Shown here: positions 1 through 64,000 of the stretch, piece by piece
Numbering within the stretch: position 1 is the stretch's first letter
Layout: each line of letters opens with the position of its first letter
Assembly: GCF_004342605.1 (NCBI RefSeq)
Contig: NZ_SLZL01000006.1
Location: forward strand, 186,001 to 250,000
Length of the DNA: 64,000 nucleotides
DNA from: Caulobacter sp. BK020
GTDB taxonomy: Bacteria > Pseudomonadota > Alphaproteobacteria > Caulobacterales > Caulobacteraceae
Direction of reading: 5' to 3'
The notes under the pieces: model-generated
The model's input: the letters and a program-made list of their open reading frames with translations, nothing else
Databases searched by the model: none
What the model was told of the DNA's origin: nothing
Made by a program: the position numbers and the translations under genes

Positions 1-2
1 CC

Positions 3-101
3 GTGCCGACGGTCGAGGCGCCGGCCGCGGACACGGCGCCCGAGCAACCAGCGCCTCCGCCCGCCAAGAAGAAGAAAAAACCGTTCTACAAGGTCTGGTA
101 G
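3..101 (+). CDS. C-terminal end of an unidentified protein (partial)
   Basis: An open frame runs in from the left edge and stops at TAG 99-101. The visible 32 residues are a Pro/Ala-rich stretch, then five lysines, then the ending PFYKVW. A low-complexity linker with a basic aromatic tail could belong to many envelope or ribosome-associated proteins. The body of the gene lies outside the window, so no function is proposed. The following 170 bases before the next gene contain no clear gene. Confidence 0.6.
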   Translation: MPTVEAPAADTAPEQPAPPPAKKKKKPFYKVW

Positions 102-271
102 CCGGCTTGACCAGCCTCGACCGCCAGAGAGCCATGGAAGCCTTCAGCGGCCGGAACTTGCGGCCGATGTTTTCGGAAAGAGCTTTCGGCGCCGCTGAAA
201 TATGATCGCCGGCTGTCGGGAGTCGTCGATCCGGCCCGTCCTCGCTCCAGGACCAGCAAGAGGAGGAAGCC

Positions 272-904
272 ATGAGGGACCTGATCCTGAAGATGACCAT
301 GTCGGTCGACGGTTTCGTCAGCGACCTGGAGGGCGCCAACCGGTGGATGTTCGGCGCCCACCCGGAGCCCAAGGCCTGGGGCGTGGACTATATCTGGGAC
401 GCCAGCCTGCACATCATGGGCGGCCGCAGCTTCCAGACCATGGCCCCCTACTGGCAAACCTCCGCCGACCCGTTCGCCGCGCCGATGAACCAGATTCCCA
501 AGGCGGTCTTCTCGCGCCAGGGACCGGCGATCCTGGAGACCGCGACCACGACGGCCGCGCTCGACGTCGCCCGGGCTCGGGCGGGGGCCGAACAAGCCGT
601 GGCGCTGCAGCCCGGCGCGGAGAGCTGGGCCCAGGCCTATGTGGCGAGCGGCGACCTGGCGGAGGAGATCGCGGCCCTGAAGGCCCAGGACGGCAAGCCG
701 ATCATCGCCCACGGCGGCGCCAGCTTCGCCCGCAGCCTGGTCGCCCAAGGGCTGGTCGACCAGTTCGCCCTGCTCGTCGCCCCGATGGCGCTGGGCAAGG
801 GCCGGCCGCTATTCTCCGACCTGGCCGCGCCGAGGCCTCTGAAGCTGATCAGTTCGAAAGCGTTCCCCGGCGGCGCGGTGGCGCAGATCTACCGGCCGGT
901 GTGA
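272..904 (+). CDS. Dihydrofolate reductase family protein (RibD C-terminal-like)
   Basis: A 210-residue protein of the DHFR/RibD-C superfamily, which are NAD(P)H-dependent reductases. The N-terminus carries the family pattern KMTMSVDGF, followed by GGRSFQTM (about residue 50) and a late AHGGASFARSL segment that fits the nucleotide-binding loop. The length is normal for stand-alone members of the family. The start ATG is preceded by GAGGAGGAAGCC, a strong ribosome binding site. Stand-alone members of this family rarely act as folate enzymes, and the substrate cannot be deduced here. It ends 3 bases before the convergent tgt gene. Confidence 0.85.
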   Translation: MRDLILKMTMSVDGFVSDLEGANRWMFGAHPEPKAWGVDYIWDASLHIMGGRSFQTMAPYWQTSADPFAAPMNQIPKAVFSRQGPAILETATTTAALDVARARAGAEQAVALQPGAESWAQAYVASGDLAEEIAALKAQDGKPIIAHGGASFARSLVAQGLVDQFALLVAPMALGKGRPLFSDLAAPRPLKLISSKAFPGGAVAQIYRPV

Positions 905-907
905 TCC

Positions 908-2023
908 TTATGCGCCCTGCTGCCGCGCCGCGAAGTCCCGCCGGAACTGTTCGAACCGGCCCTCGGCGATCGCGTTTCGCATGGCCGCCGTCAGGGCCTG
1001 GAAGAAGGCGATGTTGTGCCAGGAGAGCAGCACCTGGCCCAGGATCTCCTCGGCCTTGAACAGGTGGCGCAGATAGGCCTTGGAATAGTCGCGGCTGGCC
1101 GGGCAGTCGCTAGTGGGATCCAGCGGATCCTCATCCTCGGCGTAGCGGGCGTTCTTGATGTTGATCGCCCCGTCCCAGGTCCAGGCCTGGCCGTGGCGCC
1201 CCGAGCGGGTAGGCAGCACGCAGTCGAACATGTCGACGCCCCGCCAGACCGCCTCGACTAGGTCGATCGGCTTGCCTACGCCCATCAGGTAGCGCGGCCG
1301 GTCGGCCGGCAGCATGGCCGGGGCGTAGTCCAGCACCTCGCACATCGCCTCATGCCCCTCGCCGACGGCGAGGCCGCCCAGGGCGTAGCCGTCGAAGCCG
1401 ATCTCCTGCAGCCGATCCGACGACTCCTGGCGCAGGTTGCGGAAGGTCGAGCCCTGCTGGATGCCGAACAGGGCCTGGGTGTCGCGGGTCCCGAACGCGG
1501 CCTTCGAGCGCTTGCCCCAGCGGGCCGACAGCTCCATGCCCTGGCGCGCCCTGGCCTCCTCGGCCGGCCAGGCCACGCACTCGTCCAGCTGCATGACGAT
1601 GTCGCTGCCCAGCAGGTCGGCCTGGATCTCCATCGACCGCTCGGGGCTCAGCACGTGCTTGGAGCCGTCGATGTGGCTGGAGAAGGTGACGGCCTCCTCG
1701 GTGACCTTGCTGATCCCCGACAGGCTCATCACCTGGAAGCCGCCGCTGTCGGTCAGGATCGGCCTGTCCCAGCGCATGAACCTGTGAAGACCGCCCAGGC
1801 GCTTCACCCGCTCGGCCGTCGGCCGCAGCATCAGGTGGTAGGTGTTGCCCAGGATAATGTCGGCGCCCGTGGCCTTGACCTGGTCGACGGTCATCGCCTT
1901 GACCGTCGCCGCCGTGCCCACCGGCATGAAGGCCGGCGTGCGGATGTCGCCGCGCGGCGTCTTCAGCACGCCCGTGCGCGCCGCGCCGTCGGTGGCTTTG
2001 ATCTCGAAGGGAAAGGCGACCAT
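908..2023 (-). CDS. tgt: Queuine/preQ1 tRNA-guanine transglycosylase
   Basis: Exchanges guanine-34 of GUN-anticodon tRNAs for the queuosine precursor preQ1. The 371-residue protein has the catalytic DSGGFQ motif (about residue 92), the substrate loop GLAVGEG and the nucleophile region [12 protein letters not shown]. In the usual zinc site, a Cys-X-Cys-X2-Cys pattern plus a later His, this protein reads SDCPAS, so only the middle Cys remains (nucleotides 1094-1111). Its ATG overlaps the queA stop by one base (TGATG), which implies translational coupling. Identification is secure; whether zinc is still bound is open. Confidence 0.97.
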
Positions 2024-3141
2024 CAGGCTTGCTCAGGATCGGCGCGGAACAGCAGGGATCCGTCGCCATAGGAATAGAAGCGATAGCCGGTGGCGATCGC
2101 GTGCGCGTAGGCCGCCTTCATCGTCGCCTGGCCGGCGAAGGCGCTGACCAGCATGAACAGGGTCGACTTGGGCAGGTGGAAATTGGTCATCAGCACGTCG
2201 GCGGCGCGGAAGCGGTAGCCGGGGGTGATGAAGATCGCCGTCTCGTCGGCGAACGGCTTGATCACCCCGTCCTGGCCCGTGGCGCTTTCGAGCAGGCGCA
2301 GGCTCGTGGTGCCGACGCAGACGACCCGGCCGCCAGCGGCGCGGACCGCGTTCAGGGCGTCGGCGACCGCGGCGGGAACCTCGCCGAACTCGGCGTGCAT
2401 CCGGTGCTCGGCGATGACGTCGGTCTTGACCGGCAGGAAGGTGCCCGCGCCGACGTGCAGGGTGACGAAGTGCAGGGACACGCCTCGCGCCTTCAGCCGC
2501 TCCATCAGGTCGGGGGTGAAGTGCAGGCCGGCGGTCGGGGCGGCCACCGAGCCGTCCTCGCGGGCGTAGACGGTCTGGTAATCGGCGCGGTCGCGATCGT
2601 CCTCGGCCCGCTTGGCGGCGATATAGGGCGGCAGCGGCATCTCGCCGTGGGCGGCCACGGCCAGATCCAGGTCGACGCCGGCGAAGTCGAAGGCCAGCTC
2701 GATCTCGCCGCCCTCGTGCTTGGCGGCCACGGTGGCGTCCAGCAGGCCGGCCAGGCCGGCGCGGTCTGCATCGTGACCGAACGCGATGCGGTCGCCGACC
2801 TTCAGCCGCTTGCCTGGACGCATGAAGGCGATCCAGCGATCGGGCGCCACCCGCCGGTGCAGGGTGGCCTCGACGGCCACCGGCGATCCGTCGCCCCCGC
2901 CGGTCTCGCGACCCGCGCGCAGGCCCATCAGCCGGGCCGGGATCACGCGGGTGTCGTTGAAGACCAGGGCGTCGCCGGGCCGCAGGAAATCCGGCAGCTC
3001 GCGCACGATCCGGTCTTCCAGACCCCCGGCCCCCTGGGCGCCCGGCCTGACCACCAGCAGCCGCGCGGAATCCCGCGGCTCGGCCGGCCGCAGGGCGATC
3101 GCCTCGTCGGGCAGGTGGAAATCGAAGTCGGACAGGCGCAT
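2023..3141 (-). CDS. queA: S-adenosylmethionine:tRNA ribosyltransferase-isomerase
   Basis: Transfers the ribosyl part of SAM to preQ1 in tRNA, giving epoxyqueuosine. This is the step after Tgt, which is encoded immediately downstream. The 372 residues start [16 protein letters not shown], typical of QueA, and contain YQTVYA, the TAGLHFT motif and LHVGAGTF. They end with the [10 protein letters not shown] and FYSYGD segments. Length and motif order match the family. The queA-tgt order and one-base overlap form a compact queuosine operon. The leader before the start (3142-3270) is short and shared with the divergent lipoprotein gene. Confidence 0.97.
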
Positions 3142-3270
3142 GGGGCGGCTTCAAGGCCACGGCGGGACGCCAAGGTCAAGCGCCGAGACGCGGCTGGACC
3201 TGGTCAAGCTTCGATGGACAAACCGCCTCTTCGGTCGCCATCCTGCTTCCGACACCTTCAAGGGAGAAAC

Positions 3271-3870
3271 ATGACGGTCACCGATCTCCGCCTGCCGGTC
3301 CTGCTGGCCTGCCTGGCGCTCGCCGCCTGCAAGCCGGCGACCGAGGTCAAGACGCCCGAAGCCGCGCCCGCGCCGTCGACCGCCCCGGCGGCGGCTCCGG
3401 CCGCGCCCGTGACCTTCTCGCACGACCCGAAGCTGGACAGCCGGGGCTTCTACCTCACGGACGCCGTCGTACAGTCCGGCAATCTCAAACTGGCCTCGCT
3501 GAACATCGGCCAAGCCGATGACTTCGCCGATTGGGAGGCGGGCAAGCGCCCAGCGGCCTATGCGCCGATCTTCATGGCGTTCGACGACCTCGCCAGTCCG
3601 ACGGCCGAGGACGAGCTGGGTCGCGCCTATCACACGGTGTCGATCCGGGTGATGCCCACCGCCTATCGCGTGGACGGCCAGGAGGTCAGCTTCCATGGCG
3701 TCGATCCGAACCTTGGCCAGGTGACCTTCACCGGCGCCTTCGATCTCAAGGCGCTGAAGGCCGCCAAGGCCGCCGGGCCCGGCGAACCCAAGCCCGTCCT
3801 GACAGGCGTGCTGCACGTCGGCGACCACCAATTTCGCAATATCGTCTTCCGGTACTTTGGCGGCGATTAA
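3271..3870 (+). CDS. Predicted lipoprotein of unknown function
   Basis: A 199-residue protein beginning MTVTDLRLPVLLACLALAAC. This is a short hydrophobic signal with a lipobox (LALAAC) cleaved before Cys-20, followed by an Ala/Pro-rich linker of about 30 residues. The remainder looks like a small globular periplasmic domain. I recognise no motif that assigns a function. The chosen ATG has AGGGAGAAAC directly upstream and gives the signal peptide; the same frame is open further upstream, but only as antisense to queA. Likely inner- or outer-membrane anchored. Confidence 0.85.
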   Translation: MTVTDLRLPVLLACLALAACKPATEVKTPEAAPAPSTAPAAAPAAPVTFSHDPKLDSRGFYLTDAVVQSGNLKLASLNIGQADDFADWEAGKRPAAYAPIFMAFDDLASPTAEDELGRAYHTVSIRVMPTAYRVDGQEVSFHGVDPNLGQVTFTGAFDLKALKAAKAAGPGEPKPVLTGVLHVGDHQFRNIVFRYFGGD

Positions 3871-3911
3871 GCCCCGCGCGAACGTCATGCGAGCGTGCTA
3901 AGGGCCAGCGG

Positions 3912-4892
3912 ATGCGCCTGATCCTCCACCTCGCCAACCTGTTCCTGCGCGGCACCGCGCTGATGCTGGGCCTGGTCGGCGCGGTCGCAGGCCTGGCTTG
4001 CCTGGGCGGCGCGTTCAGCGACTGGCTCGACGTCCTGACCCACGCCGCCCCGCTATGGATGGCCTGCAGCCTCCTGGGTCTGGCCTTGGCCCTGTTGGCG
4101 TCCCGCGACGACGAGCGGCGGGCGCTGGCGGGCGTTGCGGCCCTGGGGATCGCCGCTCTCGTCGTGCTGATGGCTCCCGAACTGCTGTCGACGCTTCGGC
4201 CGCCCGAGAAACCCGCCAAGGGCGCCGCCACCCTGAAACTGGTTCAGTTCAACCTGTGGGCCGAGAACGACGCGCCGCCGGAAACCGCGGCCTGGATCCT
4301 GAAGCAGAACGCCGACGTGGTGATCACCGAGGAGTCCGGCGGCAACGCCTGGCGCGTTCTGCGCACGCTGAAGACCGCCTATCCGTACAGCACCAAGTGC
4401 TACGCCAAATACGGCTGCGACACCCGAATCCACAGCCGGTGGCCGATCGTCGACGAACATGATTTCTATGGGGACGGCGAAAGCCTCGTCGCGACGCGGG
4501 CGACGCTGCGGGTTCCGGGCGGCGACGTCACGGTGGTAGGCGCCCACTTCGTCTGGCCGATCCCAGCTGGCCGCTGGCAGGCGCAGAGCCGGCTGCTGGC
4601 GAGCAAGATCGCGCCCTTCCCGAAAGACAGCCTGATCGTGACCGGCGACTTCAACGCCACGCCCTGGTCGTGGAGCTTGCGCCGGCAGGACAAGGCCTTG
4701 GGACTGGAGCGTCGCACCCACGCCCTGGCCACCTGGCCGACCGGCCAGTTCATCCGTATCGCCACGGCCCCGTTCCCGGTCCTGCCGATCGACCAGGTCT
4801 ATGCCGGCACGGCCTGGAAGACGGTCAAGGTCGAGCGCGGCCCCAGCCTGGGCTCGGACCATCGGCCGGTGGTGGCGATCTTCACCCGCTGA
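3912..4892 (+). CDS. Membrane-anchored endonuclease/exonuclease/phosphatase family protein
   Basis: A 326-residue protein with three hydrophobic segments in the first 100 residues and a C-terminal EEP (DNase I-like) domain. Family motifs are visible in order: VQFNLWAEN, the metal-binding Glu in ITEESGG, GAHFVWP, the catalytic GDFNATPWS, and the terminal GSDHRPVV. The soluble domain should face the periplasm. Proteins of this architecture (YafD/VanX-like group) have poorly defined substrates, either nucleic acid or phosphoester. It lies 41 bases after the lipoprotein gene in the same direction and may share a transcript. Confidence 0.88.
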   Translation: MRLILHLANLFLRGTALMLGLVGAVAGLACLGGAFSDWLDVLTHAAPLWMACSLLGLALALLASRDDERRALAGVAALGIAALVVLMAPELLSTLRPPEKPAKGAATLKLVQFNLWAENDAPPETAAWILKQNADVVITEESGGNAWRVLRTLKTAYPYSTKCYAKYGCDTRIHSRWPIVDEHDFYGDGESLVATRATLRVPGGDVTVVGAHFVWPIPAGRWQAQSRLLASKIAPFPKDSLIVTGDFNATPWSWSLRRQDKALGLERRTHALATWPTGQFIRIATAPFPVLPIDQVYAGTAWKTVKVERGPSLGSDHRPVVAIFTR

Positions 4893-4915
4893 AGACCGGC
4901 TGGCGAGCGCCCAGC

Positions 4916-4944
4916 AAAAAGGCCCCGGTTTCCCGGGGCCTTTT
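4916..4944. terminator. Bidirectional intrinsic terminator
   Basis: GGCCCCGG, a TTT loop and CCGGGGCC are flanked by AAAAA on the left and TTTT on the right. It lies between the convergent phosphatase-like gene and the first cyclophilin gene, so it can serve both strands. Confidence 0.88.
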
Positions 4945-4964
4945 CCGTTCCGAAGGCGCGGCGC

Positions 4965-5438
<474 letters not shown>

Positions 5439-5546
5439 CCCTTGAGGATTGGAGGAGTCGCAAGGCTTCTAGCCCGCTTTCAGCAAGCGGGAAACCGCCC
5501 GGTTGCATCCCGAACGCGGATCAATTGCTACAGCCAAGCCTAGGGC

Positions 5547-6395
5547 CTAGCGGACGTCGACCGCCAGATCGAGGTCGCAGACCGAGAAATCCGCGCCGCG
5601 AGCCGCGCGCTTGCGGGCGATCTCGCCCTTGAACCAGTAGCTGGCCGGGTCGACAACCCGCACCGTCGGGCGCTCGTTCGCCGGGATGTCGGCCAGCAGC
5701 CGCACCTTGATCATCCGGTCCTGCGGCTTCTCGACCGGCTCGCCGGTCTTGATCGCCCGCACCACGTCCAGCCCGACCAGCACCCGGCCAAAGGCGGTGT
5801 AGCGCTTGTCCAGCGACGGATAGGGCTGGCGCATCAGGAAGAACTGGCTGTTGGCCGAGTCGACGCCCTCGTCCCGAGCCTCGCCGACCACGCCGGGACA
5901 GTAGGTCCCCCAGGCCGAGACCTTCCTGTCCGAGGTCATCTCGGACCAGCTCCAGGCCTGGCTGACCACCGGCAGCGACTTCAGCAGGCCCACCTCGGCG
6001 CCGGCCGGGGCGGCGGCGGCCACGAATGGGGTGGAGGCGTCGCGCCGGAAGGTGAACTCGGCCTTGAGGTTGGGCTTTTTCGTGCCGCCCTCGCCCGTGT
6101 CGTCCGGATCGCCGGTCTGGGCCATGAAGCGGTCGATCACCCGGAAGAAGGTTCGGCCGTCATAGACCCCCTCGCGGGTCAGCTCCTGGAAGCGCGCCAC
6201 GTGGCCGGGAGCGACCTCGGGAATCAGCTCAAGGATCACCCGGCCCTTGCTGGTGTCGATCACCACCACGTCCTCGGCCGCCGGCGTCCGCCAGTCCGCC
6301 GCCTTGGGAGGCGCGACCTTCGGCGCGGCCTGGGCTCCCTCGACCGCGACGAGGCTGGAGAGAACGGCGAGCGAGGCGAGCAGGGTTCGGATCAT
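5547..6395 (-). CDS. Exported cyclophilin-type peptidyl-prolyl isomerase
   Basis: A 282-residue cyclophilin with a cleavable signal peptide (about 23 residues, ending EGAQA), so it should act in the periplasm. The catalytic FFRVIDRFMAQTGDP and the SANSQFFLMR motif are clear. Relative to the cytosolic cyclophilin it has an insertion of roughly 45 residues between the N-terminal half and the SANSQFF motif, and a C-terminal tail of about 50 residues. The start codon directly follows the stop of the upstream paralogue (TAGATG), so the two are co-translated. Confidence 0.93.
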   Translation of the reverse strand: MIRTLLASLAVLSSLVAVEGAQAAPKVAPPKAADWRTPAAEDVVVIDTSKGRVILELIPEVAPGHVARFQELTREGVYDGRTFFRVIDRFMAQTGDPDDTGEGGTKKPNLKAEFTFRRDASTPFVAAAAPAGAEVGLLKSLPVVSQAWSWSEMTSDRKVSAWGTYCPGVVGEARDEGVDSANSQFFLMRQPYPSLDKRYTAFGRVLVGLDVVRAIKTGEPVEKPQDRMIKVRLLADIPANERPTVRVVDPASYWFKGEIARKRAARGADFSVCDLDLAVDVR

Positions 6396-7211
6396 CTATT
6401 TCACCTGCACCGGAACATCGACGTCGCAAGGCCCGAAGGCGCCGCCCATGCTGGCGCGCTTCTTCTCGACCAGGGCCGCGAAGGCCGCCGAGCGGGTGTC
6501 CATCACCTGGATGGTCGGGCGTTGGGCGGCCGGCATGTCGGACAGCACGCGGACGGTCAGCATCTTGTCCTGCGGATCGGGAACCGGCTCGCCGGTCTTG
6601 ATCGCCCGGATCGCCTCGATGCCGGTCAGGGCGCGGCCGAAGGGGGTGTAGGTCTTTTCCAGCGACGGGTAGTGCTGGCGCATGAAGAAGAACTGGCTGT
6701 TGGCGCTGTCGGGGTCGCCTGCCCGGGCCATGCCCAGCACGCCGGGACAGAAGGCGCCCCAGGCGGCCACCTTGCCGTCGGCGGTCATGGCCGCCAGGGC
6801 GCTGTTCTGGCTGTAGACCGGCAGCGCGCCGACGAAACCCATCTCGGTGGTTCCCGACTTGCCGGCCGGCGCGTAGCCGGGACCACGGCGGAACAGGAAC
6901 TCGGCCGCCAGGTTCGGCTGGTCCGAGCCGCCGGTGCCGTCGTTCTTGGGATCGCCGGTCTGGGCCATGAAGCTGTCGATGACCCGGAAGAAGGTCAGAC
7001 CGTCATAGAAATGGGCCTTGGCCAGCTGGCGCACCCGCGCCACGTGGTTGGGCGCGGTCTCGGGCGACAGCTCGACGATGATCCGGCCCTTGTTGGTGTC
7101 GACCACCAGGATGTTCTCAGGATCGGGCGTCCGCCAATCGGAAGCCTGCTGGGCGCTGGCGGCCGAGGCCGCGGTGAGCGCCAGGATGGCGGCGATGGAC
7201 GCAAGCTTCAT
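6396..7211 (-). CDS. Exported cyclophilin-type peptidyl-prolyl isomerase (tandem paralogue)
   Basis: A 271-residue protein with a signal peptide (MKLASIAAILALTAASAASA) and the same cyclophilin plan as the gene downstream. It has FFRVIDSFMAQTGDP, an insertion rich in Gly/Ala, and DSANSQFFFMRQ. The ATG at 7211 is preferred to more upstream codons because it gives a proper signal peptide and has GGGGATCTCC just before it. The two genes are adjacent paralogues and probably a local duplication that has since diverged. Both are expected in the periplasm, as outer-membrane-protein folding helpers. Confidence 0.93.
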   Translation of the reverse strand: MKLASIAAILALTAASAASAQQASDWRTPDPENILVVDTNKGRIIVELSPETAPNHVARVRQLAKAHFYDGLTFFRVIDSFMAQTGDPKNDGTGGSDQPNLAAEFLFRRGPGYAPAGKSGTTEMGFVGALPVYSQNSALAAMTADGKVAAWGAFCPGVLGMARAGDPDSANSQFFFMRQHYPSLEKTYTPFGRALTGIEAIRAIKTGEPVPDPQDKMLTVRVLSDMPAAQRPTIQVMDTRSAAFAALVEKKRASMGGAFGPCDVDVPVQVK

Positions 7212-7421
7212 GGAGATCCCCGATAGAACTGACCCGACGGCGTAGAACGCCGCCGCGCGGACGACAAGTGGCGCTGCGTTAGAGCGGAGAATTCCGGCGA
7301 GTTTCCGGCGCACGACTTGGAGTCTCCGCATGGGTCGTCGCTGTCGCGTTCAACTCGCTGGGTGCGTGATGATGCGTTGCGCCGGTGAGCCTCCCCCCGG
7401 GATTGGGTGGCACCACTCTGT

Positions 7422-9509
7422 CTATTGCGACCAGATGAAGCGCGCGCCGTCGCTGTTGTCCGGCATGGGGCCAGGACTGTCGGCCCGGATATCGCCGGTC
7501 TTCGGATCGATGCGCAGAAAGCGGTTGGTGGCCAATGACATCAGCACCAGTTCGCCCGTCGGCGTTTCAATCCACTGGAAGTTCTGCGCCGCGCCCGACC
7601 GGCCGGCCACGAGCGTCACCGCTCCATCCGCGCCGACCGTGACATAGCGCCCGCCCGATCGCAGGGCGACGCGGCCCAGCCGGCGATCGACGACCTCGAA
7701 CGGCGTCGGAACATCCGCAGCAAGGCCCCAGCGCCCGGCCGCCAGTCCGGTCGTCGCATGGAAAGACGTCAGCTGGATCGGTCGGCCATAGGGGATGGGT
7801 CGCATCAGGCCGTGGGTATGCGGCTGACGGACGTCGATGCTGTCGAAATCGGCGAAACCGCCGTCGGCGCCGGTCGTGTTGTAGTTGAACAATCCGTAGC
7901 GAACGCCCTGGAAGGTGAAGAGCTGGTAGAACAGTTCGACCGCGTCGCCGATCGGGGTGAAGGCGGCGCCGTCGAATGAATAGCTGAAGCGCGCCCGCTC
8001 GGTCAGAAAGTCGCAGTCAGCCCGGAGCCAGACGCGCGTCCCGGTCATCTTCACCCGCACCGACTTGTCGGGGCGCTGGTCATAAAGGACCAGGTCGAGC
8101 CCGTCAGCGCGCCTTTCGACGCCCAAGGTCGCATAGGGCAGATTGAGCAGGCCCAGGCCGGCCGTGTCGCCCGGCTTCAGGTTCGACGCGTCGAGCAGGA
8201 CGGTCGGCGTCGACATCGGCCCGATCGCCCGCTGCGTCAGGGTGTTGCGCGCGTCATAGAACGAGGTCGCCGGCAGGGCGTGAAGCCGCAGGAAGCCCGG
8301 CCGTTCCGACAACGACCACTTGCCGTCGACCGGGACATGGTTCCACTGCCACAGGGGCTGAAGCTGCGGCGCGGAGAAATCGTCGCTGCGCCGGAAGGGC
8401 GTACGCACGGGCTGCGGCGTGGCGGTCTTCGGCTTCACCCAGGTCCGCGGGGTGCGCGTCAGGTTGCCCGGCAAGCCGAAATAGGGCCAGCCGTCCTTCC
8501 AGGTGACCGGGGACAGGCTGAGCAGGCGCCCGACGGAATTGAAATCCATCATCGAAAAGCCCCACCATTCGCCCGCGGGCGTCTGGATGACGCCCCCCTG
8601 GTGCAGCGCCAGGCCATGTTTGGCGGCGGGGTCGGGCTCCGAGAACTTGAACGGCGGCTTGGGCGAACCCGTGCGCCTGCTCGAGGCCATGCCGAAGTCT
8701 TCGTGCAGGCTGATCGCCCGATTGACCTCATACGGCCCCAGCACATGATCCGCCCGCGCCGCCGGCATTCTGAAGCCGCCGGCATATTCGGCGCTGATGA
8801 TGTAGTACTTGCCGTCGATCTTGTAGAAATGGGCGCCCTCGCCCATGCCGGCGTCGTCGGCGAACAGGACGCGTTCGGTGCCCGCAACGATGTCGGTCAG
8901 GTCGTCCGTCAGCTGGGCCAGGCGCATCCCTTGGTGACCCCAGACGACATAGGCCTTGCCGTCGTCGTCGAACAACACGGACAGGTCGTGAAAGCTGCGC
9001 TTCATCGGCGTCCGCGTCCACGGTCCCTTCGGATCGGTGGCCGTGAACATCTGGGTCGTCTGGTGGTTGACGTTCGAGAAGATGTAGAACTTGCCGTCGT
9101 GGTAGCGGAAGGACGGCGCCCAAATACCCTGACCATAGATATTCTGGCCGTCCTCCAGTCGGTAGGCCGGGCCAAGGTCGAGCTTGTCCAGGGCGTAGGC
9201 GACGAATTCCCAGTTCACCAGGTCCTTCGAGCGCAGGATCGGCAGGCCCGGCATGGCGTGCATGGTGGTGCCGGTGAGGTAAAACCAGTCGCCGACGCGG
9301 ATCAGGTCCGGATCTGAGAATTCGTCATAGAACAAGGGGTTGGTGAAGGTGCCGTCGCCATTGTCCGGTGTCCAGGTCGCGGTCGACAAGGCTTTGGACG
9401 CGGCCGGACCGTCCCGATCCTGCGCGGACGCGGGCGCCGCGCTTAGGATCAGCGTCAAGGCCGCCAGCCCGGATAAGACCATGCCGGGCGATTTCGATCC
9501 GAGCCGCAT
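7422..9509 (-). CDS. Secreted glycoside hydrolase family 43 enzyme with fascin-like C-terminus
   Basis: About 695 residues: a signal peptide (to about residue 30, ending PASAQ), a five-blade GH43 propeller starting at DPDLIRVGDWFYL (catalytic base Asp), then a beta-sandwich domain as in GH43 beta-xylosidases. A final part of about 115 residues resembles a fascin/ricin-type beta-trefoil. The predicted activity is release of xylose or arabinose from plant hemicellulose, but the exact substrate is uncertain. The ATG at 9509 has AAGGGGAAG upstream, better than codons further out. It stands alone, with about 200 bases of gene-free DNA on each side. Confidence 0.92.
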   Translation of the reverse strand: MRLGSKSPGMVLSGLAALTLILSAAPASAQDRDGPAASKALSTATWTPDNGDGTFTNPLFYDEFSDPDLIRVGDWFYLTGTTMHAMPGLPILRSKDLVNWEFVAYALDKLDLGPAYRLEDGQNIYGQGIWAPSFRYHDGKFYIFSNVNHQTTQMFTATDPKGPWTRTPMKRSFHDLSVLFDDDGKAYVVWGHQGMRLAQLTDDLTDIVAGTERVLFADDAGMGEGAHFYKIDGKYYIISAEYAGGFRMPAARADHVLGPYEVNRAISLHEDFGMASSRRTGSPKPPFKFSEPDPAAKHGLALHQGGVIQTPAGEWWGFSMMDFNSVGRLLSLSPVTWKDGWPYFGLPGNLTRTPRTWVKPKTATPQPVRTPFRRSDDFSAPQLQPLWQWNHVPVDGKWSLSERPGFLRLHALPATSFYDARNTLTQRAIGPMSTPTVLLDASNLKPGDTAGLGLLNLPYATLGVERRADGLDLVLYDQRPDKSVRVKMTGTRVWLRADCDFLTERARFSYSFDGAAFTPIGDAVELFYQLFTFQGVRYGLFNYNTTGADGGFADFDSIDVRQPHTHGLMRPIPYGRPIQLTSFHATTGLAAGRWGLAADVPTPFEVVDRRLGRVALRSGGRYVTVGADGAVTLVAGRSGAAQNFQWIETPTGELVLMSLATNRFLRIDPKTGDIRADSPGPMPDNSDGARFIWSQ

Positions 9510-9697
9510 GACGCTTCCCCTTTTTCGCCTTGCTACCGCACCTTTGGCGGTGCTCACAAGACGTGGCGTCATTTTTGTCAGACAATTACCGCCACAACCA
9601 GCGCTTAGCTATTTCCAACCGCCAAGCGGACCTGGTTGATCGTCGAGACGGATCCTAGCGGCCCACCGCGCCCGCATGACCCAGCCGCGCCGAGCCC

Positions 9698-10186
<489 letters not shown>

Positions 10187-10233
10187 GCTTTTCCCTCACC
10201 CGGGCTTGAGCCCTGGCCCCTTGATGGGCACGC

Positions 10234-13002
<2,769 letters not shown>

Positions 13003-13124
13003 GGGAATTTTTCGCCGTCAGAATCGAACACGGAACCGTCAAAAACAGTTAGCATTCCCCTCGCCAAGACGCCACCTTCGCGGCCTCGATCCCCCAATCC
13101 CTTGGGCTTTTCCGGGAGTTTCAG

Positions 13125-13661
13125 ATGCGCCAGACCTCGCTTGTCTCCGCCCTCGCCGTGTCCTTCGGCTTGATCGCCGCGGCGACCGCCGCCCCCGTCT
13201 CGATCGCCCAGGCCGCCACCGCCGAGCTGAAGGGCGCCGACGGCAAGGCGATCGGAACCGCCACCCTGACCGAGGCGCCGCACGGCGTGCTGCTGCGCAT
13301 CGAGGCCAAGGGCCTGACGCCGGGCTGGCACGGCCTGCACTTCCACGAGAAGGGCGATTGCGGCGCGCCGGACTTCAAGTCGGCCGGGGCCCACGTCCAC
13401 ACCACGACCGCCGTCGTCCATGGCCTTTTGAACCCGGACGGCAACGACAACGGCGACCTGCCCAACCTGTTCGCCGCCGCTGACGGCTCGGCGACCGCGG
13501 AACTTTTCTCGCCCCTGGTGTCGCTGAACGGCGCCGGCGGCCGCCCCGCCCTGCTCGACGCCGACGGCTCGTCGATCGTGATCCACGCCAGCCCCGACGA
13601 TTACAAGACCCAGCCGATCGGCGGCGCCGGCGCCCGGGTGGCGTGCGGGGTGGTGAAGTAG
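13125..13661 (+). CDS. sodC: Periplasmic Cu/Zn superoxide dismutase
   Basis: A 178-residue exported enzyme that dismutates superoxide in the periplasm. The signal peptide covers about 30 residues. Copper ligands appear in LHFHEKG (His-X-His), in GAHVH (bridging His) and in VIHASPDD. The disulfide cysteines are in GDC and RVACGV, and the catalytic Arg is in AGARVACG. One position is unusual: where the family has a zinc-binding His (GHHxGD) this protein has GNDNGD, so Asp-108 replaces it. A strong RNA hairpin follows the gene. Confidence 0.93.
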   Translation: MRQTSLVSALAVSFGLIAAATAAPVSIAQAATAELKGADGKAIGTATLTEAPHGVLLRIEAKGLTPGWHGLHFHEKGDCGAPDFKSAGAHVHTTTAVVHGLLNPDGNDNGDLPNLFAAADGSATAELFSPLVSLNGAGGRPALLDADGSSIVIHASPDDYKTQPIGGAGARVACGVVK

Positions 13662-13678
13662 CGTAGCGCTGTCTGCCT

Positions 13679-13712
13679 GACCCTCTGGTTTAGGACCAGA
13701 GGGTCAGATTTT
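13679..13712 (+). terminator. Intrinsic terminator after sodC
   Basis: A perfect 11-base stem GACCCTCTGGT/ACCAGAGGGTC with a 5-base loop (13679-13705) is followed by AGATTTT. It lies 17 bases after the sodC stop. Confidence 0.82.
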
Positions 13713-13713
13713 G

Positions 13714-13749
13714 ATCCGCTCATCCCGGCGAACGCCGGGATGAGCGGAT
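13714..13749. repeat. Perfect 17-bp inverted repeat, REP-like
   Basis: ATCCGCTCATCCCGGCG is followed after two bases by its exact reverse complement. The core CATCCCGGCGAACGCCGGGATG resembles the short palindromic intergenic elements that are common in alphaproteobacterial genomes. It sits just behind the sodC terminator and just after the 3' end of the convergent DMT permease gene, and could act as its transcription stop. Confidence 0.72.
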
Positions 13750-13760
13750 TTAGGATGAAC

Positions 13761-14657
13761 CTAGGTTGCCTCCCCCTCCGGCGGCGGCGCTTTCTTCGCC
13801 GTCAGGGCCACCAGGGCCACGCCGCCCATGGTCGCGGCCGCGCCGATCACCAGCTGAGGCGACAGGGCGTCGCCCATGAACAGCACGCCGATGGTGCACG
13901 ACACCAGGGGCGTGAGCAGGAAATAGGGCGTCACCCGACCCGCCTCGCGCCGCTGGACAAGCCAGAACAGCAGGGCGCTGGCCCCGATGGTCGAGACCAC
14001 GCCGGCGAAGGCCACGCAGGCCCAGGCGATCGGCGCGGCCGTCCGGACCCGCTCCACGACATTGTCCTCGAAGCCGAACGACAGGGCCAGCAGCACCGGC
14101 GCGGCGACGACGGCGGTCAGGGCCTGGACCTGCAGCGGCTTGGCGCCCGGTGTCTGGCGCACGAACACCGTGGCCAGGGCCCAGCAGGCGCTGGCGAGCA
14201 CGCCCAGGGCGATGGCGGGCAGGTCGGCCGCCCCATGCGGGTCCAGGCTCATCCAGGCCACCCCGACGAAGGCCACGACCAGGCCGGCGACGGCCAGCGG
14301 CTTCATGGTCTCGCCCAGCATCTTCCAGGCGAACAGGGCGGTAAACGGGATCCACAGCTGGGTGGCCACCACCAGCGGGCTCAGCGACTTGGCCATGCCG
14401 AAGGCGATGTAGATGATCCCGAAGTGGATCGGGCCGGACAGCAGGCAGATAGCCGCCAAGCGCCGCGACCATGGGAACGGCGGCTTCAGAAACGGGGCCA
14501 GGAAGGCCAGGGCCAGGGCGAAGCGCAGGGCCCCGACCATCATCGGCGGCAGCTCCGCCGTCGCCACCTTGGCCGCGGCGTTGTTCAGGCCCCAGGTCAG
14601 GATGATGGCCGCGATGGCCAGGCGCTCAAGCGCCGTCAGGGGCGAGTTCGACGACAT
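13761..14657 (-). CDS. EamA/DMT-family transporter
   Basis: A 298-residue integral inner-membrane protein with about ten hydrophobic segments and two EamA repeats. The N-terminal half has the LTWGLNNAAAKVA pattern and the second half a YFLLTPLVSC pattern. DMT permeases export or import small metabolites such as amino acids. The substrate cannot be deduced. It follows bioA by 12 bases on the same strand, so it may be co-transcribed with biotin synthesis; an export or import link with biotin precursors is possible but unproven. Confidence 0.9.
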   Translation of the reverse strand: MSSNSPLTALERLAIAAIILTWGLNNAAAKVATAELPPMMVGALRFALALAFLAPFLKPPFPWSRRLAAICLLSGPIHFGIIYIAFGMAKSLSPLVVATQLWIPFTALFAWKMLGETMKPLAVAGLVVAFVGVAWMSLDPHGAADLPAIALGVLASACWALATVFVRQTPGAKPLQVQALTAVVAAPVLLALSFGFEDNVVERVRTAAPIAWACVAFAGVVSTIGASALLFWLVQRREAGRVTPYFLLTPLVSCTIGVLFMGDALSPQLVIGAAATMGGVALVALTAKKAPPPEGEAT

Positions 14658-14669
14658 GGCCCGCTTGGA

Positions 14670-15962
14670 TCAGACCCCGCCCGATCCTTCAACCCCGCCG
14701 GCGCCCACAACCTTGCGGACCGCGCGCGTCAGGATCGCCAGGTCCGCGTCGGGCGTCGTGAAGGCGGGGGTCAGGTAGACCGTCCTGCCCATCGGCCGGA
14801 TCCACGCCCCTTCGGCCGCGAAGGCGTCGCACAGCGCCCCGACGGCCACCGGCGCGTCGAATTCCACCACCCCGATCGCCCCCAGCACCCGGACATCGAC
14901 CACGCCCGGCGCGGACCGGACCGGCTCCAGCCCCTCGGCCAACGCCGCCGAGACCCGGGCCACGTCGGCCGGCCAGGCGCCGTCCTCGAACAGGTCCAGC
15001 GAGGCGTTGGCGGCCGCGCAGGCCAGGGCGTTACCCATGTAGGTCGGGCCGTGCATCAAGGCCGCGCCGGGGTCGTCCGACCAGAAGGCCTGGAACACCC
15101 GGCTGGAGGCCACCGCGACCGACAGCGGCAGGGTCCCGCCGGTCAGGGCCTTGGACAGGGTGACGATGTCGGGCTCGACGCCTGCCGCCTGCATGGCGAA
15201 TAGTTCGCCGGTCCGCCCGAAACCGGTGAAGATCTCGTCGAAGATCAGCAGCACGCCATGTTTGTCGGCCAGCCGGCGCAAGGTCCGCAGCACGTCGGAC
15301 GCGTGGAACAGCATGCCGCCCGCGCCCTGGACCAGCGGCTCGGTCAGGATGGCGGCGATCTCCCCGCCCCGCTGGGCCAGCACGGCGTCCAGCGCCGCCT
15401 CCGACGCCGCGTCCACCGGCAGGTCGGCGATCACCTGCGACGGCATCACGCCCGAGAACAGGCTGTGCATGCCCTCCTCCGGGTCGCAGACGGTCATGGT
15501 CGCCAGGGTGTCGCCGTGATAGCCGCCGCGGAACGACAGGAACCGGGTCCGCCCTTCCCGCCCGCGGTTGATGTGAAACTGCAGCGCCATCTTCATGGCG
15601 ATCTCGACCGACACCGAGCCGGACTCGGCGAAGAAGGCGTGATTCAGATCGCCCGGCAGCAGGTCGGCCAGGCGCCGGGCCAGGCGATAGGCCGGTTCGT
15701 GGGCCAGGCCGCCGAACATCACGTGCGGCATGCGCTCCAGCTGGTCGCGGATCGCCCCCGCGATATGGGGATGGTTGTAGCCGTGGCAGGCGGTCCACCA
15801 TGAGGCCAGGCCATCGACCAGTTCGCGCCCGTCAGCCAGAATCAGCCGTGAGCCGCGCGTGGCGACCACCGGCAGCGGCGGCCGGGCGGTCTTCATCTGG
15901 CAGTAGGGCCGCCAGACGTGGCGCGCACCGGCGCCCAGCCAGTCGGGGCTCTGAACGGTCAT
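14670..15962 (-). CDS. bioA: Adenosylmethionine-8-amino-7-oxononanoate aminotransferase
   Basis: A PLP enzyme that makes 7,8-diaminopelargonate from KAPA using SAM as amino donor. The 430-residue protein has HVWRPYCQMKT, the WWTACHGYNHP motif typical of BioA, IFDEIFTGFGRTG (PLP ring Asp) and the PLP-binding Lys in TLSKALTGG. The ATG at 15962 is chosen because AAGGATCGCGTC precedes it; an ATG five codons upstream is possible. It is divergent from bioF over about 74 bases, giving a shared biotin promoter region. Confidence 0.96.
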   Translation of the reverse strand: MTVQSPDWLGAGARHVWRPYCQMKTARPPLPVVATRGSRLILADGRELVDGLASWWTACHGYNHPHIAGAIRDQLERMPHVMFGGLAHEPAYRLARRLADLLPGDLNHAFFAESGSVSVEIAMKMALQFHINRGREGRTRFLSFRGGYHGDTLATMTVCDPEEGMHSLFSGVMPSQVIADLPVDAASEAALDAVLAQRGGEIAAILTEPLVQGAGGMLFHASDVLRTLRRLADKHGVLLIFDEIFTGFGRTGELFAMQAAGVEPDIVTLSKALTGGTLPLSVAVASSRVFQAFWSDDPGAALMHGPTYMGNALACAAANASLDLFEDGAWPADVARVSAALAEGLEPVRSAPGVVDVRVLGAIGVVEFDAPVAVGALCDAFAAEGAWIRPMGRTVYLTPAFTTPDADLAILTRAVRKVVGAGGVEGSGGV

Positions 15963-16036
15963 GACGCGATCCTTCATTGCTTCGGCGGGGCGCACTGCCT
16001 ATGCCCTCCGGCGCCGGGGGGCAAACGGGAACCGCG
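15963..16036. promoter_or_regulatory. Divergent bioA/bioF promoter region
   Basis: Both biotin transcription units must start in or near this 74-base gap. I could not see a clear BioR-type TTATAGATAA palindrome or a BirA-type operator, so the regulator is unknown. Confidence 0.5.
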
Positions 16037-17191
16037 ATGCACAGTCTGGACACCTACGCCGCCGACAAGATCCAGCGCCTGGAGGCCGCCAGCCTGATGC
16101 GTCGGCTGCGGCCCACCCGGCGCACCGCCGGCGCCTTTGTCGAGCGCGACGGCCGCAGGCTGCTGTCCTTTTCCTGCAACGACTATCTGGGCCTGTCGCA
16201 GCATCCGGCGGTCAAGGCCGCCGCCCAGGCCGCGGTCGAGACCTATGGCGCGGGCTCCGGCGCTTCCCGGCTGGTGACCGGCGACACGCCCCTGCTGTCG
16301 GAACTGGAGACCCGGCTGGCCCGGTTGAAGGGGACCCAGGCCTGCGTGGTGTTCGGCTCGGGCTACCTGGCCAATACCGGCGTGATCCCCACCTTCGCCG
16401 GCAAGGGCGACATCGTGCTGGTTGACGAGCTGGCCCACGCCTGCATCTGGGCCGGGGCCCAGCTGTCGGGCGCCCGGATCCTGCCCTTCGCCCACAACGA
16501 CACCGACCATCTGGCCGCCCTGCTGGCCGAGCATCGGTCGAGCGCCCGCCACGCCCTGGTCGCCACCGACGGGGTGTTCTCGATGGACGGCGACATCGCC
16601 CCGCTGGACTGGCTGTCGGCGGTCTGCGAGGCCAACGACGCCTGGCTGCTGTCGGACGACGCCCACGGCGTGGGCGTGCTGGCGCATGGCCGCGGCTCGG
16701 CCGCCCTGTTCCCCGAGGCCCAGATCCCGTTCCAGATGGGCACCCTGTCCAAGGCCCTGGGCGCGTATGGCGGCTATCTGTGCGGCTCGCAGGCCGTGGT
16801 CGACCTGCTCAAGACCCGGGCCCGCACCCTGGTCTACACCACTGGCCTGCCGCCGGCCGCCGCCGCCGCCGCTCTGGCGGCGCTGGACATCGTCGAGGGC
16901 GATCCCGCCCTGACCGCCCTGCCCCTGGCCAAGGCCCGCGCCTTCACCCAGGCCGTCGGCCTGCCCGCCGCGACCAGCCCGATCGTGCCGGTGATCATCG
17001 GCGAGGCCCAGGACGCCCTGGACGCCTCGCGGGCGCTGGAGGCCGAGGGCTTCCTGGTGGTGGCCATCCGCCCGCCCACCGTGGCGGCCGGCGCGGCCCG
17101 CCTGCGCATCGCCTTCAGCGCCGAGCACCCCGACGCCGAGGTCGCCCGCCTGGCGCAGCTGGTGAAGCCCTACGTGAAGGCGCGGCCCTGA
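16037..17191 (+). CDS. bioF: 8-amino-7-oxononanoate synthase
   Basis: Condenses pimeloyl-ACP or pimeloyl-CoA with alanine to give KAPA, the first biotin ring step. The 384 residues show FSCNDYLGLSQHP, GSGASRLVTG, the SDDAHGVGVLA motif and the PLP Lys in TLSKALGAYGGY. The ATG at 16037 (MHSLDTYAADK) is preceded by ACGGGAACC and fits the family length; upstream in-frame codons overlap the bioA promoter. The stop overlaps bioD by one base (TGATG). Confidence 0.96.
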   Translation: MHSLDTYAADKIQRLEAASLMRRLRPTRRTAGAFVERDGRRLLSFSCNDYLGLSQHPAVKAAAQAAVETYGAGSGASRLVTGDTPLLSELETRLARLKGTQACVVFGSGYLANTGVIPTFAGKGDIVLVDELAHACIWAGAQLSGARILPFAHNDTDHLAALLAEHRSSARHALVATDGVFSMDGDIAPLDWLSAVCEANDAWLLSDDAHGVGVLAHGRGSAALFPEAQIPFQMGTLSKALGAYGGYLCGSQAVVDLLKTRARTLVYTTGLPPAAAAAALAALDIVEGDPALTALPLAKARAFTQAVGLPAATSPIVPVIIGEAQDALDASRALEAEGFLVVAIRPPTVAAGAARLRIAFSAEHPDAEVARLAQLVKPYVKARP

Positions 17192-17865
17192 TGCCGGCCC
17201 TGTTCGTGACCGGCACGGGCACCGACATCGGCAAGACCTATGTCAGCTGCGCCTTGATCCGCGCCCTGAAGGCCCGAGGCGCGACCGTCGACGCCTTCAA
17301 GCCGGTGGTCAGCGGCTTCGATCCCAGGGACGCGGCGGGTAGCGACCCGGCCCGGCTGGCCGCCGCCCTGGGCGATCCCGGCGCCGTGCTGCGTATCGCC
17401 CCCCGCCGCTACCGCGCCCCGCTGGCGCCCAACATCGCCGCGCGGCTGGAGGGCCAGACCCTGGTTTTGGACGACATGATCATCGACGCGGTGGCGCGGA
17501 CCGCCGAGCTGCGCGACGGCCTGCTGCTGGTCGAGGGGGCCGGCGGGGTGATGTCGCCCCTGACCGACGGCGAGACCAATCTCGACATGATCGCCGCCCT
17601 GGGCGCGCCGGTGCTGCTGGTGGCGGGGTCCTATCTGGGCACGATCAGCCATGTGCTGACCGCCCTGGTCGTCCTGCGCGCCGCCCGGGCGCAGGTCGCC
17701 GCCGTCGTCATGAGCGAAAGCCTGGACGCCCCCGACCTTGGCCAGACGGCCCAGGCGCTGGCCCCGTTTCTGGACAGTGTTCCGCTGTTCCTCGCCCCGC
17801 GTGGGGAATCCTGGGACGCTGGCGCTCTGGCCGACCACCTGCTGCTTCATCGGGAAGCCCCATGA
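17191..17865 (+). CDS. bioD: Dethiobiotin synthetase
   Basis: Closes the ureido ring of dethiobiotin from DAPA, CO2 and ATP. The 224 residues carry the P-loop TGTGTDIGKTYVS, the KPVVSG substrate motif and EGAGGVMSPL. The gene overlaps bioF by one base and the next oxidoreductase gene by four (ATGA), so all three are translationally coupled. bioB and the pimelate genes are not in this window. Confidence 0.95.
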   Translation: MPALFVTGTGTDIGKTYVSCALIRALKARGATVDAFKPVVSGFDPRDAAGSDPARLAAALGDPGAVLRIAPRRYRAPLAPNIAARLEGQTLVLDDMIIDAVARTAELRDGLLLVEGAGGVMSPLTDGETNLDMIAALGAPVLLVAGSYLGTISHVLTALVVLRAARAQVAAVVMSESLDAPDLGQTAQALAPFLDSVPLFLAPRGESWDAGALADHLLLHREAP

Positions 17866-18755
17866 CCCTGCGCATCGCCATGATCGGCCTGGGCGACATC
17901 GCCCGGAAGGCCTACTTGCCCGTGCTGGGGCCTCGCGCCGACGTCGAGCTGGTGTTCGTCACCCGCAACGCCCAGACCCTGGCCGAACTGGGCGCGGCCT
18001 GGCGGGTGGAGCGACTGCACGCCGACCTCGACACGGCCCTGGCGCAAGGCCTGGACGGCGCGCTGGTCCACGCCGCCACGGCCGCCCATCCCGACATCCT
18101 CCGCCGCCTGCTGGAGGCCGGCGTGCCGACCCTGGTCGACAAGCCGATCGCCGACAACGCCGCCGACAGCGAGGCGCTGGTCGATCTGGCCGAGACCCGG
18201 GGCGTCTCGCTGATGGTGGGCTTCAACCGCCGCTTCGCCCCGGCCTATCGCGACGCCGCCGCCCTGAACCTGCCGCTGGTGCTGATGCAGAAGAACCGGC
18301 CCGGGCCGCTGGACGACGTGCGCCGGGCGGTGTTCGACGACTACATCCACGTGGTTGACACCCTGCGCTTCCTGGCTCCAGGCGCGCGCCAGGCCGCCGT
18401 GCGCGGCCGGGTCGGCGACGGCCGGCTGGAACATGTGGTGCTGTCGTTGTCGGGCGACGGACGCGACGCGGTCGGGATCATGAACCGGCTCAGCGGCGCC
18501 AGCGAAGAGCTGCTGGAAGTCTCCGGCCAGGGACAGAAGCGCAGGATCATCGACATCGAGCAGATCGTCGACCAGGGCCCCGTCGAGGCGTTGACCCGAC
18601 GGGGCGCCTGGACCTCCGTCGGTCGCCAGCGCGGCTTCGAGGCGATGTGCGAACATTTTCTGGACGCGGTGCGCAGCGGCCGCCGGCTGTCGGCGCTGGA
18701 CGCGCTGGAGACGCATCGGCTGTGCGAGACGGTGGTCCAGGCCTTGGCGGTCTAG
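17862..18755 (+). CDS. Gfo/Idh/MocA-family oxidoreductase in the biotin operon
   Basis: A 297-residue NAD(P)-dependent dehydrogenase-like protein. The N-terminal Rossmann fold begins IAMIGLGDIARKAYL, and DKPIADN (about residue 93) is the family's signature EKP-like loop. The C-terminal part fits the Gfo/Idh/MocA alpha/beta domain but is short for the family (usually 320-380). It starts inside the bioD stop (ATGA). The substrate is unknown. Tight coupling to bioF-bioD suggests a role linked to biotin, or simple operon hitchhiking. Its stop codon lies in the stem of a 20-bp hairpin. Confidence 0.88.
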   Translation: MTLRIAMIGLGDIARKAYLPVLGPRADVELVFVTRNAQTLAELGAAWRVERLHADLDTALAQGLDGALVHAATAAHPDILRRLLEAGVPTLVDKPIADNAADSEALVDLAETRGVSLMVGFNRRFAPAYRDAAALNLPLVLMQKNRPGPLDDVRRAVFDDYIHVVDTLRFLAPGARQAAVRGRVGDGRLEHVVLSLSGDGRDAVGIMNRLSGASEELLEVSGQGQKRRIIDIEQIVDQGPVEALTRRGAWTSVGRQRGFEAMCEHFLDAVRSGRRLSALDALETHRLCETVVQALAV

Positions 18756-18801
18756 AGCAAGCCGCGCGATATAAGAATCGCGCGGCTTGCTCTAGATTTT
18801 T
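18751..18801 (+). terminator. Intrinsic terminator, 20-bp perfect stem
   Basis: TCTAGAGCAAGCCGCGCGAT, loop ATAAGA, then the exact reverse complement and TTTTT. The TAG stop of the oxidoreductase gene is part of the stem, so the hairpin forms at the end of the coding sequence. Confidence 0.88.
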
Positions 18802-18857
18802 GTTTTCGCATCGCTTTTGCGGAAAACCGGCATCCACTTTTCCGCGCGATGCTCTAG
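18797..18857. repeat. Intergenic repeat-like element (GCATCG...CGATGC family)
   Basis: The segment reads GCATCGCTTTTGCGGAAAAC, then CGGCATCCACTTTTCC, then GCGCGATGCTCTAG. The ends GCATCG and CGATGC pair, and the middle carries the GGAAAACCGG/CCACTTTTCC signature of the short intergenic repeats that are widespread in alphaproteobacteria. It separates the biotin operon from the desaturase gene. Confidence 0.55.
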
Positions 18858-18878
18858 GTCCCGCTCGTCACGGCCTTC

Positions 18879-19949
18879 TCAGGCGCTCTGGCGTTCGGCC
18901 GTCTCGGCCTCGATCGCCACGGCGGGCGTCATCCCCGCGCGGCGGAACAGCTTGCCCAGAGCCACGAAAAGGCCCTTCTCCTCGACCCGGTGATAGGGCG
19001 AGGTCGCCGCCAGCTGGGCCGACAGCCGGGCGTGAGCCTTGCCCAGGTTGTGATACGGCAAGCGCGGCAGCAGGTGATGCAGGGCGTGGTAGCGCAGGCC
19101 CACCGGCGCCCACAGGAACGGCAGCAGGGCCGGCGGCGGCACGTTGACCGAGTCCAGGAACTGGTCCTCAAAGCTCATTCGCTCGCCGTCGTTCTCCCAA
19201 TAGTGGGCGACCAGGGTCCGCAATTGGTTGACGAAGGTGGCCAGGGAGAACAGCGCGAACCAGGTCAGAACCACGCGGATCGGCACAATCCCGGCGACGG
19301 TCAGGGCCGCGATGCTCCAACACCACAGCCAGCAGCCCACCTCCTGGGCCAGCCAGTCCGGCCGGGTCTTGTCGTTGTCCTCGCGCACGAAGTCGGGATT
19401 GATCACGAGCGCCGACAGCTTGGTCCGGACCAGCCGGCGCACGGCGGGAACTACGAAGGACAGCGGGATCAGGATCCCCGAGCGCAGGATCACGCCCAGC
19501 GGGGCCAGCAGCGAGATCGCCGCGAACAGCACCAGCTTGAACGGCGAATAGCGGCCCAGCGGCAGGTATTCGGGATCGCGTGCGGTGCCGAAACGGTCCT
19601 TGGCGTGGTGCAGGTTGTGCACGCCCTCGTACATCATCGACGGCGTCATCAGCGGCACGCCGATCAGCAGGTTCCAGCCCAGGCGGAATCCCGGCACGTC
19701 CTTAGGCCGCAGGTGGCTGATCTCGTGGATGAAGCTGAGGCCGCGATAGAGGGCCAGCAGGCCGACCAGGCCCGCGGCCAGGCCGATCGCCAGGCCATGG
19801 GTCGTGGCCGCCAGGGCCAGGCCGCCCCAGGCCGCCGCCGCCGTCAGCAGGAGGTCGAGCCAGTAAAGGCCGCGACTGGGCGTCGTCAGGTCCGCCGTCA
19901 GGCTGTGCGCCTGGCGGACCAGTCCGGCCTCTTTTGGGGATGATCCCAC
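18879..19949 (-). CDS. Membrane fatty acid desaturase
   Basis: A 356-residue integral membrane enzyme of the FA_desaturase family. The three His-box regions that bind the di-iron centre are visible: FIHEISHL, HNLHHAK and HALHHLLP. Four or more hydrophobic segments sit between them. It would introduce double bonds into acyl chains using oxygen and electrons from a ferredoxin or cytochrome. The genomic context gives no substrate. Length and box spacing are normal for this class. Confidence 0.9.
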   Translation of the reverse strand: MGSSPKEAGLVRQAHSLTADLTTPSRGLYWLDLLLTAAAAWGGLALAATTHGLAIGLAAGLVGLLALYRGLSFIHEISHLRPKDVPGFRLGWNLLIGVPLMTPSMMYEGVHNLHHAKDRFGTARDPEYLPLGRYSPFKLVLFAAISLLAPLGVILRSGILIPLSFVVPAVRRLVRTKLSALVINPDFVREDNDKTRPDWLAQEVGCWLWCWSIAALTVAGIVPIRVVLTWFALFSLATFVNQLRTLVAHYWENDGERMSFEDQFLDSVNVPPPALLPFLWAPVGLRYHALHHLLPRLPYHNLGKAHARLSAQLAATSPYHRVEEKGLFVALGKLFRRAGMTPAVAIEAETAERQSA

Positions 19950-20185
19950 GTCGTCCTCACGCCCACGCCAACCTCAGCGCCCCGACTTGGCGCCCCGACC
20001 TTCGAAATTCAATCCGTATGGACGGGTGAACGGACGAAAATCGCCGAAAGCCTCTAGCGCAAAATGGCCGGCGTCGAAACGCCAGCCATTGTCGCAGATC
20101 AAGGAACCCAGTCGATGGTTGCTCTCGCGCCATCGCCGCCCACGCGCTCCGGCCCGATCGGTCAGCGAGGCTTCCAGCCCGCAGC
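19950..20185. other. Gap of 236 bases without a convincing gene
   Basis: This lies between the desaturase start and the GH30 stop. It contains an open frame on the minus strand that ends at 19974, but that frame is only the continuation of an alternative frame of the GH30 gene, without its own start signal. Confidence 0.5.
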
Positions 20186-21595
20186 TCACCAGACGAACGT
20201 CACTGCCGCGCGGCCAGGGGCCGTGGCCCTGAAGCGGTTCGCGCCTTCGCTGATCGCGAACGTCGCCGGCTGGGGCCCGAGGTTGAGCACGATCAGGACG
20301 CGACCGCCGTCGCGATTCTGGAACGCCACGGTGCGCAGGTCGCCGAGCTTGGCGGGCGAGCCGATCCGCGTCGCGCCGGGCTTCACGAAACGGCTGGCAT
20401 GACCGAAAGCGTAATATTCCTGGGTGCGGGTGATCGCGCCGGTTCGGCTGTCGATCGTGACGAAGGCCCGGCAGTCGTTGCAGCCGCCCTTGTGCGGGCC
20501 GAACGTCTCGTCCAGCGCCAGATTCCACATCAGGACGCCGCGCGCGCCGGCCCGGGTGGAGCCGATGATCAGGTTCTCGACCATCCAGGCGAAGCTGTCG
20601 TCGAACTTCGGCGCCCATTGCCCGCCCGAACACTCCGTCAGGAAGGCGTCTTCGTCGGGATGGGCCGCCCTCACCTGGTCCTGGGCCGAAACCTCGCCCG
20701 CGTAGCAGTGCCAGGCGACGCCCGCCAGGAAGGCCTTGGCTTTCGGGTCGGCCAGGACGGTCAGCGGCTGTTGAGGCTGGTCCCAGTTATGGTCCCAGTC
20801 GAGAACCCTGGTGGCGATCTTCTCGCGCTTGAACGTCGGCGCCAGGTTCTCGCCGAAGAAGCGCGCCCGATCAGGGGCCGGCCAGCGCATGCCCGGATAG
20901 CTGTCGGGTTCGAAGTCCGGCTCGTTCTGGATGCTGAGATAGTCGGTCGGCACGCCGAGCTTCCGAGCCCCTTTGACGTAGCGAGCGAAGAAGTCGGCAT
21001 AGACCGGATAGGCCGCGGGCTTGAGCTGGCCCTGGATCAGCGAGCCGCTGGTCTTCATCCAGGCCGGCGCGCTCCAGGGCGAGGCCATCACCTTGAGGGC
21101 GGGATTGATCCTCAGCGCCGCGCGGACCGTCGGGAAGACGTACTGTTGCGGCCGCGCCAGCGAGAAGTGCTCCAGCTTCGGATCGGCCGCGCCGCCGGGG
21201 CCGTCGTCGAGGCTGTAGTGGTCCAGCGAGAAGTCGGACGCGCCAATGGTGATCCGGGTGAAGCTGAAGCCCAGCTGCCCCTCACCGCGCCCGTAGAGTT
21301 CGCGCAGCAGCTTGTCGCGCTGGTCGGGCGAGAGCCTGGTCTGGATCAGCCAGGCCGAGGCGTCGGTGATCGCGCCGCCGAAGCCGACCATCGACTGGCG
21401 CCGCTCCTTGGGATCGACGACGAGCGTCGGCAGGCCGGCGATCTGGTCGGCGGTGGCGAGGCTGGACGGGGCCTGGGCGGTCAGGAGCTGGGTCTTGTCG
21501 CCCGTGGTCACCCAGGCCCGCAGCTTCGGCGCGGCGACGGCCGGCATCGCGATCGCCAGGGTCAGCGCCACGACGGCGATGTTCAGGGCGCGCAT
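20186..21595 (-). CDS. Secreted glycoside hydrolase family 30 (glucosylceramidase-like)
   Basis: A 469-residue exported GH30 enzyme. The signal peptide is about 22 residues (ending PAVAA), followed by the GFGGAITDASAW motif near residue 75. The acid/base Glu is in SIQNEPDF and the nucleophile Glu is in FLTECSGGQW. A beta-domain completes the C-terminus. Family members cleave beta-linked glucosides or xylans. The start overlaps the stop of the upstream GH3 gene by one base (TGATG), so the two were built as a beta-glucoside-degrading operon. Confidence 0.92.
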   Translation of the reverse strand: MRALNIAVVALTLAIAMPAVAAPKLRAWVTTGDKTQLLTAQAPSSLATADQIAGLPTLVVDPKERRQSMVGFGGAITDASAWLIQTRLSPDQRDKLLRELYGRGEGQLGFSFTRITIGASDFSLDHYSLDDGPGGAADPKLEHFSLARPQQYVFPTVRAALRINPALKVMASPWSAPAWMKTSGSLIQGQLKPAAYPVYADFFARYVKGARKLGVPTDYLSIQNEPDFEPDSYPGMRWPAPDRARFFGENLAPTFKREKIATRVLDWDHNWDQPQQPLTVLADPKAKAFLAGVAWHCYAGEVSAQDQVRAAHPDEDAFLTECSGGQWAPKFDDSFAWMVENLIIGSTRAGARGVLMWNLALDETFGPHKGGCNDCRAFVTIDSRTGAITRTQEYYAFGHASRFVKPGATRIGSPAKLGDLRTVAFQNRDGGRVLIVLNLGPQPATFAISEGANRFRATAPGRAAVTFVW

Positions 21596-23217
21596 CACGG
21601 CTTCCTCGTCCAGGCTTTCAACTGGGCCTTGCCGCCCAGCACGGCGTCGCCCGCATGATGGCCGACATAGAGCGGATAGCTGCCCGGGGCGATCGTCCAG
21701 CCCGGCTTGGCTGGATCATAGTCGGCCAGGATGCGCGGCTCGACACTCAGGGTGAGGCGCTTTGTCTGGCCCGGCGCCAGGTCGACCTTCTGGAAGCCCG
21801 CCAGGCGGACCATGGGCTTGCGCCGGCCGGACGTGACGTAGAGCTGCGGCGTGTCGGCGCCGGCCACCTTGCCGGTGTTGGTGACGTCGAAGCTGACCTT
21901 CAGCCCCTCGCCGTCCTCGACCTTGAGGTTCTGGTAGCCGAAGGTCGTGTAGGAGAGGCCGTAGCCGAACGGATAGAGCGGCTGGCGCTTTTCCTGGGCG
22001 TACCAGCGGTAGCCGACGGCCGCGCCCTCGACGTATTTCACGGGGAAACCCTTGATCGGTCCCGCCTTCTGGCCGGCGCGGCGGGAGTCGTCGATGGCGG
22101 CCTGCTCGGCGAAGCCCGGGGCGCTCGCGCGCGGCGCCTGGTCGGCGGTCTTCGGGAACGTCATGGCCAGGCGGCCCGACGGATTGACCTCGCCGAACAG
22201 CAGGCGGGCGATGGCCTGGCCGCCGCGCTGACCGGGGTACCAAGCCTGCAGCACCGCCCCGACCCGGTCGAGCCAGGGCATGGTCACCGGGCCGCCGGTC
22301 TCCAGCACCACGATGGAATTCTTGTTGGCGGCGGCGACCGCCTCGATCAAGGCGTCCTGGTTCTCGGGCAGGACGATCGATGGGGCGTCTTGCGCTTCGG
22401 TCTGCCAGTGCCAGGCAAAGACGATGGCGACGTCGGCGTCCTTGGCGGCGGCCGCGGCGGCGGCCGGGTCCTTGCCGTCGACATAGACGACCTCGGCGCC
22501 CGGCGCGGCGGCCTTGATCGCCTCCAGCGGCGAAGAGGCGTGCCAGGTGATGCGGACGAACGAGGCCGCCTCGCCGCCGTTCAGCGGGATCTCGACCGGC
22601 GCGCCGCCGACCGAGCGCACCTGGGACGAGCCGCCGCCCGAGATCACGCCGACGTCGGCATGGGCGCCGATCAGCACGATCTTCCTGGCGCTCTTGGCCA
22701 GGGGCAGCAGGTTCTCGTCGTTCTTCAGCAGCACCGCACCACGCTCGGCCACAGCCTGGGCGACCTTGGCGTGGGCGGCGTAGTCGATCGGCTGGACGGT
22801 CAGCGGGGTCGGATTGTCCATCAGGCCCGAGGTGATCACCCCATGCAGGATGCGGCGGACCATGTCGTCGAGGCGGGCCTGGCTGACCTCGCCCCTCGCG
22901 ACGGCCGCCTTCAGGTCGTCGCCGAAGAAGATCTGGGTGTCCAGCTCCTGGCCCGACTGCTGATCGAGGCCGGCCAGGACGGCCTTGACCGTGCTGTGCA
23001 CCGCGCCCCAGTCGGACATCACCCAGCCCGGATAGTTCCAGTCGCGCTTCAGCACCTTGTTCAGGAGGACGTCGTTCTGGCAGGCCCAGTCGCCATTGAC
23101 CTTGTTGTAGGCGCACATGACCGAGGCCGGATTGGCCTTCTCGATCGCGATCTGGAAGGCGAGCAAGTCGCTCTCGCGCAGATCCGCCTCGTCGATCTGG
23201 GCGTCCATCACGTGGCG
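21595..23217 (-). pseudogene. Glycoside hydrolase family 3, 5'-truncated
   Basis: The 538 residues from the first ATG (23208) cover the C-terminal two thirds of a GH3 beta-glucosidase. The nucleophile Asp is present in GWVMSDWGA, followed by the alpha/beta sandwich (ERGAVLLKND) and the fibronectin-like C-terminus ending in YPLYVGHHAGD. Full-length relatives carry roughly 230-250 more residues, including the signal peptide and most of the TIM barrel. Family similarity can be followed to RHVMDAQIDEA, where the sequence becomes GMC oxidoreductase on the other strand. Almost certainly inactive; downstream coupling to GH30 remains. Confidence 0.85.
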
Positions 23218-23999
23218 GCATCGAGAACGTCCGCCTGCTCCTGGCCTCCGACGGCCTCGGCAACGCGCACGACCTGGTCGGCCGCTTCTTCCAGGGTCAC
23301 GTCACCTACAGCAACGACGGCGACGCCGAGACCGAAGGCTCCGCGGTGACGATCACCCGCGCCGCGCCGATGGACCTCTACGCTCCGGCCAAGCGGATGG
23401 CCGCCCATTGCGTGATCGGCTCGGGCCTGCCCGCCCAGGCGCGCATGAAGACTGGCAACTTCACCGCCACCCTGTTTCGCGCCGACGTCTCCAACCCGGA
23501 CACCAGGGCGATCGCCAGGCTCGGCGGCCTCCTGACCGGCGGAGGCGGCGGCCAGACGTTCGGCTACTTCGCCATGGCCGAACATTTCCCCAACCCGGAC
23601 AGTCGCGTGACCCTGGATCCCGCCCACCGGGACGCCCTGGGAGAGCCCCGTGTCCGGCTAAGCTGGGTTTATGGCGACAGGGACCACGCCGATCTGGAGC
23701 GTTCGGTCGCCGGCTTGGCCGACGCTCTGGGCGCGTCCGGCGAAGGACGGCTGTGCTGGTCGATCGAGCATGGTCAGTTGCTGGCCAATTCCAGCGCCTC
23801 GCGTCACCACATGGGCACGACGCGGATGCATGCCGATCCGGCCAAGGGCGTGGTCGATCCCGACCTGCGGCTGCACGAGGCCCGCAACCTCTATGTGGCG
23901 GGCAGTTCGGTGTTTCCGACCTCGGGCATCGCCAATCCGACCCTCACCATCCTGGCCCTGGTCATGCGCCTGGCCGACCATCTGAAAGGCGCCCAATGA
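23214..23999 (+). pseudogene. GMC-family oxidoreductase, 5'-truncated
   Basis: The open frame reads GGIENVRLLLAS (family pattern after the FAD-binding region) and continues to the C-terminal substrate domain, with HHMGTTRMH (catalytic His) and VAGSSVFPTSGIANPTLT, the usual end of GMC enzymes. About 260 residues remain of roughly 530-560. The FAD-binding N-terminus and promoter are gone, replaced by the truncated GH3 gene. A possible internal ATG is at 23346. The last codons overlap the next gene by four bases. Confidence 0.85.
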
Positions 24000-24358
24000 T
24001 CCGCCGCCGCGATCTGCTGACCGCTCTCGTCGCCCTGGCCGCGACGCCCGTGCTGGCCCGCGGAGAGGCGCCCGCCGGCCTGGCCGAACTTGATCGCGCC
24101 GCCATCGCCAGGATCGGCGAGGCCTGGCTCGCCCGTCGCCCGGAACTCACCCTCCGGAAACTTGAGGCCCGACTGTTCCCCGGCGGACGCGGCGAAGCGG
24201 CCCTGCCCCGCCTGCGCGATCAGGCGGCCGCCGACTTCCGGCGCGGCGCGGTGTTCAGTTATCGCGGCTGGCGCCTGTCCGACACCGAAGGCGCGCTCCT
24301 TGCCCTGCTCTTCCTTGAAAGCGGATCGGCCTCGGCCCACGCACGTGTAAAAGGTTGA
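23996..24358 (+). CDS. Small exported protein, probable GMC dehydrogenase subunit
   Basis: A 120-residue protein beginning MIRRRDLLTALVALAATPVLA, a signal with a twin-arginine-like RRRD motif, so it may leave by the Tat path. It overlaps the truncated GMC oxidoreductase by four bases (ATGA). GMC dehydrogenases often have such a small third subunit (gluconate 2-dehydrogenase subunit 3 type), and the size and context fit. No catalytic motif is visible. If the GMC gene is dead, this subunit is an orphan. Confidence 0.7.
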   Translation: MIRRRDLLTALVALAATPVLARGEAPAGLAELDRAAIARIGEAWLARRPELTLRKLEARLFPGGRGEAALPRLRDQAAADFRRGAVFSYRGWRLSDTEGALLALLFLESGSASAHARVKG

Positions 24359-24539
24359 GACGACTAAAAAGCTGAGGCGCTTGGGCCGGCCAACGAGACG
24401 GGTCTGCACATGCGCGACATGAGCGAGGCCTGCTGCCCTGAAGCACGGGACTGACGGATCCAAAGCCCCACTTTTGTACAAGCCGGCGACCGCCGATCAT
24501 GGTCTCGTGGGCTGAACTTCGAGACGCCAGGAGAACGCG

Positions 24540-24971
24540 ATGAAGATCGTCAGAACCGGATCGGCCGCCTGGAGCGGCGGCATCAGGGACGGCAAGGGCT
24601 CGATCTCGACCGAGAGCGGCGCCCTGCAGGCTTACCCCTACGGCTTTTCCAGCCGCTTCGAAGGCCAAGCGGGCTCCAACCCCGAAGAGCTGATCGGCGC
24701 GGCCCACGCCGCCTGTTTCACTATGGCGCTGTCACTGGTGCTGGGCGAGGCTGGGCTGCGGGCCGACCAGATGGACACCTCGGCCAAGGTCACGCTCGAA
24801 CAGGTCGACGGCGGCTACGCGATCACCGCCTCGCACCTGACCCTGAAGGCCCGGATTCCCGGCGCCGACCAGGAGACCTTCGAAAAGCTCGCCGCCGGCG
24901 CCAAGGCCAACTGCCCGGTCTCCAAGCTACTGAACGCCGCGATCACCCTGGACGCCGCGCTGGTCGACTAG
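24540..24971 (+). CDS. OsmC-family peroxiredoxin
   Basis: A 143-residue thiol peroxidase of the OsmC group, which reduces organic hydroperoxides. The two reactive cysteines are in AHAACFTMAL and ANCPVSKLLN, and the SNPEELIGAAHAAC motif is typical. Length is normal for OsmC (140-145). The 180-base gap upstream would hold the promoter. The next gene starts 40 bases later in the same direction. Confidence 0.94.
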   Translation: MKIVRTGSAAWSGGIRDGKGSISTESGALQAYPYGFSSRFEGQAGSNPEELIGAAHAACFTMALSLVLGEAGLRADQMDTSAKVTLEQVDGGYAITASHLTLKARIPGADQETFEKLAAGAKANCPVSKLLNAAITLDAALVD

Positions 24972-25011
24972 ATCGTTGGTTGCGGCCAGGCCGGCGAGAA
25001 AGGGACTCTTC

Positions 25012-25641
25012 GTGAGCCGATACAGCTTCCTAGACCTCGCCGGCTCGGCGAGCGTGAGAGCCGCACAGGCCGAGATGGGCGCCGACCATCTCTGGACGCC
25101 CGGGCAGGTCGACCGCCGGTCCGAAGCGTTCACCGCCAACGAAGAGGCCTTCATCGCCGCGCGCGACAGCTTCTACATGGCCAGCATGTCGGAAACCGGC
25201 TGGCCCTATGTCCAGCACCGCGGCGGGCCGCCGGGCTTCCTGAGGGTGATCGACGAGACGACGCTGGCGTTCGCCGACTTCCGCGGCAATCGTCAGTACA
25301 TCAGCGTCGGCAACCTCGACGCCAACGACCGGGTGGCCTTGATCCTGGTCGACTATCCCCGACGCGCTCGCTTGAAAATCCTGGCCCACGCCGAGCGTCT
25401 GGCGCTCGACGCCGAGCCGGAGCTGCTGCCGAAGCTTCTCGACCCCGGCTACCGGGCGAAACCGGAGCGCATCTTCCGGCTGCGGCTGGCGGCGTTCGAC
25501 TGGAACTGTCCCCAGCACATCGTCCCGCGTTTCACCGAGGCCGAGATCTCTCGCGCCGTCCAGCCGCTGCACGAGAAGCTGGAGGCGCTGGAGGCTGAAA
25601 ACCGCGCCCTGCGCGAGCGCCTCGCGCAAGCCGAGCGCTAG
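25012..25641 (+). CDS. Pyridoxamine 5'-phosphate oxidase-like flavoprotein
   Basis: A 209-residue PNPOx-like split-barrel protein with a C-terminal coiled coil (LEALEAENRALRERLAQ). Motifs FYMASMSETGWPYVQHRGGP and FADFRGNRQYISVGN are typical of FMN-binding members of unknown substrate. The GTG at 25012 is chosen because AGAAAGGGA precedes it with good spacing; a TTG further upstream would lengthen the protein by 12 residues. Follows osmC closely and probably shares its transcript, consistent with an oxidative-stress role. Confidence 0.85.
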   Translation: MSRYSFLDLAGSASVRAAQAEMGADHLWTPGQVDRRSEAFTANEEAFIAARDSFYMASMSETGWPYVQHRGGPPGFLRVIDETTLAFADFRGNRQYISVGNLDANDRVALILVDYPRRARLKILAHAERLALDAEPELLPKLLDPGYRAKPERIFRLRLAAFDWNCPQHIVPRFTEAEISRAVQPLHEKLEALEAENRALRERLAQAER

Positions 25642-25654
25642 ACGCCGCGCGGCC

Positions 25655-26530
25655 CTATGAGAGATGACGGCCCAGGAAATCGCCCATGTGGTCGGCAATC
25701 TCGCGACCGTGCGTCTCCAGGGCGAAGTGCCCCGCATCGAGAAAACGCACCTCGGCCTTGGGCAGGTCACGGCGGAAGGCTTCGGCCCCCGCGGGCAGGA
25801 AGAAGGGATCCTTCGCCCCCCAGACCGCCAGGAGCGGCGGCTGGCGTTCGCGGAAGTACGCATGAAAGCGCGGATAGAGCGCGACGTTGCTCTGGTAGTC
25901 GGCGATCAGGTCCAGCTGAATGTCGGCGTTGCCCGGACGCGACATCAGGGCGTGGTCCAGCCAGTAGCCCTCCGGCGCCACCTGGGTCTCGTCGGGCGCG
26001 CCGTGGGTGTACTGCCAGCGCATCGCCTCCAGGGTGAACATGCCGCGCATGGCTTCACGATTGGCCGGCGAAGGATCGGCCCAGTAGGCGCGGGTCTCGG
26101 CCCACCCGTCGCTGAGGCCGTCTTCATAAGCGTTGCCGTTCTGCGAGACGATGGCGGTGATCGCGCCCGGCCTGGCCAGGGCCAGGCGCAGGCCGACCGG
26201 CGCGCCGTAGTCGAAGATATAGATCGCATAGCGTTCGAGACCGATGGCGTCGGTGAAGGCTTCCATGGTCTCGGCCAGGCGCGCGAAGCTGTAGTCGAAG
26301 CCGTCGGGCGCGGTGGTGAAGCCAAAGCCCGGCAGGTCGGGCGCGACCACGTGGTAACGGTCGGCCAGGCGCGGGATCAGGTCCCGGAACTGATGCGACG
26401 AGGTCGGAAAGCCGTGCAACAGCAGGATCGCCGGGCGGTCGCGGCCGCCCGCCTCGCGATAGAAGATCGAGACATCCCCGACCTCGGCGCGGCACAGGAC
26501 GATCTTGGGGGAAAGAGAGTCTGGCAACAT
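25655..26530 (-). CDS. Alpha/beta hydrolase, dehalogenase/epoxide-hydrolase type
   Basis: A 291-residue alpha/beta hydrolase without a signal peptide. The oxyanion motif [15 protein letters not shown] and the nucleophile region IFDYGAPVGLRLA suggest an Asp nucleophile, as in haloalkane dehalogenases and epoxide hydrolases. The late AGHFALETH has the catalytic His. It shares about half its residues with the exported hydrolase at 28407, including QNGNAYEDGL versus [10 protein letters not shown]. The substrate is unknown. It is convergent with the PNPOx-like gene. Confidence 0.9.
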   Translation of the reverse strand: MLPDSLSPKIVLCRAEVGDVSIFYREAGGRDRPAILLLHGFPTSSHQFRDLIPRLADRYHVVAPDLPGFGFTTAPDGFDYSFARLAETMEAFTDAIGLERYAIYIFDYGAPVGLRLALARPGAITAIVSQNGNAYEDGLSDGWAETRAYWADPSPANREAMRGMFTLEAMRWQYTHGAPDETQVAPEGYWLDHALMSRPGNADIQLDLIADYQSNVALYPRFHAYFRERQPPLLAVWGAKDPFFLPAGAEAFRRDLPKAEVRFLDAGHFALETHGREIADHMGDFLGRHLS

Positions 26531-26568
26531 CGGAGGCCCCGGTCTTTCTGCGTCTGTTCTTATGGTCT

Positions 26569-27249
26569 CTAGGCGCCGGCCCTGGCCACGGCTTGAGCCT
26601 TCTGGAAGCTCTCCATGACCGCGGCGTAGTTGGGCGCCGCCAGGCCGTAGAGTCTGGCCAGCTCGGCGGCTTCCGGACGCGCCCAGGTGCGATGCAGCTC
26701 GCTCAGCAGCGCATTGGCCGAGGTCGGCTTGATCCCGCCCTGGACGAAGCGAGCGAGACTGGTGCGCGAGGCCATCTCGCTGGGATCGCCCGAGGCGTCG
26801 ACGACCGCGTAGACCTCGTAGCCTGCCGCGCGCGCGTCCAGCGCCGGGAACATCACGCAGACACTGGTCCAGACGCCCGCCATGATCAGGGTCTTGCGGC
26901 CGCTGGCCCTGACCTGGTCGACGAAGTCGCCATTGTCCCAGGCGTTCACCTCACCCTTGCGCGGCACGTAGACGGCGTGGGGCGCAAACTCGTGGATCTC
27001 GGGCATCAGCGGGCCGTTCGAGCCGGTCGGCTCGGACGCCGTCGTGATCACCGGGATGTTGAGCAGAGTCGCGAGCCGAGCGATCATCTCGACATTGCGC
27101 CGCAGGTCCGCCACGGCGATGTCCCTGACGGTCTGGAACAGGCCCGACTGGTGATCCAGCAGCAGGATCACGGCATCGGCGGGATCCAGAAGCGCCGCGC
27201 CACCGCCCGTGGGCAGGACGCTGGTCTTCGAGTTCGGCGGCGTGGTCAT
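26569..27249 (-). CDS. Isochorismatase-like hydrolase (YcaC type)
   Basis: A 226-residue cysteine hydrolase of the isochorismatase superfamily. The catalytic Asp is in LLLDHQSGLF, and the cysteine is in AGVWTSVCVMFPALDA; PRKGEVNAWDN probably supplies the Lys. The pattern and length fit YcaC-like enzymes rather than siderophore isochorismatase, and no siderophore genes are nearby. The ATG at 27249 has GAGGACCTCC upstream. It lies 38 bases upstream of the dehalogenase-like hydrolase, so the two probably form one transcript. Confidence 0.9.
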   Translation of the reverse strand: MTTPPNSKTSVLPTGGGAALLDPADAVILLLDHQSGLFQTVRDIAVADLRRNVEMIARLATLLNIPVITTASEPTGSNGPLMPEIHEFAPHAVYVPRKGEVNAWDNGDFVDQVRASGRKTLIMAGVWTSVCVMFPALDARAAGYEVYAVVDASGDPSEMASRTSLARFVQGGIKPTSANALLSELHRTWARPEAAELARLYGLAAPNYAAVMESFQKAQAVARAGA

Positions 27250-27556
27250 GGGAGGTCCTCGGACTGTCGCGCTCGGCTCGGCGCGTCTTCTCGGACGCCC
27301 GCGCAGATCGACAATTCCCCGCCTAGACTGCTTGATCCAGTAAAGTCCGGTAAATTGCGGTTCCGCTCCTGCACGCCTCAATGACTGACGCAGGTTCAGC
27401 CGTCGGTTTCTCTGTAGATCGGGGTCGTTTTCTAAACACCACCTCGACTTCTCCAACCTTGACCGCCTTTTACCACGCCTAACCCCACGAACGTCTCCCG
27501 GAGGACTAGTCCTATCGGCCAACGCCCGCCTCGGGCTCGGTCGTCCCCCGGAGAAC
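27250..27556. promoter_or_regulatory. Divergent promoter region (hydrolase genes)
   Basis: A 307-base gap between the isochorismatase-like gene and the exported alpha/beta hydrolase. Both must be transcribed outward from here. I see no gene and no clear operator. The 27340-27430 part is less GC-rich and is the likelier promoter position. Confidence 0.4.
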
Positions 27557-28318
27557 ATGATGAAACGCGCCCTCGTTGGAATGATCGCGGCCATCGCCGC
27601 CACGGCCCCCGCTGGCGCAATCTTCGCCGCCGAAAAGCCGATCTCCATCGTCCTGGTCCACGGCGCCTTCGTCGACGCCTCGGGCTGGCGTCCAGTCTAC
27701 GAGCTGCTGTCGAAGAAGGGCTACGAGGTCCTGATCGTCCAGAACCCGACCATCACGCTGGAGGGGGACGCCGCCGCCGTCCGCCAGGCCATCGCCCAGG
27801 CCAAGCGCCCAGTAATCCTGGTCGGCCATTCCTACGGCGGCGCGGTGATCACCGAGGCCGGCGCCGACCCCAAGGTCAAGAGCTTGGTCTACCTGGCCGC
27901 CTTCGCGCCCGACGCCGGCGAGTCGGTGCTGCAACTGGCCACCACGCCGGTTCCCGGCGCGCCGCCCGCCCCGCTCCTGCCGCCCAAGGACGGCTTCATC
28001 CAGGTCGACCCGGCAAAGTTCGCCTCGGCCTTCGCGGCTGACGTCGATCCGGCCGTCACCCGCTTCATGGCCGCCTCCCAGGTACCCTGGGGCCTGGGCG
28101 CCGTCGGGGCCAAGATCAGTGCGCCGGCCTGGAAGGCCAAGCCCAGCTACTACCTGCTGGCGACGCAGGACTTGATGATCCCGCCCGCAGCCCAGCGCGC
28201 GATGGCGGTGCGAGCCAAGGCCACGCTGGTCGAAACAATCAGCAGCCACGCGGTGATGCTCTCCAAGCCCGGCTATGTCGCCGACTTCATCGCGATGGCG
28301 GCCGACCAGGCCAAGTAG
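27557..28318 (+). CDS. Exported alpha/beta hydrolase (Ser nucleophile)
   Basis: A 253-residue alpha/beta hydrolase with a signal peptide (about 24 residues, ending IFAAE). [14 protein letters not shown] holds the oxyanion loop, GHSYGGAVI the nucleophile Ser and ISSHAVML the catalytic His. Such proteins act as esterases or acyl hydrolases in the periplasm. A second ATG lies one codon downstream. It is followed after 88 bases by a second exported hydrolase. Confidence 0.9.
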
Positions 28319-28406
28319 TCGATCCGCCACGCCGCGCCTCGCCCGCGACACATGCGGCGCGACCGCTTCCTTCCCGAAAATCCCCAGAGAACCTCAGGAG
28401 ACCTCG

Positions 28407-29393
28407 ATGACTCGCCTGCTCACATCCCTGGCGCTCGCCGCCACCTTTTCGACAGCCGCCTTGGCGCCCGCATCGGCGGCCCTGGCCGCGCCCGCCCCCA
28501 AGGCCGCGCTCGCTCGTCGGGCGCCGCCGGTCATCCACTATCGCAACGCCACGGTCGACGGCGTGAAGGTGTTCTACCGCGAGGCCGGCCCGGCGGATGG
28601 TCCGGCGGTGGTGCTGCTGCACGGTTTCCCGACCTCGTCCCACATGTTCCGTAACCTGATCCCGTTCCTGGCCGACAGATACCGCGTCATCGCGCCTGAC
28701 TATCCGGGCTATGGCCAGAGCGACGCGCCGGACCACAACCAGTTCGCCTACACCTTCGCCAACCAGGCCAACGTGGTCGACAAGCTGGTCGGCCAGCTGG
28801 GCCTCAAACGCTACGCCCTGTACGTCATGGATTACGGCGCCCCGATCGGCTACCGCCTGGCGCTGAAGCATCCAGAGCGTGTCAGCGGCCTGATCGTCCA
28901 GAACGGCAACGCCTATGACGAGGGCCTGCAATCGCCGTTTTGGGACCCGATCAAGGTGTACTGGAAGGATCGCTCGCAGAAGAACCGCGACGCCCTGAAC
29001 AACCTGGTCACGCTGGACATCACCAAGTTCCAGTACACCGACGGCATGGGCGACGTGGCGCGCATCAGCCCCGACAACTGGGTCCACGACCAAGCGCTGC
29101 TCGACCGCCCGGGCAACCGCGACGTCCAGCTGGACATGCTCGGCGACTACGGCTCCAACGTGCCGTTCTATCCGGACTTCCAGAAGTTCTTCCGCGACTA
29201 CCAGCCGCCGACCCTGATCGTCTGGGGCAAGAACGACAAGATCTTCCCGGTGGCCGGCGCCCATCCCTATCTGCGCGACCTGCCCAAGGCCGAGGTCCAT
29301 ATTCTCGACTCCGGCCACTTCGCCCTGGAAGATCGCCTGGACGTCATGGCGCCGCTGATCCACGACTTCCTCGATCGCAAGGTCGCCAATTAG
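28407..29393 (+). CDS. Exported alpha/beta hydrolase, dehalogenase/epoxide-hydrolase type
   Basis: A 328-residue protein: signal peptide (about 30 residues), then an alpha/beta hydrolase with [15 protein letters not shown], nucleophile region [13 protein letters not shown] (Asp), [11 protein letters not shown], and terminal DSGHFALED with the His. The ATG at 28407 follows CAGGAGACC and gives the signal peptide. Its cytosolic paralogue lies at 25655 on the other strand, so one cluster holds an exported and an internal version of the same fold. The substrate is unknown; role in breakdown of halogenated or epoxide compounds is a guess from the fold only. Confidence 0.88.
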
Positions 29394-29414
29394 CCCCCAA
29401 GATATCCGCGACGC

Positions 29415-30011
29415 TCACCGCGTCGCGGATATCCCGCCAAGACGCTGGGCGAACACCTCCTCAATCCAGGCCTCGTCGTGCGACCTCAGTTCGATGAACA
29501 GAACCCGGCGCGGCGGGCCCGCGCCGGCGTCCTTCATGGGATCGCCTGGCACGTCCAGAACCGTGGACCGCATGGCGCGCGCCAGGAGCGCCATGACCTC
29601 CTCGAAATTTCTCGCAGGGTCCTGCGCCGCGCCCTCGACCTCGCCGACAAGCGGTCGAAAAGAGGCGTTCGCCGCCGCCGACGGCATCTCGCCGGTGTCG
29701 ACCGGCGCGATGAAACGGTAGCCCCGTCCGTTCACGGTGGCGATGTATCTGGCCGAGTCCGCGTCGTCGTCGAGCACGCGGCGCAGGGCCGCGATGTGGA
29801 CCTTGAGATTGCCCTCGACGACGGTCGTGCTCGGCCAGGCTTCTTTCAGCAGTTCGCGTTTGGTGATGAGCTCGCCCGGCCTTTGAACGAAGGCCGTCAG
29901 CAGGTCCAGGGCCCGGCCTCCGACGCGAACGGCCTCCCCGTCCCTTAGAAGCAGCTGGCGTCCGGGGATGAAGAGATAGGCGCCGAAGGCGAAGGTCGGC
30001 GCCGGGGTCAT
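29415..30011 (-). CDS. Winged-helix transcriptional regulator (OmpR/CadC-type domain)
   Basis: A 198-residue protein with an OmpR/PhoB-type winged helix in its first 105 residues. It has the KRELLKEAWP recognition helix and the NGRGYRFIAPV wing. There is no receiver domain before it and no membrane helix after it, unlike OmpR and CadC. The C-terminal 90 residues are of unknown type. It is convergent with the exported hydrolase gene and is the likely local regulator of the hydrolase cluster, though no binding site was recognised. Confidence 0.85.
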   Translation of the reverse strand: MTPAPTFAFGAYLFIPGRQLLLRDGEAVRVGGRALDLLTAFVQRPGELITKRELLKEAWPSTTVVEGNLKVHIAALRRVLDDDADSARYIATVNGRGYRFIAPVDTGEMPSAAANASFRPLVGEVEGAAQDPARNFEEVMALLARAMRSTVLDVPGDPMKDAGAGPPRRVLFIELRSHDEAWIEEVFAQRLGGISATR

Positions 30012-30445
30012 GGCCCGATCGCCGGGGCCGCCGCGACCGCGCCGTCGCCATTGTTCCGGCGGCGGGCGGATTTCGAACGGTTCGACACGCCACCCTCCTT
30101 TGCATTGGACGAGCGACGGTACCGCTCCAGGCCGTCGCGCTTCAATTCGCCCATGGTCGCGCTGCGATCGTCCTAGGGCGTGCTGGACTCGACCTTCGTC
30201 TAGTCGGCTCCGCCCCGCTGGCCTTGGCCTGAGACGAAGGCCTCGCCGGGCGGCGAGGCTGGGAACGGGCGCGCGCCTGACCAGAAGGCTCCGGGTCCGC
30301 GAAACCGCCTCATACAGGGTTGACCCTAGCCGATCGTCGAACGCGCCTAGACCTTGGTTGAGGTGGAAGCAGCGCCGGTATCACGCTAGGCTGCTGGCTG
30401 CGTCGGAGAGACAGGACGTCGGAGAGACAAGGCAAAGGGCTGCTC
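30012..30445. other. Gap of 434 bases without a convincing gene
   Basis: It lies between the winged-helix gene and the histidine kinase and must hold the promoters of both divergent units. Plus-strand open frames here lack a start signal and are the effect of high GC. I see no repeat or operator. Confidence 0.4.
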
Positions 30446-33295
30446 GTGGCACCTCCGCACGTCATGCCGCTGGCGACCGAGCGTTGGGCCCTGGAACAGC
30501 TCCCCCGCGACCTTGAACGCCTGAGCCGCCTGCCCGAGACCTGGAAAGGCCTGGATCCCACATCGATCGCCCAGAGCGTCCTTGAGACCCTGCTCGACAT
30601 GCTCGCGCTGGACTTCGTCGGCCTGCGGTTCAACGACACGACCCACGTCTTCCTGCGCGTAACGCCCGATTTCGAGTCGATCTGCTCGCCCGAGCAGATC
30701 CGCGCGGCGCTGAACGGTTGGAGCGCCCCAGACGACACCGCGGAAGGACTCGACCTGGACGGCCAGCCGGTGAGGGTCGTGCGATGCCCGCTGGGCGTCA
30801 GCGCCGGCATTGGCGAGATTCTCGCCGGCTCCCGCCGCACCGACTTTCCGGACGGCCAGGAGCAGTCGAAGCTCAGGATCGCCGCCTCGCAAGCCAGCCT
30901 GGCCTGTCGGGAAATGCGCGAACTGAGCGATCGCCGGCCGCCGGAAGATCGGCGCGCCGGGCCGGCCACTGCTCAGGCGGTGGCGGAAAGCGAATGGCGC
31001 CTGCACCTGATCATCAACACCATCCCGGCCATGGCCTGGTCGACGACGCCCGACGGGCTCATCGACTTCTGCAACCAGAACTTCGTCGATTACGTCGGCT
31101 GGACCGCCGAGGAGATCAGCGGCCAAGGCTTCTGGCCGATCTTCCATCCCGACGACACCGCCCGGCTGCTGGCCGCCTGGCAGGAGATTCTGGCCACCAA
31201 GCAGCCGCGGGACGTCGAGGGGCGCATTCGGCGCGCCGACGGCGAATACCGCTGGTTCGTGTTGCGGCAAAACCCGCTGCTGGACGCCGACGGCGCCATC
31301 ATCAAGTGGTATGGGGCCGGCGCGGACATCGAGGATCGCAAGCGCGCAGAGGCGGCGCTCGAGGAGGCCCGGTCAGCCCTGCTGGCCAGTGAGGAGAACC
31401 TCAACCTGATCATCAATTCGCTACCCGTACTGGTCTGGTCCGCCCGCCCGGACGGCAGCGCCGATTTCATAAACCAGAGCTGGCGCGACTATGCCGGCGA
31501 GCCAGCCGACAAGATCCTGGAGTGGGGCTTCCTCGACCTCTATCATCCCGACGACGTACCCGGGATGATGGAAATCTGGACCCGGGACGTGGCGCACAAC
31601 GACCAGACCGCGCTCAAGGGACGCATCCGCGGGGCGGATGGCCAGTACCGCTGGTTCTACTTCGCGGGGCGCAAGCTGACCGACGCCCAAGGCCTGGTCC
31701 GTTGGTTCGGGTGCAATGTCGACATCGAAGACCTGATGCGGACCGAAGAGGCCCTCAAGGCCAGCGAAGCCGCGCTGCGCGACAACGAACGGCGGCTGGA
31801 GCACATCATCAACGCCGTTCCCGGCCTGGTCTGGTCGGCCGATGCGCACGGCGCCGTCACGTTCCTGAGCCAGCAGTACCTGGACTATATCGGCATGGAC
31901 GCCGGGAGCGCCCTGGCCGGCGCCTGGCGCGACGCCGTTCACCCCGACGACGCCGGGGGGCTCTTCGAGACCTGGGCCGTCGCCTTGGCTCAGGGGCGCG
32001 CGAACGAGCATGAAGCACGCCTGCGGAGCGCCGATGGCGGCTATCGCTGGATGCTGTTTCGCGCGAGCCCGTACTTCGACGGCGCCGGGCGGATCGCCGA
32101 GTGGCTCGGCGTCAATATCGACATCGAGGACAGGAAGGAGGCGCAGGACGCCCTTGCCGCAAGCGAGGCGGCGCTACGGGACAGCGAACGTCAGCTTCAG
32201 CAAATCGTCTCCTCGATCCCGGGCCTGACCTGGTCGTCCGACGCGCGAGGCGCCACAACCTTCTGGAGCCAGCAATATCTCGACTATGCCGGCGCGCGGC
32301 TCGAAGACGTCCTGGGCTACAAGTTCGCCGACTACATCCATCCCGACGATCGCGACCACGTCATGGCCTTGTGGGCGGAGATCATCGCCGCGGGGACGCC
32401 CGGCGAGGCCGAGCTGCGCCTGCGCCGCGCCGACGGGGAGTATCGCTGGTTCCTGATCCGCGCCTGCCCGTTCTTCGACGAGCATGGAAACCTAACCCAG
32501 TGGTTTGGGGTCAATGTCGACATTGAAAACCGCAAGCGGGCCGAAGAGGATCTGCGTCAGAGCCAAGGCGATCTGGCCCACGTCACGCGCATGACCACCA
32601 TCGGCGAGTTGGCGGTGTCGATCGCCCATGAGGTCAATCAACCGCTGATGGCGGTGGTCACCAACGCCGGGGCGTGCCTGCGCTGGCTCGATGGCCCCCA
32701 GAGCGACATCGCCATGGCTCGCCAGGCCGCCGAACGGATCGTCCGGGACGGCCACCGGGCGGGCGACATCGTCACCAGCCTGCGCAATCTCGCGCGCAAG
32801 TCCTCGCCCCGCATGGAGCGCGTCCTCCTTGAGGCGGTGGTCCAGCCCGTCCTCGACCTGCTTGGCGGCGAGCTCAAACGCCACGGCGTCTCCGCACGGA
32901 TCGATCTGGAGGACGGCGCGATCGCCATCCTGGGCGACACGACCCAACTGCAGCAGGTTATCCTCAACCTCACCATGAACGCGGTCGAAGCCATGGCCGG
33001 CGGGGCTGCGAGTCCCCGGCAACTGATCATCCACGCCAACGCGCGCGAGGGCGAAGCCCTGGTCACCGTGACGGATACCGGACCCGGGCTGGTCCTCGAC
33101 GACACCAATCGCCTGTTCGAGGCCTTCTTCAGCACCAAGGCCCAAGGCATCGGGATGGGCCTGTCGATCTGTCGCTCGATCATCGAGGCCCATGGGGGCC
33201 GGATCTGGGCGGCCAACAACGGCGCGCGTGGCGGCGTCTTCAGTTTCACCCTGCCCTTGGCGGAAGGACACGGCGTTCATGTTTCCACACGCTAA
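30446..33295 (+). CDS. Soluble multi-PAS sensor histidine kinase
   Basis: A 949-residue kinase without membrane helices. Domains in order: a GAF-like region (about 25-155), four PAS/PAC repeats (about 185-300, 316-430, 448-560, 580-695), HisKA with the phospho-His in SIAHEVNQPL (His-728), and a HATPase domain with NLTMNAVEAM, DTGPGL and GMGLSICRSI. Each PAS has the HPDD and YRWF patterns of the PAS-fold-3 type. The GTG start has AAAGGG upstream; an ATG six codons later is possible. It overlaps the next gene by 17 bases and should phosphorylate it. The signal sensed is unknown. Confidence 0.92.
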   Translation: MAPPHVMPLATERWALEQLPRDLERLSRLPETWKGLDPTSIAQSVLETLLDMLALDFVGLRFNDTTHVFLRVTPDFESICSPEQIRAALNGWSAPDDTAEGLDLDGQPVRVVRCPLGVSAGIGEILAGSRRTDFPDGQEQSKLRIAASQASLACREMRELSDRRPPEDRRAGPATAQAVAESEWRLHLIINTIPAMAWSTTPDGLIDFCNQNFVDYVGWTAEEISGQGFWPIFHPDDTARLLAAWQEILATKQPRDVEGRIRRADGEYRWFVLRQNPLLDADGAIIKWYGAGADIEDRKRAEAALEEARSALLASEENLNLIINSLPVLVWSARPDGSADFINQSWRDYAGEPADKILEWGFLDLYHPDDVPGMMEIWTRDVAHNDQTALKGRIRGADGQYRWFYFAGRKLTDAQGLVRWFGCNVDIEDLMRTEEALKASEAALRDNERRLEHIINAVPGLVWSADAHGAVTFLSQQYLDYIGMDAGSALAGAWRDAVHPDDAGGLFETWAVALAQGRANEHEARLRSADGGYRWMLFRASPYFDGAGRIAEWLGVNIDIEDRKEAQDALAASEAALRDSERQLQQIVSSIPGLTWSSDARGATTFWSQQYLDYAGARLEDVLGYKFADYIHPDDRDHVMALWAEIIAAGTPGEAELRLRRADGEYRWFLIRACPFFDEHGNLTQWFGVNVDIENRKRAEEDLRQSQGDLAHVTRMTTIGELAVSIAHEVNQPLMAVVTNAGACLRWLDGPQSDIAMARQAAERIVRDGHRAGDIVTSLRNLARKSSPRMERVLLEAVVQPVLDLLGGELKRHGVSARIDLEDGAIAILGDTTQLQQVILNLTMNAVEAMAGGAASPRQLIIHANAREGEALVTVTDTGPGLVLDDTNRLFEAFFSTKAQGIGMGLSICRSIIEAHGGRIWAANNGARGGVFSFTLPLAEGHGVHVSTR

Positions 33296-33923
33296 GGACA
33301 GCGAGCCCTTCGTCGTCGTGATCGACGACGACGAAAGCGTGCGCGAAGCGCTGCGCGGGCTCTTCCAATCGGTCGGCCTGGTGACCGAAATCTACGCGTC
33401 GGTGCAGGATTTTCTCGATGGCGGCCAGCTCGACCGCGCGGGCTGCATCGTTCTCGACATCCGGCTTCCAGGCCGCAGCGGCCTGGAGTTCCAGGAGGCC
33501 CTGGCCCGGAGCGGTGCGGCCCACTCCGTCGTGCTGATCAGCGCCCATGTCGACGTTCAGATGGCGGTGCGAGCGATGAAGGCCGGCGCGATAGACGTCC
33601 TGACCAAGCCGGTCCGCGAGCAGGATCTCCTGGAGGCGGTGAACCGCGCCCTGGCCAAGGATCAACAGCGCCGAGGCGAGGCCAAGCTCAACCAGGCGCT
33701 GGCGACGCGCTACGCCACCCTGTCCGAACGCGAACGTCAGATCTTCGTGCTGGTCGCGGCCGGCCTGCTCAACAAGCAGATCGCCGAGCGCGCCGCCATC
33801 ACCGAGGCGACCGTGAAACTCCACCGCAGCCAGGTGATGAAGAAGATGGAGGCCGAGTCCCTGCCCGATCTGGTGCGCATGGCCGACCGGCTGGCCAGGG
33901 TCGAGTCGAGCCCGAAGCTCTAA
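33279..33923 (+). CDS. FixJ/NarL-family response regulator
   Basis: A 214-residue regulator with a receiver domain (VVVIDDDESV, phospho-Asp in IVLDIRLPG, KPVREQD) and a LuxR-type helix-turn-helix (TLSERERQIFVLVAAGLLNKQIA). The domain layout is that of FixJ. The ATG at 33279 is preceded by GGAAGGACAC and lies inside the end of the kinase gene, so the pair is translationally coupled. Targets are unknown; nothing in the flanks looks like an obvious regulon. Confidence 0.93.
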   Translation: MFPHAKDSEPFVVVIDDDESVREALRGLFQSVGLVTEIYASVQDFLDGGQLDRAGCIVLDIRLPGRSGLEFQEALARSGAAHSVVLISAHVDVQMAVRAMKAGAIDVLTKPVREQDLLEAVNRALAKDQQRRGEAKLNQALATRYATLSERERQIFVLVAAGLLNKQIAERAAITEATVKLHRSQVMKKMEAESLPDLVRMADRLARVESSPKL

Positions 33924-33965
33924 GCCAGTCGCCGGCCGGCGGCGAGCCCCGCCGCGACGCCCTCA

Positions 33966-34137
33966 GGCCTCGTCGAGAAAGCCGCGCAGCAGGGCGTTAT
34001 GCTGGGCAGGCTTTTCGTTCACCGTCAGGTGTGAACCGCCGGCCATCACGGCCAGGCGCGCCTGGCCGGCGACGCCGTCGCGAAGGGTCTCGTGACAGTC
34101 GAGCGTGATCTCATCGAACTCGCCAGTGGTGTGAGCC
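33966..34137 (-). pseudogene. 3' remnant of an alpha/beta hydrolase gene
   Basis: On the minus strand the sequence encodes about 55 residues ending MAGGSHLTVNEKPAQHNALL, then GFLDEA and a stop. This is the usual C-terminal region of an alpha/beta hydrolase with the catalytic His in GGSHLT. Directly upstream in frame is TGA (about 34138-34140), and beyond it the composition changes to AT-richer DNA. No start codon or fold can be restored, so it is a broken gene end. Confidence 0.7.
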
Positions 34138-34269
34138 GTTCATTTACGGTCGGTCCTGGTGGGTTTTACCCACGTCAGATCGACCAACTCAACTTGGGCA
34201 GATGCAATAAAAAAGTGACCGATTCCAATGGGATCGGCCACTTGTTTACAACATCGTTCCTGAGGAAAA
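34138..34269. other. AT-richer spacer with ssb terminator
   Basis: This 130-base stretch is clearly less GC-rich than its surroundings. It contains the ssb terminator and a short palindrome GTGGGT-TTT-ACCCAC (34159-34173). No gene is visible. The break between hydrolase remnant and this DNA near 34138 looks like a recombination joint. Confidence 0.45.
34207..34241 (-). terminator. ssb intrinsic terminator
   Basis: On the minus strand GTGGCCGATCCC, loop ATT, GGAATCGGTCAC form a 12-base stem with two G-U pairs, followed by TTTTTTATT. It starts 29 bases after the ssb stop. Confidence 0.85.
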
Positions 34270-34770
34270 TTAGAACGGAATTTCGTCGTCCAGATCGGCC
34301 GAGAAGCTCTCGCGCGGACCGCTGGGCTGGCTGCGGGGCGCGCCGCCGCCGAAGTTGCCGCCACCGCCGGCGTAGCCTTCGTCATAGCCGCCGCCCGACG
34401 AGGCGCCGGCGTTGTCGCCGCGGCCGCCGAGCATGGTCAGTTCGCCGCGGAACTTCTGCAGCACGATCTCGGTGGAGTACTTCTCGACGCCCGAGGCGTC
34501 GGCCCATTTGCGGGTCTGGATCGCGCCCTCGATATAGACCGTCGAGCCCTTGCGCAGATAGCTTTCGGCCACTTTCACCAGGTTGTCGTTGAAGATCACC
34601 ACCCGGTGCCATTCGGTCTTCTCCTTGCGCTCGCCCGAGGTGCGGTCGCGCCAGGTTTCCGAGGTGGCCAGGCGCAGGTTGGCGACGCGATCGCCCGAGC
34701 TGAGGGTGCGGATTTCGGGATCGGCCCCGAGATTGCCGACCAGAATGACCTTGTTGACGCTGCCCGCCAT
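34270..34770 (-). CDS. ssb: Single-stranded DNA-binding protein
   Basis: A 166-residue SSB: N-terminal OB fold beginning [19 protein letters not shown], with [11 protein letters not shown] and KGSTVYIEG, a Gly-rich linker, and the acidic tip DLDDEIPF that recruits replication and repair proteins. It is complete and of normal length. The 141-base region before it should hold its promoter. Confidence 0.97.
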
Positions 34771-34911
34771 GGGGAAGATTCCTGTTCACGCCCGGCGACC
34801 CAACGCGCCGGCATCTGGTGCAGACGTTAACGGGTTCTTAAAGGCGAAAGCAAGCTTTGTTCTTCGAATGTTCCTGTGGAGCCCTGAGGTTATCCCCGGC
34901 TTTGCAGCGCC

Positions 34912-35301
34912 CTATTGCGGTGGCATCGCCCCGGGCACGGCCAGGCGACCGTCCCCCGTGCGGACCAGCGACATGAACCGGGCCCCCTCGTAGGTGTCGC
35001 CCAGATAGATGCCTTCCTTCTGCAGGAAGATGAACTTGCCCTGATAGGCGCCGGTCATTTCGCGATTGGGGCTGCCCAGACGCACGAAGCGCAGGCGCAT
35101 CCCCTCCAGTTCGGCGGCGCAGAGTTCGAGGCTGGGCACATTCTGAGCCACCGGATTGAACTTCAGCGTGCCATCCTTCTGCTCGATCACGTGCAGGCAG
35201 ACGCCGGCCTGGAACGGGGCCTTGGTCTGCTTCTCGCAGCCGGTCAGGCTGACGGCGGCGGTCGCGACGAGGAGCGAGAGGGCGACAACGGAAAGGCGCA
35301 T
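34912..35301 (-). CDS. Predicted lipoprotein
   Basis: A 129-residue protein beginning MRLSVVALSLLVATAAVSLTGC, with lipobox LTGC and Cys-22. The mature part contains two more cysteines (CLHVIEQ and LELCAAELEG) that may form a disulfide, and a motif IFLQKEGIYLGDTY. I do not recognise the family. It follows an envelope protein gene on the same strand after 17 bases, so the two are probably co-transcribed. Confidence 0.82.
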   Translation of the reverse strand: MRLSVVALSLLVATAAVSLTGCEKQTKAPFQAGVCLHVIEQKDGTLKFNPVAQNVPSLELCAAELEGMRLRFVRLGSPNREMTGAYQGKFIFLQKEGIYLGDTYEGARFMSLVRTGDGRLAVPGAMPPQ

Positions 35302-35318
35302 GGCTTGAAGCTCTCTCT

Positions 35319-35987
35319 CTAGGCCGACGGGACGGAGCAGCCCGGTCCCAGGTCGATGATCGGTTGGAAGGTGCGGTTGTCGGACGAGGATTCGACCTTG
35401 CCCGGCACCAGGCGGATGGTCTCGTCGCCCCAGCGCCCGTAGGTGGCGCCGCCGGCCTTTTCGCACTTGCCGCTGGAGATCTGCTGGGCGCAGGCGTTGA
35501 CGGTGATCTCGCCGGGCAGCTTGCGCCACTCGCCGCCGGCGTAACGCCAGCAGGCGGCCAGGGGCGTGCTGGAGACGGTCGGGGTCGAAATGGTCGGCGT
35601 CGCGGCGGGCGCCGGCACGGCGGGCGTCTCCACGGGCGGCAGCGGCGTCAGCACCAGGCCGGCCTGGTCGGCGGCGGCCAAAGCCCCGGTCTCGTCGACA
35701 CCGACATCGAGAGCGCCGGTGGCCACGCCGTTCTTCTTGGCGCACTCGGCCAGGGTGGTCTCGCCGACGAACTGGCCGCCGACAAAGCAGCGCAGGGGGC
35801 GGTTGGCGTCGAGCTTGGTGTCGTCGGCCCTCCCCGTCTCGACGATCAGGCCCGCGCGCGAAGCCGGCGGGTCCTCGGTCGGCGACTTGGCGCCGTGCAT
35901 CAGGGCCAGGGCGATGCCGAGGCCCGCGATCAGGGCCAGGGCCGCGCCGCCGCCCAGCAACACGCGTCGATCTTTGAGAAGTTCCAT
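35319..35987 (-). CDS. Membrane-anchored envelope protein of unknown function
   Basis: A 222-residue protein with one N-terminal membrane helix (about residues 10-30) and a periplasmic region. Two Cys-containing halves (LRCFVGGQFVGETTLAECAKKNGV and ACWRYAGGEWRKL with NACAQQI) are separated by a Pro/Thr-rich linker of about 35 residues. The halves look like small domains related to each other by their Cys-Gly-aromatic pattern. No enzyme motif is seen. Confidence 0.8.
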   Translation of the reverse strand: MELLKDRRVLLGGGAALALIAGLGIALALMHGAKSPTEDPPASRAGLIVETGRADDTKLDANRPLRCFVGGQFVGETTLAECAKKNGVATGALDVGVDETGALAAADQAGLVLTPLPPVETPAVPAPAATPTISTPTVSSTPLAACWRYAGGEWRKLPGEITVNACAQQISSGKCEKAGGATYGRWGDETIRLVPGKVESSSDNRTFQPIIDLGPGCSVPSA

Positions 35988-36075
35988 GATCCCTGGCTAC
36001 GACGCGCCGATGACGCTTTCAAGTCCGGCCGCGAAGAAGGCTCGGGAGACCTTCGAAGGATGGCGCGGAAGCGCC

Positions 36076-38919
36076 CTAGCCGCCGCCGGTCAGGCGGTTC
36101 AGCGCGGCCTGGTAGTTGGCGATCTGGTTGGTCAGATAGGCCGGGACCGGGCCGTCGGCATGGCCGGAGGACGCGGTCGCGTCAGTCCGCTTCACGCCGT
36201 TGGCGGTGTCGGCCATCTCGCGATAGGCGGTGCGCACCGCCGACAGGGCCTTGGTCATGGCCGCCACGGCGGCCTTGCGGCCAACGTCGTCGGTGAGGTC
36301 CAGGCCGGTGTCCAGCGAGAAACCGTAGATCGGACCCTTGCCGTCAGATGATACGGTCTGGCCGTGGTCGGTCTTGGTGTTGCGCACGATGCCCGGCTTC
36401 AGTCCCAGAGACTCCAGCACGTCGGTGCCGCCCTTGCCGGGCAGGATCTCGACCGTCGAGGTGGTCTGGGACGGGCTGATCCGCAGGGTGCGATTGTTGC
36501 CGACGCTGCTGAACTCGACCTTGGCGGCGAAACCCGTTGCCTTGCGGATCTTGTCGGCCAGGGTGTCCAGGGTGTCGTCGGCGGCGATCTTGATCGTGGT
36601 CAGGGTTCCGCGCGCCCGGGTGCGGACCTGGAAGGTGTCCCCCGCCCGCGCCGAGGTCGCCGAGACGATCTTGTCGGTCTGGGTAAACTTCATCTCGCCG
36701 CGCGGGATGCCGAAGATGTCCAGCGCGCTGGAGCCGGAGGCGTCGACCGCGATCGAGGTGGCGGTGGCGTAGCCGTCCTTGCCGGTCAGTCGCTGCTCCC
36801 AGGTCGCCGCGCCGGTGGCGACGTCGATCTGGGCGACATAGCCGTCCTTGTCGCCGACGGTCGGCTGGCCCGCCAGGTCTTTGCCGGCCGATCCCACCAG
36901 CCAGGCCTGGCCGTTGGACACCGCCATGCCGGTGACCGTGTCGTCGCCCGTCCCGCCATAATAGGCCAGGGTGTCCTGGCTCTTGTCGGTCAGGTCCAGC
37001 GACATCCGGGCCACGAAGCCGTCGGAACCGCCGGAGGCCGCCTTGGTCTGGTTGTTGACGTCCAGGGCGCCGTTGGTGGTGGAGCCGCCAATGTAGAGCT
37101 GGCCGTTGTCGATCGTCAGGCCGGCGATGGCGCCGCCCTTCAGCGTGCCCAGATCGCGCGTGGCGCCGGTCGTGAACGTGGCCGCCTTGGTATAGGTGGT
37201 CGGTTCGGTGACCCAGACCTCCTTGTCGTTCAGGTAGGTGCGGTCCTCGGTCACGACGCTGGTCGTTACGTCGAAGCTGCGAAGCATCGCCTCGCTGCCT
37301 TCCTTGCTGGCGACCACCACCTGCCCGCCGTTGACGACGATGCCGGCGACCGTGTCGTCGTTCTCGCTGCCGAAGTGGGTGGTGAACAGCGCCTTGGGCG
37401 TACCGGAGATGTCGGTGGCGAAACCGGTCAGGTAGCTGTCGTAGCCCCCAGCCGTGGCGCCGGTGGCCGAGCCTGGAATGTCCGACTTGGTGCGGCCGCC
37501 CACATAGACGACGCCGTCGTCGCCGAAAGCCACGGCGGTGGCCTCGTCCTCCAGCATGCCGCCCCGGCGGACCGTCCAGGTCTCGTCGCCCTTGTCGTCG
37601 TAGAGGGTGACGAAACTGTCGGTGACCGTGCCGTCGGAATCGGAGTTGATCGGGCCGTTCGCGGCGCCGGAAAGGCCGCCGGCCACCGAACCGGCGATCG
37701 CCACCTGACCATCGTCGGAGATGGCCATGTTGTAGCCGGTGGCGGTGTTGGAGGCCCCCAGGGTGCGGGCGTAAAGCAGCTTGCCCGACGAGTCGTACTT
37801 CAGCAGGGCGACGTCCTGGTCGCCCTTGATGGTCTGGGTGCTGGTCGTGCCGTCGATGTCGGCCAGCACGTAGAGCGAGCCGTCCGGGCCCGTCATGGTC
37901 TTGTGGACCGTGCTGACCGTACCCTCGAGCGTGTCGGAAAACACCTTGGTGCCCGGCGTGACGCCCGCGCCGGGACCGTACTTGGTCAGGGTGTTCTCGA
38001 TCACCGCGTCGTCGGTGGTCGTGTTCTTGTCCGGGTCCGGATTGCCCGCGGCGGTGGTGATGTAGACCGCCGGCTTCGGCGCCGGGGCCGAGAAGGTCAG
38101 GGTCTCGGTCAGGTCGCCTTTCACCTGCAGGGCGAAGTCGTCGCCGGTGGCCGGCAGCTTGACGGTCTGGCCGTTGACGGTGGTGGTGCGCTCCTCGCCC
38201 ACGGTCCGGTTGACCGCGAACTGGGTGTCGAAGCCGGCGGCGGCCAGCTTGTCGTTGAAGAAGCTGACGACGTTGGCCATCGTCCGCGGCGTGGCGCCCA
38301 TCTCCGACAGGTCCATGACCACGTCGGTGGAGACGCCGAACTTCTTGACATTCATCGTGAAGCTGACGGAGCCCTTGAAGGCGGGCACCTCGTCGTCGAC
38401 CTGGCCGCTGTAGATCTTGTTGGTGACGTAGGTGTAGTTGCTCTTGGGCACGCCGACGGTCGACTTGTCGCTGGTCATGACCGCACCGGTCGTCAGGCGC
38501 ATGCCGTCGGTGCTGAGGTTCTGGACATAGCTGTTGACCTCGTTCAGCCCTTTGCTGAACACCGCCTGCAACCGCTTGATCTCGCTGTCGGTGACGCCCT
38601 TCTCGTCCGAGCGATTGGCGATGGCCGACAGGGTGTTGAGCGCCTGGTAGGCGGCGAACAGCTTCTTGTAGTCGCCCGAGATCGTCGGGGCGGCGGCGAC
38701 CGCCGCGCCCTCGTCGACGAACTTGCGACCGTTCAGGGCGGCCTTGACCAGATCGCTGGGCTCGGTCGCCTGCCCGGTCCAGGGCGCGCTAGGCACTGCC
38801 TTGGTAGTCGAGGAGGGCGAGGTGGAGGAACCGCTGGTCGAGGCGGTCGCGTTCGCGGCTAGGCCAGCGGTCTTGGCCTGATAGTAGCCGAGCAGCAGAC
38901 TGGAATCGAAAGTGATCAC
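36076..38919 (-). CDS. flaEY: FlaEY-like flagellar regulatory protein
   Basis: A 947-residue protein. The N-terminal third begins ITFDSSLLLGYYQAKTAG and is helical. The middle (about 340-720) has repeated SBBP-like beta-propeller blades, seen as YVLADIDG, AISDDGQVAIAGS and YIGGSTTNG. Near residue 780-840 is a flagellin-hook-IN-like segment, and the end is helical. Position next to the flagellins and overall plan match the Caulobacter FlaEY protein, required for normal filament assembly. The GTG at 38919 is chosen; a TTG four codons upstream is possible. The symbol rests on location plus remembered family size, not alignment. Confidence 0.68.
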   Translation of the reverse strand: MITFDSSLLLGYYQAKTAGLAANATASTSGSSTSPSSTTKAVPSAPWTGQATEPSDLVKAALNGRKFVDEGAAVAAAPTISGDYKKLFAAYQALNTLSAIANRSDEKGVTDSEIKRLQAVFSKGLNEVNSYVQNLSTDGMRLTTGAVMTSDKSTVGVPKSNYTYVTNKIYSGQVDDEVPAFKGSVSFTMNVKKFGVSTDVVMDLSEMGATPRTMANVVSFFNDKLAAAGFDTQFAVNRTVGEERTTTVNGQTVKLPATGDDFALQVKGDLTETLTFSAPAPKPAVYITTAAGNPDPDKNTTTDDAVIENTLTKYGPGAGVTPGTKVFSDTLEGTVSTVHKTMTGPDGSLYVLADIDGTTSTQTIKGDQDVALLKYDSSGKLLYARTLGASNTATGYNMAISDDGQVAIAGSVAGGLSGAANGPINSDSDGTVTDSFVTLYDDKGDETWTVRRGGMLEDEATAVAFGDDGVVYVGGRTKSDIPGSATGATAGGYDSYLTGFATDISGTPKALFTTHFGSENDDTVAGIVVNGGQVVVASKEGSEAMLRSFDVTTSVVTEDRTYLNDKEVWVTEPTTYTKAATFTTGATRDLGTLKGGAIAGLTIDNGQLYIGGSTTNGALDVNNQTKAASGGSDGFVARMSLDLTDKSQDTLAYYGGTGDDTVTGMAVSNGQAWLVGSAGKDLAGQPTVGDKDGYVAQIDVATGAATWEQRLTGKDGYATATSIAVDASGSSALDIFGIPRGEMKFTQTDKIVSATSARAGDTFQVRTRARGTLTTIKIAADDTLDTLADKIRKATGFAAKVEFSSVGNNRTLRISPSQTTSTVEILPGKGGTDVLESLGLKPGIVRNTKTDHGQTVSSDGKGPIYGFSLDTGLDLTDDVGRKAAVAAMTKALSAVRTAYREMADTANGVKRTDATASSGHADGPVPAYLTNQIANYQAALNRLTGGG

Positions 38920-38998
38920 AGCGGGTCCCAACGGGACGCGACGCCCCTTGATTCCAAGTGTCGGCGAGGAACGCTGACGTTTCGTTAAGACGTGTGAA

Positions 38999-39553
38999 TC
39001 AGGCGGCGATCAGGTGAGCGTCGGTCAGCGAGCGCCGGACGTCGCCGCGCAACTCGCTCCACTCCTCGGCCAGAATGCCCAGCAGGACGACGTCGCGCGG
39101 CCGGCCGTCCTTGAGGACATGGCCGCGCAGATAGCCTTCGCGCCGGAAGCCTGAGGCCGCCTGGGCCTTCAGCGCCGCGTCGTTGTCGGCCATGACCTCG
39201 GCGAACACCTTGTGCAGACCCAGCTCGCCGAAGGCGCGGTCCAGGCCCAGCACCTGGGCGGCGCGCCCCACGCCCCGGCCCCGCGCCTCGGCCGAACCGA
39301 GGAACCAGTTCCATCCGGCCCGGCGGTGATGGCTGAGCAGGCCCGTCAGGGTCAGCAGGCCCGACGGTTCGCCCGAGCGGACGATCATCCAGCCGCGCAT
39401 GTCGGGATCGGACCGCAGGGCCTGGAACCAGGCGGCGTGGGCCTCGCGGCTGGGAAAGGCCGCGTCGGACATCCACCGATCGACTTCCGGCTCGCCCCGC
39501 CATTGGAACAGGATCGCCTCATCGGCGTCCGTCAGATCGCGAAGCTCGATCAT
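38999..39553 (-). CDS. GNAT acetyltransferase in flagellin cluster
   Basis: A 184-residue GCN5-type acetyltransferase. The acetyl-CoA binding loop is in SAEARGRGVGRAAQ, and the N-terminus LRDLTDADEAILFQWRGEPEV resembles PseH enzymes, which acetylate the amino sugar of pseudaminic acid. It lies between FljJ-like and FlaEY-like genes on the same strand. A second PseH-like enzyme is at 46813. A sugar or protein substrate in flagellin modification is inferred from context only. Confidence 0.8.
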   Translation of the reverse strand: MIELRDLTDADEAILFQWRGEPEVDRWMSDAAFPSREAHAAWFQALRSDPDMRGWMIVRSGEPSGLLTLTGLLSHHRRAGWNWFLGSAEARGRGVGRAAQVLGLDRAFGELGLHKVFAEVMADNDAALKAQAASGFRREGYLRGHVLKDGRPRDVVLLGILAEEWSELRGDVRRSLTDAHLIAA

Positions 39554-39612
39554 GCCGGGTCGATTCTCCCTAGTATCGTGCGGGAAAGTCTAGCCCGCCG
39601 AGGGCGTCAAGC

Positions 39613-40452
39613 CTAGCTGCCGCCGCTGAACAGCGACAGGATGATCTGCGGCGCCTGGTTGGCGATCGACAGGGCCTGGGCGCCCAGTTGCTGCTTGACC
39701 TGCAAGGCCTGCAGCCGCGCGCTTTCCTTGGCCATGTCGGCGTCGACCAGGTTGCCCACGCCGGTCTCGAGCACGTCGTTGAGCTTGGAGACGAAGGTGT
39801 TGTGGGCGTCGATCTGCTTGGCTTGCGACCCGATCGAGCCGACCGCCTGGTTCACGGCGGTCATCGTGGCGTCCAGGCGGGTCAGCACCGCCGCCGCCTG
39901 GGTCATGGTGCTGATGTTGTCGGTGGCCGTCAGGGTGTTGATCGTGCCGCCCAGCGACAGGTTCTGCAGGTTCAGCGTGATGACCGTCGCGGCGTCGGCG
40001 TCCGCCAGGAAGGTGATGTTGGTCGGCTCGCTGCCGTTGAGGATGTTGGCGCCGTCGAAGGTGGCGCTGTTGACCACCTGGGTCAGGTTCTTCAGCAGCC
40101 CCTGGAAGTCGGCGTTCAGGGCGGTGCGCGACGAGGTCGACAGCGAGGTGTCCTTGGCCGCGACCACCTTCTCGCGCATCTGGGTCAGCAGGTCGGAGAC
40201 CGATTCACCGGCGGCCAGGGCCACGTCGGTGATCGAGGTCGCGCGATCGAGGCTCATCTTCACCGCGCTCAGGGCCGAGCGATCGGCGCGCTGGTCCTGG
40301 GCGATCGACCAGACGGCGGCGTTGTCCTTGGCGGTGGAGATCGCCAGACCGGTGTTGATGCGGGACTGCACGCCCGACATCTCGTCGTTGGTCTTGTTCA
40401 GATTTTGCAGGGCGATCAGCGCGGGCTGATTGGTGTTCACGCTCAGCGTCAT
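39613..40452 (-). CDS. fljJ: Flagellin, FljJ-like
   Basis: A 279-residue flagellin lacking the hypervariable D2/D3 domains. N-terminal D0/D1: [19 protein letters not shown], with NTGLAISTAKDNAAVWSIA. C-terminal D1/D0: VDADMAKESARLQALQVKQQLGAQAL and ILSLFSGGS. It differs more from the other two flagellins than they do from one another, and the position farthest from flaF matches the 29-kDa FljJ of Caulobacter. The start at 40452 follows a GTG codon that I reject. Its leader has no clear sigma-54 site and no AAAAY hairpins. Confidence 0.9.
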   Translation of the reverse strand: MTLSVNTNQPALIALQNLNKTNDEMSGVQSRINTGLAISTAKDNAAVWSIAQDQRADRSALSAVKMSLDRATSITDVALAAGESVSDLLTQMREKVVAAKDTSLSTSSRTALNADFQGLLKNLTQVVNSATFDGANILNGSEPTNITFLADADAATVITLNLQNLSLGGTINTLTATDNISTMTQAAAVLTRLDATMTAVNQAVGSIGSQAKQIDAHNTFVSKLNDVLETGVGNLVDADMAKESARLQALQVKQQLGAQALSIANQAPQIILSLFSGGS

Positions 40453-40549
40453 CACGGTCTCCGAACGGCGGTTCTTGCCAGTGAGGCTCGGGACGCGATT
40501 CGGCGGCCGAGCAGGTCGGCCATGAAAGTGGGGCTGAGGGAGTAAGAAT

Positions 40550-40571
40550 ATGGTTAACGCACGTAAACCAT
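40550..40571. repeat. 22-bp imperfect palindrome
   Basis: ATGGTTAACGCACGTAAACCAT pairs with itself except at the centre and one position each side. It lies between the FlaG-family gene and fljJ, about 100 bases upstream of the fljJ start, and contains a TTAAC half-site. A regulator operator is possible. Confidence 0.4.
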
Positions 40572-40619
40572 GTTTCGCCTGCGACGCCAGGTCGCGGCGA
40601 GCACTGCGATGGCCAGCGC

Positions 40620-40970
40620 TCAGGTCAGGCCGTCGAAGACCTCGCCCGGGTCGTAGTGCTCGGCCTGCTTAAACCGCAGGACCTCCTCGCGTGGAAACTG
40701 TTGCAGGATGTCGCCGGTCCGACGGTCCACCGTCTTGTAGATATAGGTGCCGGTCTTGCTGTCCTGCTCGATCACCAGGCGCAGGTCTCCCGGCTGGGGC
40801 CCGTCGGCCGCCACGAACTTCTCCACGGGCGCGGGCTTTTCGGGCGCGGCTCCCCGGGTCGCGGAGGTAAAAACACCGCCTGCGGGATGACCCGGGACGG
40901 TCGAGACGGCGCCGACGACGGGCGTGGACGGCTCGGGCGGGATCGATGTCAACGCGACTTTGTTTTCCAT
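40620..40970 (-). CDS. FlaG-family flagellar protein
   Basis: A 116-residue protein. The first 65 residues are Pro/Ala-rich and probably disordered. The last 50 match the FlaG domain: LRLVIEQDSKTGTYIYKTVDRRTGDILQQFPREEVLRF, where the final part is the domain hallmark. FlaG proteins influence filament length in other bacteria. It lies between two flagellin genes, on the same strand, after two tandem hairpins. It should not be confused with the historical Caulobacter locus name flaG. Confidence 0.85.
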   Translation of the reverse strand: MENKVALTSIPPEPSTPVVGAVSTVPGHPAGGVFTSATRGAAPEKPAPVEKFVAADGPQPGDLRLVIEQDSKTGTYIYKTVDRRTGDILQQFPREEVLRFKQAEHYDPGEVFDGLT

Positions 40971-41018
40971 GACTCCTATCGCGGCCGGTTCGCGGCGGCG
41001 CCTCTAGTGATCCCTCCC

Positions 41019-41069
41019 CTCGGGCGGAAGCCCGAGAGAAAGGCGGAGGCGGACTGCAAGCCCGCCTCC
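41019..41069 (-). terminator. Tandem hairpins after fljK
   Basis: Two hairpins on the minus strand: GGAGGCGG/CCGCCTCC with a 9-base loop (41045-41069), and CTCGGGC/GCCCGAG with loop TTCC (41019-41036). They follow the FljK-like stop by 11 bases; no long U-tract is present, so termination may be incomplete. Confidence 0.7.
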
Positions 41070-41079
41070 TTCTTCGTTC

Positions 41080-41901
41080 CTATCGGAACAGGCTGAGGAT
41101 CGACGAGGTCGACTGGTTGGCGATGGACAGCGCCTGCACGCCCAGCTGCTGCTTGGTTTGCAGCGACTGCAGCTTGGCGCTTTCCTTGGCCAGGTCGGCA
41201 TCGACCAGGTTGCCCACGCCGGCGTCGAGGCTGTCCTGCAGCTTGCCGACGAAGGTCAGGTGGGTGTCCAGGCCCGTCGAGCTGGTGCCCAGCGAGGCCA
41301 GCTTGTTGGTCGCCGTGCCCAGGGCGTTGCTGATGGTGGTGATCATCGTCTTGGCCGCGGCCGCGTTGGCGAAGGTCGAGCCGGTGGTCAGGCCCAAGCC
41401 GACCAGCGACAGGGTCTTGGCGTTGACGGTGAACTGGGTGCCGTCCGAGTTGGCCAGGAAGGCCAGCTTGGTGGTCGAGCCGTCGGCGATCGAGACGCCG
41501 TTGAACTTGGCGTTGGTGACGGCCTTGGTGATCTGGTCGCGCAGGCTGTTGAAGTCCGAGACCAGGGCGTTGAACGAAGCGGTGTTCAGCGAAGTGTCGG
41601 AAGCGGCCAGGGCCTTTTCCTTCATCTTGCCCAGCAGGTCGGTGACCGTGTCGCCGGCGGCCAGGGCCACGTCGATGGTCGACTGGCCGCGTTGCAGCGA
41701 GTCCTTCACGGCGTTCAGGGAATTGGCGGTGGTCGACTGGTTCTTGGCCATCGCCCAGATCGCGCCGTTGTCCTTGGCGTTACCGACCTTCTTGCCGGTG
41801 TTGATGCGCTGCTGGGTGACCTGAAGTTCGCTGTTGGTGGCGTTCAGGTTTTGCAGGGCGATCAGGGCGCCAGCGTTCGTGTTGATGCTATTCAGCGGCA
41901 T
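41080..41901 (-). CDS. fljK: Flagellin, FljK-like
   Basis: A 273-residue flagellin with only D0 and D1. It starts [20 protein letters not shown] and ends ILSLFR. It is very similar to the FljL-like flagellin upstream (most of the sequence from [16 protein letters not shown] to [20 protein letters not shown] is shared). Context and order suggest FljK, the main filament subunit. It has a sigma-54 promoter at 41974-41988 and a structured leader. The ATG at 41901 has AGGAACTG upstream. Known in Caulobacter: FlbT acts on the fljK mRNA leader. Confidence 0.95.
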
Positions 41902-41962
41902 CGCGACAGTTCCTATTCAAGGGTTCCGACGTCATTTTGACAGCCGGGAGCATTTTGCTCGG
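41902..41962 (-). promoter_or_regulatory. fljK mRNA leader with tandem AAAAU-loop hairpins
   Basis: The transcript predicted from the sigma-54 site starts near 41962: CC, then GAGC-AAAAT-GCTC, then CCGGCTGTC-AAAAT-GACGTCGG (8 pairs, one bulged T, including one G-U pair). Both hairpins have the same AAAAT loop. They sit within the first 40 nucleotides. The same design appears in the fljL leader with different stem bases. FlbT is known to bind this leader in C. crescentus; assigning these exact hairpins to it is inference. Confidence 0.7.
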
Positions 41963-41973
41963 AGAACTAGGCA

Positions 41974-41988
41974 GCAAAGATCGGGCCA
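41974..41988 (-). promoter_or_regulatory. Sigma-54 promoter of fljK
   Basis: On the minus strand TGGCCC-GATCT-TTGC matches the -24/-12 consensus (GG, ten bases, GC). The predicted transcript start is near 41962, 60 bases before the ATG. Confidence 0.85.
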
Positions 41989-42060
41989 AAACTGCCCAGT
42001 AGGCAGAAATCGGCAACCCCTTGAACGGCTTGCATTATACTTTGATTTACCACGATTTTC

Positions 42061-42115
42061 CCCGGCAATATTTGCCCAGTGCGGGACCGGATGGGAAAAA
42101 TCTGCCGGGCAAATT
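42061..42115. promoter_or_regulatory. Probable FlbD/ftr-type enhancer for fljK
   Basis: Two GGCAA/TTGCC-type palindromic elements, CCCGGCAATATTTGCCC (42061-42077) and CTGCCGGGCAAATT (42102-42115), lie about 75-130 bases upstream of the sigma-54 promoter, the normal position for FlbD binding sites in Caulobacter flagellar genes. The assignment is from position and pattern only. Confidence 0.5.
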
Positions 42116-42142
42116 CAGGTTGAGTTCGGATAATCGACGAAC

Positions 42143-42180
42143 GAAAAAAGAAATGCCGGACGGCCCGCAGGCCGTCCGGC
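42143..42180 (-). terminator. Terminator of fljL
   Basis: On the minus strand GCCGGACGGCC, loop TGCG, GGCCGTCCGGC (11 pairs) is followed by ATTTCTTTTTTCG. It begins about 31 bases after the stop codon. Confidence 0.9.
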
Positions 42181-42210
42181 TTTGATCGCTTCTTGAAGCC
42201 TAGTCGCCGA

Positions 42211-43029
42211 TCACTTGAACAGCGAAAGGATCGACTGAGGCGTCTGGTTCGCGATCGACAGGGCCTGAACACCCAGTTGCTGCTTGGTCTGCAGCGATTG
42301 CAGCTTGGCGCTTTCCTTGGCCAGGTCCGCATCGACCAGGTTGCCGACACCCGCGTCCAGGCTGTCCTGCAGCTTACCCGTGAAGGTCAGGTGCATGTCC
42401 AGGCCCGTCGAGCTGGTGCCCAGGTTCGCCAACTTGTTCGTCGCCGTGGTCAGGGCCGTCGTGATCGTGGCGATCATCGTCTTGGCCGCGGCCGCGTTGG
42501 CGAAGGTCGACGTCGCCGTCAGACCCAGGCCGACCAGCGACAGGGTCTTGGCGTTCACCGTGTAGGCGACACCGTCCGAGTTGCTGAGGAACTGCAGCTT
42601 GGAGGTCGTGCCGTCCACGAGGCTGACGCCGTTGAATTGAGCGTTGGTGACAGCCTTGGTGATCTGGTCGCGCAGCGAGGTGAAGTCCGAGACCAGGGCG
42701 TTGAACGAAGCGGTGTTCAGCGAGGTGTCGGAAGCGGCCAGGGCCTTTTCCTTCATCTTGCCGAGCAGGTCGGTGATGGTGTCGCCAGCGGCAAGGCCCA
42801 CATCGATCGTCGATTGTCCGCGCTGGAGCGAGTCCTTCACGGCGTTCAACGAGCTCGACGTCGCGCTTTGCATCTTAGCCATCGACCAGATCGCGCCGTT
42901 GTCCTTGGCGTTGGAGATCTTCTTGCCGGTGTTGATGCGTTGTTGGGTGCTTTGGAGCTCCGAGTTGGTGGCGTTCAGGTTTTGCAGCGCGATCATGGCG
43001 CCGGCATTGGTGTTGATCGAGTTCAGCAT
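42211..43029 (-). CDS. fljL: Flagellin, FljL-like
   Basis: A 272-residue D0/D1 flagellin starting [19 protein letters not shown] and ending QSILSLFK. It is a close paralogue of the FljK-like gene. Start choice: ATG 43029 aligns with the family; an in-frame ATG five codons upstream (43044) is placed inside a leader hairpin loop (AAAATGG). The promoter is sigma-54 type at 43102-43116. Position next to flaF fits FljL. Confidence 0.94.
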
Positions 43030-43090
43030 GATGGTTCTCGCCATTTTGGGAGGATTGCCCCGGCGTTTTGCCGGTCGGGCGTTTTGCCCG
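43030..43090 (-). promoter_or_regulatory. fljL mRNA leader with tandem AAAAC-loop hairpins
   Basis: From the predicted start near 43090 the leader reads CGGGC-AAAAC-GCCCG (43090-43076), GA, CCGGC-AAAAC-GCCGG (43074-43060), and near the start codon CTCCC-AAAAT-GG-C-GAG (43052-43037), where the last side contains the GCGAGA purine stretch just before the ATG. Three hairpins, all with AAAAY loops. The stem bases differ from those of the fljK leader while pairing is kept. Candidate FlbT-responsive element. Confidence 0.72.
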
Positions 43091-43101
43091 CAGAACCCAT
43101 C

Positions 43102-43116
43102 GCAAGCGGCGGGCCA
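43102..43116 (-). promoter_or_regulatory. Sigma-54 promoter of fljL
   Basis: TGGCCC-GCCGC-TTGC on the minus strand fits the -24/-12 consensus. The predicted transcript start is near 43090, giving a leader of about 61 nucleotides. Confidence 0.85.
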
Positions 43117-43191
43117 GTTGGCGCCGCCTTGGCGAAATTTCTAAAATTCTGATTTTATTCGATTTCTACGAGCCCAAAGCCGAATACGAGA

Positions 43192-43250
43192 CCGCCCGGC
43201 GAATGCAGAATTCGCCGGGCGGCAGGTTTTTCCGGAAAGGTTTGCCGGAG
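43192..43250. promoter_or_regulatory. Perfect 13-bp palindrome and GGTTTGCCGG element upstream of fljL
   Basis: CCGCCCGGCGAAT, GCAGA, ATTCGCCGGGCGG is a perfect 13-base stem (43192-43222), followed by CCGGAAAGGTTTGCCGGAG (43232-43250). It lies between the end of flaF and the fljL promoter, where a FlbD enhancer would be, and may also end flaF transcription. No U-tract follows on the flaF strand. Confidence 0.5.
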
Positions 43251-43276
43251 GGGCGGAAGCGCCCTCCCCGCCTGGA

Positions 43277-43639
43277 TCAGGCGGCGTCGGCGCGGCCCGC
43301 CAGGCCTTGCATGATCATGCGATTGATCTCGATCAGCGGCTCGAAATCCTCCTCCTTGCGCATGATGGCGCTGGAGTGGCGGCCAACCCAGAGGCTGAGC
43401 GAGATGATGCTGGCGCGCAGCTGCACCGGCAGGGTGTTCTCCGGCAATGAGCAGTCGGTCGCCAGGGCCGACCAGACGCGGCGGTTCCAGTCCAGGGCGT
43501 CGATGCGCGTAGCGATGTCGTCCGCCGGAGCCTCGGACGCCGCCATCAGCGCGCGCGTCACCTGACCGAACAGACGGTACTCCATCTCACGCGGGTTTTC
43601 GGTCCGCGTCGCCGTCTGCTGATAGGCCCTAAGAGACAT
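43277..43639 (-). CDS. flaF: Flagellin biosynthesis regulator FlaF
   Basis: A 120-residue Fla[33 protein letters not shown], with the [14 protein letters not shown] motif and [11 protein letters not shown] end. In Caulobacter FlaF promotes flagellin synthesis and secretion, acting against FlbT. Its start overlaps the flbT stop by 11 bases, so the two are coupled. Confidence 0.95.
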
Positions 43640-44024
43640 GCCCCAACCTCTGATCTTCGTATTCGATTAGCTTACGGCTCAGCATGAGCGCCTTGTAGTA
43701 CTCGCGCGCCATCACATGCTTGGAGATGGCGATGCAGTCGCTCAGCACGTCGGGATTGCGCACTACGCCCATGAATTCGGTCAGGCGGGTGGCGAACTCT
43801 TCGTACTGACGCTCGGCGGCGGACTCGTCCAGGTACATCATCATGACCGGGAAATAGATCCGGCGCGCCGGCGTGGTCGCCTCGTCAGGCTGCATGATGT
43901 CCTTCTCACGCAGCACCGAGGCCTTGTTCTGAAGCACCAGCACGCCGCGGCGGTCGCCATTCTGGACCACCGCGCCGTTCAGCACGAACTTCTCGCCGGG
44001 TTTCAGCGACAGCTTCAATGGCAC
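43629..44024 (-). CDS. flbT: Flagellin mRNA regulator FlbT
   Basis: A 131-residue FlbT, beginning (GTG) [20 protein letters not shown], then [16 protein letters not shown] and FPVMMMYLD. The GTG at 44024 has GAGGGAGCGGCCCT upstream and matches the family start, so longer frames upstream are rejected. In C. crescentus FlbT binds the flagellin mRNA leader and lowers its stability until the hook is complete. It lies in the same window as leaders with repeated AAAAY hairpins. Confidence 0.95.
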
Positions 44025-44203
44025 AGGGCCGCTCCCTCTCGCATTGCTGTGTCGCCCCACCCGCCGAGATGACGGTTTCGAAGCAGAAGCTAGGCGGAGG
44101 CGGTTAACGTCCCCTTGCCAAGCCTGCGACCGTGGGACGCAGCTTAGGATACAATTAAGCATACTGACCCAGAGGATGACTCTCTCAAATCGCCAAGGCC
44201 TCA
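44025..44203. promoter_or_regulatory. Divergent flbT/flmG promoter region
   Basis: A 179-base gap between two divergent flagellar units. GGTTAACGTCCCCTTGCC (44102-44119) has a TTAA half of a CtrA site but no good second half. No sigma-54 site was seen. The 44150-44170 part is AT-richer. Confidence 0.4.
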
Positions 44204-46003
44204 ATGATGTCCCGCGTTCGCGACACCCAGATCTCGGCCAGCGCGCTGGCCATCGCCCAGGAGGCGGTCGCCCAGGCCGTTAACCTCGGCTTCAAGACGA
44301 CGGCCGGCGACGCGGCCTCGGCCGAGGCCCTGGCGCGGCTGGACCGCCAGACCAACGAGGTCCGCAACCAGGAAACCGCCCGGCTGCTGGCCCGGTCCGT
44401 CCACGCCATGCAGAACCGCGACTTCGCCGAAGGCGAGAAGCTGGCGCTGAAGGCCCTGGAGCGGGACGACAAGCTGGGCGTGGCCTGGCACGTCCTGGGC
44501 ATCGCCCGCGAGAAGATCGGCGATTTCGCCGGCTCGATGCGCTGCTACGAGGCGGCGCTCAAGCTGCTGCCCGACCACGGCGCGGTGGCCGGCGACCTGG
44601 GGCGCCTGGCGTTCCGCATGGACATGCCGGAAATCGCCGCCAAGTTCTTCATGCACTACATCAACGCCCGCCCGGGCGACCTGGAAGGCGTCAACAACCT
44701 GGCCTGCGCCCTGCGCGACCTCAACCGCTGCGACGAGGCCATCGAAGTCCTGCGCCCGGCGATCAACGACAATCCCGAACAGCCGCTGCTGTGGAACACC
44801 CTGGGCACGGTGATGTGCAGCCTGGGCGACGGCAGGACGGCGTTGACCTTCTTCGACGAGGCCCTGCGGCTGGCCCCGAACTTCGGCAAGGCCTACCACA
44901 ACCGCGCCTACGCCAAGCTCGACCTGGGCGACGTCGCGGGGGCCCTGGCCGATTGCGACCTGGCCATCGCCGCGGTCGAATCGCCTGAGGATCTGGCGAC
45001 CATGCAGTTCGGCCGGGCGACCATCCTGCTGGCCCTGGGCCGGGTCGAGGAAGGCTGGAAGGCCTACGAGGCCCGCTTCTCCAAGGATCTGGTCGAGGCC
45101 CCGCGCTTCACGATCGAGGCCTCCCGCTGGCGCCCGGGCATGGACCTGGCCGGCAAGTCGCTGATGATTTGCGCCGAACAGGGCCTGGGCGACGAGGTCA
45201 TGTTCGCCAACATGCTGCCGGACGTGATCGAGGCCCTGGGCCCCGCCGGCAAGCTGACCCTGGCGGTCGAGCGACGGCTGGTCCCGCTGTTCAGGCGCTC
45301 GTTCCCCAAGGCCGACGTCTTCCCGCACAAGACCGTTTCCTACGAGGGCCGAGTCTATCGCGGGGCGCCCGAGATCGAGGACTGGAGCGGCGTCGACTTC
45401 TGGACCCCGATGGGCGACCTGCTGGAAACCTTCCGCCCCAGCGTGGCCGCGTTCCCCGACCGGCGGAACTTCCTTGAGGCTGATCCGGTTCGGGTGGCGC
45501 ACTGGCGGCGGACGCTGGAGGACGCGCCCAAGGGTCCCAAGGTCGGGCTGCTGTGGAAGAGCCTGAAACTGACCGGCGAACGCGCCCGCCAGTTCTCGCC
45601 CTTCATGCTGTGGCGGCCGGTGCTGGAAACGCCGGGGATCACCTTCGTCAACCTGCAGTACGGCGACTGCGACGAGGAGATCGCCCTGGCCAAGGCGGAG
45701 TTCGGCGTCGACATCTGGCGGCCGCCTGGCATCGACCTGAAGCAGGACCTGGACGATGTCGCCGCCCTGTGCTGCGCCATGGACCTGATCGTCGGCTTCT
45801 CGAACGCCACCACCAACCTGGGCGGAGCCTGCGGGGCGCCGATCTGGATGCTGACCGGAGCCTCGTCCTGGACCCGCCTGGGCGCCCAGACCTGGCCCTG
45901 GTATCCGCAGACCCGCTGCTTCATCACGCCGGACTTCAACGACTGGACTCCGACCATGCAGGAGGTGGGCGCCGCCTTGCGCGAACGCTTCCCGGCCGGC
46001 TGA
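44204..46003 (+). CDS. flmG: TPR-glycosyltransferase, FlmG-like flagellin modification protein
   Basis: A 599-residue soluble protein. The first 300 residues hold several TPR units (EGEKLALKALERDDKLG, ALKLLPDHGAVAGDLG, LWNTLGTVMCSLGDGRTALTF); the rest is a GT-B-like part with EQGLGDEVMFANMLP, VGLLWKSLKLTG and CAMDLIVGFSNATTNLGGACGAP. FlmG of Caulobacter has this plan: TPRs bind flagellin and the C-terminal part transfers pseudaminic acid. It is the first gene of a divergent operon opposite flbT. Older literature calls the gene here flbA, but I cannot verify this. Confidence 0.8.
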   Translation: MMSRVRDTQISASALAIAQEAVAQAVNLGFKTTAGDAASAEALARLDRQTNEVRNQETARLLARSVHAMQNRDFAEGEKLALKALERDDKLGVAWHVLGIAREKIGDFAGSMRCYEAALKLLPDHGAVAGDLGRLAFRMDMPEIAAKFFMHYINARPGDLEGVNNLACALRDLNRCDEAIEVLRPAINDNPEQPLLWNTLGTVMCSLGDGRTALTFFDEALRLAPNFGKAYHNRAYAKLDLGDVAGALADCDLAIAAVESPEDLATMQFGRATILLALGRVEEGWKAYEARFSKDLVEAPRFTIEASRWRPGMDLAGKSLMICAEQGLGDEVMFANMLPDVIEALGPAGKLTLAVERRLVPLFRRSFPKADVFPHKTVSYEGRVYRGAPEIEDWSGVDFWTPMGDLLETFRPSVAAFPDRRNFLEADPVRVAHWRRTLEDAPKGPKVGLLWKSLKLTGERARQFSPFMLWRPVLETPGITFVNLQYGDCDEEIALAKAEFGVDIWRPPGIDLKQDLDDVAALCCAMDLIVGFSNATTNLGGACGAPIWMLTGASSWTRLGAQTWPWYPQTRCFITPDFNDWTPTMQEVGAALRERFPAG

Positions 46004-46054
46004 TCCACAAGCTTCGCCAGATGCGCACCACATTTCGGCGGTAGACGAACGCCG

Positions 46055-46816
46055 GTGTTCGGGTTTCAAGATCCCGTCCCAATCTCGAGTACGCCCTTGC
46101 CGCTCGCCATCCTTCAAGCTCGCATGTCGTCGACCCGGCTGCCCGGCAAGGTCCTGGCCGACCTGGCCGGACAGCCGATGATCCTGAGGCAGATCGAGCG
46201 GCTCCAGCGCGCCACGCGGCTGAACCGGATCGTGGTGGCCACCTCGCACCAGGCCAGCGACGACCCGCTGGCCGTCTGCCTGATCGCCGCCGGCGTTCCG
46301 GTGTTTCGCGGGCCGCTGGACGACGTGCTGGCCCGCTATATCGGCGCGATGGAGGCCTTCGGACCGGTTCGCACGGTGGTGCGCCTGACCGCCGATTGCC
46401 CGCTCGCCGATCCCGACCTGATCGACCAGACCCTCGACCTTCATCAGCGTTCGGGCGCCGACTACACCTCCAACACCCCGGTCCGGCGCAGTTTCGCCAA
46501 GGGCCTGGACGTCGAGGTGTTCGAGGCCGTGGCGCTGAAGATCGCCGCCGACCAGACCGTTGATCCCTACGATCACGAACACGTCACGCCGTTCCTCTAC
46601 CGCCACCCCAACCGCTTCAAGATCGCAGGCCTGGAACAGGCGGCGGACGAGGGCGAGGTGCGCTGGACGGTCGACCGGCCCGACGACCTGGACTTCGTCC
46701 GCGCGGTGTACGACGGACTCTACGCCGCCAATCCGGCCTTCACGTCCGACGATGTGCGCGCCTTCGTGCGGAGCCGGCCGGATCTGGCCGCCCTGGGGGG
46801 AGATCGCCGCGTATGA
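46055..46816 (+). CDS. SpsF-like cytidylyltransferase
   Basis: A 253-residue nucleotidyltransferase of the SpsF/KdsB-like family. ILQARMSSTRLPGKVLADLAG is the nucleotide-binding motif. VRLTADCPLADPDLIDQT carries the metal-binding Asp, and VDPYDHEHVTPFLYRHP is typical of the family. These enzymes activate acidic sugars as CMP or CDP derivatives. The GTG start leaves the motif near residue 20. It is between FlmG-like and PseH-like genes and overlaps the latter by four bases (ATGA), supporting a role in making the flagellin sugar donor. Confidence 0.82.
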   Translation: MFGFQDPVPISSTPLPLAILQARMSSTRLPGKVLADLAGQPMILRQIERLQRATRLNRIVVATSHQASDDPLAVCLIAAGVPVFRGPLDDVLARYIGAMEAFGPVRTVVRLTADCPLADPDLIDQTLDLHQRSGADYTSNTPVRRSFAKGLDVEVFEAVALKIAADQTVDPYDHEHVTPFLYRHPNRFKIAGLEQAADEGEVRWTVDRPDDLDFVRAVYDGLYAANPAFTSDDVRAFVRSRPDLAALGGDRRV

Positions 46817-47394
46817 CAACTCAGCCCGTGCATACCGTCGTCCTGCGCGACGTGACCGAATCCGACCGCAAGAGGCTACTGGACTGGCGCAACAGTCCCG
46901 ACGTGGCCGCCTTCATGTATTCCGACCACCGGATCGGCCAGGCCGAGCACGACCGCTGGTTCGACGGCATGGCCGGCGACCGCCGCCGGCGCTACTGGCT
47001 GATAGAGGTCGACGGCGAGCCCGTGGGCCTGGCCAACCTGGCCGACATCGACGCCCGAAACCGCCGCTGCGCCTGGGCCTACTACCTGGCCAGCCCGTCC
47101 GTGCGCGGCCTGGGCGTCGGCTCCTACATCGAGTTCTGGGTCATCGAATACGTGTTCCGCATCCTGGGCTTCGACAAGCTGTGGTGCGAGGTGCTGCTGT
47201 CCAACGAGAGCGTCTGGAAGCTGCACGAGCGCTATGGGTTCCAGCGCGAGGCCCTGTTCCGCCACCACGTGATCAAGGACGGGGCGCCCGCCGACGTGGT
47301 GGGGCTGGGCCTGCTGGCCCAGGACTGGCCGGCCCGGCGCGAGGAGATGGCCCAGCGCCTGCTGGCCAAGGGCTACGCCCTTCCCTTCGCCTGA
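46813..47394 (+). CDS. PseH-like acetyltransferase
   Basis: A 193-residue GNAT protein. LRDVTESDRKRLLDWRNSPDVAAFMYSDH is the PseH-type N-terminus, and PSVRGLGVGSYIEFWVIEYVF is the acetyl-CoA binding loop. PseH acetylates UDP-4-amino-4,6-dideoxy-N-acetylaltrosamine on the way to pseudaminic acid. It is the last gene of the FlmG-like operon. Caulobacter pseudaminate enzymes are known as Flm proteins. The name flmH is plausible but not proven here. Confidence 0.85.
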   Translation: MTTQPVHTVVLRDVTESDRKRLLDWRNSPDVAAFMYSDHRIGQAEHDRWFDGMAGDRRRRYWLIEVDGEPVGLANLADIDARNRRCAWAYYLASPSVRGLGVGSYIEFWVIEYVFRILGFDKLWCEVLLSNESVWKLHERYGFQREALFRHHVIKDGAPADVVGLGLLAQDWPARREEMAQRLLAKGYALPFA

Positions 47395-47485
47395 CGGGCC
47401 GACGGAACAATCGCCGCGGACGACGGGTTGAATCGGCGACCGCGAGGGCGCGCCGCCCTCGCTCCTCGACTTCAGGGAGCCCGCC

Positions 47486-47884
47486 ATGCCCGCCGACATC
47501 GACTATGACGACCAGGACGGCGCCGAGGCCCTGGACGAAACCAACCTGACCGACGATGGCGAGGACATCGCCAATTTCGACGAACTGGACGACGTCTACG
47601 ACGTGACCCAGGCCGAGGGCGACGCGGACGAGGACGACGAGGACGACGAGGACGTCGACGACCTGCTCGACGATGAGGATCTCGAGGACATCGACGACGA
47701 CCTCGAGGGCGAACGCGACGACGAGGGCCTGGACATCGAGCGCGAACCGCTGGACGCCATCGCCGGCGACGACGAGGATCCGGAGGATCTGGTGTCGGAC
47801 GACGACGACAGCGCCGCGGACTTCGAGTCCACCGAACTGGCGGAGGACGACATCGAGTCCCTCGGCTACGCGAAGGAAAGCTGA
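47486..47884 (+). CDS. Extremely acidic protein of unknown function
   Basis: A 132-residue protein in which 66 residues are Asp or Glu. It starts MPADIDYDDQDGAEALDETN and ends DDIESLGYAKES. There is no domain, membrane segment or cysteine. TTCAGGGAGCCCGCC precedes the ATG. Such proteins may be nucleic-acid mimics, metal or basic-protein chaperones, or intrinsically disordered linkers. The function is unknown. The next gene is another small charged protein on the same strand. Confidence 0.75.
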   Translation: MPADIDYDDQDGAEALDETNLTDDGEDIANFDELDDVYDVTQAEGDADEDDEDDEDVDDLLDDEDLEDIDDDLEGERDDEGLDIEREPLDAIAGDDEDPEDLVSDDDDSAADFESTELAEDDIESLGYAKES

Positions 47885-47961
47885 GATCTTCAAGACCGGG
47901 CGATCCTCGGCGCCGCTGGATCCACCAGACGCCGGTCTCGCCAGGCGACAGGAGAGCGACC

Positions 47962-48129
47962 ATGCCGCACGCGACGCCAGATCCCCGCACCGACGACTCG
48001 TCCGAACACCTCGACGATCAGCTTGAAGAGGGGCTGGAGGACAGCTTCCCGGCCAGCGATCCGCCATCGGTCGCCCGCCGCCACCGCAGGCCGGCGTCCG
48101 AGCCGCCGGAGCCGAGCGAGGAGGATTGA
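47962..48129 (+). CDS. Small conserved-looking SFPASDPPS protein
   Basis: A 55-residue protein: MPHATPDPRTDDSSEHLDDQ, then a central EEGLEDSFPASDPPSVARR and a charged tail. The SFPASDPPS motif recurs in short proteins of many alphaproteobacteria. The ATG has ACAGGAGAGCGACC upstream. It lies 77 bases after the acidic protein gene and 100 bases before the MoxR ATPase. No function is known to me. Confidence 0.75.
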   Translation: MPHATPDPRTDDSSEHLDDQLEEGLEDSFPASDPPSVARRHRRPASEPPEPSEED

Positions 48130-48229
48130 CCACAAGCCGGCTTGATCCGGCCGACCGTTGGTCTGTAGGTTAGCCCCTGATTTGAACAACTGTTCGAGGC
48201 GCTCGCCGGAGTCGCCGTCAGGAAACCGC

Positions 48230-49099
48230 ATGAGCTCGCGCTTCGAAGGCACCGCCGATTACGTCGCAACCGAAGACCTGAAGGTGGCCGTCAACGCCGC
48301 CGTCGCCCTGGAACGCCCCCTGCTGATCAAGGGCGAACCTGGCACCGGCAAGACGGTCCTGGCCTACGAGGTGGCCAAGGCGATGAACGCGCCGCTGCTG
48401 ACCTGGCACATCAAGTCCACCACCAAGGCCCAGCAGGGCCTCTACGAGTACGACGCCGTGACGCGGCTGCGCGACAGCCAGCTGGGCGACGAGCGGGTCA
48501 AGGATGTTCGCAACTACATAAAAAAGGGCAAGCTTTGGGAGGCCTTCGAGGCCCCGAGCCGGCCCGTCCTGCTGATCGACGAGATCGACAAGGCCGACAT
48601 CGAGTTTCCCAACGACCTGCTGCAGGAACTGGATCGCAACGAGTTCTACGTCTACGAGACCAACGAGACGATCGCCGCCAAGGTCCGGCCGATCATCATC
48701 ATCACCTCGAACAACGAGAAGGAACTGCCGGACGCCTTCCTGCGCCGCTGCTTCTTTCACTACATCCGCTTCCCCGAGGAGGCGACGATGCAGGCCATCG
48801 TCGACGTGCACTTCCCGGGCATCAAGCAGAAGCTGGTCGCCGAGGCCCTGCGGATCTTCTACGACATGCGCAAGGTCCCGGGCCTGAAGAAGAAGCCGTC
48901 GACCTCGGAGCTGCTGGACTGGCTGAAGCTGCTGCTGGTCGAGGACATCGACGAGGCCGTCCTGCGCGAGAAGGACCCGACCAAGCTGATCCCGCCGCTG
49001 CACGGCGCCCTGCTGAAAAACGAGCAGGACGTCCACCTGTTCGAGCGCTTGGCCTTCCTGGCCCGTCGCGAGGGTTCTGGGCTCCGGCCGGGGCAGTAG
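48230..49099 (+). CDS. MoxR-family AAA+ ATPase
   Basis: A 289-residue AAA+ ATPase with Walker A in KGEPGTGKTVLAYE, Walker B VLLIDEIDKAD, sensor 1 ITSNNEKELPDAFLRR, and an extended C-terminus (LEDIDEAVL region). This subgroup is often followed by a von Willebrand protein (CoxE type) that it helps to mature metalloenzymes or complexes; here none follows. CAGGAAACC precedes the ATG. Confidence 0.92.
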   Translation: MSSRFEGTADYVATEDLKVAVNAAVALERPLLIKGEPGTGKTVLAYEVAKAMNAPLLTWHIKSTTKAQQGLYEYDAVTRLRDSQLGDERVKDVRNYIKKGKLWEAFEAPSRPVLLIDEIDKADIEFPNDLLQELDRNEFYVYETNETIAAKVRPIIIITSNNEKELPDAFLRRCFFHYIRFPEEATMQAIVDVHFPGIKQKLVAEALRIFYDMRKVPGLKKKPSTSELLDWLKLLLVEDIDEAVLREKDPTKLIPPLHGALLKNEQDVHLFERLAFLARREGSGLRPGQ

Positions 49100-49175
49100 A
49101 CGCTCGCCGAAAGATTGTATCTGGACGTACGCTCTTGGCTCGGCCAACCTTGAGTCAGGTTGGGAAGCGCGCGAT

Positions 49176-50333
49176 ATGAGATCCTGGGCTTGGACAACGC
49201 TTGGCCTGGCCATGGCGACGACTCCGGCCGCGGCGCGCGAGGCCTGCCCGCCGCGACCGCCCGTGCAGGCGATCGTCCTGCCCTCGACCAACATGCAGAG
49301 CGACCTGGTCACCCTGATCTCCCTCGGTCCGGCGATCGCCGATAAGGCGCTCCAGCGCAAGGCCTTGCTGAAGGCCAAGCCCAAGTGCGACGAGGCCGGG
49401 CTCAAGGCAGGCGGTGCGACCTACGCGCTGTTCGAGACCACGGCCACCTCGCCGGTCCTGATGGCGCGAACCGCCAGTCCCGACGCGCCGATCTTCTTCG
49501 TCGCCCCGTTCGCCGACATGACCGCCGCGGTCATGGCCGAACTCGAGAAACGTCCGGCCCCTTCCGCCAAGGCCAGCTACGTGCTGGGGATCTCGACCAA
49601 GACGGGCGCCTCGGCGTTGCGCCTGTATCCATCCGTTCCCGACGGCCAGGCCTTCAAGGCCGATGTCGCCGCGGCGCTGCAGGGCCGGCTGCCGCCGCTG
49701 GTCAGCCGCGACGAGCGGACCAAAAGGATCCAGGTCAACGTCCAGGCCGACGCCTACGAAGGCCCCAAGTCCACGCCCGGCGCGACGCCCCTGCCCGGCT
49801 CCCGGCCGGGCCTGCCGGCCGTCAGCGCCACGCCGCAGAACCAGAGCTTCCGCGAGCAGCCGGACGGCGCGGCCCTGCACCAGGCCTCGGGCTTCACCTG
49901 CCCCGTCGCGATCGACGGCTTCAAGCGCGACCGCCTGACCGTCTACGACGCCGCCCAGGGCGGCCGCGACGTCAGCTGCGGCTACGCGGCGTCCCCCGCG
50001 ACCGCGACGGCGACCCTCTACCTGACGAAACTGCCCGCCCAGTACACCCTGACCCGCGTGTTCGACATCTATGTCGAGCAGGCCAAGGCCCACACGCCCC
50101 CGGTGGGCGAGGCGGTCGATCCCTATCCCGCCTCCGAAGGCGGCCCGCGTCGCCAGGGCCGGTTCTGGCGCGACAAGGAGGGCCGCAACGAAGGCCTGTG
50201 GCTGATGCAGATCGGCCCCTGGTTCGCCAAGCTCCGCGTGACCTATTCCGACGCCGACGTCGCGACGGTCCGCCGCCTGGCCGCCGACCTGCTGGGCGCC
50301 ATCGACGCCCAGGTGAAGCCGCCGACCGTATGA
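49176..50333 (+). CDS. Exported protein of unknown function
   Basis: A 385-residue protein with a signal peptide (to about residue 20, ending TPAAA). The mature part shows two regions separated by a Pro/Gly-rich linker (about 195-220): an N-terminal half with AIVLPSTNMQSDLVTLI, and a C-terminal half with GFTCPVAIDGFKRDRL, CGYAAS and VFDIYVEQA. The paired cysteines in the second half may form a disulfide. I recognise no family. No strong transcription link to the MoxR gene. Confidence 0.8.
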   Translation: MRSWAWTTLGLAMATTPAAAREACPPRPPVQAIVLPSTNMQSDLVTLISLGPAIADKALQRKALLKAKPKCDEAGLKAGGATYALFETTATSPVLMARTASPDAPIFFVAPFADMTAAVMAELEKRPAPSAKASYVLGISTKTGASALRLYPSVPDGQAFKADVAAALQGRLPPLVSRDERTKRIQVNVQADAYEGPKSTPGATPLPGSRPGLPAVSATPQNQSFREQPDGAALHQASGFTCPVAIDGFKRDRLTVYDAAQGGRDVSCGYAASPATATATLYLTKLPAQYTLTRVFDIYVEQAKAHTPPVGEAVDPYPASEGGPRRQGRFWRDKEGRNEGLWLMQIGPWFAKLRVTYSDADVATVRRLAADLLGAIDAQVKPPTV

Positions 50334-50406
50334 GGCCCTTACCGCGATTTCATTGGATTTCCGCGCGCCGCCAGCCCAGTTTCGCGCCGAACGGGAGATT
50401 CCTCTG

Positions 50407-51240
50407 ATGCGACACCTGCTGCTGCTGGCCGCCACGAGCCTGATCGCCCTGACCGCCTGCTCACCCAAGGTCGAGGTCGCCCACAAGGACCGCAAGCCGC
50501 ACGGCAAGCACGAGCCGCTGCGGGCGATCACCAGGCTGGACTGCCCCGACCGGCAGGGCGAGCTGACCCGGGTTAGCGCCGCCGCCGACGGCCAGGCCTG
50601 CGTCTATGCCGGCCAGAACGCCGAGGTGACCCTCAAGCTGGTGGCCTTGAACGGCGGCGACGCCGAGGCGGCCCTGGCGCCGATCGAGACCGAGCTGAAG
50701 GCCCTGATGCCGGCCGTCAAGTCGCCGCCGCCCTCGCCTCCCACCAGCGGCAAGCCCCGCGGCGACAGCGCCAAGATCAGCCTGCCCGGCATCCGGATCG
50801 ACGCCCACGACAAGGGCGCCGACATCAAGATCGGCGGCCTGACCATCAACGCCAACGACGACACGGCCGAGGTCAAGGTCGCCAAGAACGTCACCGTCCG
50901 CGACGGCGGGACGACGCGGACGGTCAGCGAGCGCGCCAGCGGCGGCAACGCCAATGTCAGCGTCAAGTCCAGCGACGACGAAGAGGGCGACGTCGACATC
51001 CACGCCACCGACGAGGGCGCCCAGATCCGCCAGCGCCGGCGCGGCGACGGGGTGCGCGCCACCCTGATCCTGGCCAGCGACAAAGCCGCCAGCGGCTATC
51101 GGGTCGTCGGCTACGAGGCCCGCGGCCCCAAGGGCGGCCCGCTGGCCGTGGCCGTGGTCAAGGCCAAGGGCCGCGACGGCAGCGACCACGACATCTTCGA
51201 GGACATGAAGACCCTGGTCCGTCACAACGTCGGGGGGTGA
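50407..51240 (+). CDS. Predicted lipoprotein with repeat-like beta region
   Basis: A 277-residue protein: signal MRHLLLLAATSLIALTAC with lipobox LTAC (Cys-18). The next part is charged. Residues 120-215 form an alternating hydrophobic pattern rich in Asp and Lys (ISLPGIRIDAHDKGADIKIG, GLTINANDDTAEVKV) that fits a parallel beta-helix or similar stacked fold. The C-terminal part returns to a globular pattern. No function is assigned. GGGAGATTCC precedes the ATG. Confidence 0.8.
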   Translation: MRHLLLLAATSLIALTACSPKVEVAHKDRKPHGKHEPLRAITRLDCPDRQGELTRVSAAADGQACVYAGQNAEVTLKLVALNGGDAEAALAPIETELKALMPAVKSPPPSPPTSGKPRGDSAKISLPGIRIDAHDKGADIKIGGLTINANDDTAEVKVAKNVTVRDGGTTRTVSERASGGNANVSVKSSDDEEGDVDIHATDEGAQIRQRRRGDGVRATLILASDKAASGYRVVGYEARGPKGGPLAVAVVKAKGRDGSDHDIFEDMKTLVRHNVGG

Positions 51241-51285
51241 ACGCCCCGCCGATCGGGAAGATTCCCAGAAACCCCTCGCCTTCAA

Positions 51286-51422
51286 CTTCGTCATCCCGGG
51301 ACTCGTGCCCGGGACCCCTGGTTCAGCTCGCACGTGAAGCGCAAGCGGTTCGCCGGCGAACCGCCCCTCCCGCACCTGCGGCGGACAGAGGGGTTCCGGG
51401 CACAAGGGCCCGGAATGACGGC
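51286..51422. repeat. Long imperfect inverted repeat (intergenic)
   Basis: The left arm CGTCATCCCGGGACTCGTGC-CCGGGACCCCT (51290-51321 region) pairs with the right arm GGGGTTCCGGGCACAAGGGCCCGGAATGACG, about 65 bases later. The short GTCATCCCGGG/CCCGGAATGAC ends are a familiar intergenic palindrome type in alphaproteobacteria. It lies between convergent genes and may end both. Confidence 0.65.
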
Positions 51423-51461
51423 TGAAATGGGATTGGTGGTCGATCGAGGACAGACTCCCCC

Positions 51462-51833
51462 TCAAACCGGCGTCACCTCCATCACCTTGTAGGTCAGCGG
51501 CCGGCCCTCGTCGTCGGTGACGGTGACATATTCGCCCAGGGCGAAGCGGTGCTGGCCCAGGCGGTGCACCGGCTCGTCGTCCAGCTCGACATCCTCGTCA
51601 TAGTCGAAGAACCAGCGCTCGCCGCGGCGGTTCAGGCGACCGTCGGCGGCGTCCTCGTCGGGGGCGAAGCGGCGCACCACGCACTCGTCCTTGGCCTTGG
51701 CGTAGGCGTCCGCGTCCAGGTGGCCGTCCTCGGTCAGCGGCGCGGTCAGGGCGTAGCCGCGGTGGTCGTCGCCCCCCGCGAACTCGGTGCCGGGATTGCG
51801 GGCCAGACGCATGACGATGCGGGACAGGGACAT
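51462..51833 (-). CDS. Conserved-looking hypothetical protein in USP operon
   Basis: A 123-residue protein beginning MSLSRIVMRLARNPGTEFAG. It has a charged centre, FDYDEDVELDDEP, and a C-terminal half RFALGEYVTVTDDEGRPLTYKVMEV that looks like a small beta domain. The ATG at 51833 is fixed by a strong AAGGAGGACGTAAAA. It follows the universal stress gene after 34 bases on the same strand, so it may share its stress regulation. I do not recognise the family. Confidence 0.8.
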   Translation of the reverse strand: MSLSRIVMRLARNPGTEFAGGDDHRGYALTAPLTEDGHLDADAYAKAKDECVVRRFAPDEDAADGRLNRRGERWFFDYDEDVELDDEPVHRLGQHRFALGEYVTVTDDEGRPLTYKVMEVTPV

Positions 51834-51867
51834 TTTTACGTCCTCCTTCTTGTTGCTGAACAATGAC

Positions 51868-52683
51868 TTAGTGAGACAGAAACAGCGAAGGGCCGTCGCT
51901 GTTGAGCAGGCTGCGGGTGGTGCCGCCGAAGATGAACTCCTGCAGGCGCGGATGGCCGAAGGCGCCGGCCACCATGACCTCGGCGCCGACCTCCCGGGCC
52001 GCGCCCAGCAACAGGGCCGCGGCGTCGTTGCCCGAGCCGTCCAGCACCTTGGCCGTGGCCGCGACGCCGCGCGCCGCCAGGAACTCGACCAGGCGCTCCA
52101 GGGCGAAATTTCGCGACGAGGCGCCCGGCGCGCCGGCCACCACGACGGCGGCGGCCTTCTGCAGCAGCGGCAGGGCCGTGCGCATGGCGCGGCTGGCCTC
52201 CTTGCCGCCGTCCCAGGCCACCAGGACCGTGCCGCCGACCTTCAGGCCCGGCCGCGCCACCAGCACCGGACGCTGCTCGTCGGCGATCATCTGCTGGAAC
52301 GACTCGGCCAGCGGCCCCTTGCCGCGGGCCGCGGCGCTGTCGAAGACGATCACGTCCGACAGGCGGCCCTCCATGGCCAGGCCGGCCCAGACCGGCGACT
52401 CCAGGCTGATCGCCCGGCTGCGGGCGTAGCCCAGCTCGGCCACCAGCCGGTCGACGGCGCGGTGGCCCTCGACGGCGGCTTCCTTCAGGCTCTCCAGGGC
52501 CGTGACCTGCACCCCGCCCATGAAGCCCTCGCCCATCCACGGCATCAGGTCGGCCATGTCGGCCGGGGCGTGGACGCAGGCCAGCTCGGCGTCGAACCCC
52601 TCGGCCAGCACCCGGGCCGACTCCAGAAGGCCCCGGTCGGCGGCGGCGCCGGCCAGCGGCGCCATGATTCTCGCCCAGCTCAT
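51868..52683 (-). CDS. Universal stress protein (two-domain)
   Basis: A 271-residue protein with two USP domains. The first begins MSWARIMAPLAGAAADRGLLESA. The second (about 145-271) has TVLVAWDGGKEASRAMRTAL and the ATP-loop-like GAFGHPRLQEFIFGGTTR. Two-domain USPs respond to starvation and respiratory stress. The ATG at 52683 has AGGAGATCGATC upstream; longer upstream frames are antisense to the HD gene. Divergent from the HD-domain gene across 153 bases. Confidence 0.92.
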   Translation of the reverse strand: MSWARIMAPLAGAAADRGLLESARVLAEGFDAELACVHAPADMADLMPWMGEGFMGGVQVTALESLKEAAVEGHRAVDRLVAELGYARSRAISLESPVWAGLAMEGRLSDVIVFDSAAARGKGPLAESFQQMIADEQRPVLVARPGLKVGGTVLVAWDGGKEASRAMRTALPLLQKAAAVVVAGAPGASSRNFALERLVEFLAARGVAATAKVLDGSGNDAAALLLGAAREVGAEVMVAGAFGHPRLQEFIFGGTTRSLLNSDGPSLFLSH

Positions 52684-52836
52684 GATCGATCTCCTGGTCC
52701 AGGCATTTCCAAACGGCGAGGGTGTCGCCTCAGGCGCATTTCCACAGCCAAAGGCCGGCCCCTCATTGATCTTTGTCAATCGATGGGCCAGTCCAGACAG
52801 GGTCAGGCCTGCACCTTCACCGTAAGGAACGATTTC

Positions 52837-53478
52837 GTGGCCAAAGGGCTGCATAAAACTCCGCCCCGGGCGTGGCAGCGCATGCTGTCGGGACGCAGGC
52901 TCGACCTGCTGGACCCCTCGCCGATGGACATCGAGATCGAGGACATCGCCCACGGCCTGGCCCGGGTGGCGCGCTGGAACGGCCAGACCACCGGCGAGCA
53001 CGGCTTCTCGGTGGCCCAGCACAGCGTGGTGGTCGAGGAGATCGCCGCCCACATCAAGCCCGACCTTGAGCCGAAATGGCGGCTGGCCGCCCTGCTGCAC
53101 GACGCCAGCGAATATGTGATCGGCGACATGATCAGCCCGTTCAAGGCGGCCTTGGGCGTCAGCTACAAGGACTTCGAGGCCCGGCTGGAGGACGCCATCC
53201 ACATCCGCTTCGGCCTGCCGCCGAAGACCCCGCCGGCGGTCAAGAAACTGATCAAGCAGGCCGACCGGGCCTGCGCCTTCTTCGAGGCCACCCAACTGGC
53301 CGGGTTCGAGCACGCGGAGTCCCTGGCCATCTTCGGCCCGCCGCCGGCCGGCTACGACCTGAAGATCCTGCCCCTGCCGCCGTTCGAGGCCCAGGCCCGC
53401 TACGTGCAGCGCTTTCACGTGCTGTCCCGCGCCGCCGGCTTCGAGTCGGCGCCCGGTGCGGCGTTCGAGACCGAATGA
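52837..53478 (+). CDS. HD-domain phosphohydrolase (YfbR-like)
   Basis: A 213-residue HD enzyme. The metal ligands are in EHGFSVAQHSVVV (His), LLHDASEYVIGD (His-Asp) and ADRACAFFE. The family (5'-nucleotidase YfbR and relatives) hydrolyses nucleotide monophosphates. The GTG start has AAGGAACGATTTC upstream. Its last codons overlap the NrtR-like gene by four bases, which hints at a role in NAD or nucleotide turnover. Confidence 0.9.
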   Translation: MAKGLHKTPPRAWQRMLSGRRLDLLDPSPMDIEIEDIAHGLARVARWNGQTTGEHGFSVAQHSVVVEEIAAHIKPDLEPKWRLAALLHDASEYVIGDMISPFKAALGVSYKDFEARLEDAIHIRFGLPPKTPPAVKKLIKQADRACAFFEATQLAGFEHAESLAIFGPPPAGYDLKILPLPPFEAQARYVQRFHVLSRAAGFESAPGAAFETE

Positions 53479-54467
53479 GCGCCCCTCGCTCGACATCGGT
53501 CGTCATCGGCCTGTCGGCGGTGGTGGTGGCCATTCGCGACGGCGAGGCCGTGGTGCTGACGGTCCGGCCGCACGACGCCGTCACCGACGTGGCCAGTCCC
53601 CTGCCCGGCCTGCCGTTCGGCCCGTTCGACCCGGCCGGCCACCGCACCTTCGAGCTGGGCCTGCGGGCCTTCGTCACCCAGCAGACGCGCTTCCAGCTGG
53701 GCTATGTGGAGCAGCTCTACACGTTCGGCGACGAGGGCCGCGACGCGCCGCGCGCCGAGATGGGGGCCGGGGCGGCCCGGATCGTCTCGGTCGGCTATCT
53801 GGGCCTGACGCCCACGGCGGTCGAGACCCAGGCGCCCGACACCGCCTGGGCCCCCTGGTCCGCCTTCTTCCCCTGGGAGGACTGGCGCCACGGCCGTCCC
53901 GCCCTGCTGGACGAGGCCATCGCCCCCGCCCTGCGCCGATGGGCCGGCGACGACCCCGGCAAGGCCTCACGGGCCCGCCTGGCCTTCGCCCTGGACGGCG
54001 CGCCGTGGAACGAGGAACGGGTGCTGGAACGCTACGAGCTGCTCTACGAGGCCGGCCTGGCCCCCGAGGCGGCCCGTGACCGCGCCAGGGCCGAGGGCCA
54101 TGACCCGGCCGAGCCCGCCGCCCTGTCGGCGGCGTTGGGCGAGCCGATGATCTCGGATCACCGCCGCATCCTGGCCACCGGCCTGTCTCGCCTGCGCGGC
54201 AAGATCAAGTACCGCCCCGTGGTGTTCGAGCTGATGCCGGCCGAGTTCACCCTGTCGGCTCTGCAGCGCACGGTCGAGGCCATCGCCGGCGTGCCGCTGC
54301 ACAAGCAGAACTTCCGCCGCGTGGTCGAGCGCGAGGATCTGGTCCAGGGCCTGGGCCGCCAGGACGCCGACACCGGCGGCCGCCCGGCCGAGCTGTTCCG
54401 CTTCCGCCGCGAGATCCTGGCCGCGCGTCCGGCCACGGGGCTCTCCCTGCCGCTGCTGCGGGATTAG
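53475..54467 (+). CDS. NrtR-like Nudix transcriptional regulator
   Basis: A 330-residue protein: an N-terminal Nudix-like domain (about 1-190, with AVVVAIRDGEAVVLTVR and an incomplete catalytic box) and a C-terminal winged helix (about 240-315) with KYRPVVFELMPAEFTLSALQ and HKQNFRRVVERE. This arrangement is that of NrtR, a repressor of NAD biosynthesis genes that senses ADP-ribose. The usual NAD genes are not here. It starts inside the HD gene's stop (ATGA). No operator was found. Confidence 0.82.
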   Translation: MSAPRSTSVVIGLSAVVVAIRDGEAVVLTVRPHDAVTDVASPLPGLPFGPFDPAGHRTFELGLRAFVTQQTRFQLGYVEQLYTFGDEGRDAPRAEMGAGAARIVSVGYLGLTPTAVETQAPDTAWAPWSAFFPWEDWRHGRPALLDEAIAPALRRWAGDDPGKASRARLAFALDGAPWNEERVLERYELLYEAGLAPEAARDRARAEGHDPAEPAALSAALGEPMISDHRRILATGLSRLRGKIKYRPVVFELMPAEFTLSALQRTVEAIAGVPLHKQNFRRVVEREDLVQGLGRQDADTGGRPAELFRFRREILAARPATGLSLPLLRD

Positions 54468-54506
54468 CTTGCGCCGCCGCGCGTCGCGGCCAGGCTGCAC
54501 CTCGGG

Positions 54507-54617
54507 ATGGTGAGACTTCGCAAGACGCAACTGGCGGCTGGGGCCAGCGTGGCCGCGGCCCTGGCGGCGCCGGGCTTCGGCCTGGCCGTTCATATGGGGT
54601 GCGACACCCAGGTCTAA
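54507..54617 (+). CDS. Possible 36-residue hydrophobic peptide
   Basis: The frame starts MVRLRKTQLAAGASVAAALA and ends HMGCDTQV. It has a short basic start and hydrophobic core, as in small membrane peptides. No strong ribosome binding site is seen. It is convergent with the small basic ORF on the other strand and overlaps it by four bases. Doubtful. Confidence 0.25.
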   Translation: MVRLRKTQLAAGASVAAALAAPGFGLAVHMGCDTQV

Positions 54618-54808
54618 TCCCCGTCCGAAGGCGTCCTGTCCCGCGCTTCCCGTATTGCGGCGGCCAACTTGAGCCGACGGCGGATATCGCGCCGAAGACA
54701 GTCCATGCGCGCGGGCGTGCGGCCGCTGTCGTCGTCCATCGGGTCGGTGGTGTCGGGGGCGGGCGATCGGGCGGCCCGGAGACGGGCGCGAGTCCTGGAT
54801 CGAGGCAT
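54614..54808 (-). CDS. Possible small basic protein
   Basis: A 64-residue frame beginning MPRSRTRARLRAARSPAPDT, with DCLRRDIRRRLKLAAAIREA near the end. GTGAGGAGACCCC precedes the ATG, a good ribosome binding site, which is the main support. It stands alone between the NrtR-like gene and a long gap. Composition is basic; no family is recognised. Confidence 0.42.
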   Translation of the reverse strand: MPRSRTRARLRAARSPAPDTTDPMDDDSGRTPARMDCLRRDIRRRLKLAAAIREARDRTPSDGD

Positions 54809-55483
54809 GGGGTCTCCTCACGAGGGCAAGGTTTCGCCGCCTCACGCGGCGGGCCGCTGAAGTGTGGGGAGGGCTGCGGAGCGCCGGGCCAGGCCCGGAA
54901 GCTTTTGAAGAAATACCGTTTCGACCAGGACCGACGCTCCGCGCGATCGTTATCCGGGAGCGTCCGGCGATCGGCCCTGTTCGGACCTCGCCGGTCTAAA
55001 GCCCCCGACGGGCGGGCCGGGCTTGCGTCGCCCGGTCCCGGAACGTCCGCGTCACCGCAGACCTGTCGCGCCCCTCGGCCCTCACCCAACGCCGTATCTG
55101 TGTTCCAGGCCCGGCCGGCACCAGATGGATGAGGTTTGGCGACCCCTGACGAGACCGCCGCCGACGAGCGTGCCCGCTCGACCGCCCCCCAAGGCCGCGA
55201 AGGTCGCAGGCCTTAGCGCCCTCCCCATCGCCTCAAGGTGAGTTGATCATACGGCGGCGCGAGAGACGGAGGATAAGTGGATTTGCGACGTTGAATTGAT
55301 TGGGGAAACGCGCCGGGAGCGATGAGGGCGTTTTCTCGTCCGTTTCCCCGAACCCTCTCCCTTGGGAGAGGGAGGGGCCCGTCGCGAAGCGATGGGAGGG
55401 AGAGGGATTATGTCCGTCCGACGCCGTAAGCCCTCTCCCCGCCCCTCTCCCGCCGGGAGAGGGAGCATAAGTTTGACCGCCGT
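54809..55483. other. 675-base gene-poor gap with clustered inverted repeats
   Basis: No frame here has a start signal and a sensible protein. The part 55350-55470 contains paired CCCTCTCCC and GGGAGAGGG blocks (CCCTCTCCC-TTGGGAGAGGG; CCCTCTCCC-GCCGGGAGAGGG), a palindromic cluster that resembles REP-type elements. It ends just after the chemoreceptor gene and may end its transcript. Confidence 0.6.
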
Positions 55484-57337
55484 TCAGGCCGCGCGGCCGG
55501 GGCGGCGCAGGGCGGTCGGAGCCTGGTCGGCCTGGCCGGCCCCGCTCAGTTCGAACCGGGCGACCAGGGCCCCGAGATGCCCGGCCTCGCCCTTCAGGGC
55601 GTGGCTGGCGGCGGTCGACTGCTCCACCATGGCCGCGTTCTGCTGCACCATCTGGTCCATCTGGTTGACCGCGGCGTTGATTTCCGAAAGTCCCGTGGCC
55701 TGGGCCTGGGTGGAGTCGTTGATCTCGGTGACCAGCGCCTCGACCGTCTCCACCTGCTCGACGATGCGGCGCAGCGCCTGGCCGGTCTCGTCGACCAGGG
55801 CCACGCCCTCGTCCACCTGCTGGCCGGAGGTCGAGATTAGGGTCTTGATTTCCTTGGCGGCCTCGGCCGAGCGCTGGGCCAGGGCCCGCACTTCCTGCGC
55901 CACCACCGCGAAGCCGCGGCCGGCGTCGCCGGCCCGCGCCGCCTCGACCCCGGCGTTCAGGGCCAGAAGGTTGGTCTGGAAGGCGATCTCGTCGATCACG
56001 CCGATGATCTGGGTGATCTCGGCCGAGGACTTGGCGATCTTGCTCATCGCCGAGATGGCGTTGCGCACCACCTCGCCGGAGCCCTGGGCCTCGCCGCGCG
56101 CCGCCTCGACCGCGGTGGAGGCCTTTCGCGAGCCGGCGGCCGTCTGCTTGACCCGCTGGGTGATGTCCTCCAGCGCGCTGGAGGTGCGCTCCAGGCTGGC
56201 GGCCTGCTGTTCGCTGCGCCGGGCCAGATCGTCGGCGGCGCTGGTCAGCTCGTCCGACCCGGCGCGGATGCCGTTGGCGGCCGTGGCGATCACGCCCATG
56301 CTCTGGTCAAGCTGGGAAACGGCCGTGTTGAAGTCGTCGCGCAGCTGGCGGTATTCCTGGGCGACCTCTTCGGTCAGGCGGGCCTTCAGGTCGCCGCCGG
56401 CCAGGCGGTTCAGCTGGCTGGCCATCGCCGCCACCAGCCGCTGCTGGCTCTCGCCGGCGCTCTCGAACGCGGCTTCCATGTCCTTGAGCTTGCGGTCCAG
56501 CTCGGTCTGGAACGCCGCGGCCTGGGCCTGCAGGCGCTCGCGTTCGATGCCGCCGTCCTTGAAGACCAGGACCGCGCGGGCGACGTCGCCGATCTCGTCC
56601 CTGCGGTCGGCGCTGGGCACCGCGACCGAGAAATCGTCGGCCGCCAGGCGGCTCATCACGCGGGTCAGGTCGGCCAGGGGCCGCACCGAGCGCACCGACC
56701 ACAGCGCGATCACCCCGCCCAGCACCAGGGCGCCGACCGCCAGCAGGATCGTCAGCCAGGTGAAGCCCTCGGCGATCGCCCGGGTGTGGGCGCCGATCGC
56801 CTTGTTCTCCGCCTCCTTCAGGTCGATGAACTGGTTGATCTGCTTGAGCCACTGCACGAACAGCGGGCGGGCTTGGCCCATCAGGACCTGGTGTGCGCCC
56901 GCCGCGTCGCCCGCGCGCTGGCGCGCGATGACGTCCTGGATCAGCGGCAGGGTCTGGGCCTCGGTCTGCTTGATGCTGTCGACGATCGCCCGCTCGGCGT
57001 CGGTGGCGTCGGGCCGAGCCATCATCTCGTCCAGCGGGGCGGCCGACTGCGCGTACTTGTCGGTCAGCTTCTTGATCAGGGCCTCCTCGGCGCCGATCGC
57101 GTCGGGCTCGACCAGGGTCACGTCGCGCAGGGCGATCGCCCGGTCGTGGACGCTGCCCCGGAAATTGATCGCGTAGCGCTGGGCCTTGCTGTTGACGTCG
57201 TTCACCGTCGCCAGGTTCTGGTTGATCTGCTGGACCTTCTGGATGCTGATCGCCGACAGGCCGACCACCAGACTGAGCACCAGGGCGAAGCCGACCCAGA
57301 GGCGCGTTCCGATCTTCAGGGACGAAAGGATGTTCAT
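55484..57337 (-). CDS. Methyl-accepting chemotaxis protein
   Basis: A 617-residue chemoreceptor: transmembrane helix 1 (about 12-30), a periplasmic four-helix-bundle sensor (about 31-190), helix 2 (about 195-215), HAMP (with [18 protein letters not shown]), then a long signalling domain with the hairpin [22 protein letters not shown]. The ending RRPGRAA carries no CheR/CheB-tether pentapeptide. The ATG at 57337 follows GAGGCGCGAC and fits helix 1. The AT-richer 57419-57520 region before it should hold the promoter. Signal unknown. Confidence 0.94.
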
Positions 57338-57671
57338 GTCGCGCCTCATGGCCGGGTGATCCATTGCATAGGGGCGGTCGATCCAGACCATGCCGTCCTC
57401 GCATCGAGACTTCGACACGATCCCTGGCCGATCAAATCTTTGGAAACCGCCACACTGCGATCAACAGTTTGGCGATCACGGTAAATTTCCGATGAAGAAT
57501 TAACGTTCGCTCGGCGGCGAATCGTCGCAACAGGACTTGGTGGGCATTGCGCTCCAATCGACCGCCAACATAACCTGAAGTTTATTCACGCCGGATAAAT
57601 CAGAGGCGGGACAATTTCAGGAAGATTTAATTTGACTTGATGACTCAGGTCACGCGACCGAGCAGCAAAAC

Positions 57672-58588
<917 letters not shown>

Positions 58589-58592
<4 letters not shown>

Positions 58593-58993
58593 GCCGCGAT
58601 CTCCCCGGACAGCAACCGCGGCGGCGGCCAGGCCTCGCCGTCCTTCAGCGCCAGGCGGGCGACGCCGTCGGCGGTCTCGAGGCGCACGACCTTGTTGGCG
58701 GACTTCGCGTCCAGCGCCGCCGCCCATGGCAGGTCGCGGGCCACATAGCCGTCGCCCTTGCGCCAGGCGACCAGGGCCCGCTCGCCCGATCGCGCCACCA
58801 GACCCGCGCCGTCGGCGGCGATCCACAGGACGTCGACGCGATCGTCGGGGAACTCGACCGCCAGCAGGGCGCGCGCGGCCTCGGCGTCGAGCGGCGGGGT
58901 CGGCCGCGCGATCCGCGCCCAGGCCGACAGGGCGACCAGCAGTCCCACGGCCGCGGCCGAGCCCGCCAGCTGAATGACCAGCGCCTTGTCCAA
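58589..58993 (-). CDS. Small membrane-anchored protein of unknown function
   Basis: A 134-residue protein with one N-terminal hydrophobic segment (IQLAGSAAAVGLLVALSAWA) and a small soluble beta-rich part (VLWIAADGAGLVARSGERALVAWRKGDGYVARD). It overlaps the sterol-desaturase gene by four bases (GTGA), so the two are translated together. No known family; it could be an accessory to the hydroxylase. Confidence 0.75.
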
Positions 58994-59186
58994 AGCGACG
59001 CTTCCTCCCGATCCGCTTCAGCGTCGGCGTCGCGTCGACCGGCGTCAAGCCTTCCAACCGGTCCCCCGCCTGGTCGCCAAGTGATCTTGGCAATTGTTCT
59101 TTACGGCGGCCGCCTTCCCACCCTAGGTTCGCCTTCGGGTTGTCGGAGTCGGCCAGTCGCCGGCCATCGGGGGGAAGCTTAACCGT

Positions 59187-59651
59187 ATGATGTTCGAGGC
59201 CTTGCGCAAGTATGCCGAGTTCGAGGGCCGCGCCCGGCGTTCGGAATACTGGCTGTTCACGCTGTTCCAAGCCCTCGTGACCTTCGGCCTGTTTCTCCTG
59301 CTGGTCGTGTTCAGCGCGGCGACGGGCGGCGACGAGGATCAGCTGGGGGCCGCGGCCGCGATGATCCTGGCGCTGCTGGGCCTGTTCTGCCTGGCCATGT
59401 TCATCCCCAACCTCGCCGTCAGCATCCGCCGCCTGCACGACAGCGACAAGTCCGGCGGGTGGCTGCTGCTGAGCTTCGTGCCGTTCGGCGGCTTCATGGT
59501 GTTCATCTTCACCCTGCTGGACGGCACGCCGGGCGAGAACCGCTACGGTCCCGATCCCAAGGGGCGCACCGGCTACGGCCATCCGACCGTCGTGCACCAT
59601 CATTATTACCCGCCTGGCGGCGGCCCGCCGTCCGATCCGGCCCAGGCCTGA
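59187..59651 (+). CDS. DUF805 membrane protein
   Basis: A 154-residue inner-membrane protein of the DUF805 family. The family signature is in MMFEALRKYAEFEGRARRSEYWLF, then SIRRLHDSDKSGGW and GENRYGPDP. Three or four hydrophobic helices. The C-terminal tail has HHHYYPPGGGPP. The function of DUF805 is not known. It forms a pair with the next gene. Confidence 0.9.
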   Translation: MMFEALRKYAEFEGRARRSEYWLFTLFQALVTFGLFLLLVVFSAATGGDEDQLGAAAAMILALLGLFCLAMFIPNLAVSIRRLHDSDKSGGWLLLSFVPFGGFMVFIFTLLDGTPGENRYGPDPKGRTGYGHPTVVHHHYYPPGGGPPSDPAQA

Positions 59652-59695
59652 CCGCGAGATTCACGCCCCTTTCGGGGCCTTCACAGGAGCCTGCC

Positions 59696-60106
59696 ATGTC
59701 GTTGATGTTCCAGCCGCTCAAGAAATACGCCGATTTCACCGGCCGCGCCCGGCGTTCGGAATACTGGCTGTTCACGCTGTTCATCATTCTGGTCGAGATC
59801 GCCTATTTCATCCTGGTCAGCGCGATCGGTGGTGGAACCAGCGGGAACATGAACCCCATCGGCTTTGTGCTGAGCGGCCTCTACGGCCTCTTCGTCCTGG
59901 GGATCATCATTCCCAGCCTGGCCGTCAGCTTCCGCCGCCTGCACGATACCGACCGCTCGGCCTGGTGGCTGCTGATCGCCTTCCTGCCCTTCATCGGCGG
60001 CCTGGTGCTGCTGGTGTTCAACGTCTTGCCGGGCACCAACGGCCCCAACAAGTACGGCCCCGACCCCAAGACCGGGCAAACCGACACCGCGGCCGTGTTC
60101 AGCTAG
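59696..60106 (+). CDS. DUF805 membrane protein (tandem paralogue)
   Basis: A 136-residue DUF805 protein: MSLMFQPLKKYADFTGRARRSEYWLF, SFRRLHDTDRSAWW and NKYGPDPKTGQ. It matches its neighbour almost word for word in the first 25 residues, with different loops later, so the pair is a local duplication. ACAGGAGCCTGCC precedes the ATG. The two lie 44 bases apart and probably share a promoter. Confidence 0.9.
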   Translation: MSLMFQPLKKYADFTGRARRSEYWLFTLFIILVEIAYFILVSAIGGGTSGNMNPIGFVLSGLYGLFVLGIIIPSLAVSFRRLHDTDRSAWWLLIAFLPFIGGLVLLVFNVLPGTNGPNKYGPDPKTGQTDTAAVFS

Positions 60107-60128
60107 GCATTCTCAGAGCCTGAATCAG

Positions 60129-60167
60129 GAAGCGCGCCCCCGCGAGGAGGCGCGCTTCTTTCGTTTT
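60129..60167. terminator. Terminator between DUF805 and porin-like gene
   Basis: GAAGCGCGCC, a 10-base loop, GGCGCGCTTC, then TTTCGTTTT. It lies after the second DUF805 gene and before the convergent barrel gene, whose transcript it could also end. Confidence 0.85.
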
Positions 60168-60182
60168 CGGGCCCGGGCGTGG

Positions 60183-60728
60183 CTAGAACTTCCGGGCGTA
60201 GCCCACCGACACGACATTGGCGTCGGCCGCGTCGTTGTCACGGAACTGCTGGCGCGTGTAGTCCAGGCGCACGCCGTTCTTGTCATCGACCTTGTACTGG
60301 GCGCCGACCCCGTAGTTGACGCTGTCGGCGTCGAACTTGTTCTCGACCCCGGCCAGGGTCTGCTTGAACTGGGTGTTGCCGTAGCCGACGCGGCCGATCA
60401 GGTCGATCTTCGGCGTGACGGGCAGGAAACCCACGCCGTAGACGGCGGCCGAATGGGTCTGCTCGATGTTGGACCGCACGCCGTTGGTGTCGATGTCGTC
60501 GTCCTTGACGCCGCCCGACAGCTCGCCCTCGACGCCAAAGTGCGGGGTCAGCTTGGCGCCCAGACGCCCCTGCACCGCGCCGGTGTCGGCGCCTTCGGCG
60601 CGGGACCCGGCATAGCCGAGGGTCCCGTAGACCCCGGTGTCCTGAGCGTGAGACAGGGAGGGAGCGGCGGCGACCGCCATGGCGACCACCGGCGCGGCCA
60701 GAACGGCCGCCGACATGAGAGTCTTCAT
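60183..60728 (-). CDS. Outer-membrane beta-barrel protein (Opa/OmpA-like porin family)
   Basis: A 181-residue protein: signal peptide (to about residue 29, ending SLSHA), then eight amphipathic strands such as GVYGTLGYAGS, FGVEGELSGGV, IDLIGRVGYGN and GVRLDYTRQQF. The final residue is Phe (SVGYARKF), as is usual for outer-membrane proteins. The ATG is preceded by AAGGAGTACAACA. The family is used for adhesion or stability; exact function is not known. Confidence 0.9.
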   Translation of the reverse strand: MKTLMSAAVLAAPVVAMAVAAAPSLSHAQDTGVYGTLGYAGSRAEGADTGAVQGRLGAKLTPHFGVEGELSGGVKDDDIDTNGVRSNIEQTHSAAVYGVGFLPVTPKIDLIGRVGYGNTQFKQTLAGVENKFDADSVNYGVGAQYKVDDKNGVRLDYTRQQFRDNDAADANVVSVGYARKF

Positions 60729-61041
60729 TGTTGTACTCCTTGGTACTGGCGAGGCAGGGGGAGCGCCTCGACCTGGCCTGGATAGCCGCGCCCTGGGGCC
60801 TGGATTGGACCCTCGCTGGGCCTTTTGCGGCCATTGCGTGTCGTTCCCGACATGTCCGTGGCGATTGTGGCGGCGCCAAATCGTTCCGTGTCCGGTCTCG
60901 AAAGCGGCCAGGTGTGGCATCCCTGCCGCGCGGGGAAAGGTGACGCCCGCGCCGGGCGTGCTATGGATCGGACAACAGAGCCAAGCCGCGCCCGCACCTT
61001 TCAGAGAGAGGGGGCGCGCCAGCGTCACCGGGACCGCCGCC

Positions 61042-62157
61042 TTGCCTAAAGCCGTCATCGTCGCCACGGGGCTGTACACCCCGCCGTTCAGCGTTTCGAA
61101 CACCGAGCTGGTCGAAGCCTTCAACACCTATGTCGAGCGCTTCAACGCCGCCAACGCCGAGGCGATCGCCGCCGGCGAGGTCACGGCGCTGGCCCCCTCC
61201 TCGCCCGAATTCATCGAGAAGGCCTCGGGCATCAAGGCCCGCTACGTGATGAACAAGACTGGGATCGTCGATCCCGAGGTCATGCGGCCGATCCTGCCCG
61301 AGCGGCCCAACGAGCAGATCTCGCTCCTGGCCGAGATGGCCGTCGAGGCCGCCAGGCAGGCGATCGAACGCTGGGGCAAGCCGGCCTCGGAGATCGGTGC
61401 GGTGATCTGCGCGGCCTCGAACATGCAGCGCGCCTATCCGGCCATGGCCATCGAGGTCCAGCAGGCCCTGGGGATCGAGGGCTTCGCCTTCGACATGAAC
61501 GTCGCCTGCTCCTCGGCCACCTTCGGTATCAAGACCGCCGCCGACTTCATCGCCACCGGCAGCGCCAAGGCCGTGCTGATGGTCAACCCCGAGATCTGCT
61601 CGGGCCACCTGAACTTCACCGACCGCGACAGCCACTTCATCTTCGGCGACGTGGCCACCGCCGTGATCCTGGAAGCCGAGGACCAGGCGACCGGCGGTTG
61701 GGAGATCCTGGGGACGCGGCTGAAGACCCAATTCTCCAACAACATCCGCAACAACTTCGGCTTCCTGAACCGCGCGGCCCCGGAAGGGATCGGCGCCAAG
61801 GACAAGCTGTTCGTCCAGGAGGGCCGCAAGGTGTTCCGCGAGGTGGTGCCGATGGTCAGCGAGATGATCGTCGACCACGCCGGCGACATCGGCGTCGATC
61901 CGACCGGGCTCAAGCGCCTGTGGCTTCACCAGGCCAACATCAACATGAACGAGATGATCGGTCGCAAAGTGCTGGGCCGCGATCCCGCGCCCGGGGAGAA
62001 CGTGATCATCCTGGACACCTACGCCAACACCAGCTCGGCCGGCTCGATCATCGCCTTCCACTCCGCCAGCGACGACTTCGCGGCGGGTGAGACGGGGCTG
62101 ATCTGCAGCTTCGGCGCGGGCTACTCGGCGGGAACGGTGTTCGTGAGGAAGCGGTAG
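61042..62157 (+). CDS. 3-oxoacyl-ACP synthase III-like enzyme
   Basis: A 371-residue KASIII-type condensing enzyme. The catalytic Cys is in NVACSSATFGI, the His in LHQANINMNEMI and the Asn in YANTSSAGS. The N-terminus PKAVIVATGLYTPPFSVSN is typical. It extends acyl-CoA or acyl-ACP by condensing with malonyl-ACP. The TTG at 61042 is chosen because it gives a family-size protein; a GTG at 60958 is another choice. It may be involved in fatty acid, PHA or secondary lipid synthesis. Confidence 0.88.
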   Translation: MPKAVIVATGLYTPPFSVSNTELVEAFNTYVERFNAANAEAIAAGEVTALAPSSPEFIEKASGIKARYVMNKTGIVDPEVMRPILPERPNEQISLLAEMAVEAARQAIERWGKPASEIGAVICAASNMQRAYPAMAIEVQQALGIEGFAFDMNVACSSATFGIKTAADFIATGSAKAVLMVNPEICSGHLNFTDRDSHFIFGDVATAVILEAEDQATGGWEILGTRLKTQFSNNIRNNFGFLNRAAPEGIGAKDKLFVQEGRKVFREVVPMVSEMIVDHAGDIGVDPTGLKRLWLHQANINMNEMIGRKVLGRDPAPGENVIILDTYANTSSAGSIIAFHSASDDFAAGETGLICSFGAGYSAGTVFVRKR

Positions 62158-62221
62158 GCTTGGCGACAGCAGGCCAACGAACGGCGCGTCGCGGGCCCGA
62201 GCGGCGAGCGGCGCTTCCGGG

Positions 62222-62923
62222 CTAGTTGCCCCCCCTCGCGGTTCCAACGCCAAGCATTAGCGTCGATACGCGAGCGCCGGGGCTCAAGACCTTCAGGCCG
62301 TCCACGAGTTCGGCCCCGGCTTGCGCCAAGGCGTCCATCGGCATCGGGTCCAGGCGTTCCAGAACGAACCACATGCTGGTGGTGTCGGCGCTGATCCGGG
62401 TTCGAACGCCTTGCCGCCAGTTCCAGCGGCGACAGGTCACGCCTTGAGCGTCGCGCCAAACCACTTCGCCAGGATCAACCGGCTCGGTCCGAGGCCGACC
62501 GTCCTGGAAGGTGTCGAACGGTTCCCCGCCGGTCGCGCGGATCAAGGACGGCGCCCCGGCGTAAACGTCGGCGTCCTCGCCGCCGATGGGAAGTGCAAAG
62601 CATAGGCTGATGGCGTTGTAGAGATCGACGACCGCGTTGACCGTCGGCAGCCGGCCATCCTTGAGCGCGCGCCTGCGCAGAGCTTCCGCCGAACAGGGCG
62701 TGCGCTGAGGCTTGGCGCCGAAGGCGCGGTAGGCGTCTCGCCAGGCCTCCAGATGCGCCTCCGCCCAAGGGGCGGCGTCCAGAAACCCGCACGCGGCGTC
62801 CAGCAAGGCGACGCTTCGGGCGTCGCTCTCGGTGTTGCGGACAGCCTCGACATGGACGCTGAGCGCGGTGAAGTCCGGTCGCAGGGCGAAGATGTCCGGC
62901 GAGATGGCGGGCGCGAACGACAT
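62222..62923 (-). CDS. B3/B4 domain protein
   Basis: A 233-residue protein of the B3/B4 (tRNA-binding-like) family: VDLYNAISLCFALPIGGEDAD is the signature, with GVTCRRWNWRQGVRTR. In phenylalanyl-tRNA synthetase this domain binds or edits tRNA; free versions may edit mischarged tRNA. It follows argO-like on the same strand after 14 bases. The ATG at 62923 is at MSFAPAIS. Confidence 0.85.
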   Translation of the reverse strand: MSFAPAISPDIFALRPDFTALSVHVEAVRNTESDARSVALLDAACGFLDAAPWAEAHLEAWRDAYRAFGAKPQRTPCSAEALRRRALKDGRLPTVNAVVDLYNAISLCFALPIGGEDADVYAGAPSLIRATGGEPFDTFQDGRPRTEPVDPGEVVWRDAQGVTCRRWNWRQGVRTRISADTTSMWFVLERLDPMPMDALAQAGAELVDGLKVLSPGARVSTLMLGVGTARGGN

Positions 62924-62937
62924 TGGGTTCCCTCGGC

Positions 62938-63564
62938 CTAGACGGCGACGGCGCCGTGGACGAGGCTGGCGGCCAGCGCCAGCATCAGGACGCCGATGGC
63001 GATGTCGAGGACGCGCCAGGCCATCGGGCGGGCGAAGAGCAGGGCCAGGAAGCGGGCGCCGAAGCCGAGCGAGGAAAACCAGACAAGGCTGGCCAGGACA
63101 GCGCCGGCCACGAAGAGCGGACGCTCCGGCGGCGGCAGGCTCGCGCCGACCGCGCCCATCAGCATGACCGTATCGATGTAGACGTGCGGGTTCAGGAAGG
63201 TGAAGGCGGCCGTCCCCGCCAGGGCCACGCCCAAGGTCATACCCGCCTGGTGGCCGACGACCAGGGCCGAAGGCTTGGCCGCCCGGCGCAGCGCCGAAAT
63301 CCCGTACCAGCACAGGAAAGCCGCCCCGCCCAGGCTCAGCAAGAGCGTCAGGCCGGGGACCAGCGCCAGGACGCCGCCCAGGCCGCAGACGCCCGTCACG
63401 ATCAAGGTGGCGTCCGCGAGCGCGCAGAAGAGCACGATCGGCAGCACATGCTCGCGCTTCAGGCCTTGGCGCAGCACGAACATGTTCTGGGCGCCGATGG
63501 CGATGATCAGCCCGGCGCAAAGGACGAAGCCCTTGGTGAAGGCGGGAAGAAGCTCTTGGGTCAT
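62938..63564 (-). CDS. argO: LysE/ArgO-family amino acid exporter
   Basis: A 208-residue membrane protein with six helices. FVLCAGLIIAIGAQNMFVLRQGL is the LysE/ArgO signature (GAQN motif), and TFLNPHVYIDTVMLMGA is the second conserved loop. It exports arginine or lysine. It is divergent from the LysR regulator gene across 68 bases, as argO is from argP/lysG in other bacteria. Confidence 0.92.
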   Translation of the reverse strand: MTQELLPAFTKGFVLCAGLIIAIGAQNMFVLRQGLKREHVLPIVLFCALADATLIVTGVCGLGGVLALVPGLTLLLSLGGAAFLCWYGISALRRAAKPSALVVGHQAGMTLGVALAGTAAFTFLNPHVYIDTVMLMGAVGASLPPPERPLFVAGAVLASLVWFSSLGFGARFLALLFARPMAWRVLDIAIGVLMLALAASLVHGAVAV

Positions 63565-63632
63565 GCGCGCTTGATGGCCGACGCGAGCGGTGTAGGCTAA
63601 TTCAGTTTTCTTACCTTACGTTAGGCAAACTA
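63565..63632. promoter_or_regulatory. argO/argP divergent control region
   Basis: The 68-base gap contains CCTTACGTTAGG (63614-63625), a near-palindrome that could be the LysR-type site. ATTCAGTTTTCTTACC is AT-rich. Position and pattern fit ArgP regulation of argO. Confidence 0.55.
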
Positions 63633-64000
63633 ATGTTGGACTATGCGTCGCTCGCCGCCGTCGCCGTCGTCGCGCGTGAAGGCAGTTTCGACAAGGCGGC
63701 CGCAATACTCGGCGTGACCCCTTCGGCCGTGTCGCAGCGGGTCAAGAGCTTGGAAGAGCGGGTTGGCGCAATCCTGCTGACACGCGGCGTCCCATGCCGG
63801 CCCACGGAAATCGGCGCCAAGCTTTGCGCCCATGTCGAAAGGGTGCGCCTTCTGGAGAGCGAGGTCATCCGCGACTTGCCTGGCCTGGCCGGTCCTGCGC
63901 TTGAACCCTCCACCGTCCGCGTGGCGGTCAATTCCGACAGCGTCAGCACCTGGTTTCCGGACGCCGCGGCGATCTTCGCGGCGGAGACCGGCGCGATGCT
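63633..64000 (+). CDS. argP: LysR-family regulator ArgP-like (partial)
   Basis: About 122 residues, cut by the window end. MLDYASLAAVAVVAREGSFD, then KAAAILGVTPSAVSQRVKSLE (helix-turn-helix) and LLTRGVPCRPTEIG. ArgP/LysG regulators sense lysine and arginine and control the adjacent exporter. The pairing with the exporter and its divergent arrangement support this. Confidence 0.9.
   Translation, partial: MLDYASLAAVAVVAREGSFDKAAAILGVTPSAVSQRVKSLEERVGAILLTRGVPCRPTEIGAKLCAHVERVRLLESEVIRDLPGLAGPALEPSTVRVAVNSDSVSTWFPDAAAIFAAETGAM

Follow-up and report, generated by a model that had tools for sequence, protein, structure and literature searches.

The junction between a GH3 glycosidase remnant and a GMC oxidoreductase remnant in Caulobacter sp. 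BK020 looks like a genuine scar in the chromosome, set within horizontally acquired DNA. It lies in a 64,000-nucleotide stretch (the window; G000 contig C6:186001-250000), within a mosaic block that occupies an insertion hotspot. We lean, with modest confidence, towards a history in which foreign operons gathered at the hotspot and a deletion at a 6-bp microhomology fused two divergent ones. The junction looks like a new instance of known processes, an ordinary scar of gene gain and loss. What it offers is a single scar, resolved to the base, at a Caulobacter insertion hotspot where no mobility genes were recognised. The features on which the analysis turns are listed below in window coordinates.

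18879-19949, minus strand: fatty acid desaturase gene, native left neighbour (Pfam FA_desaturase)
20107-34131, unstranded: acquired mosaic block of ~14.0 kb, lying between desaturase gene and ssb (edges of flank similarity in relatives)
20167-23219, minus strand: segment A, complete GH30 plus the 3' part of GH3 (GH source locus)
20186-21598, minus strand: GH30 gene, complete frame of 470 aa (Pfam Glyco_hydro_30 and 30C)
21595-23211, minus strand: GH3 remnant, 538-aa open frame, first ~226 codons gone (Pfam and comparison with the intact gene)
23214-23219, unstranded: junction, 6-bp GGCGGC common to both source genes (genus search, pairwise alignments and register alignment)
23214-24319, plus strand: segment B, matching the GMC locus
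23214-23999, plus strand: GMC oxidoreductase remnant, 261 codons, without the FAD-binding half (Pfam GMC_oxred_C only; 0 internal stops)
23996-24358, plus strand: small gene behind GMC, final residues differing from relatives (20 of 20 loci, 17 distinct)
24472-34131, unstranded: segment C, with OsmC, PNPOx, alpha/beta hydrolases, isochorismatase and others (Pfam)
33963-34131, minus strand: alpha/beta-hydrolase remnant, last ~55 codons (frame against the intact G025 gene; family assigned by eye)
34270-34770, minus strand: ssb gene, native right neighbour (Pfam SSB; collinear in close relatives)

A precise junction between two truncated genes

We searched 75 genus genomes, our own included; among the 74 others, 24 carry a GH3 orthologue at 87-92% DNA identity. 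Similarity to GH3 on the minus strand stops at window 23219 in 19 of these 24 genomes and at 23217 in the remaining 5, while similarity to GMC on the plus strand starts at 23214 in nearly all matches listed. Pairwise alignments with relatives agree on both edges. The original prediction held that two unrelated genes both break off at a single position, with GH3 stopping at about 23217 and GMC starting at about 23214; the sharp edges at 23214-23219 against the intact genes of relatives bear this out. The junction is real in the assembly, and precise.

Placed in register, GH3 relatives read CACGTGGCGGC up to the edge and CGGTC beyond it, GMC relatives read GTC before the edge and GGCGGCATCGAG after it, and the window reads CACGTGGCGGCATCGAG. 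The two sources are thus identical over 6 bp at the junction. Random blunt joining of the G013 GH3 and GMC genes produced an overlap of at least 6 bp in only 0.39% of 200,000 joins, which argues for microhomology at the GH3/GMC junction. A 33-mer spanning the junction has no exact match in the genome contig collection, which may omit our own genome, so the junction rests on one assembly.

Both remnants have lost their 5' parts

That both genes lose their 5' parts is confirmed by Pfam and by comparison with the intact G013 genes (766 aa for GH3 and 512 aa for GMC): GH3 has lost about 226 of its 766 codons and GMC 238 of its 512. The predicted break near GH3 codon 240 was close to the one we found (~227 of 766), and the predicted GMC break near codon 300 was too high (239 of 512).

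According to Pfam, the GH3 remnant retains GH3_C, Fn3 and, out of 316 profile positions in the N-terminal domain, only 187-314. Compared with a complete GH3 glycosidase, which carries full PF00933 and PF01915, it has PF01915 complete and PF00933 in part, and the intact G013 GH3 covers PF00933 positions 59-314. A complete GMC enzyme combines an N-terminal FAD-binding part with PF05199. The remnant matches PF05199 only, and the intact G013 GMC additionally matches GMC_oxred_N and FAD-binding models. Because GH3 is without most of its N-terminal domain and GMC without its FAD-binding half, both remnants are probably non-functional as enzymes, and the two frames at the junction should not be annotated as working ones. 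The small gene behind GMC has no Pfam match, and its similarity to relatives stops at 24309-24319 in pairwise alignments.

The missing halves were sought elsewhere in the genome. The G013 GH3 5' region and its upstream genes returned, apart from the short junction overlap, paralogues only (GH3 at 76-77%, halogenase-like at no more than 71%). The GMC 5' half (L026:3037-3750) had no match; BlaI/BlaR1-like matches stand at 67-74%. Neither 5' half yielded an orthologous match, so both are absent from the assembly, not displaced.

We saw no signal of decay in the GH3 remnant, whose dN/dS of 0.12-0.24 against relatives falls inside the spread among the relatives themselves (mean 0.156, range 0.05-0.30). 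Decay of the GMC remnant was assessed by stops and identity. The absence of stops, together with a GH3 dN/dS within the relatives' spread, indicates either that truncation is recent relative to divergence or that the fragment is still constrained.

A mosaic block at an insertion hotspot

In close relatives, native similarity ends at about 20016-20109 on the left and starts again at 34115-34271 on the right. Both flanks are preserved there, with bio genes, an oxidoreductase and the desaturase on the left and ssb onwards on the right; the desaturase gene is collinear with the bio genes at 82-93%. Between these flanks, the block is mosaic: its segments, at least three in number, match different Caulobacter loci. 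Segment A shows 85-87% DNA identity to the 7 long GH loci compared. The main pieces of segment C show ~76-85% DNA identity to loci in G012, G025, G059, G010 and G013, where its counterpart is a hydrolase/regulator cluster sited elsewhere; its further genes, by Pfam, are a Trans_reg_C regulator, a PAS histidine kinase, a response regulator and a truncated hydrolase. The left border of A falls within ~80 bp past the GH30 stop and the right border of B at the 3' end of the small gene. At its right end the block cuts a third gene, the hydrolase, whose remnant borders the native ssb flank. Two stretches are assigned to no segment: about 150 bp separating B from C, and 60 bp at the left edge. G+C is 67-71% throughout the block, so composition does not separate its parts. 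No Rfam family reached the gathering threshold in window 14000-40000.

Judged by a core stretch of 6.5 kb, the closest relatives include G010 (93%), G019, G059, G017, G015, G020, G016, G039 and G040. None of these nine carries an orthologous GH3, and the search returned paralogues only, at ~67-72%. The gap between matched flanks measures 24 bp in G039, 0.66 kb in G017, 1.3 kb in G020 and 1.9 kb in G015, as against 14.0 kb in our own genome, 15.8 kb in G019 and 27.7 kb in G010. The flanks of G059, G016 and G040 are on different contigs and give no verdict on the site. Genes in the G010 and G019 inserts are unrelated to those of the window block. The same core neighbours thus enclose a site that is nearly empty in some genomes and differs in content among others, and by this comparison the desaturase-ssb site behaves as an insertion hotspot.

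No integrase or transposase appeared among the Pfam matches of the block's scanned genes, or in the 20 of 25 predicted proteins scanned from the G010 and G019 inserts. Horizontal-transfer hotspots that lack mobile-element genes have been described across 80 species in PMC5635113 (Nat Commun 2017). The desaturase-ssb site resembles those described there in that one core intergenic position takes different accessory sets in different strains and in that the scanned proteins of the three inserts hold no integrase or transposase domain; it differs in having been compared in only about ten genomes.

The G010 insert runs from L095:4622 to L096:14361 and the G019 insert from L097:3483 to L098:6264. 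They hold TonB receptors, glycoside hydrolases (GH31; GH1), transporters and regulators, and G010 also shows a 2477-aa reading frame.

Source loci and origin of the acquired DNA

Intact GH loci follow the order TonB receptor, halogenase-like gene, GH3, GH30 in all 7 examined, which fits the earlier guess that the missing block held a TonB receptor. At 20 of 20 GMC loci (17 distinct; three were fetched twice), an intact GMC gene is followed by the small gene. BlaR1 precedes GMC in 19, and the twentieth locus begins at a contig end. The relatives' genes are named here (TonB receptor, halogenase, BlaR1) from our reading of their sequences. At G000 C6:72640-148373, ~76 kb of sequence stands where G013 has an 84-kb stretch (2.728-2.812 Mb) containing the GMC source locus.

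Nine relatives carry both genes on a single contig, with GH3 and GMC separated by 116 kb to 2.5 Mb: ~116-119 kb in G069, G045, G043 and G027, 235 kb in G072, ~290 kb in G013 and G012, 461 kb in G018 and 2.5 Mb in G025. Their relative orientation is that of the window in six of the nine, and in none are the two operons side by side. Nor did a GH partner lie near GMC at any of the 17 distinct GMC loci, or GMC near the GH operon at the 7 GH loci, each viewed with a few kb of flank. The idea that GH3 and GMC were native divergent neighbours fails on these distances and on the varying orientation; relatives with intact divergent neighbours were looked for, and none was found among the loci examined.

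Sequence identity fits transfer of the GH3 remnant. It is 89.4-90.4% identical to its counterparts in G013, G012, G018, G025 and G061, genomes with a core identity of 86.2-86.8%. Across 54 relative pairs at core identity 86-88%, GH3' averaged 85.7% with a maximum of 88.2%, so the remnant stands above all 54 comparable pairs. The trees agree weakly with transfer: the core tree places G000 with G010, and the GH3' tree, built without G010, places it with G018 on a short branch (support 0.94). Repeated loss in close relatives could be another reason for the absence of GH3 there. Gene transfer agents are a possible vehicle for the acquired DNA, as those of Caulobacter carry ~8.3-kb pieces by the account in PMC9632790. 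We also considered a plasmid source and rejected it: no plasmid record covers 80% of window 20110-24500, and the best listed plasmid matches to this interval are GH3 genes at 63-72% identity.

How the junction may have formed

In the deletion history that we favour, DNA matching at least three Caulobacter loci has built up at the desaturase-ssb site, as the comparison of relatives shows. Two operons acquired there would have been divergent, with GH3-GH30 (preceded by the TonB receptor and halogenase-like genes) on the minus strand and GMC and the small gene on the plus strand. A single deletion running from GH3 codon ~227 to GMC codon 239 would then have fused them at GGCGGC, whether through slippage, end joining or some other illegitimate route. 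The truncation may have been recent enough for both remnants to keep open frames. We favour this course because only then do the outer borders meet operon ends without coincidence. The pre-deletion state is present in no genome examined, so we infer the deletion step. The original proposal of a single deletion between divergent genes survives in part: orientation and outer borders fit it, and the native local block that it assumed is not supported.

Broken Caulobacter fragments A, B and C might instead have been joined end to end and captured, through Ku/LigD end joining or homology-facilitated illegitimate recombination (HFIR), so that the GH3 and GMC operons were never neighbours. This we regard as doubtful. 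It would account for the presence of at least three segments whose counterparts are widely separated in the complete relatives examined, and for two mid-frame gene cuts, at the GH3/GMC junction and in the hydrolase at 34131. Our genome also encodes Ku (C5:286548-287087) and LigD (C5:292504-293241) ~5.4 kb apart, and HFIR junctions mostly carry micro-homology of 3-10 bp, as reported in the part of PMC3240628 that concerns them. However, A and B at their outer ends, and C at its left end, stop at or just outside gene ends, where random breakage would rarely place them, and segment C alone spans 9.7 kb. A version in which fragments from several donors were joined by Ku/LigD and captured in one repair event is a long shot. 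If true, the GH3/GMC and hydrolase/ssb joints would be natural end-joining footprints and would mark a gene-acquisition route in Ku-bearing Caulobacter. A misjoin of two pieces by the assembler at 23214-23219 is improbable: the genome is a draft of 47 contigs and the exact junction occurs in no other genome searched, but the window contains no N, both 5' halves are absent from the whole of an assembly rated 100% complete, inserts at the desaturase-ssb site arise independently in relatives, and only 6 bp are common to both pieces. Six base pairs is short for a misjoin by an ordinary short-read assembler. We give very little credence to a large native deletion, which would have started from the arrangement of GH3 and GMC in G013 and G012 (~290 kb apart, in the same orientation) and removed the whole interval. 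The fusable orientation in 6 of the 9 relatives with both genes on one contig would allow it, but the junction flanks match other places and the fused piece sits in an inserted block. With a G013-like gene order, the 290-kb deletion is contradicted by the genome itself and was rejected, since genes from G013 2.668-2.728 Mb, between its GH3 and GMC, are kept in order at C6:18.8-72.6 kb.

Relation to known recombination processes

Ku is present in 51 of the 75 genus genomes, and the genus search for Ku gave no match in G069. C. crescentus is stated to be without end joining in the relevant portion of PMC9632790. The presence of Ku and LigD shows a capacity for end joining only and does not imply its use at the junction. 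Loci for Ku and LigD are L162:6248-7123 and G000:C5:292504-293241.

The GH3/GMC junction resembles the HFIR joints of PMC3240628, as described there, in having short micro-homology where unrelated DNA meets. HFIR involves natural transformation and RecA dependence; at the block, no homologous end of any incoming DNA could be recognised. The Caulobacter NA1000 and K31 chromosomes are scrambled relative to each other, mostly by non-transposase means according to the summary in PMC4221894, and the block shares with them rearrangement or insertion without a transposase explanation. That study compares whole gene order, whereas the GH3/GMC joint is resolved to the base. Comparing mid-gene joints between Ku and non-Ku genomes could test end joining as one candidate for non-transposase rearrangement.

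A hairpin repeat near the block

A 116-bp element with a long hairpin lies at window 18749-18864. It occurs at 3 places in the 272-kb contig, has many copies in relatives at ~82-96% and matches no Rfam family. Copies in G059 (L104) interrupt sequence that is collinear with the window at 38998-39001 and at 39614, so the element looks like a mobile intergenic repeat.

Follow-up and report, generated by a model that had tools for sequence, protein, structure and literature searches.

The fljK leader of Caulobacter sp. BK020, the 5' UTR of a gene for structural flagellin, opens on the minus strand with two adjacent hairpins, H1 and H2, which both display an AAAAU loop. This leader is probably a conserved cis-acting RNA, in which the tandem hairpins with their invariant AAAA would offer several docking sites to FlbT for the repression of flagellin translation. 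FlbT is encoded in the same genome. The window, i.e. the whole stretch of 64,000 nt that was analysed, is a segment of the Caulobacter chromosome whose minus strand holds flbT, flaF, fljL, fljK, a flaG-like gene and fljJ (Table 1).

Table 1. Features of the flagellin region (positions within the window).
Feature	Position	Strand	Remarks
fljJ, regulatory flagellin gene	39613..40452	-	leader mostly without AAAA hairpins
fljK, flagellin gene	41080..41901	-	
H3, small hairpin CCU-UGAAU-AGG	41912..41922	-	contains the ribosome-binding AGGA; weak
H2, hairpin CCGGC(u)GUC-AAAAU-GAC-GUCGG	41926..41947	-	abuts H1; also written CCGGC(u)GUC-AAAAU-GACGUCGG
H1, hairpin GAGC-AAAAU-GCUC	41948..41960	-	5' end of the fljK leader; alignment columns 12-24
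Predicted sigma-54 (-24/-12) promoter of fljK, TGGCCCGATCTTTGC	41974..41988	-	read from the sequence
fljL, flagellin gene	42211..43029	-	
fljL third hairpin, CUC-CCAAAAUGG-c-GAG	43037..43052	-	CAAAAUG; at the ribosome site
fljL hairpin 2, CCGGC-AAAAC-GCCGG	43074-43060	-	
fljL hairpin 1, CGGGC-AAAAC-GCCCG	43090-43076	-	
fljL leader hairpins 1 and 2, AAAAC loops	43060..43090	-	match to covariance model R1, 32.8 bits
flaF, flagellin chaperone gene	43277..43639	-	Pfam FlaF, E 4e-37
flbT, gene of the known post-transcriptional flagellin repressor	43629..44024	-	Pfam FlbT, E 2e-46
FlbT residues 3-40	43905..44018	-	aligning with CsrA 2-45 in profile-profile comparison

The fljK promoter TGGCCCGATCTTTGC was called using the established -24/-12 consensus of sigma-54. 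From this site, the +1 of fljK is predicted near 41962, so that H1 starts at about +3. The start codon ATG is located at 41901-41899. The 61-nt leader folds with -17.9 kcal/mol compared to -11.5 kcal/mol for shuffles (z -2.76); for the fljL leader, z is -2.91. In a preliminary description of this DNA, two hairpins had been proposed at the predicted 5' end, and both were found there with their coordinates confirmed. The second stem had been drawn as TGTC/GACG. Here, the hairpin holds but the drawing does not: The stem pairs CCGGC with GUCGG and GUC with GAC, and the U between CCGGC and GUC forms a bulge of one base.

For the comparison, 78 Caulobacteraceae loci yielded about 170 flagellin leaders. 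Hairpins of at least 4 bp with an AAAAN loop are present in 111 of the 131 fljK/fljL-type leaders, compared to 1.9 expected by shuffling. In an alignment of 45 leaders from Caulobacter, Phenylobacterium, Asticcacaulis and Brevundimonas, 94.1% of the cells are paired in the named structure, compared to 88.5 ± 0.5% after shuffling and 27-52% for a slid structure. Two-sided cells number 46 versus 14.7 in shuffles. RNAalifold recovers H1 and H2 unaided. Parsimony places approximately 27 two-sided pair changes on the gene tree. About 10 of these events concern the H1 pair 13-23, which is G-C in 26 and A-U in 18 leaders without any break, and about 13 fall into H2. The earlier claim, drawn from two leaders, that selection acts on RNA shape while the A-run of the loop stays fixed is now strongly supported by dozens of them. 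Furthermore, flagellin copies at second loci retain H1 and H2 although their upstream DNA lacks a sigma-54 site. This means, the constraint acts on the transcript, and a part of the promoter is excluded. H3 is the weak part of the fljK leader because it shows zero two-sided events on the gene tree of the aligned leaders. In fljK leaders, 83.7% of its cells are paired, it is absent from the RNAalifold prediction, and its sole support comes from class-wide ARAA hairpins 10-19 nt from the ATG. The hairpin at the ribosome site is firmer, judged by its fold, in fljL than in fljK, where covariation is absent. In some leaders of loci L012, L022, L024, L044 and L060, the H1 stem measures 8 bp and uses the same CCGG as the outer H2 stem, so that the outer pairs of H1 and H2 are mutually exclusive there.

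The covariance model R1 was run on the BK020 genome and across 190 genomes. Four strong matches were obtained in BK020, all of them flagellin leaders (two in the window, two on other contigs), and subsequent matches fall to 18 bits or less. Three of the weaker ones (L090-L092) were examined; they lie in or against coding sequence and were taken as chance. Across the 190 genomes, few far matches are located clearly upstream of flagellin genes, and most of those with E > 1e-5 look like chance. Therefore, a simpler hairpin rule was adopted. An Rfam search with gathering and relaxed thresholds yielded no match at the leaders, and no Rfam family covers the fljK leader.

In other Alphaproteobacteria, flagellin leaders near flbT have the same design with AAAA or AGAA loops. 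The rule, a loop ANAA(N) on a stem of at least 4 bp, was widened on a first sample, where 33 of 70 leaders match, and was then left unchanged for genomes outside that sample. In this second sample of FlbT-positive genomes, which is independent of the first by genome and less so by lineage as both have some families in common, 32 of 55 leaders from 22 of 31 loci match versus 1.84 ± 1.37 in shuffles. By far the strongest excess was found for AGAA (25 loops versus 0.55 in shuffles) and AAAA (20 versus 0.79). A control with real genes from the same regions gave ARAA hairpins in 31 of 55 flagellin leaders but only in 13 of 483 other leaders (p 3e-25). The stem-AAAAY-stem repeat, for which a search in alphaproteobacterial flagellin leaders had been suggested, does occur, with the loop widened to A(A/G)AA. 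The association between FlbT and these hairpins is confounded, as both the presence of FlbT and the flagellin type follow phylogeny. Across the class, loops concentrate at distances of 10-20 and 30-60 nt upstream of the start codon, where the nearer site covers the ribosome site and the other precedes it. CsrA targets are known for the same layout.

It is unlikely that the hairpins are stabilisers at the mRNA 5' end or generic structures of sigma-54 leaders and that FlbT reads something else. The mRNA is abundant and the hairpins do lie at its predicted 5' end, and leaders in general contain somewhat more hairpins than shuffles. However, a stabiliser does not need an invariant loop on changing stems, and all four A's of the H1 and H2 loops are fixed in the 45 leaders while the stem bases vary. 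In addition, the flagellin leaders of FlbT-less genomes contain other hairpins, but ARAA loops were found in 0 of 27. Binding of the loops by another protein, e.g. Hfq on A-runs, or by a small RNA instead of FlbT is distinctly unlikely. Hfq could plausibly contact A-rich single strands, and Anderson and Gober reportedly invoked a further cellular factor; against this, AGAA matches AAAA in enrichment (25 and 20), always inside a short closed loop, and the motif tracks with FlbT. A two-state RNA switch, for which the preliminary description had proposed that GCTCCCGG pairs alternatively with CCGAGC, is very improbable: Pairing between these sequences is possible in the window, and in some copies the H1 stem reaches into the CCGG of H2, but GCTCCCGG already includes the 3' arm of H1 (GCUC) so that the alternative adds merely CC/GG, the extra pairs form in 61% of the cells versus 59.6% in shuffles and similarly after a shift by one column, just 10 of 45 leaders hold the C-G pair at 10-29, H1 and H2 fold together in the window, and no conserved mutually exclusive pairing was found for the fljK leader in the 45-leader alignment.

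That the fljK leader is a target of FlbT is known from the literature. FlbT control via flagellin 5' UTRs has been reported (PMC3930126, PMC4347634, PMC7591256), and, for C. crescentus, FlbT is reported to bind the fljK leader RNA and to lower expression (PMC3930126). The fljJ product acts together with FlbT as co-repressor of fljKLMNO (PMC7591256). The link to FlbT proposed in the preliminary description fits this known biology and the class-wide co-occurrence. In the proposed docking of FlbT, the tandem AAAA loops closed by Y-G and the weaker hairpin at the ribosome-binding site would together form the platform. Most likely, FlbT with FljJ as co-repressor would occupy two or three ARAA hairpins. 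Until hook completion, docked FlbT would keep the ribosome site closed and direct the mRNA to decay, and export of FljJ thereafter would release the repression. By analogy with CsrA, we infer that the ARAA loops may be the contact points of FlbT, which might bridge at least two hairpins, one of them over the ribosome site. The fljJ gene, which encodes the co-repressor, mostly lacks such hairpins (AAAAN loops in 2 of 39 fljJ leaders), and this counts in favour of FlbT docking. Against it count the 8 of 39 fljJ leaders with any ANAA hairpin, the lack of covariation in H3 and the about 40% of leaders from FlbT-positive genomes in which the rule used finds no 4-bp ARAA hairpin. In Brucella, FlbT has been reported as an activator (PMC4347634, PMC8781033), which also counts against docking for repression.

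The closest known system is the FlbT-controlled fljK leader of C. crescentus (Anderson and Gober 2000, cited in PMC3930126 and PMC4347634). The leader analysed here is its counterpart from the same gene in a related species of the genus, with the gene of the same repressor nearby. Compared to that work, the tandem ARAA code, its covariation and its spread across the class are described here, a part of which may be contained in the original paper. The table of one review (PMC4347634) gives no FlbT recognition motif and calls the mechanism unresolved. Both the recognition motif, with its spread through the class, and the link to CsrA appear to be new; the hairpins may be partly described in primary papers. 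A simple loop code visible in genomes makes the recognition of flagellin mRNA by FlbT, a question since 2000, directly testable and yields candidate sites of FlbT throughout a bacterial class. The CsrA/FliW-controlled flagellin leaders (hag, flaA) likewise contain several short hairpins whose loops are read by a protein, often with one over the ribosome site, and their repression is tied to flagellin export (PMC4894983). In contrast to them, the loops here are ARAA and not ANGGA, which is absent from both H1 and H2. No match to CsrA (PF02599) was found in the BK020 genome. Another alphaproteobacterial cis-element with a flagellar link by name is the flg-Rhizobiales RNA (Rfam RF01736; Weinberg 2010, PMC2864571). 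It was rejected as the identity of the leader, as it has a different architecture without ARAA pentaloops. RF01736 has no match in the window and none above the Rfam cut-off in 190 genomes.

FlbT and CsrA rarely occur together. Among the 190 genomes of the class, 63 encode FlbT, 36 CsrA and one both (p 2.6e-6). Of the 53 flagellin-rich genomes, 16 have only FlbT, 27 only CsrA, 10 neither and none both; p-values for this exclusion are inflated by phylogeny. In profile comparisons, the FlbT N-terminus aligns from the first residues and end to end with alphaproteobacterial CsrA (LYLTRKVGESVIINDxIEV...xxASVLRREIYERI), whereas FlbT has an additional helical C-terminal part. With hhalign, the probability is 66-84% and E about 1e-5 for one pair, E-values here being single-pair and not database-search values. 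A stricter match-column setting gave a probability of 34-40% and a score of 24.3, which was reached by 0 of 400 column shuffles (best shuffle 22.0). As decoys, 33 other families from the same loci were compared, the best of which scores 19 versus 32 for FlbT. FlbT R39 is nearly invariant (87 of 91) and aligns with CsrA R44, an established RNA-contact residue. Neither in PDB nor in Pfam did HMM searches with FlbT reach CsrA. An AlphaFold model of FlbT from a shallow alignment has a pLDDT of 66 and below 60 in the N-terminus, where it is too uncertain, and a Foldseek search with this model and its low-confidence N-terminus found nothing significant.

Judged by sequence, there is about an even chance that a divergent domain of the CsrA type forms the FlbT N-terminus. 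The wider proposal could equally well be right or wrong: FlbT would be a diverged member of the CsrA family, would have taken the place of CsrA in some of the Alphaproteobacteria and would recognize ARAA rather than ANGGA loops, with FljJ in the role of FliW/flagellin. Were it true, flagellin translation would be controlled by a single ancient protein family that uses two RNA codes, two systems described as merely analogous (PMC4894983) would be united, and an RNA-binding protein would be seen to have changed its target code. In passages from two of the papers that name both proteins, no homology is proposed, and one paper terms the systems analogous (PMC4894983). AGG(A/T) loops are found in 8 of 20 FlbT-less leaders from CsrA-bearing genomes versus 9 of 55 leaders from FlbT-positive genomes, a borderline difference (p 0.058). 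CsrA-type hairpins, e.g. GGGAAC-AGGAU-GUUCCC, occur in flagellin leaders of CsrA-bearing Alphaproteobacteria at the FlbT-less loci L161, L173, L180 and L184, which form a useful contrast set.

ARAA hairpins were also seen in the leaders of some flbT genes (L277, L284, L303, L218, L221). This could reflect autoregulation in some lineages. In two genomes (L227 and L308 (-)), the AGAA hairpins CGATAGC-AGAA-GCTGTCG and TGACAGC-AGAA-GCTGTCG precede the same small gene, which begins with MEINVTTPVPLSQN and MEVNLPPQVTLPQN, respectively, and is a possible further target. On the minus strand of the window, strong GC-rich inverted repeats are located at 42139-42199, followed by a T-run, and at 43184-43273, before fljK and fljL. 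They are probably terminators that split the flagellin genes into single transcripts. Two further fljK-like flagellin genes lie at contig ends of the BK020 assembly (C9:428-1246 and C32:27758-28036), one of them cut off, as if the assembly had broken on repeated flagellin genes.

Follow-up and report, generated by a model that had tools for sequence, protein, structure and literature searches.

The mRNA of the first structural flagellin gene (fljL-type) in the window, i.e. the whole 64,000-nucleotide stretch of Caulobacter sp. BK020 DNA analysed here, is predicted to begin with two tandem AAAAC-loop hairpins, with a weaker third element after them that covers the ribosome-binding region. Such hairpins are likely the means by which FlbT restrains flagellin production, because the same design fronts flagellin genes across many FlbT-carrying alphaproteobacteria, and the leader probably is a conserved structured RNA that would let FlbT silence flagellin mRNA as long as the hook-basal body is unfinished. 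From sequence comparison, the leader is best read as a putative, conserved FlbT-responsive RNA, part of a system that resembles that of CsrA but has an altered loop specificity.

According to the accessible portions of two sources, FlbT targets flagellin leaders in Caulobacter, where it promotes decay or represses translation, and has been proposed to be an activator in Brucella (PMC4347634, PMC3930126). Repression of flagellin mRNA by FlbT until the hook-basal body is complete is attributed to Anderson and Gober 2000 (as cited in the accessible portions of PMC4347634, PMC3930126 and PMC7591256), and FljJ is described as a co-repressor, a binding partner of FlbT that is lost through secretion (PMC7591256, accessible portion). 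A 2015 review lists, in its accessible text, the RNA motif of FlbT as unknown and the mechanism as unresolved (PMC4347634), and the FlbT and CsrA systems have been called possibly analogous (PMC4894983, accessible text). As far as their accessible portions go, PMC4347634, PMC3930126 and PMC7591256 give no recognition element for this regulation, be it a sequence or a structure, whereas the present analysis defines a covarying, class-wide hairpin module. The accessible parts of the openly licensed literature on FlbT (flagellin leaders, stem-loops, RNA motifs, CsrA) contain no description of the loop code or of a kinship between FlbT and CsrA; partial precedence for the structure of the fljK leader in the FlbT paper of 2000 is likely. 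FlbT action on flagellin leaders was reported in 2000; a covarying hairpin-loop code makes both the motif and the mechanism directly testable.

The flagellar cluster of the window lies on the minus strand and comprises flbT, flaF, two structural flagellin genes, a FlaG-like gene (Pfam score under the cut-off) and an fljJ-type flagellin gene (Table 1). The names fljL, fljK and fljJ are those of the preliminary description and of what we take to be the gene order of C. crescentus. The module is also present in the leaders of two more flagellin genes of the same genome, on contigs C9 and C32. Divergent from flbT, a gene at 44204-46003 (plus strand) encodes a protein in which TPR domains were found; it is probably the flagellin glycosyltransferase FlmG, a name that stands in the accessible portion of PMC7591256. 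Downstream of the flagellin cluster, a 951-residue open reading frame (36076-38931, minus strand) has no Pfam match. The interval between flaF and the first flagellin gene (43184-43273, minus strand) holds strong inverted repeats, e.g. GCCGCCCGGCGAAT...ATTCGCCGGGCGG, and probably serves as a terminator; Rfam gives a weak hit to Pxr there, under the threshold.

Table 1. Coordinates of promoters, leader elements and genes of the flagellar cluster in the window.
Feature	Position	Strand	Basis or remark
sigma-54-type promoter of fljL-type gene, TGGCCCG-CCGC-TTGC = TGGCCCGCCGCTTGC	43102..43116	-	sequence
fljL leader hairpin 1, CGGGC-AAAAC-GCCCG	43076..43090	-	at predicted mRNA 5' end
fljL leader hairpin 2, CCGGC-AAAAC-GCCGG	43060..43074	-	sequence, predicted fold, relatives
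fljL third element, CTCCC-AAAAT-GG(C)GAG	43037..43052	-	weaker; local variant of CCARAAYGG over ribosome-binding region
sigma-54-type promoter of second flagellin, TGGCCCG-ATCT-TTGC = TGGCCCGATCTTTGC	41974..41988	-	sequence
fljK-type leader hairpin 1, GAGC-AAAAT-GCTC	41948..41960	-	R1 whole-genome hit, E 5.1e-10
fljK-type leader hairpin 2, CCGGC(T)GTC-AAAAT-GACGTCGG	41926..41947	-	sequence and fljK-class alignment
CCT-TGAAT-AGG over ribosome-binding site of second flagellin, possible third element	41912..41922	-	sequence; inference
flbT (GTG start)	43629..44024	-	Pfam PF07378, E 2.1e-46; putative hairpin reader
flaF	43277..43639	-	Pfam PF07309
first structural flagellin, fljL-type	42211..43029	-	Pfam Flagellin_N/C; start codon 43029-43027
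second structural flagellin, fljK-type	41080..41901	-	Pfam search
fljJ-type flagellin, 52% identical to first flagellin	39613..40455	-	leader without two-hairpin module

The fljL transcript is predicted to start at 43090, which is 12 nt past the GC at -12 and is the first base of hairpin 1. The tandem AAAAC hairpins and the third, AAAAT hairpin claimed in the preliminary description are found at 43090-43037, and all three appear in both the minimum-energy and the centroid predicted structures; the linker between the first two, given there as GA, is a single A (43075), the G belonging to stem 1. Their loops had been described as AAAA plus pyrimidine, which holds for the window; A[A/G]AA(Y) is the better notation, and the second loop differs in some Caulobacter fljL leaders (AATAC, AATAG and others). 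The extra in-frame ATG said to lie, along with the purines, under the third hairpin is real (43044-43042, inside loop 3), but it is not conserved: most relatives have AAAACGG at that place, and the conserved form in fljL-type leaders is CCARAAYGG.

The 62-nt fljL leader folds at -24.3 kcal/mol (z -2.77, with 2/200 shuffles folding equally well), and longer pieces of 74 and 77 nt reach z -1.81 and -1.91 (9/200 and 7/200 shuffles). Folding energy alone is modest evidence, and the comparison with relatives is decisive for the fljL hairpins; a chance origin is excluded by covariation and enrichment in relatives, not by the energy. The leader of the second, fljK-type flagellin gene, which the preliminary description did not mention, carries the same module. 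On reading the sequence, no two-hairpin pair was found in the fljJ-type leader of the window. Rfam returned nothing at gathering score for window positions 39500-44300 and 0 matches at that score over 40 class loci. The flg-Rhizobiales RNA (Rfam RF01736; PMC2864571, accessible portion) is similar by name, as a flagellar RNA motif of Alphaproteobacteria, but a search with its model found nothing at E<=5 in the region covered within the window and nothing at gathering score in those 40 loci.

The comparison with relatives drew on 147 flagellin leaders of the window and of 71 loci; a search of 149 Caulobacteraceae genomes supplied most of them. They fall into two classes, fljK-type leaders, in which hairpin 1 precedes a hairpin 2 that is long and bulged and then CCTTGAAAAGGA-like purines, and fljL-type leaders with two hairpins and then CCGACCARAAYGGWAGG; the set of the latter class comprised 47 leaders after removal of four misassigned loci and duplicates. 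The fljK-class alignment (A1) holds 49 of 52 segments, three of fljL type having been excluded, and five leaders gave no pair. Here 93.7% of cells are paired, as compared to 83.2% in shuffled and at most 43.9% in slid controls, and 8/12 pairs have changed on both sides, with 61 double-change cells vs 16.0 in shuffled alignments (0/500). The stems vary, and each A of the loop is either invariant or conserved to 90% or more. Of the 83 leaders in which a sigma-54 site as well as a hairpin was recognised, 74 have their first stem beginning 0-2 nt past the predicted +1; 32 further leaders had no sigma-54 site or no hairpin under the rule used. Of leaders L068, L069 and L071, which belong to flagellin genes elsewhere in the genome in Caulobacter relatives, several keep the hairpins and have no sigma-54 site recognised at the usual distance.

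In named genomes, 84/89 leaders not labelled fljJ have an A[A/G]AA hairpin, as do 18/45 labelled J, a label contaminated by at least three of the 18, which come from Brevundimonas and Phenylobacterium and are of the fljL class. Six true Caulobacter fljJ leaders (L228, L230, L231, L233, L235, L236) carry a single A[A/G]AA hairpin near the start and no 5' pair; this hairpin, e.g. CGGCG-AGAA-CGCCG, lies 22-24 nt ahead of the start codon. The use of fljJ as a clean negative control is weakened by these six leaders.

Hairpins of at least 4 bp with an A[A/G]AA loop were counted across the class and compared to dinucleotide shuffles; near-identical leaders were merged, L360 (from a genome without CsrA) was dropped, and L077 and L086, being from Caulobacteraceae, were taken out of the class group. 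In these group counts, which ignore phylogeny and are class-wide confounded by it, with FlbT-negative genomes carrying other flagellin types, such hairpins occur in 59/70 distinct structural-flagellin leaders of Caulobacteraceae (expected 3.3; two or more in 25, expected 0.08), in 19/33 short-flagellin leaders of other Caulobacterales (expected 1.4; two or more in 13, expected 0.0), in 24/43 leaders of other FlbT-positive Alphaproteobacteria (expected 1.55), in 2/21 fljJ-like leaders (expected 0.33) and in 0/28 flagellin leaders of FlbT-negative, CsrA-positive genomes (expected 0.67). The rule is failed by 11/70 Caulobacteraceae leaders and by 19/43 of the other FlbT-positive ones. Hairpins with the AGGA loop of CsrA type are the mirror image: they were found in 8/28 FlbT-negative, CsrA-positive leaders (expected 0.42), and in 0/70 structural Caulobacteraceae, 1/21 fljJ-like, 1/33 other Caulobacterales short-flagellin and 0/43 other FlbT-positive leaders. 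A[A/G]AA with FlbT versus AGGA with CsrA constitutes a natural contrast. CAGAANGG or a close variant lies at most 40 nt from the start in 32/70 structural Caulobacteraceae, 12/33 other Caulobacterales short-flagellin and 13/43 other FlbT-positive leaders, and in 0/28 FlbT-negative, CsrA-positive and 0/21 fljJ-like ones. The three-part design, two hairpins and CCAGAAYGG over the ribosome-binding site, was read directly in other Caulobacterales and in other orders.

Whole genomes were scanned with a covariance model of K-class leaders (R1) and with a model of the two hairpins plus third element (R2), both of which give rough E-values. In the window's own genome each model matches the same four sites at E<=0.1, all of them flagellin leaders. 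R1 matches 120/149 Caulobacteraceae genomes at E<=0.1, FlbT being present in 131/149; at E<=0.001 it matches 106/131 with FlbT vs 1/18 without, the sole one (G069) being a fragmented assembly. Its top hits sit 24-32 nt upstream of listed flagellin matches in 73 of the 79 cases used, and of the six unmatched ones four are flagellin leaders, the fifth is L150 and the sixth G111:C6. Beyond the family, R1 gives best E-values of 0.0015 in the class and 0.0033 in the order, which is at chance level; the former hit is a true flagellin leader (L131). The notion of a family-only element, drawn from R1, was overturned by direct reading of leaders and by R2.

R2 was trained on 13 leaders, whose alignment has 17 double-change cells vs 6.4 in shuffled ones (0/500), and was run on 289 class genomes typed for FlbT, 99 of them positive. 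At E<=0.005 it matched 20 genomes, 20/20 with FlbT; 13 of these 20 gave no training sequence (11 families), some of the 13 sharing a genus or family with a training genome. Weaker hits resemble chance, the next one (G188, E 0.0056) lying in a genome without FlbT. The inspected hits are directly upstream of flagellins, with four exceptions (L405, L407, L409, L401), of which L409 precedes a 224-residue open reading frame and L401 has no fitting gene. At L405 (G341 C144:99159-99210) and L407 (G433 C6:14542-14594), from two genomes of one genus, the element stands directly before an 81-residue open reading frame just upstream of flbT, a placement that would fit FlbT autoregulation. The covariance-model comparison proposed in the preliminary description was hence passed, with strong stem covariation, a nearly fixed loop, restriction to flagellin leaders and co-occurrence with FlbT; the interpretation given there, that a repeated AAAAY-loop hairpin may be the recognition element of FlbT, is partly supported. 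The fljL leader of the window is itself a flagellin leader, and flbT is present in its genome.

The following mechanism may be proposed. The data argue strongly for a transcript that would open with one or two A[A/G]AA(Y) hairpins, the first at the extreme 5' end; a smaller CCAGAAYGG element, with the ribosome-binding purines inside it, would come next. Co-occurrence supports a second step, in which FlbT would read the loops, with two sites per dimer as in CsrA. The 5' hairpins would then anchor FlbT, such that the third element becomes occupied, the ribosome-binding site covered and the mRNA open to decay. Hairpins 1 and 2 as a 5'-terminal anchor, together with the third site on the ribosome-binding region, would represent the missing cis element; FlbT may bridge anchor and third site, blocking ribosomes. 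Repression, as published elsewhere, would require FlbT-bound FljJ and stop once FljJ is secreted.

Alternatively, the hairpins might be stems that stabilise a highly abundant mRNA at its 5' terminus, with loops that are just favourable and FlbT acting elsewhere. A stem in 5'-terminal position slows mRNA decay in general, flagellin mRNAs are abundant and hairpin 1 begins at the predicted 5' end; yet stabilising stems need no fixed loop, while the As of the loop show a conservation of 90% or more over varying stems, and the module follows FlbT (0/28 flagellin leaders in FlbT-negative genomes), so that we consider this explanation unlikely. We hold it to be very unlikely that the loops are read by an antisense RNA or by another RNA-binding protein such as Hfq. 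Hfq prefers A-rich single strands, which such loops would generally offer, and flbT may just mark the flagellar type, but the leaders of FlbT-negative relatives are without the loops, although proteins of the Hfq type presumably exist there too, and the model hits in the window's own genome are confined to flagellin leaders, unlike those expected for a global regulator. A role as transcription-factor binding sites in the DNA, on the downstream side of the sigma-54 promoter right at which the repeats begin, is hardly credible in view of the selection on pairing (8/12 pairs changed on both sides) and of the persistence of the module without a recognisable sigma-54 site, e.g. in flagellin leaders L068 and L069.

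As the putative reader of the loops, FlbT invites comparison with CsrA. CsrA recognises GGA in a hairpin loop (consensus RUACARGGAUGU), bridges two sites 10-63 nt apart and has L4 and R44 as critical residues (PMC7652899, accessible portion). The RNAs are alike in that small hairpins recur close to the start codon, each with a purine loop that stays fixed, and in their flagellin targets; they differ in the loop itself, which with FlbT is A[A/G]AA(Y) instead of GGA, save for one Caulobacterales group with AGGA(Y). None of the fljL loops in the window (AAAAC, AAAAC, AAAAT) holds GGA, and PF02599 (CsrA) has no match in its genome. Among 190 class genomes, 36 carry csrA, and only one of the 36 (G234) has FlbT, with about 12 expected at the 34% background if phylogeny is ignored.

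On the protein side, FlbT residues 1-44 are nearly invariant across Caulobacteraceae. In a profile comparison (hhalign) that was prompted by eye and is hence post hoc, with independent controls, FlbT 2-39 aligns with CsrA 2-45 (probability 38.7, P 3.2e-4); the N-terminal parts alone give probability 70.1, P 4e-5 and a score of 27.1, as compared to maxima of 20.4 in 300 column shuffles and 20.9 in 309 windows of other proteins. The positions of CsrA L4 and R44 align with L4 and the invariant R38 of FlbT, and the similarity covers the whole RNA-binding unit, remotely (38.7 to 70.1). FlbT differs from CsrA in having an extra helical domain, and the Pfam CsrA model does not match it: at E<=10, none of the matches obtained with 32 FlbTs is PF02599. 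Foldseek and VIA-align found no CsrA fold for the N-terminal or the full FlbT model, models which are weak in that part (pLDDT about 50 at the N-terminus within the whole protein; pTM 0.43 when modelled alone); the weak N-terminal model has strands at 3-6, 11-14, 17-20 and 28-31 and no PDB match. For the C-terminal part of FlbT, considered as a possible helical bundle of the FliS-like flagellin chaperone kind, the fold search aligned the FliS-flagellin complex 5maw_E (Z 8.7, rmsd 2.6, 82 aligned) and 1ory_A (Z 7.9, rmsd 2.6, 84 aligned), at levels that are not significant for helical bundles. No relative of FlbT was found in viral contigs.

In our view, the FlbT N-terminus is likely a divergent CsrA-like RNA-binding unit, with the A[A/G]AA loop as the counterpart of the AGGA of CsrA. 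Tentatively, and with some doubt, we hypothesize that FlbT is related to CsrA, its RNA-binding unit having been fused to a helical domain that senses flagellin, and that it changed specificity from AGGA to A[A/G]AA and took over flagellin control from CsrA in many Alphaproteobacteria, a long-flagellin Caulobacterales branch with divergent FlbT still using AGGA. If so, an RNA-binding repressor and a flagellin sensor would be united in one protein, stand-alone CsrA and the assembly checkpoint of the Caulobacter flagellum would go back to a common origin, and a shift in the specificity for RNA loops would be traceable through evolution.

In the long-flagellin Caulobacterales group, 0/12 leaders have A[A/G]AA hairpins and 7/12 have AGGA ones (expected 0.13). 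The one such genome checked (G330) has no CsrA, and divergent flbT genes adjoin several of these flagellins; loop type may follow FlbT subtype in Caulobacterales. Leaders L206-L215 of this group display a GTC-AGGAY-GAC hairpin.
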